Assembly: GCA_001275005.1 (NCBI GenBank) | Contig: JWZX01000910.1 | Location: 1-21,114 of the forward strand | From: Chrysochromulina tobinii | Taxonomy: Eukaryota > Haptophyta > Prymnesiales > Chrysochromulinaceae | Direction: 5' to 3' | Length of the DNA stretch: 21,114 bases | Shown: positions 1 through 21,114 of the stretch, piece by piece | How positions within the stretch are numbered: the first letter of the stretch is position 1 | How the letters are laid out: each line of letters opens with the position of its first letter | Program-made: the position numbers and the translations under genes | The notes under the pieces: generated by a model | Seen by the model: the letters and a program-made list of their open reading frames with translations, nothing else | The model's database searches: none | What the model was told of the DNA's origin: nothing

Positions 1-366
1 GGAGACCGCGATCTGCGAGGGTGCGGAGGGTGCGACGCCGTCGCAGTACCTGCAGCGGGTGAGCAGTGCGGCGACGCTCACGCCGCCGTGCGCATCGCTC
101 CGGAAGGAAGCGTCGCCGAGGGTGACGGTGCTGCCGGCCTCGATGGCATCGCGCGAAGAGCACATGGAAGAGCAGTGGCCGCCGGCGCCACCTCCGCCGC
201 CCGGGCCTTTCGAGCGTGCCGCCTCGATGCCGAGGGGCGCCATGGCGAGCACGCCCCCGAACAACTGGTGGCCGACGGCACCGCCGAATGACTCGATGAA
301 ACGACCGTTGAGCGCGCGCCGCGGATCGGACACGCTCGAGAGCGCGGCCTGCAAGAGTAGTACCAT
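1..366 (-). CDS. Partial hypothetical protein, runs off the left edge
   Basis: An open frame of 122 codons reads leftward from an ATG at 364-366 to the window edge with no stop. An in-frame TGA lies upstream of the ATG, so this Met is the only possible start unless an upstream exon exists. The N-terminus is short and hydrophobic (MVLLLQAALSSVSDPRRAL), like a weak signal peptide or the end of a longer one. A Gly-rich stretch follows near residues 57-66, then two cysteine pairs (CSSMCSS and CRYC). I recognise no family. This frame is preferred because the competing frames on both strands look like Arg/Ala-rich shadows. The gene diverges from the methyltransferase gene across a 179-bp gap. It could be a first exon only, since the downstream part is outside the window. 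Confidence 0.4.
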   Translation of the reverse strand, partial: MVLLLQAALSSVSDPRRALNGRFIESFGGAVGHQLFGGVLAMAPLGIEAARSKGPGGGGGAGGHCSSMCSSRDAIEAGSTVTLGDASFRSDAHGGVSVAALLTRCRYCDGVAPSAPSQIAVS

Positions 367-545
367 CGCCACGAGATGTCGCAGCCCAAGGCCCACGTGG
401 TGCTTTCAGCCGTGAGAATGCTGTTTGTCCCAAACGAGTATTAACAGCCAATTCACACACGCCAATTCACACCACTTGCGCGCATCAGCTCATCCATCGG
501 CAACGCTGGCCATCGCGCACAACCAGAGAAATTCTGACGCATAAT
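367..545. promoter_or_regulatory. Short divergent intergenic region
   Basis: These 179 bp separate the start codons of the leftward partial ORF and the rightward methyltransferase, so they must hold both 5' ends. The stretch is less GC-rich than its flanks. No TATA box or other element is convincing; this call rests on gene arrangement only. Confidence 0.25.
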
Positions 546-1307
546 ATGTACTCCTTCGACTGGGCCAAGGGCTACGTTTCGCCTTTTCGCGACCGCGACG
601 GGGAAAGTGTATACACCACGCCACTTCCTGTAGTTGATGCGCTCATCGATTGCATTCTCGCCTCTCCCCGCTGGTGTACGGGATCGCCTCGGCTTCTCGT
701 GGATTTGGGCTCTGGTGATGGACGCATCGTCCTCGCCGCCGCTCGTCGTGGCATCAGCGCCATGGGTGTGGAGCTCGATCCTGCGTTGGTCGAAGCCGCT
801 CGTATTGCTGCCGCCGCCGAGGGTTTGCACACAGCCACATTCGTGTGTGCTTCGCTGCTGGAGGTCGAGCTGCCTGCCGAAGCCGACATTGTCGCCTACC
901 TCTTGCCCGAAGGGCTGGCCAAGCTGGCACGGCGACTCGCTGCGCAATCTTTTTCCGGGCAGCTCTTCGCGCTGCGATGGTCCCTCGAGGGTCAAGCGGA
1001 CGTGCAGCTCGTGCGGCGCCTCCCACTCACGTCCGCTATGGAGGTCAATGAGCATCGTGACGACTGCACCAGCACCGGTACCGGTCAGGGCGAGACGGGG
1101 CTGGCCGCGCGCTGGGTGGTTCATGAGTACGAGTGCATCGATGCAACGTCTGCGCTGGCGCGTGAGGCGGCAATCGCGCAGCACGCATGGCGGATGGCCC
1201 AGGCCGCGAGACTGAGCGCATCTTCGTCGTCCCCAGCTGTGGCCCATACGATACGATCCTGTAAAATCGAACCCAATCTCAAAACCACATGCGACCATAG
1301 GAACTAG
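546..1307 (+). CDS. Class I SAM-dependent methyltransferase, FAM173/ATPSCKMT-like
   Basis: A single-exon ORF of 253 residues starting at an ATG. Residues about 20-35 (YTTPLPVVDALIDCIL) match the substrate-entry helix of FAM173-type enzymes. SAM-binding motif I is plain at residues 50-58 (LVDLGSGDG), followed by the motif II acidic strand end (GVELDPALVEAARIAA) and a motif IV-like strand (ADIVAYLLPEGLAKLARRL). The YLLPE signature after the acidic residue is typical of FAM173/ATPSCKMT protein-lysine methyltransferases, which in animals methylate mitochondrial ATP-synthase c subunit or ANT. No N-terminal membrane anchor is visible, unlike the animal proteins. The C-terminal 60 residues, Ala/Ser-rich and then basic, are not part of the fold. 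Family level is fairly safe; the substrate is unknown. Confidence 0.8.
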   Translation: MYSFDWAKGYVSPFRDRDGESVYTTPLPVVDALIDCILASPRWCTGSPRLLVDLGSGDGRIVLAAARRGISAMGVELDPALVEAARIAAAAEGLHTATFVCASLLEVELPAEADIVAYLLPEGLAKLARRLAAQSFSGQLFALRWSLEGQADVQLVRRLPLTSAMEVNEHRDDCTSTGTGQGETGLAARWVVHEYECIDATSALAREAAIAQHAWRMAQAARLSASSSSPAVAHTIRSCKIEPNLKTTCDHRN

Positions 1308-1947
1308 GAGCCAACACCTGTAAGCCTCGCCTGATCATGACGTCTTCCCGCATGAACGAAGCTGTCACACAGTAGCGTAGGTCGCCGCAGTTCGCATATT
1401 TTCCCATGGCTTATCCATGGGCTTATCCCTACCGCGTTCGTCTCGGCTACATGCATCATGCTCGGCTACGAGGAGGAGGGTTCGCCAAAAGGAGCTCTAA
1501 GACGCGTAACCGATTCCGCTCCGTGTGCATTGTCCGTGCGTTACATGTGAATTGTAAAGGCCCAGCACTTTGCACTTTGCAAGCCGCACCAGGCAAGCCG
1601 ATCATGGCCGATCAGATTTTCAATTGCAGATTTCATGAGATAAAAGCCCGGCCGACTTTCAGATGCACTCTTAATGCACTCGGCGGTCGGGGGCGCCATC
1701 GTCGCTCCCGTCGTCGCTCTCGCGCGCGATGGTCGCAGACATTAAGGCCAGGGCGATACCGTGGGGATCCTTAGGTTCTTAGATCGGGAAGTTGGGAAGA
1801 TTTGCGTCCCCGAATCTCTTTGACTCTTTCCCACAGTGCGGTTCGACTCGGATCAATTTTCCCACACAAGAGCGCAAAGTCTCATGCGAAGCCGCATCTA
1901 GGTGTCCTATCCCGAGTACGAGCCACTCGCGGTGTGTCGCTGGCGAC
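1308..1947. other. Intergenic and 5' flank of PARP copy 1
   Basis: No convincing gene is seen; a 122-codon ORF at 1406-1774 is compositionally poor. A perfect 7-bp inverted repeat (CCCATGG/CCATGGG) lies around 1404-1423. A 30-bp block at 1732-1761 is identical to 8656-8685, upstream of PARP copy 2. Between that block and the ATG the two flanks share only patches (for example GAAGATTTGC near 1797). A CTTTCCCACAG string near 1827-1838 resembles a 3' splice site, so a 5'-UTR intron is possible. Confidence 0.4.
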
Positions 1948-4026
1948 ATGTCGGACTCCCCTTCGACTGCAGCGGTGCATGCCTGCGTTCATGGCTACGC
2001 CGAGGTACTTGGCGGTCTGGTGAGCTCCCGTGCCATCGATCCAGACGGCGCCGACCCTGCGAGCGGCCAGCGATACTTGGTTGTGGCGGCGCAGCACGGC
2101 CAAACCACGTGTGTCCGTGGCCTGCTCCAGAGCAAGGCAAGCCCTGATACACACGATTCGCAAGGAGATACGCCGCTCTGCGTGGCCGCCTACTGGGGCC
2201 TTGCGGACGTGCTGGACGTGCTCCTAGAGCATGGTGCCAATCCCAACGTGCGGACCCAGAACGGTGAGGCTGCTCTGCACCGGGCAGCCTACAGGGGCTC
2301 CGCAGCTTGCTGCCGCATGCTGTTGGCAGCTTCGGCGGACATCACCGCGCGCGATGCCGAGGGCACGGCGCTCGACATGGCCACACGCCACGGGCACGAC
2401 AGCTGTGCGGCCTTGCTCACCGCAGCCTGGATGCCTGATGCGCCCGTGACGGTCACCTTCGAGAACCGCTCGCCGTGGCCCTTGGTGCTGTGCTACCTGC
2501 TCCCCACCCCTGGGCTACCCGTCGGTCAAGCGTATACCCGCCCCCCCGAGCAGCCGACGGTGAGTCTCCCCCCCGGCGCCAAAAGGGTCTGCTCGACATT
2601 CGCAGGGCACGAGTGGTACCTTCGGTCTGAGAGTGATGGCACGCTGCTCGACACGTACATGGTGCGGAGCCCCGGCGGCGCGCAGCAACAGCATTGCATC
2701 TTCCCAAGCCTCGGGTGGGAATGGGAGGACGGGTCGCCTCAGAGCGGTCAGTGGCGCCAGTACGATCCCGAGCTGCTCCTGCGCCTCTTGCACGCGCATG
2801 CATCGGGCCACTCCATGCTCACTGTGCCTGATCCTCAACGGGGGGTCGACTACGAGATCAATCTGACGGATCGCACGCAGCGCAATACGCGCACGGGCTT
2901 CGTCCGGCGGCTGCGCGCAGTCCCGCCGCCGCTGCCACCGCCACCATCCGCCGCCGAACTCCTCGCCCCCGGCGCGCCACTCGCGCAACTCAACGCCTTT
3001 CCTGGGGACTTTGATACGCCTCCGCCGTACTGGAGCCAACCCGACAGCCAGGACGGCGCTGGCAGCAGCAGCAGCAGCTCCCCCCCGGTGGTGCGGCGGC
3101 TCCCTTCGGGGGGGCTCAAGCAAGAGCTGCGTCCAGAGTCACCCGTCTTTCAAGAAGTACTCCAGATGCTTCGCGACTCCGGGACGGATCTGGCCTCGCT
3201 TCGCCTCTCGGCTATCTACTGCGTCGAGAACCGGGACTTCTTCCGCGAGTACCAGGCGCGTCGGAAAACGATGCTAACCCGCCTCGGCCTTCCGCGACTG
3301 AACGAGCGCTGGCTGTGGCACGGCACGGACAGGGACTCAATCGACTCAATCCTTGCCAATGGATTCTTGCGTGACTATAACAATACCAGCGCGCATGGAA
3401 AGGGCGTGTACTTTGCCCGGCAGGCGGCGTACTCACTCTCGCGCAGGTACTCGAAGATCGACCCCAACACCGGCGAACACTTCCTCCTCCTGTGCCGCGT
3501 GCTCGTGGGCGAGGCATGCGTCGGCAGTTCAGGGATGGAGCGGCCCACACGGAAGCCAAACAGCAACGCGTTGCACGAGAGTATGGTCGACCAGCTACCT
3601 GTAGAGCAGAGCCAGATCGTCGTCCTCTCCGCAGGCAGCGACAAGCAGGCCTACCCCGAGTTCGTCCTCAAGTTCCAGAGCGGAGATGGAGGCGGTGGTG
3701 GCGGCGGCGGTCGCGGCGGCGGTGGTCCCGGCGGCGGATTTGGTGGCGGGTTTGGAGGCAAAGGTGGTGGAGGCGGTCCTGGCGGCGGTCCCGGCGGCAG
3801 CTTCACATTTGGAGGCAACGGTGGTGGAGGCGGTGGCGGCGGTGGCGGTAAAGGCGGCGGTCCCAGCGGCAGCGGATTTGGTGGCGGCTTTGGAGGCAAA
3901 GGTGGTGGAGGCGGTGGTGGCGGCGGCGGTAAAGGCGGCGGTAGAGGCGGCAGCGGATTTGGTGGCGGCTTTGGAGGCAAAGGTGGTGGAGGCGGTGGTG
4001 GCGGCGGCGGTAAAGGCGGCGGTTAA
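1948..4026 (+). CDS. Ankyrin-VHLbeta-WWE-PARP protein, copy 1 (truncated tail)
   Basis: 692 residues from the ATG at 1948; the frame stays open further upstream but only from a TTG, and this ATG is conserved in copy 2. Ankyrin repeats occupy residues about 8-161. A VHL beta-like domain follows at 166-242 (FENRSPWPLVL, then GHEW), a WWE domain at 256-323 (GWEWEDG), a Pro/Ser linker, and a PARP catalytic domain at about 410-572. WLWHGT gives H458 and GKGVYFA gives Y488. The third triad position aligns to Q556, not Glu, so mono-ADP-ribosylation or loss of activity is more likely than polymer synthesis. It is over 90% identical by eye to copy 2 across about 575 residues without indels. After FQS it diverges into GGX repeats and stops at a TAA; the GLE1 part is absent. 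Confidence 0.85.
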   Translation: MSDSPSTAAVHACVHGYAEVLGGLVSSRAIDPDGADPASGQRYLVVAAQHGQTTCVRGLLQSKASPDTHDSQGDTPLCVAAYWGLADVLDVLLEHGANPNVRTQNGEAALHRAAYRGSAACCRMLLAASADITARDAEGTALDMATRHGHDSCAALLTAAWMPDAPVTVTFENRSPWPLVLCYLLPTPGLPVGQAYTRPPEQPTVSLPPGAKRVCSTFAGHEWYLRSESDGTLLDTYMVRSPGGAQQQHCIFPSLGWEWEDGSPQSGQWRQYDPELLLRLLHAHASGHSMLTVPDPQRGVDYEINLTDRTQRNTRTGFVRRLRAVPPPLPPPPSAAELLAPGAPLAQLNAFPGDFDTPPPYWSQPDSQDGAGSSSSSSPPVVRRLPSGGLKQELRPESPVFQEVLQMLRDSGTDLASLRLSAIYCVENRDFFREYQARRKTMLTRLGLPRLNERWLWHGTDRDSIDSILANGFLRDYNNTSAHGKGVYFARQAAYSLSRRYSKIDPNTGEHFLLLCRVLVGEACVGSSGMERPTRKPNSNALHESMVDQLPVEQSQIVVLSAGSDKQAYPEFVLKFQSGDGGGGGGGGRGGGGPGGGFGGGFGGKGGGGGPGGGPGGSFTFGGNGGGGGGGGGGKGGGPSGSGFGGGFGGKGGGGGGGGGGKGGGRGGSGFGGGFGGKGGGGGGGGGGKGGG
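3684..4023 (+). repeat. Glycine-rich coding repeat with an 81-bp tandem unit
   Basis: GGT/GGC/GGA-rich sequence encodes poly-Gly with interspersed FGG and GGK. A 27-residue unit starting SGFGGGFGGK repeats with an 81-bp period (3871 and 3952), showing recent tandem growth. It replaces the FG-rich linker found at the same place in copy 2. The antisense poly-Pro reading is a shadow. Confidence 0.85.
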
Positions 4027-4134
4027 GGCGGCGGTAAAGGCGGCAGCGTATTTGGCACCGGCGGTCTCGCCCGGCCCGACCTGATCGCTCTCCAGCACGG
4101 CAGCCGAGGAGGCGGCGGCAGCCAAGCAGGGTAG
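4027..4134 (+). pseudogene. Readthrough tail of PARP copy 1 beyond a premature stop
   Basis: After the TAA at 4024-4026 the same frame stays open for 35 codons to a TAG at 4132-4134. The TAA sits where neighbouring repeat units have AAA (GGT AAA GGC), so one A-to-T change explains it. The tail begins GGKGGSVFGTGG, matching PGGSVFGNGG in the FG region of copy 2. The copy therefore once read further toward an FG-type tail. After about 15 residues the similarity is lost. Confidence 0.6.
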
Positions 4135-4944
4135 GAGGCGGCCGGCGTCGACGCAGGCGGAGCTGATGATGGCGGCACCGGCGCCTCGTTCATGGATAGG
4201 AGTGCGCTCAATGCTGCATCCGCGTAGTCAAAGGGAAATGATCAATGCAGCTCTCGAGCGGCGTGGCCTCGGCGGTGGCAGCGGGAGAAGCGACGAGTCA
4301 CTCTGAGAGTGTGAATGTTGCCTCTTATGCGCTCGTCCGTGACGGAATCTGTATCCGAGTCTGTGTGTATCGGATCGCCTCGTGCGCGGCGCCCTCTTGT
4401 CGTGTGGCTTCGTTTCGCCGCGTCCAGGCTAGGGCGGAGTCGGGGGGCTGTTTATCTGCTGTCCATGCTGCTGTCCCACAGACTGTCTCGACAGACTGTC
4501 CGTCCACCGCGGTCTTGGGCTCTTGGCTGGTGCTCGTCGGGGGGGCGGTCGCCCAGACGCGAGACGGGCGACGGTAGGGACGGCAACGCCGACGGCGGGG
4601 CGTCGAGCGATTCGGGATCGGATTAGCCAGGTACGCCAAGAACGGAAACGGTACGGTAGCGGACGGCAACAGCACACGATGCCCGCGTTGGCCCGCGTCG
4701 TCGAAGTAGAATAGTAGATATGTTTATGGCAAACTCAAGTAAGTCCGACACGAATATCCGACACGAATACCTGATGAAGCTCTCTTGAGCAAGGACTTAG
4801 GGGTCTTTTTCGGACCAACTGTGGTCTTTTGACTCGTGTGAACCCTTTTTTTCTAACGAAAAGCCAGGACGTCGCACACCGTGCCACAAGCGGCGACTTT
4901 GGAAAATTTCCGAAAGTCTAGCACGAGTCAACTGTGGTCTTCAC
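4135..4944. other. Intergenic stretch; short repeats at the 3' end
   Basis: No supported gene; ORFs at 4245-4626 are overlapping and mutually exclusive and show no family features. A relatively AT-rich section begins near 4715. CAACTGTGGTCTT occurs at 4816-4828 and again at 4929-4941. TTGACTCGTG (4829-4838) is exactly inverted at 4922-4931, with a run of seven T's at 4846-4852 between. These may be promoter or 5'-exon elements of the downstream DUF6625 gene, whose true start is unresolved. Confidence 0.35.
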
Positions 4945-7093
4945 GTGAACGTTCGGAATCCGTGCAATTGCTCGTGGGCGTCGCGGGCGTGCGGCCGCGC
5001 GGACGGCTCTGCGTGCTGGCAGAGTTGCTGTGGGCCGAATGGTGAAGTGCGGACCCGTAAGCCACGGCCGCCGCCCAAGCACTCGGTGTGCTTGTTCGTG
5101 CTACGGTGGGGTGATTGGCCGCCGTGGGCGCCGCTGCTGCTGAGAACGATGGAGCTCAACCCTACCATCCGGTTCTTGCTCATGGGCGACGCCGCTCCGA
5201 GTGCGGCCTCGTGGCCGTCCAATTGCGCATTTCATCACGTCTCGTTGCGCATGCTGCTTCAGCGCGCGCGCTCGGCGCTCGGCGCGGCGCCGTCGAGCCT
5301 GCCTGTCGCAGGCTCAGCCTCCAAGGTATCCGATCTGAAGCCGATGCTCGCGCATCTGTATCCTGAGCTGCTCCAGGGCTGCGACTTTTGGGGGTGGATG
5401 CAGGAGGACCAGCTCCTGGGCGACCTGCGCGCCTTCCTCGACGAGCCTCTCCTCACCAATCACGACGTGATCTCGCCGCTCCCAGCTCCACTCTGGCACG
5501 CGGGACCCTTCATGGTCCTGCGGCACACGAAGCCGATCGACGCGCTGTACCGGCGCTCGACGCAGTGGCGCACCGTGCTTGCTGCGCCGGCGTACCTGGC
5601 CTTTGATGAGTGGTGGGGCGCTTCGCTCAAGGACCACATGCCCAAGGTGATGATCACGATGATCTTGATGGCCTCTGATGGCGACTGAATGAGCCTTGAT
5701 GGCCCCTGATGACGGACCACATGCCCAAGGTGATCGAGCGGAGGACCACTGGTGATCTTGATGGCCTCTGATGAACTCGAATAGCCTTGCTCGTCAGGTT
5801 TTTGAGCGGTGATTGCCTCTTGATGGCCTCTTGATGGCCTCGTGATTGCCCCGTGATGGCCTCTTGATGGCCTCTTGATGGCCTCTTGATGGCCTCTTGA
5901 TGGCCATGAACGTCCTCACGCATCGGGTTGTCGAGCGGCAGGCGGCCGCCAGTGCAGGAGGAGCACCTGATTGCACCTGATTTCATCTGATTTCACATGA
6001 TTGCAACTGATTGCACCTGATCGCACCTGATTGCATCCGTCATCAGGTTGTCGAGCGGGAGGCGGCCGCCGGCCGTCTCCGAGCGTACTCGGCGCAGCCG
6101 GAGACAGATGCGAAGGTCTGGCTCGTAGACGATTACATCTACGCGGCTCCGGAATCTACCGGTCCGAATGCGATGGGCGCCGTGATGGGCGCGTCCTCGA
6201 GCGGCGCTGCTGCGGCCAACGGCTATCACGGCGCCCATCACGGCGCTACCGCGGCCAACGGCTATCACGGCGCCCATCACGGCGCTACCGCGGCCAACGG
6301 CTATCACGGCGCCCATCACGGCGCTACCGCGGCCAACGGCTATCACGGCCAGCGACCGACGCCGGCGGTTCACGGCCGCGGCGCGCGTTGGGTGGGCTCG
6401 GCGCTCGATACGGCGCGTGGCGTGGCCAAGGAGGACGACCCCTTTCGAACGCAGCGCTGGTATGACGAAACGCTGCTCTTCTCGTGGCGACGTGGCGAGG
6501 ACGGCGTCGGGCGGCTCTGGGCTGGGCCTGGATCCGACGCGACGCGCACGCTGTGGGATGCGGAGCAGGGACAGCGCGCCGTGCTGCATTTGATGGCCTC
6601 GAAGCGCCTGCCGGCCTTCAGTGCGCTGCGGAATACCGAGCACCTGCGATCCATGGCGGCGCATGCATTGGAGTTCCATGTGACGAAACACGGGCTGTGG
6701 ATCAAGACGAGCCGATTAGGGAAGAGCCACACCTGGTTTGCGGGCGGTATGGGGTCAGCACACCTGCTGCTTCGGTCCGCCGACGTACGCCGCGCGATGT
6801 CTCAGATGATGCTCCTCGGCAAGCCGACGCCCGACACGACGCGTCGGTACGCGCGTCGCATGGAACGTTTGCTGCCGTGTGCGCATGCGGCGCGACGCGA
6901 CGATGGCAAGCGCCCGTTGCGCGCGTGTGCCGAGTGCCAGGGCGAGGGTGGAGCATCCTCGGCACGAGCGCGGCACGCGGCTTTCTCCAGCACCAAGCCG
7001 TTGACCAAGCCGTGCGACGTCATCAATGTGAGTGCGGTGCTGCCGCCCTTGTGCCGCCGCACCCTCTGCGCTGTGAGCGCGGCGCTGCAATAG
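4945..7093 (+). CDS. DUF6625 glycosyltransferase-like protein, two exons
   Basis: Exon 1 ends at 5646 (DHMPK) and exon 2 runs 6047-7093 (VVEREAAAG onward); both are phase 0. The frame is open from 4801 but has no ATG before the conserved core, so an upstream exon probably carries the start and 4945 is only nominal. Core features fit DUF6625, a GT-A-like sugar-transferase family: FVLRWGDWPPWAPLLLRTME...NPTIRFLLMGD at the N-terminus, SDLKPMLAHLYPELLQGCDFWG, then DQLLGDLRAFL, HDVISP, GPFMVLRHTKPIDALY and FDEWWG. Exon 2 adds a domain with HLMASKRLPAF and a His-rich repeat. Without exon 2's frame the protein would end inside the intron array at 5688. The role is probably in glycan synthesis; donor and acceptor are unknown. 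Confidence 0.7.
5647..6046 (+). repeat. Intron of the DUF6625 gene: TGATGGCCTCT array with nested exon-edge copies
   Basis: A 400-nt GT-AG intron (AAG|GTGATG ... CATCAG|GTTGTC). It contains runs of CTTGATGGCCT and, nested inside, a second copy of the donor-side exon (5714-5734 repeats 5631-5651). It also holds three acceptor-side copies: GTTTTTGAGCG after CAG at 5798, GTTGTCGAGCGGCAGG after CGG at 5927, and the functional one at 6047. Only the last continues into a long frame. Confidence 0.75.
6212..6346 (+). repeat. 39-bp in-frame tandem repeat, His-rich
   Basis: Three full and one partial copy of a 39-bp unit encode AANGYHGAHHGAT. The copies are essentially identical at DNA level, pointing to recent expansion. 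The peptide has three His per unit and could bind metal, but that is only a possibility. Confidence 0.9.
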
Positions 7094-7544
7094 AATATAG
7101 AATGACAGTTTAGGTTATCATATGCCGTCCCGTTCAAAAAGAGCTATTTCGAGCGGTAGTACGGGCAGCTGAATCCTGAAACCTGAATCACGATGACGTC
7201 CAATCATCGAATGTGCACTCGGTTATAGTACGCGCGCGACGTACAACGCTTCCTAGACGCATACTCCCCTCGTACTTCGGCGGCGACGGCAAACTAACTC
7301 CGATCGGCTGTTCACATACTCGTAGGAACTATCTTCCCTTCCTTGTGGGCACGCTGGTGATAGATGCGCCCGCAAGTGATGCACACGCAGATGCGCCCGC
7401 GCTCTGGACACGATTTTGTAGCCATGTCCAGGGGCTGCCGGCAGATCTCCTCCGGCAGATCTCCTCCGGCAGATCTCCTCCGGCAGATCTCCTCCGGCAG
7501 ATCTGCAGGCAGATCTCCTCCGGGCACTCGGCCGAGTGGTGGTT
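7094..7544. other. Convergent intergenic region with a 14-bp tandem repeat
   Basis: This lies between the 3' ends of the DUF6625 gene and the minus-strand Ank-FG gene. At 7441-7496 a 14-bp unit (GCAGATCTCCTCCG) is repeated four times head to tail, with a variant GCAGATCTGCAG at 7497 and one more copy at 7509-7523. Several overlapping ORFs across it are repeat translations, not genes. Confidence 0.5.
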
Positions 7545-8201
7545 TCAACGTCGAACGTGGCTAACACGATAACGACGAGGACCGTGTGCAGTCGCCTGGC
7601 CTGTAAGAAGGCGATGGAGAGGGTGCAACGGCCCGAAGCTGCTAGCGGCGGCCGGAGCGGCGCCAAAGGCCGGGGCGCCCCTAAGCATGCCGCCAGCGGC
7701 AGCGGGCGCGGCAGCTGGCACCGGTGTGCCTCCGAAGAGGACGGCAGCTGGCGCCGGCATGTCAGAGGCACTTTCGGCAACGATCTTGTCGATGGCACGG
7801 GATTCGAGAATATCGATTACATCATCAAACTGCTTGATGATACGTGCGATCGCTGCGTCGTCGGTGGGTGCTGGCTTTGCGATGAACATTCCTTGCCCCT
7901 CAAGCCAGCGCTTACGCTGCACCCTGGCTAGGTGCAACGCGGTGCACCCTTTCCGAGTAGCGCGGTGAAGATCTGCGCCCGCGTCTAGGAGCAGCAAGAC
8001 GCACTCTACGCTTGCATCGCGGGCGGCGATCATGAGAGGGTGTACCCCTTTGGGATTGGCACTATTGACGTCGGCGCCCGCCTCGATGGCCGATTGTAGC
8101 GCCGCCTCGTCCCCAGCTAGTGCAGCGTCGGCGACATCCCGAGCCAGTGCAGCGCCGTCGGCGACAAGCAACACGCGGTCTTGAAGACTTTCCGTGCACA
8201 T
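7545..8201 (-). CDS. Ankyrin-repeat protein with FG motifs
   Basis: 218 residues from the ATG at 8199-8201; the frame extends 23 codons upstream only to a TTG and includes CSHVQGSRASCAMC, so an upstream exon is possible. Two clear ankyrin repeats are visible: GVHPLMIAARDASVECVLLL-DAGADLH and GCTALHLA, preceded by DAALAGDEAALQSAIEAGADVNSAN. A charged helix follows (IIKQFDDVIDILESRAIDKIV). The tail is Ala/Pro/Gly-rich with three FG motifs (VLFGGTPVP, PAFGAAP, SSFGPL), as in FG nucleoporins. The final 25 residues are Arg-rich and unlike the rest. A pyrimidine-rich CTTCTTACAG at that point suggests an intron or frameshift, so the C-terminus is uncertain. It is head to head with the PARP-GLE1 fusion, which has the same Ank plus FG combination. 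Confidence 0.65.
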   Translation of the reverse strand: MCTESLQDRVLLVADGAALARDVADAALAGDEAALQSAIEAGADVNSANPKGVHPLMIAARDASVECVLLLLDAGADLHRATRKGCTALHLARVQRKRWLEGQGMFIAKPAPTDDAAIARIIKQFDDVIDILESRAIDKIVAESASDMPAPAAVLFGGTPVPAAAPAAAGGMLRGAPAFGAAPAAASSFGPLHPLHRLLTGQATAHGPRRYRVSHVRR

Positions 8202-8951
8202 TGCACACGACGCACGAGAGCCTTGGACATGCGAGCACAGTGCCCCAGGTGGAGCGCTTGACTTTGGCAAATGAGTGAAGCAAAAGAGGACGCCTCGAAA
8301 TCTATTTGGGGCAACTCCTGGCTCCTCCTTTCAGGTTGGTCACAGCAAAACCCAAACGCAATCATAAGCATCGATGACGAAAGAGATAGAGCTCGTTCGA
8401 CTCCGGCCGACGACTCATACTCAAAAACACCAACCTGTTTTGTTAATTTTGTAAATTCTCAAGAGCAACTCAAAACCTCAGTTTCGTCGCGGTCCCCCCA
8501 GTGAGGTCGGCCTCTCCCAGCACACCCGCGCGCACACAGGGTGACCCCTATGGAGTGTGCCGAGCAAGCAAGTTGTTTCGACAACTTAGCTTGCTTGCTT
8601 GTGCCGAGCAGATGTAATGAGATGACACCCCGGCTTTTCAGGTGCTCTCGGCGCCGTCGCAGACATTAAGGCCAGGGCGATACCGAGGGGCTCTTGGGAT
8701 TGGGAGAGCGGGTGGATGTACACGAAGATTTGCTTCCCCGTTTCCATGCGTTTCTCATCATGCTCCAACACAAATCCAATGCAAAATCCCACATGATCCC
8801 ACAGGAGCGGAAGTCGAGCACAAAAAACTCGCGAGGCAAACGTCGCCCCAGCCGCGGTGCGCAAGTCGAGCGCAAAGACGTAGGCGAAGTCTCAGCCGCA
8901 TCTATCGCCAGGCCCAAGAGTACGAGCCACTCGCGGTGTGTCGCTGGCGAC
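8202..8951. other. Divergent region between Ank-FG and PARP-GLE1 genes
   Basis: The region contains the two 5' flanks. The block at 8656-8685 is identical to 1732-1761. A hairpin-capable AGCAAGCAAGTTG..CAACTTAGCTTGCTTGC lies at about 8563-8600. The PARP frame is open back to 8694, with an alternative ATG at 8760 that would add 64 residues; copy 1 does not share that ATG. The reading frames at 8271-8504 have no recognisable domain. Confidence 0.4.
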
Positions 8952-11900
8952 ATGTCGGACTCCCCTTCGACTGCTGCGGTGCTTGCCTGCGTTCATGGCA
9001 ACGCCGAGGTACTTGGCGGTCTGGTGAGCTCCCGTGCCATCGATCCAGACGGCGCTGACCCTGCGAGCGGCAAGCGGTACTTGGTTGTGGCGGCGCAGCA
9101 CGGCCATACCACGTGTGTCCGTGGCCTGCTCCAGAGCAAGGCAAGCCCTGATACACACGATTCGCAAGGAGATACGCCGCTCTGCGTGGCCGCCTACTGG
9201 GGCCACGCAGACGTGCTGGACGTGCTCCTAGAGCATGGTGCCAATCCCAACGTGCGGACCCAGAACGGCGAGGCTGCTCTGCACCGGGCAGCCTACACGG
9301 GCTCCGCAGCTTGCTGCCGCATGCTGTTGGCAGCTTCGGCGGACATCACCGCGCGCGATGCCGAGGGCACGGCGCTCGAGATGGCCACACGCCACGGGCA
9401 CGACAGCTGTGCGGCCTTGCTCACCGCAGCCTGGATGCCTGATGCGCCCGTGACGCTCACCTTCGAGAACCGCTCGCCATGGCCCTTGGTGCTGTGCTAC
9501 CTGCTCCCCACCCCTGGGCTACCCGTCGGTCAAGCGTATACCCGCCCCCCCGAGCAGCGGACGGTGAGGCTCCCCTCCGGCGCCAAAAGGGTCTGCTCGA
9601 CATTCGCAGGGCACGAGTGGTACCTTCGGTCTGAGAGTGATGGCACGCTGCTCGACACGCACATGGTGCGGAGCCCCGGCGGCGCGCATCAACAGCATTG
9701 CATCTTCCCAAGCCTCGGGTGGGAATGGGAGGACGGGTCGCCTCAGAGCGGTCAGTGGCGCCAGTACGATCCCGAGCTGCTCCTGCGCCTCTTGCACGCG
9801 CATGCATCGGGCCACTCCATGCTCACTGTGCACGATCCTCCACGGGGGATCGACTACGAGATCAATCTGACGGATCGCACGCAGCGCAATACGCGCACGG
9901 GCTTCGTCCGGCGGCTGCGCGAAGTCCCGCCGCCGCCGCCACCGCCACCATCCGCCGCCGTACTCCTCGCCCCCGGCGCGCCACTCGCGCAACTCCGTGC
10001 CTTTCCTGGGGACTTACTTGCGCCTCCGCCGTACTGGAGCCAACCCGACAGCCAGGACGGTGCTGGCAGCAGCAGCAGCAGCTCCCCCCCCGTGGTGCAG
10101 CGGCTCACTTCGTGGGGGCTCCAGCGAGAGCTGCGTCCAGAGTCACCCGTCTTTCAAGAAGTACTCCAGATGCTTTGCGACTCCGGGACGGATCTGGCCT
10201 CGCTTCGCCTCTCGGCTATCTACTGCGTCGAGAACCGGGACTTCTTCCGCGAGTACCAGGCGCGTCGGACGACGATGCTAACCCGCCTCGGCCTTCCGCG
10301 ACTGAACGAGCGCTGGCTGTGGCACGGCACGGACGAGAAGTCAATCCCGCTCATCCTTGCCAATGGATTCTTGCGTGACTTCAACACGCGCGGCGCGCAT
10401 GGAAAGGGCGTGTACTTTGCCCGGCAGGCGGCGTACTCACTCTCGCCCAGCTACTCGAAGATCGACCCCAACACCGGCGAACACTGCCTCCTCCTGTGCC
10501 GCGTGCTCGTGGGCGAGGCATGCGAAGGCAGGTCAGGGATGGAGCGGCCCACACAGAAGCCAAACAGTAGCGCGTTGCACGAGAGCATGGTCGACCGGCT
10601 ACCTGTAGAGCAGAGCCAGATCGTCGTCCTCTCCGCAGGCAGCGACAAGCAGGCCTACCCCGAGTTTGTCCTCAAGTTCCAGAGCAGAGATGAAGGTGGC
10701 GCGTTTGGCGGCCGTCGCGGTGGCGGCCTATTTGGCGGCGGCTCTCCCTTTGGCGGGGTTGGAGGCAACGGTGGTGGAGGCGGCGGTGGCGGCGGCGGTC
10801 CCGGCGGCAGCGTATTTGGCAACGGCGGCCCCGGCTCTGCGTTCGGCTTTACGCCAGCGCCGGCAGCAACCGTCGGCGGCTTTACCTTTGGCCCGAGCGC
10901 CGTGCAAGCCGCCGGAGCGCACGCAGCTTTACCTTTCGGAGCAGCCTCCCCCCTCGCCACCGCTGCTCCAGCAGCGCCCGCCTTCGGCGGCTTCGCCGAT
11001 GCTCCAGCAGCCCTCCTCGCGGAGTGGGAGGGCTCGAAAGGCATTACGCTGCAGGACGAGACGCGCTCGAAGACGCATGCAAAGCTACAGTCGCAACTGG
11101 CCAAGATGCTTGTGAGGCAGGTCGTGTGCGTGCATTTCTTCGTTTGGGAGCGCGCCGAATTGGTGCTTCGCGAACTGGCCAGTGCATCGCAAACTGGCCC
11201 CGAGGGGGAGCGTGCCGTGTGTGCCACCATCGCCACGCAGGTGATCGATACCTGCGCGACGATGGTAGACAAGCAGCCGGGGATGGCGTACGCGCTGTCG
11301 GGCTTCGTGCTGCACGTGGGCGAGAGGTGCCCGGTGCTTTGGGAGTGCCTTCTCGCGCGCCTGCAGGCCTCGTGCTGCTACTGCGTCCCATACTACCCGG
11401 AAAAAACGACCGGCAACACGGACGAGTTTAAGAAGCGCCTTGGCTACACGCAGGGTGAGACCAAGAAGGACTTTTACGCGCGCATGGCGGGGTACGTGAC
11501 GCTGTACGCCGCGCTGCTTCAGCAGTCGTCGATTGCCCAATTCCCGCCGCAGTCGGCCGGAAACGCGCTTTTCGATAGGACCAGACCAGACGCAAAGATG
11601 CAGACGCGTCCAGTGCAAGGGGGCTTTGCACCCAAGGGGGTTTCGCCCATGGCGCGCGCATGGGCGTGGCTCGCCCGGCTGCTCAACCATCCGCCGGGGA
11701 ACATCACCGCGACCATCCTACTTGCGTTCCTCAAGCCGTGCGCGCGCGCGCTTTCACGCGCTTACCCCACGCAATTCTCGAAGCTTTTGAGCTTCCTCCA
11801 AACGACTTACTTAGCCAAAATCCGCGGCATGGTCGCTGGGCAAGGCAACCCGGCCGAGGAGGAAGCAGCCCGCGTGAACCTCGTGTCGTGGCTCACAGAC

Positions 11901-12011
11901 ACGAACGCCCTGCTTGCAAAAGGGGGCCGTGTCCCCGAGCCGAAAGAAGCTGATATGCCAGAGTACAAGCCGCCCGACGACCTGAGCGACACCAAGGGGA
12001 CTTTTGATTAA
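8952..12011 (+). CDS. Ankyrin-VHLbeta-WWE-PARP-FG-GLE1 fusion protein
   Basis: An uninterrupted 1,019-residue frame. Domains in order: ankyrin repeats 8-161; VHL beta-like 166-242, with H221 and W223 in GHEW at the place of the VHL His/Trp pocket residues and Tyr in place of the pocket Trp; WWE 256-323 (W257, W259, W269); Pro/Ser linker; PARP catalytic domain about 410-572 (H458, Y488, Q556). An FG/Gly-rich segment spans 578-690 (GGAFGG, GLFGGG, SPFGG, SVFG, AFGFTPAP, FTFGPS, LPFGAA, AFGGFA). The GLE1 domain covers about 695-1000: GLE1 hallmarks are RLGYTQGETKKDFYARMAGY, then WAWLARLLNHPPGNITATIL and YPTQFSKLLSFLQTTYL. GLE1 is the IP6-dependent activator of DEAD-box protein DBP5/DDX19 in mRNA export at the pore. 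I infer a pore-linked ADP-ribosyltransferase. The annotated end at TAA 12009-12011 may be one of two C-termini. Confidence 0.88.
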   Translation: MSDSPSTAAVLACVHGNAEVLGGLVSSRAIDPDGADPASGKRYLVVAAQHGHTTCVRGLLQSKASPDTHDSQGDTPLCVAAYWGHADVLDVLLEHGANPNVRTQNGEAALHRAAYTGSAACCRMLLAASADITARDAEGTALEMATRHGHDSCAALLTAAWMPDAPVTLTFENRSPWPLVLCYLLPTPGLPVGQAYTRPPEQRTVRLPSGAKRVCSTFAGHEWYLRSESDGTLLDTHMVRSPGGAHQQHCIFPSLGWEWEDGSPQSGQWRQYDPELLLRLLHAHASGHSMLTVHDPPRGIDYEINLTDRTQRNTRTGFVRRLREVPPPPPPPPSAAVLLAPGAPLAQLRAFPGDLLAPPPYWSQPDSQDGAGSSSSSSPPVVQRLTSWGLQRELRPESPVFQEVLQMLCDSGTDLASLRLSAIYCVENRDFFREYQARRTTMLTRLGLPRLNERWLWHGTDEKSIPLILANGFLRDFNTRGAHGKGVYFARQAAYSLSPSYSKIDPNTGEHCLLLCRVLVGEACEGRSGMERPTQKPNSSALHESMVDRLPVEQSQIVVLSAGSDKQAYPEFVLKFQSRDEGGAFGGRRGGGLFGGGSPFGGVGGNGGGGGGGGGGPGGSVFGNGGPGSAFGFTPAPAATVGGFTFGPSAVQAAGAHAALPFGAASPLATAAPAAPAFGGFADAPAALLAEWEGSKGITLQDETRSKTHAKLQSQLAKMLVRQVVCVHFFVWERAELVLRELASASQTGPEGERAVCATIATQVIDTCATMVDKQPGMAYALSGFVLHVGERCPVLWECLLARLQASCCYCVPYYPEKTTGNTDEFKKRLGYTQGETKKDFYARMAGYVTLYAALLQQSSIAQFPPQSAGNALFDRTRPDAKMQTRPVQGGFAPKGVSPMARAWAWLARLLNHPPGNITATILLAFLKPCARALSRAYPTQFSKLLSFLQTTYLAKIRGMVAGQGNPAEEEAARVNLVSWLTDTNALLAKGGRVPEPKEADMPEYKPPDDLSDTKGTFD

Positions 12012-12039
12012 CATCCGTGACCTGGTCGCTGGGCTAGAG
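11832..12039 (+). other. Candidate nascent optional intron in the GLE1 gene
   Basis: Within the coding frame, ATG|GTCGCTGGGCAAGGC at 11832 is repeated 208 bp later as AG|GTCGCCGGGCAAGGC at 12040. Removing 11832-12039 as GT...AG keeps the frame and swaps the last 59 residues for the diverged second copy, ending at a TAG at 12343-12345. The donor GTCGCT is weak. It has the same direct-repeat-at-both-ends form as the established introns here. Confidence 0.35.
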
Positions 12040-12207
12040 GTCGCCGGGCAAGGCAACCCGGCCGAGGAGGAAGCAGCCCGCGTAACCTTCAAGTCGTGGC
12101 TCAAAGACATGAACGACCTGCTTGCAAAAGGGGGCTGTGTCCCCGAGCCGAAAGAGGCTGATATGCCAGAGTACAAGCCGCCCGACGACCTGAGCGACGT
12201 CAAGGGG
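12013..12207 (+). repeat. Tandem duplicate of the GLE1 gene 3' coding end
   Basis: Positions 12013-12207 repeat 11820-12000 with roughly 90% identity and one 14-15-bp insertion. The copy is still open in its own frame (AGQGNPAEEEAARV...KPPDDLSD). Its substitutions give replacements such as NLVSWLTDTNALL to TFKSWLKDMNDLL, with no stop codons. It is either an alternative terminal exon or recent 3' debris. Confidence 0.8.
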
Positions 12208-12665
12208 GCGCGGGGGGGGGCGAGGGGGGCAACTTTTAATAACGGGGGGGGAGTGGTCGAGAGCTTGTGCATGAGGTGTAAGGATATGTACATGGAACTG
12301 TACAGCGCTGTGCTGTGTAGCCGGTCAGCCCGCGGTCGCGGGTAGGAGCGTCGAGACGCGCCCGTTGCATTACCGTTGCATTAAGAAAGTGCATTAAGTA
12401 ATTGAAACCGCCGCCACCTCCGCACGCCAACGTGGACGGTCGGACGGCGTCGTCCGTCGAGACGCCGCCCTTGCCACACCGCGCCGATCGACGAACGATA
12501 ACGGGGGTTGCGGGCCGGGGGCATGCCTCGAGGCAATTCGTCCTCGGCTCTTGATTTTAGATTTACGCACTGGCTGACCGCACCACGCTTCCGTTCTCGC
12601 TTAGGGTAAAAAGTGAGGGCATTCGTGGCGTAAAACGGTAAAAGTTCATCCGGACACTCCCTACT
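12208..12665. other. Convergent intergenic region
   Basis: It lies between the 3' ends of the GLE1 fusion and the SANBR-like gene. It opens with G-runs (12205-12251) that could form G-quadruplex structure. CCGTTGCATTA is repeated head to tail at 12362-12372 and 12373-12383. No gene is seen. Confidence 0.4.
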
Positions 12666-15600
12666 TCAAGGGCGGCGCCTCTCGCTGGCTGGCGGCTTGC
12701 CGCCGCCGAGCACGTACTCCAGACTCTTGGGCCAGAGGACGCTGCTCACCTGCCAATCAGAGGTCATCGGGAGGACAATCAGAGGTCATCAGAGGACGCT
12801 GCTCACCTGCCGGTCCGAAGGGCCATCAGAGGTCATCAGGAGGACAATCATAGGTCATCAGAGGACGCTGCTCACCTGCCGGTCCGCGCCCGTGCGCGTC
12901 ACGTTCATGATCTCGCGCGGATGGAGGAAGAAGTAGCGTGCGCCCATCTGAGCCGCAGGCCGATCGGTTGGCGGCGGCTCTGATCTCAGACCCTCGAGCA
13001 TCCTCTCCATCACTCGCATCGCGTGTTGATCCTCTGCCATCAAGCTCTCCATTTGCCATCCACGGCCGCTGCCGCCGTCGCGCCCGCCGCCGCCCACCGC
13101 CCGCCCGCCGGCGCCTTCGCGATGGGAACCGCCGGCTGCACCGGCTCGTCCGTCCGTGTCAGAATCCGAGGCGCTCACCTGTGGGGAAGAGGGGGGGGTG
13201 GCGCCGTGGTGAGCACTGGCATGCAAGGTCGGCTCGCCCCGTCCGTGTCGGGATCCGAGCCCGCAGAGCCTACCGATGAGTCCGAATCAGAGAGATGTCA
13301 TCAGGGAGGTCATCAGGGGTCATCAGGGGTCATCAGGCAGAGCCTACCGATGAGTCCGAATCGGAGACGGAGACGTCGTCGGCGGGATTGCGCTCGTCAT
13401 CAGAGAGATCCTCGCCATTGCGCGCCGCGGCCATCATCCCACTGCCACCGCCGCCGCCACTCGCGCCACTGCTGCTTCCGCCGGCGCCGCCCGCTCGCTT
13501 CTTCTTGCGCGCCTTGCCGCTGCCCGATCGTCCCTTGGTGCTCGCATGGCTGTACTCGAGAGTCACCAGGGATCATCAGAGGTCATCATGGGCCATCAGG
13601 GGTCATCAGGGATCATCAGGGATGTCATCAGGGAGGTCATCATTGGTCATCAGGGGTCATCATCGGCACTCACCTCCCTTCGGAGAGAGCGGCGGCAAGT
13701 CGATGGAGATCGTCGAGCTCAGCGGTGTCGTCGTCGAAGGCGGAGGCAAGGGCAGTGCCTTCGGCCTTGGACGCTGCCGCCGCCGTCAGAAGCGCGGCTT
13801 TCCAACCGCCGCCGCCGCTCTTGCCTCCGCCTGCCGCGTCCACTGCCGCCTTCCAGCCTTTTACCGGCACGCCCCCAGCGGCCTCGGCAGCGGCATCGGC
13901 AGCGGTGTCGGCAGTGTTGCCGCTGACCAGCACGAGCTCCGTATGCGCCAGCGCCGTATCGAGCACCTGCATGCAATGAGGGAGGCCATCAGTGGCGATC
14001 GGAGGCGTGAGCGTGGGCGCCGTATCGAGCACTTGCATGCAATCAGGAAGGCCATCAGAGGTCATCAGAGGTCATCAGGGGCGTGAGCGTGGGCGCCGTT
14101 CCGAGCACCTTGGCTGCCGCCTTGGCCGCCTCGGCCGCGGCCGCAGTACAGCCGAGAGGCGGGCGGATGAGAGGAGTATGGCGACGGTGCTGACAGCCCC
14201 TGGCGCGCTGATCGGCGGGTGCCTCGAAGCGAGTCGCTGGCTGATGGCAGCAGGGAAAGTGACCTCGCGCCTCCGCCTTTTCGAAGACTGGCTCGAGGGG
14301 GTGGAACGAACACCTACGGGAGGGTGGGGGGAGATCAGAGGTCATCAGGAGGGTAATCAGAGGTCATCAGGAGGGTAATCAGAGGTCATCAGGAGGGCAA
14401 TCAGAGGTCATCAGGAGGGCAATCAGAGGTGAACAGGAGGGCAATCAGAGGTCATCAGGAGGGCAATCAGAGGTCATCAGGAGGGCAATCAGAGGTCATC
14501 AGGAGGGCAATCAGAGGTCATCAGGAGAGCAATCAGAGGTCATCAGGAGGGCAATCAGAGGTGAACAGGAGGGCAATCAGAGGTCATCATCCGGGCTCGA
14601 GTGGGCGGGGCGCCGTGACCGGCGCGCCGTGGCGGGCGCGCACATGTCGAGCTCGCACACGGGGAAGGCGCTGTCACACGTCGAACAGGTAAGGAAGTGG
14701 GTGAGTCCCCACAGCCGCCAATAGGCTTCGCGACTGCCGCCCTTTGCCCGTCGGACCGTCGCGACCCACCGATGCACGTCCCATTGGCGGTTGGGCACAT
14801 GCTCGGCGATCACGTTGCCACGGAAGTCGAGCAGTGGCGGCGCGCGAGGGCATTGCTCCCAGTTGCGCTGGGCGGGCGTGAAGATCCGACTGCAGAATGC
14901 GCACCTGATGAAGGAGGCAATCAGAGATCCTCAGTGGCACTCAGAGGAGGGATGTGAAGATCCGACTGCAGAAGGCGCACCTGATGAAAAGCGCACTCAG
15001 AGGGCACTCAGGGGGCACTCAGAGGCCCATCTGATCGTAATAAGAAGCCACTCAGAAGCACTCAGAGGGCACTCAGAGGCATTCATGAGGGCCGATCGGT
15101 AGAGGGTGCGGAGCGGGCACCGGTGCAGCGTGTTCGCCTCATCAGCGAGGTGCGCCTCGAGCTTCCGTGTGTACAACCTCGACGCGATCTTGTCCTTCTT
15201 GTCGCGCAGCCTCTCGATCTCGTCCGCCTCGAGATGAAGCGCAAGCTCGCCGAGCAGATTGTCCGAGACGCAGCTCAGGTCGATCGGGAGGCGAAGCACT
15301 TCAGCGAGGGCTCCGCGGAGGAACTCGATGCAGTGCTTCGTCAGCGGCTTCATCTGTAGGAAATCCGCCGAGATGAGCACCGAGATCACCGAGCCCGCAT
15401 CGAGGATGGGCGGCTTGGCCGGCTGATGAATGTACTCCATCAACCATTCGAAGATGTGCACGTCGCAGTGGACGGAGATGTCGATCTCATCGACGCGCCG
15501 ATCGTCGCCCAAATATGGAGCAAAGTAGGCCATGTGCTGCGGCAGCAGGAGCGAGCTCGTGCGAGCAATCAGAGGTCATCAGAGGGCATCCGGTGCCATC

Positions 15601-16172
15601 AGGTGCCATCAGGAGTCATCAGGAGTCATCAGGTGTCATCAGAGCTCATCACCTGCAGCACTCAGTGGCCATCAGGTGCCATCAGGTGTCATCAGAGCTC
15701 ATCACCTGCAGCACTCAGTGGCCATCAGGTGTCATCAGAGCTCATCACCTGCAGCACTCAGTGGCCATCAGGTGCCATCAGGTGTCATCAGAGCTCATCA
15801 CCTGCAGCACTCAGTGGCCATCAGGTGTCATCAGAGCTCATCACCTGCAGCAGGAGCTCGCGCGAGCAATAGAAATCTCGATTGATCCTTCGGTTATCGT
15901 CGCACACATGGATCACGATCACGTCGTCCTTCCGATGGTCATTCCGATCGGAGGGGGCGCTCAGTCGAGCGCCGTCGTGGGCGCGCGCGCCGGCAGCGAT
16001 GGTGGGGCTGCGTGGCTGGGAAGGACCCGAGGCGGCGCCCGAGACGGCGCCCGTGACGGTGCCTGCCGACGGCGTCACGCTCGATCGCACGGCGCTGCCA
16101 CCGCACGCCGTTGCCATGCCACAGCTGCCGACGCCGCCAACGCCCCCAATGCTGCCGCCGCCTCCGCCGCCT

Positions 16173-16207
<35 letters not shown>

Positions 16208-16302
16208 CGCATCATACTCGATGGCAGCCGCACTGCACTCCGGCACATACGTCCGTGGCGCCGTGCCGGGCACCGTGCCGTTCGCGTCGTCATCGCCGCC
16301 GC

Positions 16303-16333
<31 letters not shown>

Positions 16334-16912
16334 GCCCGCATCATCACCGTCGCGGCTGAGCGTGGCACGGAGGGTAGGCCTGCTCGTGGGCGCCGCGGCT
16401 CCTGGTTGCTGTGCAGAAGGCCCCGGCGCTGTCGCTGGCGGCGCGCTCGCCGCACGTGGAGCGCCCGGGCCAGCGCCCGGCGCCATCGTGGGCACTGGCG
16501 CCACCACGGACGGCGCTGTCGCGGGCGGCGCGCTCGCTCGGGGTGGAGCTTCCGGGGCTCCGATGCTGGCGGTGTCGCGGGCGCCGCCTTGCCGCCCCGC
16601 TGCCGCTGCCGCTGCAAAGCCAGCGAGGATGGCCGCCGGATTCGCGCCGCCGTTTGGGATGCCCATATTTGGGATGCCGTTCGGCATGCCCATAGTTGGG
16701 ATGGTCGAGCTTCCGGCATGGGAGCGCGCCTGTCGAGCTTCCGGCATGGTTGACTTGTTGCCTGCGATGTACAGTGAGGCGGTGGCGTCAGCGCGCGCAG
16801 ACGGCGGGCCGGGCTGCGCCGGCGGCGGGCGCGCCGCAGCCGCCGTCCAGGTGGACGGGCCGCCCTCGACGCGTCGAGACGGCCCGGCCGAGGACGCTCG
16901 CGTCGGGCGCAT
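12666..16912 (-). CDS. SANBR/KIAA1841-like BTB-domain protein, eight exons
   Basis: Exons: 16912-15845, 15536-15121, 14904-14644, 14313-14109, 13966-13674, 13549-13348, 13178-12876, 12749-12666; about 943 residues. Frame is kept at every junction. Residues 1-330 are low-complexity (poly-Gly, Ala, Pro). A BTB domain crosses intron 1: VIVIHVCDDNRRINRDFYC then MAYFAPYL...VDEIDISVHCDVHIFEWLMEYI, followed by VISVLISADFLQM and LRDKKDKIASRLYTRKLE. Exons 3-4 carry a Cys/His-rich region: CAFCSRIF, WDVHRWV, YWRLWGLTHFLTCSTCDSAF, CSFHPLEP, FPCCHQP. A Lys-rich and acidic tail and a GWQMESLMAEDQ helix follow. This order matches human SANBR after its BTB start; I see no SANT domain. In animals SANBR represses class-switch recombination through corepressors; here its role is unknown, probably nuclear. 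Confidence 0.85.
12750..12875 (-). repeat. SANBR-like intron 7, with an internal donor/acceptor copy
   Basis: 126 nt, GGCAG|GTGAGC to GGCAG|GTGAGC. GTGAGCAGCGTCCTCTG opens the intron, recurs in its middle after CCGGCAG, and opens exon 8. CTGATGACCTCTGATTGTCC units fill the rest. Confidence 0.8.
13179..13347 (-). repeat. SANBR-like intron 6, with a duplicated exon edge
   Basis: 169 nt, TCATCG|GTAGGC to CCCCACAG|GTGAGC. The string GATTCGGACTCATCGGTAGG occurs at the donor and again inside the intron. The second copy is followed by a diverged copy of exon 7's start (CTCGGATCCCGACACGGACGG), and CTGATGACCCC units lie between. Confidence 0.75.
13550..13673 (-). repeat. SANBR-like intron 5
   Basis: 124 nt, GGGAG|GTGAGTG to GTACAG|CCATGC, filled with CTGATGACCCC/CTGATGATCCC units. 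No clear exon-edge copy is visible, so this may be the oldest or most eroded of the set. Confidence 0.7.
13967..14108 (-). repeat. SANBR-like intron 4, three copies of the exon-5 start
   Basis: 142 nt, GCCAAG|GTGCTC to TGCAG|GTGCTC. GTGCTCGGAACGGCGCCCAC opens the intron, a second copy (TGCTCGATACGGCGCCCAC) lies inside after CATGCAAG, and exon 5 opens with GTGCTCGATACGGCGCTGG. Confidence 0.8.
14314..14643 (-). repeat. SANBR-like intron 3, 22-bp tandem array
   Basis: 330 nt, GACAT|GTGCGC to CCGTAG|GTGTTC. At 14333-14590 a 22-bp unit (sense strand CTGATTGCCCTCCTGATGAC plus CT) repeats about eleven to twelve times with few differences. Two units carry the same TGTTCACC variant, showing higher-order duplication. 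Confidence 0.85.
14905..15120 (-). repeat. SANBR-like intron 2, with a decoy copy of the exon-3 start
   Basis: 216 nt, CACCG|GTGCCC to CATCAG|GTGCGC. CATCAG|GTGCGCCTTCTGCAG occurs 76 bp upstream of the true acceptor (exon-like start at 14980) but runs into a stop. CTGAGTGCCCT units fill the donor half. Confidence 0.8.
15537..15844 (-). repeat. SANBR-like intron 1, with repeated AG|GT sites
   Basis: 308 nt, CTGCTGCAG|GTGATGAG to GCCGCAG|CACATG. The donor sequence TGCAG|GTGATGAGCTC recurs four times inside, with junctions at 15801/15802, 15748/15749, 15705/15706 and 15652/15653, spaced alternately 43 and 53 bp. The intron's 3' end copies the upstream exon's end (TTGCTCGCACGAGCTC versus TTGCTCGCGCGAGCTC). 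Confidence 0.85.
16142..16343 (-). repeat. GGC-triplet tracts coding poly-glycine in SANBR-like exon 1
   Basis: Two runs of CCG/CCT triplets on the plus strand (about 16147-16209 and 16292-16338) encode runs of about 20 and 10-plus Gly residues in the minus-strand protein. They are length-variable microsatellites in coding DNA; plus-strand poly-Pro is a shadow. Confidence 0.85.
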
Positions 16913-17116
16913 GGCTCCCGCTGCGCAGGCTTCGGTGTTGTAATGTATGAATACGGGCAGCGCTCACCTTTCACCAAGTGTGAAGACAAAGAAAAGGATT
17001 TCCATGAATTCGTTTCTTGGGAACAGATCATAGCGACTTATCACAATCAAGGTGGCGACCGTAAGACGCTTCGTCGATTCAAGAAAACTAGGATCCCGAC
17101 AGGGGAGGATCCCGAT
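16913..17116. promoter_or_regulatory. Divergent upstream region of the SANBR-like and plastid genes
   Basis: It is markedly less GC-rich than its flanks and is bounded by the start codons of two divergent genes, if the downstream gene starts at 17117 as argued. It contains an in-frame ATG at 16943, which would leave only 30 bp between start codons. No specific element is identified. Confidence 0.35.
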
Positions 17117-17896
17117 ATGCTCGTGCTCGTGTCGCCGCTGTTGCTCGCGCTCCTACGGGAGGCTGCGGGCGTGCCGTTGCGCGTTCGAGTGCAGTCCCCG
17201 ACCATGAAGCTTCCGAGCTCAGTCGCTGCAGTCGTGCCCGAGGCCGTGCGTGACCTACCGGTGACTGAGGCCAATTGGAAGGCGGTTCGCAGCTGCTTTC
17301 CCACAGAGGAGGCTGCAGCGAATGCCGTGAAGCTCAACAATGCAATTTTGCTGCCGTACGGCTTCGACGCATCCAACCGCGCCGCAAACATAGCGGGCAG
17401 CTACAAGGTGCTGCGGGAACTGCTTCAGGACGAGGGCGAGGTCCTCGAGATCATCACGAAGAATCCTGGCGTGCTCGGGTGCGTGCCTGCGGAGCTGGCC
17501 AAATCCGACGCGAACACCATCCGCATGGCAGCGGGCTTCGTCTCGGGCGTCGATTCCGTGCTGGGGCCAGCAAAGAGCTTCCTGACCGGCCTTGGTTGGT
17601 GGGACGAGAAGACCAAGGGCGTGCTCGTCGACGGTCAGCTGCGCGCGGTGGACACGAGCGCGGGAGCCGAGGAGAGCTCGCTCGCCGAGCTCGAGCTCGA
17701 AGAGATCGAGCTCGAAGGAGAGACCTTCCTCTTCGATGCGAATGGCCTGTACAATGGCGAGAAGAACTTGCTTTTGGCGCAGCGCGGTGAGGAGTGGGAC
17801 GCAGATCTTGCAAAGGCGCGCCCGGTGTGGGTGCCGTTCGGCACCTGGGATCCCGAGACGCAGTTCTTGGAAGAGTATGAGGAGGTGGATGAATGA
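17117..17896 (+). CDS. Conserved algal protein of unknown function, probably plastid-targeted
   Basis: The frame is open from an ATG at 16943, but I prefer the ATG at 17117 (259 residues). It begins MLVLVSPLLLALLREAAGVP, a good signal peptide followed by a basic/Ser-rich transit-like stretch, and the preceding 174 bp are compositionally non-coding. The core (NWKAVRSCFPTEEAAANAV, then LPYGFDASNRAANIAGSYKVL and ITKNPGVLGCVPAELAKSDA) resembles a repeat-like domain of algal plastid proteins with a KNPGVL motif reminiscent of mTERF repeats; I do not assign it there. The C-terminus is acidic and ends EEYEEVDE. It is single-exon. The next gene starts 51 bp downstream on the same strand and also carries a presequence. 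Confidence 0.65.
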   Translation: MLVLVSPLLLALLREAAGVPLRVRVQSPTMKLPSSVAAVVPEAVRDLPVTEANWKAVRSCFPTEEAAANAVKLNNAILLPYGFDASNRAANIAGSYKVLRELLQDEGEVLEIITKNPGVLGCVPAELAKSDANTIRMAAGFVSGVDSVLGPAKSFLTGLGWWDEKTKGVLVDGQLRAVDTSAGAEESSLAELELEEIELEGETFLFDANGLYNGEKNLLLAQRGEEWDADLAKARPVWVPFGTWDPETQFLEEYEEVDE

Positions 17897-17947
17897 AAAA
17901 ACGTCGTCTATCCTACGCGTCGTCTCGAGCTTTTTGGTACTTTCCGA

Positions 17948-19394
17948 ATGCCGCAGACCTTCTACGTCGCCGTACTCCTCCTCACCGCCTGCGCTGCTCC
18001 AGCAGCTATCCGATCGAAATTTGCTGTCTTCCGACGCCAGCCTGCTTGCAGCGCGAGGACGTCCTATATAGCGGGCAAGCTCACTTTCGCTGATCGGAAG
18101 GCGTTGCTCGAGGAAGAACAGGTGACGCGACTATTTGCGTGGGTGACCTGCGCCTTCCGCGGAGATGAGCGCTACAATGACTTGAGAGCGGCATTTACCG
18201 CGATTTTTAGCGACAATCCTGGGCCGCGTCTCACACAACTCCTGGCCGACGCCATGAAGATGTGCCCTCGAGAGGATGAGGCAGTCGGAGAGCCCTTCCA
18301 GCTCGCCGACCGAGTGCAAGCGTCCTTGGGTGCGATGGGCGCAGCGCAGTGGACTGGCCGATTCAAAACCCGGCCGCACGCCCTGTTGGATGTACGCGAA
18401 CTCAACGACGTCGATGAGTGGAGGCAACGGCTATCGCGTGGCGCACGTCGCACGCTTGCCAAGGCCGACGCGCAGGTTCAGAACTTTGCAGTGACGCTCC
18501 GACCCATCCGCGGCGGAGAACCGGCGCCGCACTCGTCGCTTGCGTGCTTTCGTGCGGTGTGCGCGCACGAGGTTCGGTTGCTTGCTGACGACGCCGACGA
18601 CGTGCTCGAGGCTCTGTCCGTCGCGATCAGTCGTTACATCGGGACGACTCGCATGGCGGGCGAGGTGAGAGTATACCGCGACGCGACGACCACTGATGAC
18701 GTTTGATTGCCATTCATCGCCTCCCTCATCAGGTACGAGAGTACCGCGACGTGCGCACCGGGCGTGTCGTCGCGATCGCGCACGAGGTAGCGAAGGGAAT
18801 GCTCGAATGACCTCTGATGACCTCTGATGACTTCTGATGACTTCTGATGACATCTGATGGCCTCTGATGGCCTCTGATGGCCTCTGATGGCGGTGATGGC
18901 CTCTGATGGCGGCCTCTAATTGCCTCCCTCATTAGGTTGTGAAGGGGAGAGTCCTTCGAGGGCAATGGTTCTATTGCGACGACGATGCGGCGCGCCAGTT
19001 TGTGTGGTTCCAGGCCGTCACGGCTCTGGTGGCGCGTGCGATCGAGGACGAGCGGATCGACGTAGTCGACCTCGGGCCTAGCGGCTCGGATGCCTTCACG
19101 GAACTTAAGGAGCGCTACGGATTCGTCACTGTGACCTCTTGATGAATGCTGATGATGATTGATTGTATCCCTAAGTAGGAGCGCTACGGATTTGTCACTG
19201 TGGAGGACTGGACGAGTGTGGCCTCTTGATGAATGCTGATGATGATTGATTGTATCCCTCATCAGGAGCGCTACGGATTTGTCACTGTGGAGGACTGGAC
19301 GAGTGTGGCCAAATATGAGGGTCCGTTCCACTTTTCGCTGGGCGAGAGGCCAAGTGAGCAGCTCACAGGATGGCTGGCAGCTCTCGGCAGTTGA
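17948..19394 (+). CDS. GNAT/FemAB-like acyltransferase, five exons, plastid presequence
   Basis: Exons 17948-18664, 18733-18786, 18936-19130, 19179-19217 and 19266-19394, all phase 0, give about 377 residues. The N-terminus (MPQTFYVAVLLLTACAAPAA then RSKFAVFRRQPACSARTS) looks like a signal plus plastid transit peptide. The body fits an acyl-CoA N-acyltransferase fold: LLDVRELNDVDEWRQRLSRG, SLACFRAVCAHEVRLL, EYRDVRTGRVVAIAHEV, RGQWFYCDDDAARQFVWFQA, and IDVVDLGPSGSDAFTELKERYGFV near the C-terminus. Substrate unknown. Exon 4 (ERYGFVTVEDWTS) duplicates the end of exon 3 and the start of exon 5, so the spliced protein would carry ERYGFVT three times. Without splicing at 18665 the frame stops in the array at 18706. 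Confidence 0.75.
18665..18732 (+). repeat. Acyltransferase intron 1, direct-repeat ends
   Basis: 68 nt, GAG|GTGAGA to CATCAG|GTACGA. The intron starts GTGAGAGTATACCGCGACG and exon 2 starts GTACGAGAGTACCGCGACG, clearly copies. The middle is CTGATGACGTTTGATTGCC. Confidence 0.8.
18787..18935 (+). repeat. Acyltransferase intron 2, CTGATGACCT array
   Basis: 149 nt, GAG|GTAGCG to CATTAG|GTTGTG. A run of 10-bp units CTGATGACCT/CTGATGGCCT lies at about 18810-18900. The intron start GTAGCGAAGGGAATG resembles exon 3's start GTTGTGAAGGGGAGA. Confidence 0.8.
19131..19178 (+). repeat. Acyltransferase intron 3, 48 nt
   Basis: ACT|GTGACC to AAGTAG|GAGCGC. It is nearly identical to the 48-nt intron at 19218-19265 and has GATGAATGCTGATGATGATT in its middle. 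It is very short for a spliceosomal intron; the donor is weak. Confidence 0.6.
19218..19265 (+). repeat. Acyltransferase intron 4, 48 nt, twin of intron 3
   Basis: AGT|GTGGCC to CATCAG|GAGCGC. The first six bases GTGGCC equal the continuation of exon 5 after the same AGT, so the repeat unit is exon segment plus intron (87 bp). Confidence 0.65.
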
Positions 19395-20042
19395 GCAGCT
19401 CTCGGCCTGGCGACTGCAGCAGCTGGCTTCTCGAACCTCTTCGACGTTCGACCCCGGCGACGTTGTCGAGCATCAGCCGCGCTCGTGCAGCCAGGTTCAG
19501 TCGTCAGGCGGGATCACCTTTAGCAAAATTGTGATCGAAGTCGACTATCAGCGCGTAGAAACCCCGCTCTGTGTCGCCAAGCAGGAGAATCCCACAGGCC
19601 GTCTTCGTCGACGCCGACACTGTGTGGATTGAGTGGGACACGAAGGCGTGAACAGCTCCTGGCGTGAACGCAGCTCCCTGGCATGGTATCACATTATTGA
19701 GAGAGAAACTATCGGAGTAGTTACGGAGTAGAGCGAACCCGAACGCTGCCCCGTGCCCGGCAGGTCAGGCGGATACCGAACCGCGAGCACTGCCCGAGGC
19801 CTAGGGCTAGGCGCTAGGCCCAACATGCCATAGCGCATAGGCGGCGCGGCATGCGGCGCGGGCGCTTTTAACACGATCATGACGGCTGACCGGACGGGGG
19901 ACAGACGCCGTCTTCTTACATCTTACTTCTATCCCGACGTATACACCCAGCAACCACCGTGTCGACGGTAATCCACCCCTTAAAAAAACCGCCCTATACG
20001 TTGTCAATACGGTACGTCGATACCCCGCGCAGCCTCACCGCA
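19395..20042. other. Convergent intergenic region
   Basis: It lies between the 3' ends of the acyltransferase and the MSS51-like gene. It contains partial GCAGCTCTCGGC repeats at 19378-19408 and an inverted repeat GGCCTAG/CTAGGCC (19798-19820). A 62-codon minus-strand frame at 19504-19692 lacks an ATG start and is not supported. Confidence 0.4.
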
Positions 20043-20966
20043 TCAGGCCCGTGAGCCGCTCAGCTCTCTCTCTGTGGAGCGGCTCACTACCTTTGCACAG
20101 TAGTTGGCCGCACCGCGGCCATCACACGCCTCCGCCACTGCGAGGCTACAAAAGGGATTGCGCTCATAGGGCGTCTCACAAAGGGCGGCGGCGGCGGGCG
20201 CCTCGAGGCTGGATCGGATGAACTCGTCATCACGCGCCGCATCACCCACTGAGAGGGCCGTCATCAACATCGGCCGTCGCGCCGCACGGAGCGCGTGGAG
20301 TGTAGGCGCCCATGCCTCGCGCCAGCCGGGCTCGCCGGTGCCCGGATTGAAGAGCACGAACGCGTCCGGAAGCGTCGCCTCCAGACCCGAATCCAGACTC
20401 GTGCCGTTGAGGAGTGCCCGGCCCAGCGCTCGGCCCAACTCGCCGCGATGGAAAAGGTCAGCAGTGCCCTCGGAAGGCACCGAGAGGCGCATGTGTAAGG
20501 CGCCGTCGGGCGACCGCCACTCACGCTCCAGCGGCACACCGGGCGGGGCGGCCTTCGGGCCGCAGAAGCTCACGTGAAGCTCCTTCATGCCCGTCAGACA
20601 CGCCAGCTCGCTCCAGATCTGGACAGGCAGCGTCGACTCTGCGCGAGAGCCGACGACGCACAGCCGGTACGCTGCTTGCTGCGGCGCTAGCGTCGCCAGC
20701 TGACGTGCGAGCGTTAGTGGGAAGGTCAGCGATGTCGATAGCAGCTGTATCGCGGCGAGCTGGTCTGCCACCTCGGCGGAGGGAAACCGTGGGGAGAGCC
20801 ACCCTCGCGCGTGAAGGTAGTCACGCCACGCCGTGAGCGGTTCGGTTTCGACTGTTGGCCTCAAGGCTCGTTGTACGGCGTCGGGCGTGATCCAAGGAGA
20901 AGGCTGAGTCAAAATGGCTCGTGCCGCGGCGAGGCGAGGCGTCGCGGTACTCAGACTTGGTCGCAT
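20043..20966 (-). CDS. MSS51 C-terminal-domain-like protein
   Basis: 307 residues from the ATG at 20964-20966; nine further upstream codons exist only from a TTG. The N-terminus (MRPSLSTATPRLAAARAIL) is basic, amphipathic-like and without acids, as in mitochondrial presequences. The body matches the C-terminal domain shared by MSS51/ZMYND17-type proteins: YRLCVVGSRAES, WSELACLTGMKELHVSFCGP, DLFHRGEL, then PDAFVLFNPGTGEPGWREAW, LRAARRPMLMTALSVGDA and YERNPFCSL near the end. In yeast, Mss51 couples COX1 translation to assembly; many eukaryotes have this domain alone, with no MYND zinc finger, as here. It is single-exon and diverges from a possible gene at the right edge. The family call is fairly good; the function is unproven. 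Confidence 0.75.
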   Translation of the reverse strand: MRPSLSTATPRLAAARAILTQPSPWITPDAVQRALRPTVETEPLTAWRDYLHARGWLSPRFPSAEVADQLAAIQLLSTSLTFPLTLARQLATLAPQQAAYRLCVVGSRAESTLPVQIWSELACLTGMKELHVSFCGPKAAPPGVPLEREWRSPDGALHMRLSVPSEGTADLFHRGELGRALGRALLNGTSLDSGLEATLPDAFVLFNPGTGEPGWREAWAPTLHALRAARRPMLMTALSVGDAARDDEFIRSSLEAPAAAALCETPYERNPFCSLAVAEACDGRGAANYCAKVVSRSTERELSGSRA

Positions 20967-21025
20967 TTCATCGCGCGTTCGTGAACACTCCAAGTCCAGT
21001 TCCTCGTGTCGAAAACACTCACAAG

Positions 21026-21065
21026 TAAGTCAAGTCAAGTCAAGTCAAGTCAAGTCAAGTCAAGT
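21026..21065. repeat. (CAAGT)n pentanucleotide microsatellite
   Basis: Seven perfect CAAGT units at 21031-21065 follow an imperfect CAAGTAAGT. The repeat lies about 60 bp upstream of the MSS51-like start codon and immediately before the possible right-edge gene, so it is within a presumed promoter. Confidence 0.9.
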
Positions 21066-21073
21066 GATTCAAA

Positions 21074-21114
21074 ATGGCGGTCGCCTTTCCGCCGCCTTTG
21101 GTGCCCATCGCTGG
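21074..21114 (+). CDS. Possible start of a divergent gene, cut by the window edge
   Basis: AAAATGGCGG is a good translation-start context and opens MAVAFPPPLVPIA to the edge. Only 13 complete codons are visible, so this is a candidate and nothing can be said of function. Confidence 0.25.
   Translation, partial: MAVAFPPPLVPIA

What the first reader, a model, noticed from the sequence alone, without database searches (positions are those of the whole stretch)
5647..19265. Introns bounded by exon-edge direct repeats: signature of intron birth by tandem duplication
In three unrelated genes I resolve 12 introns. Most start with GT plus a copy of the next exon's first bases (17 identical bases in SANBR-like intron 7; clear copies in its introns 4 and 6 and in acyltransferase introns 1 and 2). 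SANBR-like intron 1 instead ends with a copy of the upstream exon end. This is what duplication of an AG|GT-containing exon segment leaves behind, as in the tandem genomic duplication model, here with repeat arrays grown in between. Graded divergence suggests several ages in one window.
Basis: partly seen in the sequence, partly recalled or inferred. Interest (0 to 1): 0.88.

Follow-up and report, generated by a model that had tools for sequence, protein, structure and literature searches.

The report
New introns from inserted mobile fragments
In this unnamed single-celled organism, short repeated DNA fragments appear to have inserted into many genes, each time copying a stretch of the gene so that the insert can be cut out of the message as a brand-new intron.

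Summary
The exon-edge repeats are real and occur genome-wide, but simple tandem duplication is mostly not the cause. The window's 53-Mb genome holds dispersed short elements: family 2, about 42 nt (1,172 core copies), and family 1, TGATGACC-type arrays ending CTGATTGCCTCCCTCATCAG (643 exact ends). The element carries the acceptor; a 15-47 nt copy of the downstream exon in front of it carries the GT donor. In 20 clean family-2 copies the duplication starts exactly at the splice junction (identity 0.10-0.30 at -10 to -3, 1.0 at GT), which the AGGT tandem-duplication model does not predict. Intact family-2 ends are followed by GT in 92 of 101 cases (background 5%). Coding frames agree across 19 of 22 junctions. 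Relatives' single-ORF proteins read through at least four of seven SANBR-like junctions, and two paralogues through the DUF6625 one. I read these as introner-like elements with unusually long, variable, junction-anchored target duplications. Two families obeying one rule hint at a splicing-linked insertion route (inferred). A minority, such as the last SANBR-like intron, does look like tandem duplication. There were no RNA data, and the organism is unidentified.

The parts
5149..5646 (+). DUF6625 gene, exon before intron A1
   Evidence: Pfam PF20330, 73.9 bits
5647..6046 (+). Intron A1 (GT...CATCAG, family-1 type arrays). Holds partial exon copies: 5714-5734 copies 5631-5651, and 5921-5950 copies 6041-6070
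   Evidence: Direct repeats; frame restored on splicing; two paralogues align without a break across the site
15537..15844 (-). SANBR-like intron B1; ends with a copy of the upstream exon end (mirror-image case)
   Evidence: BTB_SANBR 99.6 bits over profile 1-97 when spliced, 74.5 bits over 22-97 for the downstream exon alone; edge test
14905..15120 (-). SANBR-like intron B2; 14954-14988 copies the exon start region 14878-14912
   Evidence: Direct repeat; homologues continuous
14314..14619 (-). SANBR-like intron B3 (donor uncertain; homologues favour an earlier one)
   Evidence: Edge test; homologues lack about 8 residues kept by this donor
13967..14108 (-). SANBR-like intron B4, starts with a copy of the downstream exon
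   Evidence: Edge test; homologues continuous
13550..13673 (-). SANBR-like intron B5, no exon-edge copy found
13179..13347 (-). SANBR-like intron B6, complex: internal exon copy (13263-13293 repeats 13337-13367) and a family-2 element at its end
13179..13224 (-). Family-2 element in B6 (GCATGCCA-GTGCTCACCACGGCGCC...CCCCACAG)
   Evidence: Read; core with 2 mismatches
12750..12875 (-). SANBR-like intron B7; exon junction segment present three times (12733-12754, 12790-12811, 12859-12880) with AGGT inside the repeat: tandem-duplication type
18665..18732 (+). Acyltransferase-like intron C1, starts with a copy of the downstream exon
   Evidence: Edge test; nine homologues continuous across the junction
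18787..18935 (+). Acyltransferase-like intron C2, weak copy
19110..19265 (+). Acyltransferase-like intron C3 with GA donor (AAG|GAGCGC...CATCAG|GAGCGC); exon segment 19108-19133 repeated at 19177 and 19264
   Evidence: homologues show no extra residues here

Best explanation
Most of these introns are introner-like insertions. A short dispersed element carrying a branch-point-like CTNAY motif (recalled consensus), a pyrimidine tract and the 3' AG sits directly before a G|GT (sometimes G|GC or G|GA) in an exon. A 15-47 nt copy of that exon, starting exactly at the splice junction, lies in front of the element. The first exon copy supplies the donor and fills the intron out to 68-93 nt; the element supplies the acceptor; splicing restores the frame. 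Tandem arrays and further local duplications grow inside some of them. Shown: structure, copy number, junction anchoring, frame agreement, read-through sites. Inferred: that the copies are spliced in the cell, that they moved as units, and that a joining or nicking event at G|GT followed by loose second-end repair makes the duplication.
For: Family-2 core 1,172 copies against 3 for the reversed pattern; family-1 end 643 against 0. GT follows 92 of 101 intact family-2 ends and 425 of 643 family-1 ends, background 5.2%. Flank alignment score >=36 in 25 of 40 against 1.6% of 774 shuffled pairs; 21 of 37 with >=14/16 against 0.15% of 1,332. Identity steps from 0.10-0.30 to 1.0 at the junction in 20 clean copies; element 37-52 nt, aligned duplication 15-47 nt; same step in 24 family-1 copies. 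Frames agree in 19 of 22. Read-through sites in paralogues and relatives.
Against: No RNA evidence. 12 of 37 family-2 loci show no copy at >=12/16, and 3 of the 25 that pass at 12/16 do not align at the donor; 2 unique loci have no acceptor within 40 nt. 9 of 20 clean copies have 6 or more unaligned bases between duplication and element. 218 of 643 family-1 ends are not followed by GT. Frame agreement fails in 3 of 22 (5 of 22 with 60 nt). Mirror-image and AGGT-internal cases exist.
Confidence: 0.8

Rival explanations
1. Tandem genomic duplication of an AGGT-containing exon segment, with repeat arrays grown in between, is the main route.
For: Window intron B7 and L028:4247 have AGGT well inside the repeat. 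The model is established for single cases elsewhere (PMC4974935, passages).
Against: No identity above chance upstream of the junction in the clean copies of both families; the rest of the intron is a dispersed element.
Confidence: 0.07
2. Ordinary transposon-like introners insert at random positions; only insertions whose edge falls at G|GT survive in genes, so the anchoring is survivorship and not a property of insertion.
For: Selection must remove unspliceable copies from coding sequence. A few copies lack the GT edge or the element's 3' end: L049 and L061 among the 40 and L024 plus strand 1623.
Against: G|GTRNG is only 0.22% of positions yet GT follows 28 of 37 acceptor-bearing copies in a sample picked by core alone, so neutral copies elsewhere seem too few. 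I could not classify copies as genic or intergenic, so this is not settled. Reported introner duplications of DNA-transposon type are 3-9 bp, not 15-47.
Confidence: 0.25
3. Target-primed retro-insertion: an RNA ending in AG is copied into a nick at G|GT, and the second strand is cut at a variable distance, giving one fixed and one variable edge.
For: One precise edge and one variable edge is the pattern recalled for LINE-type insertion. This is a possible route for the best explanation, not an alternative structure.
Against: Two families with different sequence share the rule. No partner enzyme was searched for.
Confidence: 0.3
4. Repair of staggered double-strand breaks captured filler DNA and left direct repeats of variable length.
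For: Variable direct repeats are expected of gap filling in this model (PMC3443670, passages).
Against: The filler is the same few families, GCATGC stands at the expected 5' end in 18 of 20 clean copies, and the other edge is always at the junction there.
Confidence: 0.1

Closest known systems
Introners that carry the 3' splice site and take the donor from the target duplication (Symbiodinium type; Gozashti et al. 2022, PMC9860276; passages and section 7 read)
   Same: Dispersed element, acceptor carried by the element, donor taken from the duplicated target; GC and GA donors also reported
   Different: Duplications there are described as 3-9 bp; here 15-47 nt, variable, and starting at the splice junction. 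No terminal inverted repeat seen by eye in family 2
Introners of Chrysochromulina sp. (Tara MAG; PMC9860276 figure legend)
   Same: Possibly a related alga; dispersed introners with target duplications
   Different: 4 bp duplications; the element carries the donor and takes the acceptor, the reverse of here
Introner elements of Amoebophrya (PMC7789003, passages)
   Same: Introns with direct repeats at exon boundaries and many non-canonical splice sites
   Different: Direct repeats there are 3-5 nt with 8-20 nt inverted repeats; here the repeats are long and donors are mostly GT
[quoted passage not shown] passages)
   Same: Direct exon repeats around the new intron; protein unchanged after splicing; fits B7 and L028:4247
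   Different: In most copies AGGT is at the edge, not inside, and the intron body is a dispersed element
Direct repeats near intron borders (Rogers and Bendich 2025, PMC11782384; outline and abstract)
   Same: Direct repeats at or near exon/intron borders, read as insertion traces
   Different: Mean 11.4 bp in 213 assorted introns; here longer, junction-anchored and tied to named element families

Membership tests
Introner element | Many near-identical dispersed copies in one genome | tested here: met
   1,172 family-2 cores and 643 family-1 ends, controls 3 and 0
Introner element | Copies lie in introns within coding genes | tested here: met
   Frames agree in 19 of 22; 28 of 37 acceptor-bearing loci are followed by GT. 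Splicing itself not observed
Introner element | Intron presence differs between relatives | tested here: met
   Shown for window genes, at protein level; not for individual family-2 loci outside the window
DNA-transposon-type introner | Short duplication (3-9 bp) | tested here: not met
   15-47 nt aligned in 20 clean family-2 copies; 11-63 nt in 21 family-1 copies
DNA-transposon-type introner | Terminal inverted repeats | tested here: inconclusive
   By eye none in family 2 (GCATGCAA against CCCCACAG); family-1 5' ends are not defined; no dedicated search run
Tandem genomic duplication | AGGT lies inside the duplicated exon segment | tested here: not met
   Upstream identity at chance in clean copies; met only for a few such as B7 and L028:4247
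Tandem genomic duplication | Intron body consists of exon copy | tested here: not met
   37-52 nt dispersed element in each clean copy
Introner element | Splicing shown by RNA | not testable with these tools
   No reads available
Target-primed retroelement | Reverse transcriptase and RNA intermediate | not tested
   No search for a partner enzyme was run

The most novel reading that the evidence does not exclude
The elements spread by a splicing-linked route. The free 3' end of an intron tail is joined to exon DNA or an R-loop at a cryptic donor (a partial, second-step reverse splicing). The gap is then filled from the upstream side for 15-50 nt before synthesis switches onto the element. This would explain why two families share the exact G|GT edge, why the other edge varies, and why copies sit at donor-like sites. 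Mirror-image cases (B1, L036:2852, L028:4493) would be the first-step equivalent.
Probability: 0.2. Interest if true: 0.95.

Novelty: new variant of a known kind. Interest (0 to 1): 0.74.

Why it matters
How new introns arise is a long-standing question, and most known cases are few or too old to read. Here many insertions still show both edges, in two element families, in a genome whose relatives lack at least some of the introns. A long duplication fixed at the splice junction tells insertion models apart in a way that 3-9 bp duplications cannot. It also suggests why a search for whole introns that resemble each other could miss such families: in the clean set only about half of each intron is shared element.

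Tried and rejected
Annotation-free tetramer tests for AGGT inside direct repeats were inconclusive, because arrays and whole duplicated segments enrich many tetramers (AGGT ranked 22nd, 3rd, and 61st/23rd on the two sides). Open-frame counts across junctions were uninformative in this GC-rich sequence (17 of 23 spliced, 19 of 23 unspliced, 14 of 23 shifted by one), so I used codon-usage frame agreement. Pfam on nine spliced fragments: five had no family; Ion_trans and a sub-threshold FkbM match cover their junctions; two had EF-hand matches below cut-off. DUF6625 coverage did not extend past its intron after splicing and its score fell from 73.9 to 71.7 bits. Scanning viral contigs with a 17-mer of the family-2 core gave 14 single hits, 13 without element context; one (L090) carries a family-2 copy at its end. 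The family-1 22-mer gave none. Organism: 63.7% GC in 200 kb and 53 Mb recall Chrysochromulina tobin (59 Mb, 63.4% GC; PMC4580454, passages), but three protein searches listed no near-identical named entry, so I leave it unnamed.

In print: searches for 'introner' (67 papers, 40 listed), 'introners'+'haptophyte' (3), 'intron gain'+'target site duplication'+'splice site' (8) and 'Chrysochromulina'+'introner' (2) showed no report of long junction-anchored duplications in titles, abstract starts or the passages I read. The library is open-licence PMC only and supplements could not be opened, so the tables of PMC9860276 were not checked.

Full report
Setting. The window is contig C306 of a 53.15 Mb, 2,253-contig eukaryotic genome held as G000. 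Twenty evenly numbered contigs (C10 to C200, first 10 kb of each; L021-L040) have 63.7% GC. The three genes are a DUF6625 gene (+), a SANBR-like BTB gene (-) and an acyltransferase-like gene (+) whose only Pfam match, FemAB_like, is far below threshold.

Window introns. I resolve 11 introns. The seven-intron SANBR-like model gives one frame that stays open from before the BTB domain to a final stop. With intron B1 removed BTB_SANBR scores 99.6 bits over profile 1-97; the downstream exon alone scores 74.5 bits over 22-97. The three acyltransferase-like junctions are continuous in 9 of the 11 homologues I aligned, four of them from transcriptomes; the other two (P0001, P0002) read into intron C1 as the window does. 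Exon-edge copies exceed the control at the intron start in 5 of 11 and at the intron end in 1 of 11. A1, B2 and B6 hold internal copies; C2 is weak and B5 has none.

From the window to the genome. In the 20 stretches a scan for non-array direct repeats 40-700 nt apart gives 45 rows, of which L024 and L028 hold 19, and 6 stretches hold none (I printed 34 of all 55 rows, window included). Many enclose a shared filler. Two filler families stand out. Family 2 has 1,172 cores at up to 2 mismatches against 3 for the pattern read backwards. Family 1 ends in CTGATTGCCTCCCTCATCAG, 643 exact copies against 0.

Forty family-2 copies. I took 40 of the 100 listed exact core matches, one or two per contig, skipping close neighbours and without regard to flanks. 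In 25 of 40 the flanks align with score >=36, against 1.6% of 774 shuffled pairs. L051 repeats L044 and was dropped, leaving 39; 37 have an acceptor within 40 nt of the core. What follows it is GT in 28, GC in 5, GA in 2, CG in 1 and AG in 1. A 16-nt copy with >=14 identities is found in 21 of 37 against 0.15% of 1,332 mismatched pairs; with >=12 it is 25 of 37 against 2.2%, three of those 25 not aligning at the donor. Among the 25, intron length is 68-94 in 23, and 130 and 146 in two. Codon-usage frames judged separately on each side agree in 19 of 22 at 90 nt and 17 of 22 at 60 nt; chance is one third, p = 4e-7 for 19 of 22.

The edge. For 20 of the 21 best copies (L054, a compound locus, left out) the identity between the two flanks is 0.10-0.30 at -10 to -3, 0.55 at -2, 0.85 at -1 and 1.0 at GT. 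The duplication thus begins at the splice junction and aligns for 15-47 nt (median 28). The element is 37-52 nt (median 42) and shows GCATGC at its expected 5' end in 18 of 20. In 9 of 20 there are 6 or more unaligned bases between duplication and element. For family 1, 61 ends with AG|G[TCA] were examined in L002-L005, L008-L012, L014-L017, L019-L020, L021-L040 and the window (overlapping loci L001, L006, L007, L013 and L018 left out). 32 have a copy of >=13/16; 8 of these follow another CATCAG-type end and were set aside. The other 24 show the same step: 0.12-0.42 at -10 to -3, 0.71 at -1, 0.83-1.0 from the junction on. Aligned lengths are 11-63 nt (median 24) in the 21 whose alignment starts at the junction; three start 9-30 nt further in. 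L002-L020 had been found by similarity to the window's arrays.

Genome-wide GT. Intact family-2 ends are followed by GT in 92 of 101, family-1 ends in 425 of 643, against a background of 5.2%. Requiring an intact end favours working introns, so the sample picked by core alone (28 of 37) is the fairer figure. The duplicated site resembles a donor: G at -1 in 19 of 25, purine at +3 in 23 of 25, G at +5 in 19 of 25.

Gain rather than loss. Two DUF6625 paralogues (33% and 38% identical) align without a break at the A1 site. For the SANBR-like gene I aligned 14 of 47 hits. Single-ORF proteins read through B1 in 12, B2 in 12, B3 in 12 and B4 in 11; B5 and B6 lie in poorly conserved stretches and B7 aligns only loosely. 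P0164 (97% identical over the matched part) reads into intron B1, as expected for the same or a sister species. P0145 (86% over 21% of the query) reads through B1 and loses homology at a place where the window has no intron, as expected of genomic DNA with an intron of its own there. P0126 and P0133 cover the gene from before B2 to its end in one frame. Some records may come from RNA, so these sites are strongest where the record also shows an unspliced intron.

What it is. Exon G|GT-copy, element, AG|GT-exon with a dispersed element is the layout of an introner that takes its donor from the target duplication. Such duplications are described as 3-9 bp (PMC9860276, section 7), and Amoebophrya repeats as 3-5 nt (PMC7789003, passages). 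Here they are several times longer, variable and fixed at the junction. The copy may be needed: an element of about 42 nt alone is shorter than any intron of the clean set (68-93 nt).

Mechanism. A fixed edge at G|GT and a loose other edge point to joining or nicking at the future splice site, then imprecise second-end repair. Two families that differ in sequence (by eye) obey the same rule, so the rule may belong to intron 3' ends or to donor-like targets. Random insertion with survivorship predicts mostly neutral copies elsewhere, since G|GTRNG is about 0.2% of positions. I could not sort copies into genic and intergenic or count antisense ones, so targeting is inferred. Mirror-image cases (B1, L036:2852, L028:4493) and AGGT-internal cases (B7, L028:4247) suggest more than one route.

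Verdict. Most of what I could test is better explained by introner-like insertion with long junction-anchored duplications; tandem duplication fits a minority.

Noticed in passing
19110-19265; L024 minus strand near 4464; L028:4641: Insertions whose duplicated target starts with GA or GC instead of GT (C3 AAG|GAGCGC; L024 CAG|GAGCGC; L028 CAG|GCGCGC), suggesting that GA and GC donors are used.
   Followed up: partly
13967-14108 with exon start at 13966 (minus strand): Intron B4 ends in TTGCATGCAG and the exon begins GTGCTCGATACGGCGC; together they resemble the start of the family-2 element (GCATGCAA-GTGCTCACCACGGCGC). Family 2 may have arisen from an intron end plus exon start of this kind, or it may be chance.
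   Followed up: no
L024, L028 against L023, L025, L034, L035, L037, L040: Repeat-flanked insertions are clumped: two of 20 stretches hold 19 of 45 rows and six hold none.
   Followed up: no
1783-4026 and 8670-12011 (plus strand): Two tandem, very similar ankyrin-WWE-PARP genes; the second continues into a GLE1-like domain (Pfam run on the second). Both read as long single ORFs.
   Followed up: no
L090:4340-4554: A 4.6-kb IMG/VR contig ends in a family-2 element and a short TGACGAACCC array between two near-copies of an exon-like segment, beside phage-like or bacterial-like ORFs; probably a chimeric contig holding a relative's intron.
   Followed up: partly
Intron arrays of the window, e.g. 12750-12875 and 14314-14619 (minus strand): The TGATGACCTC array units each contain CTGAT, a branch-point-like motif (recalled), so the arrays may be rows of potential branch points.
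   Followed up: no
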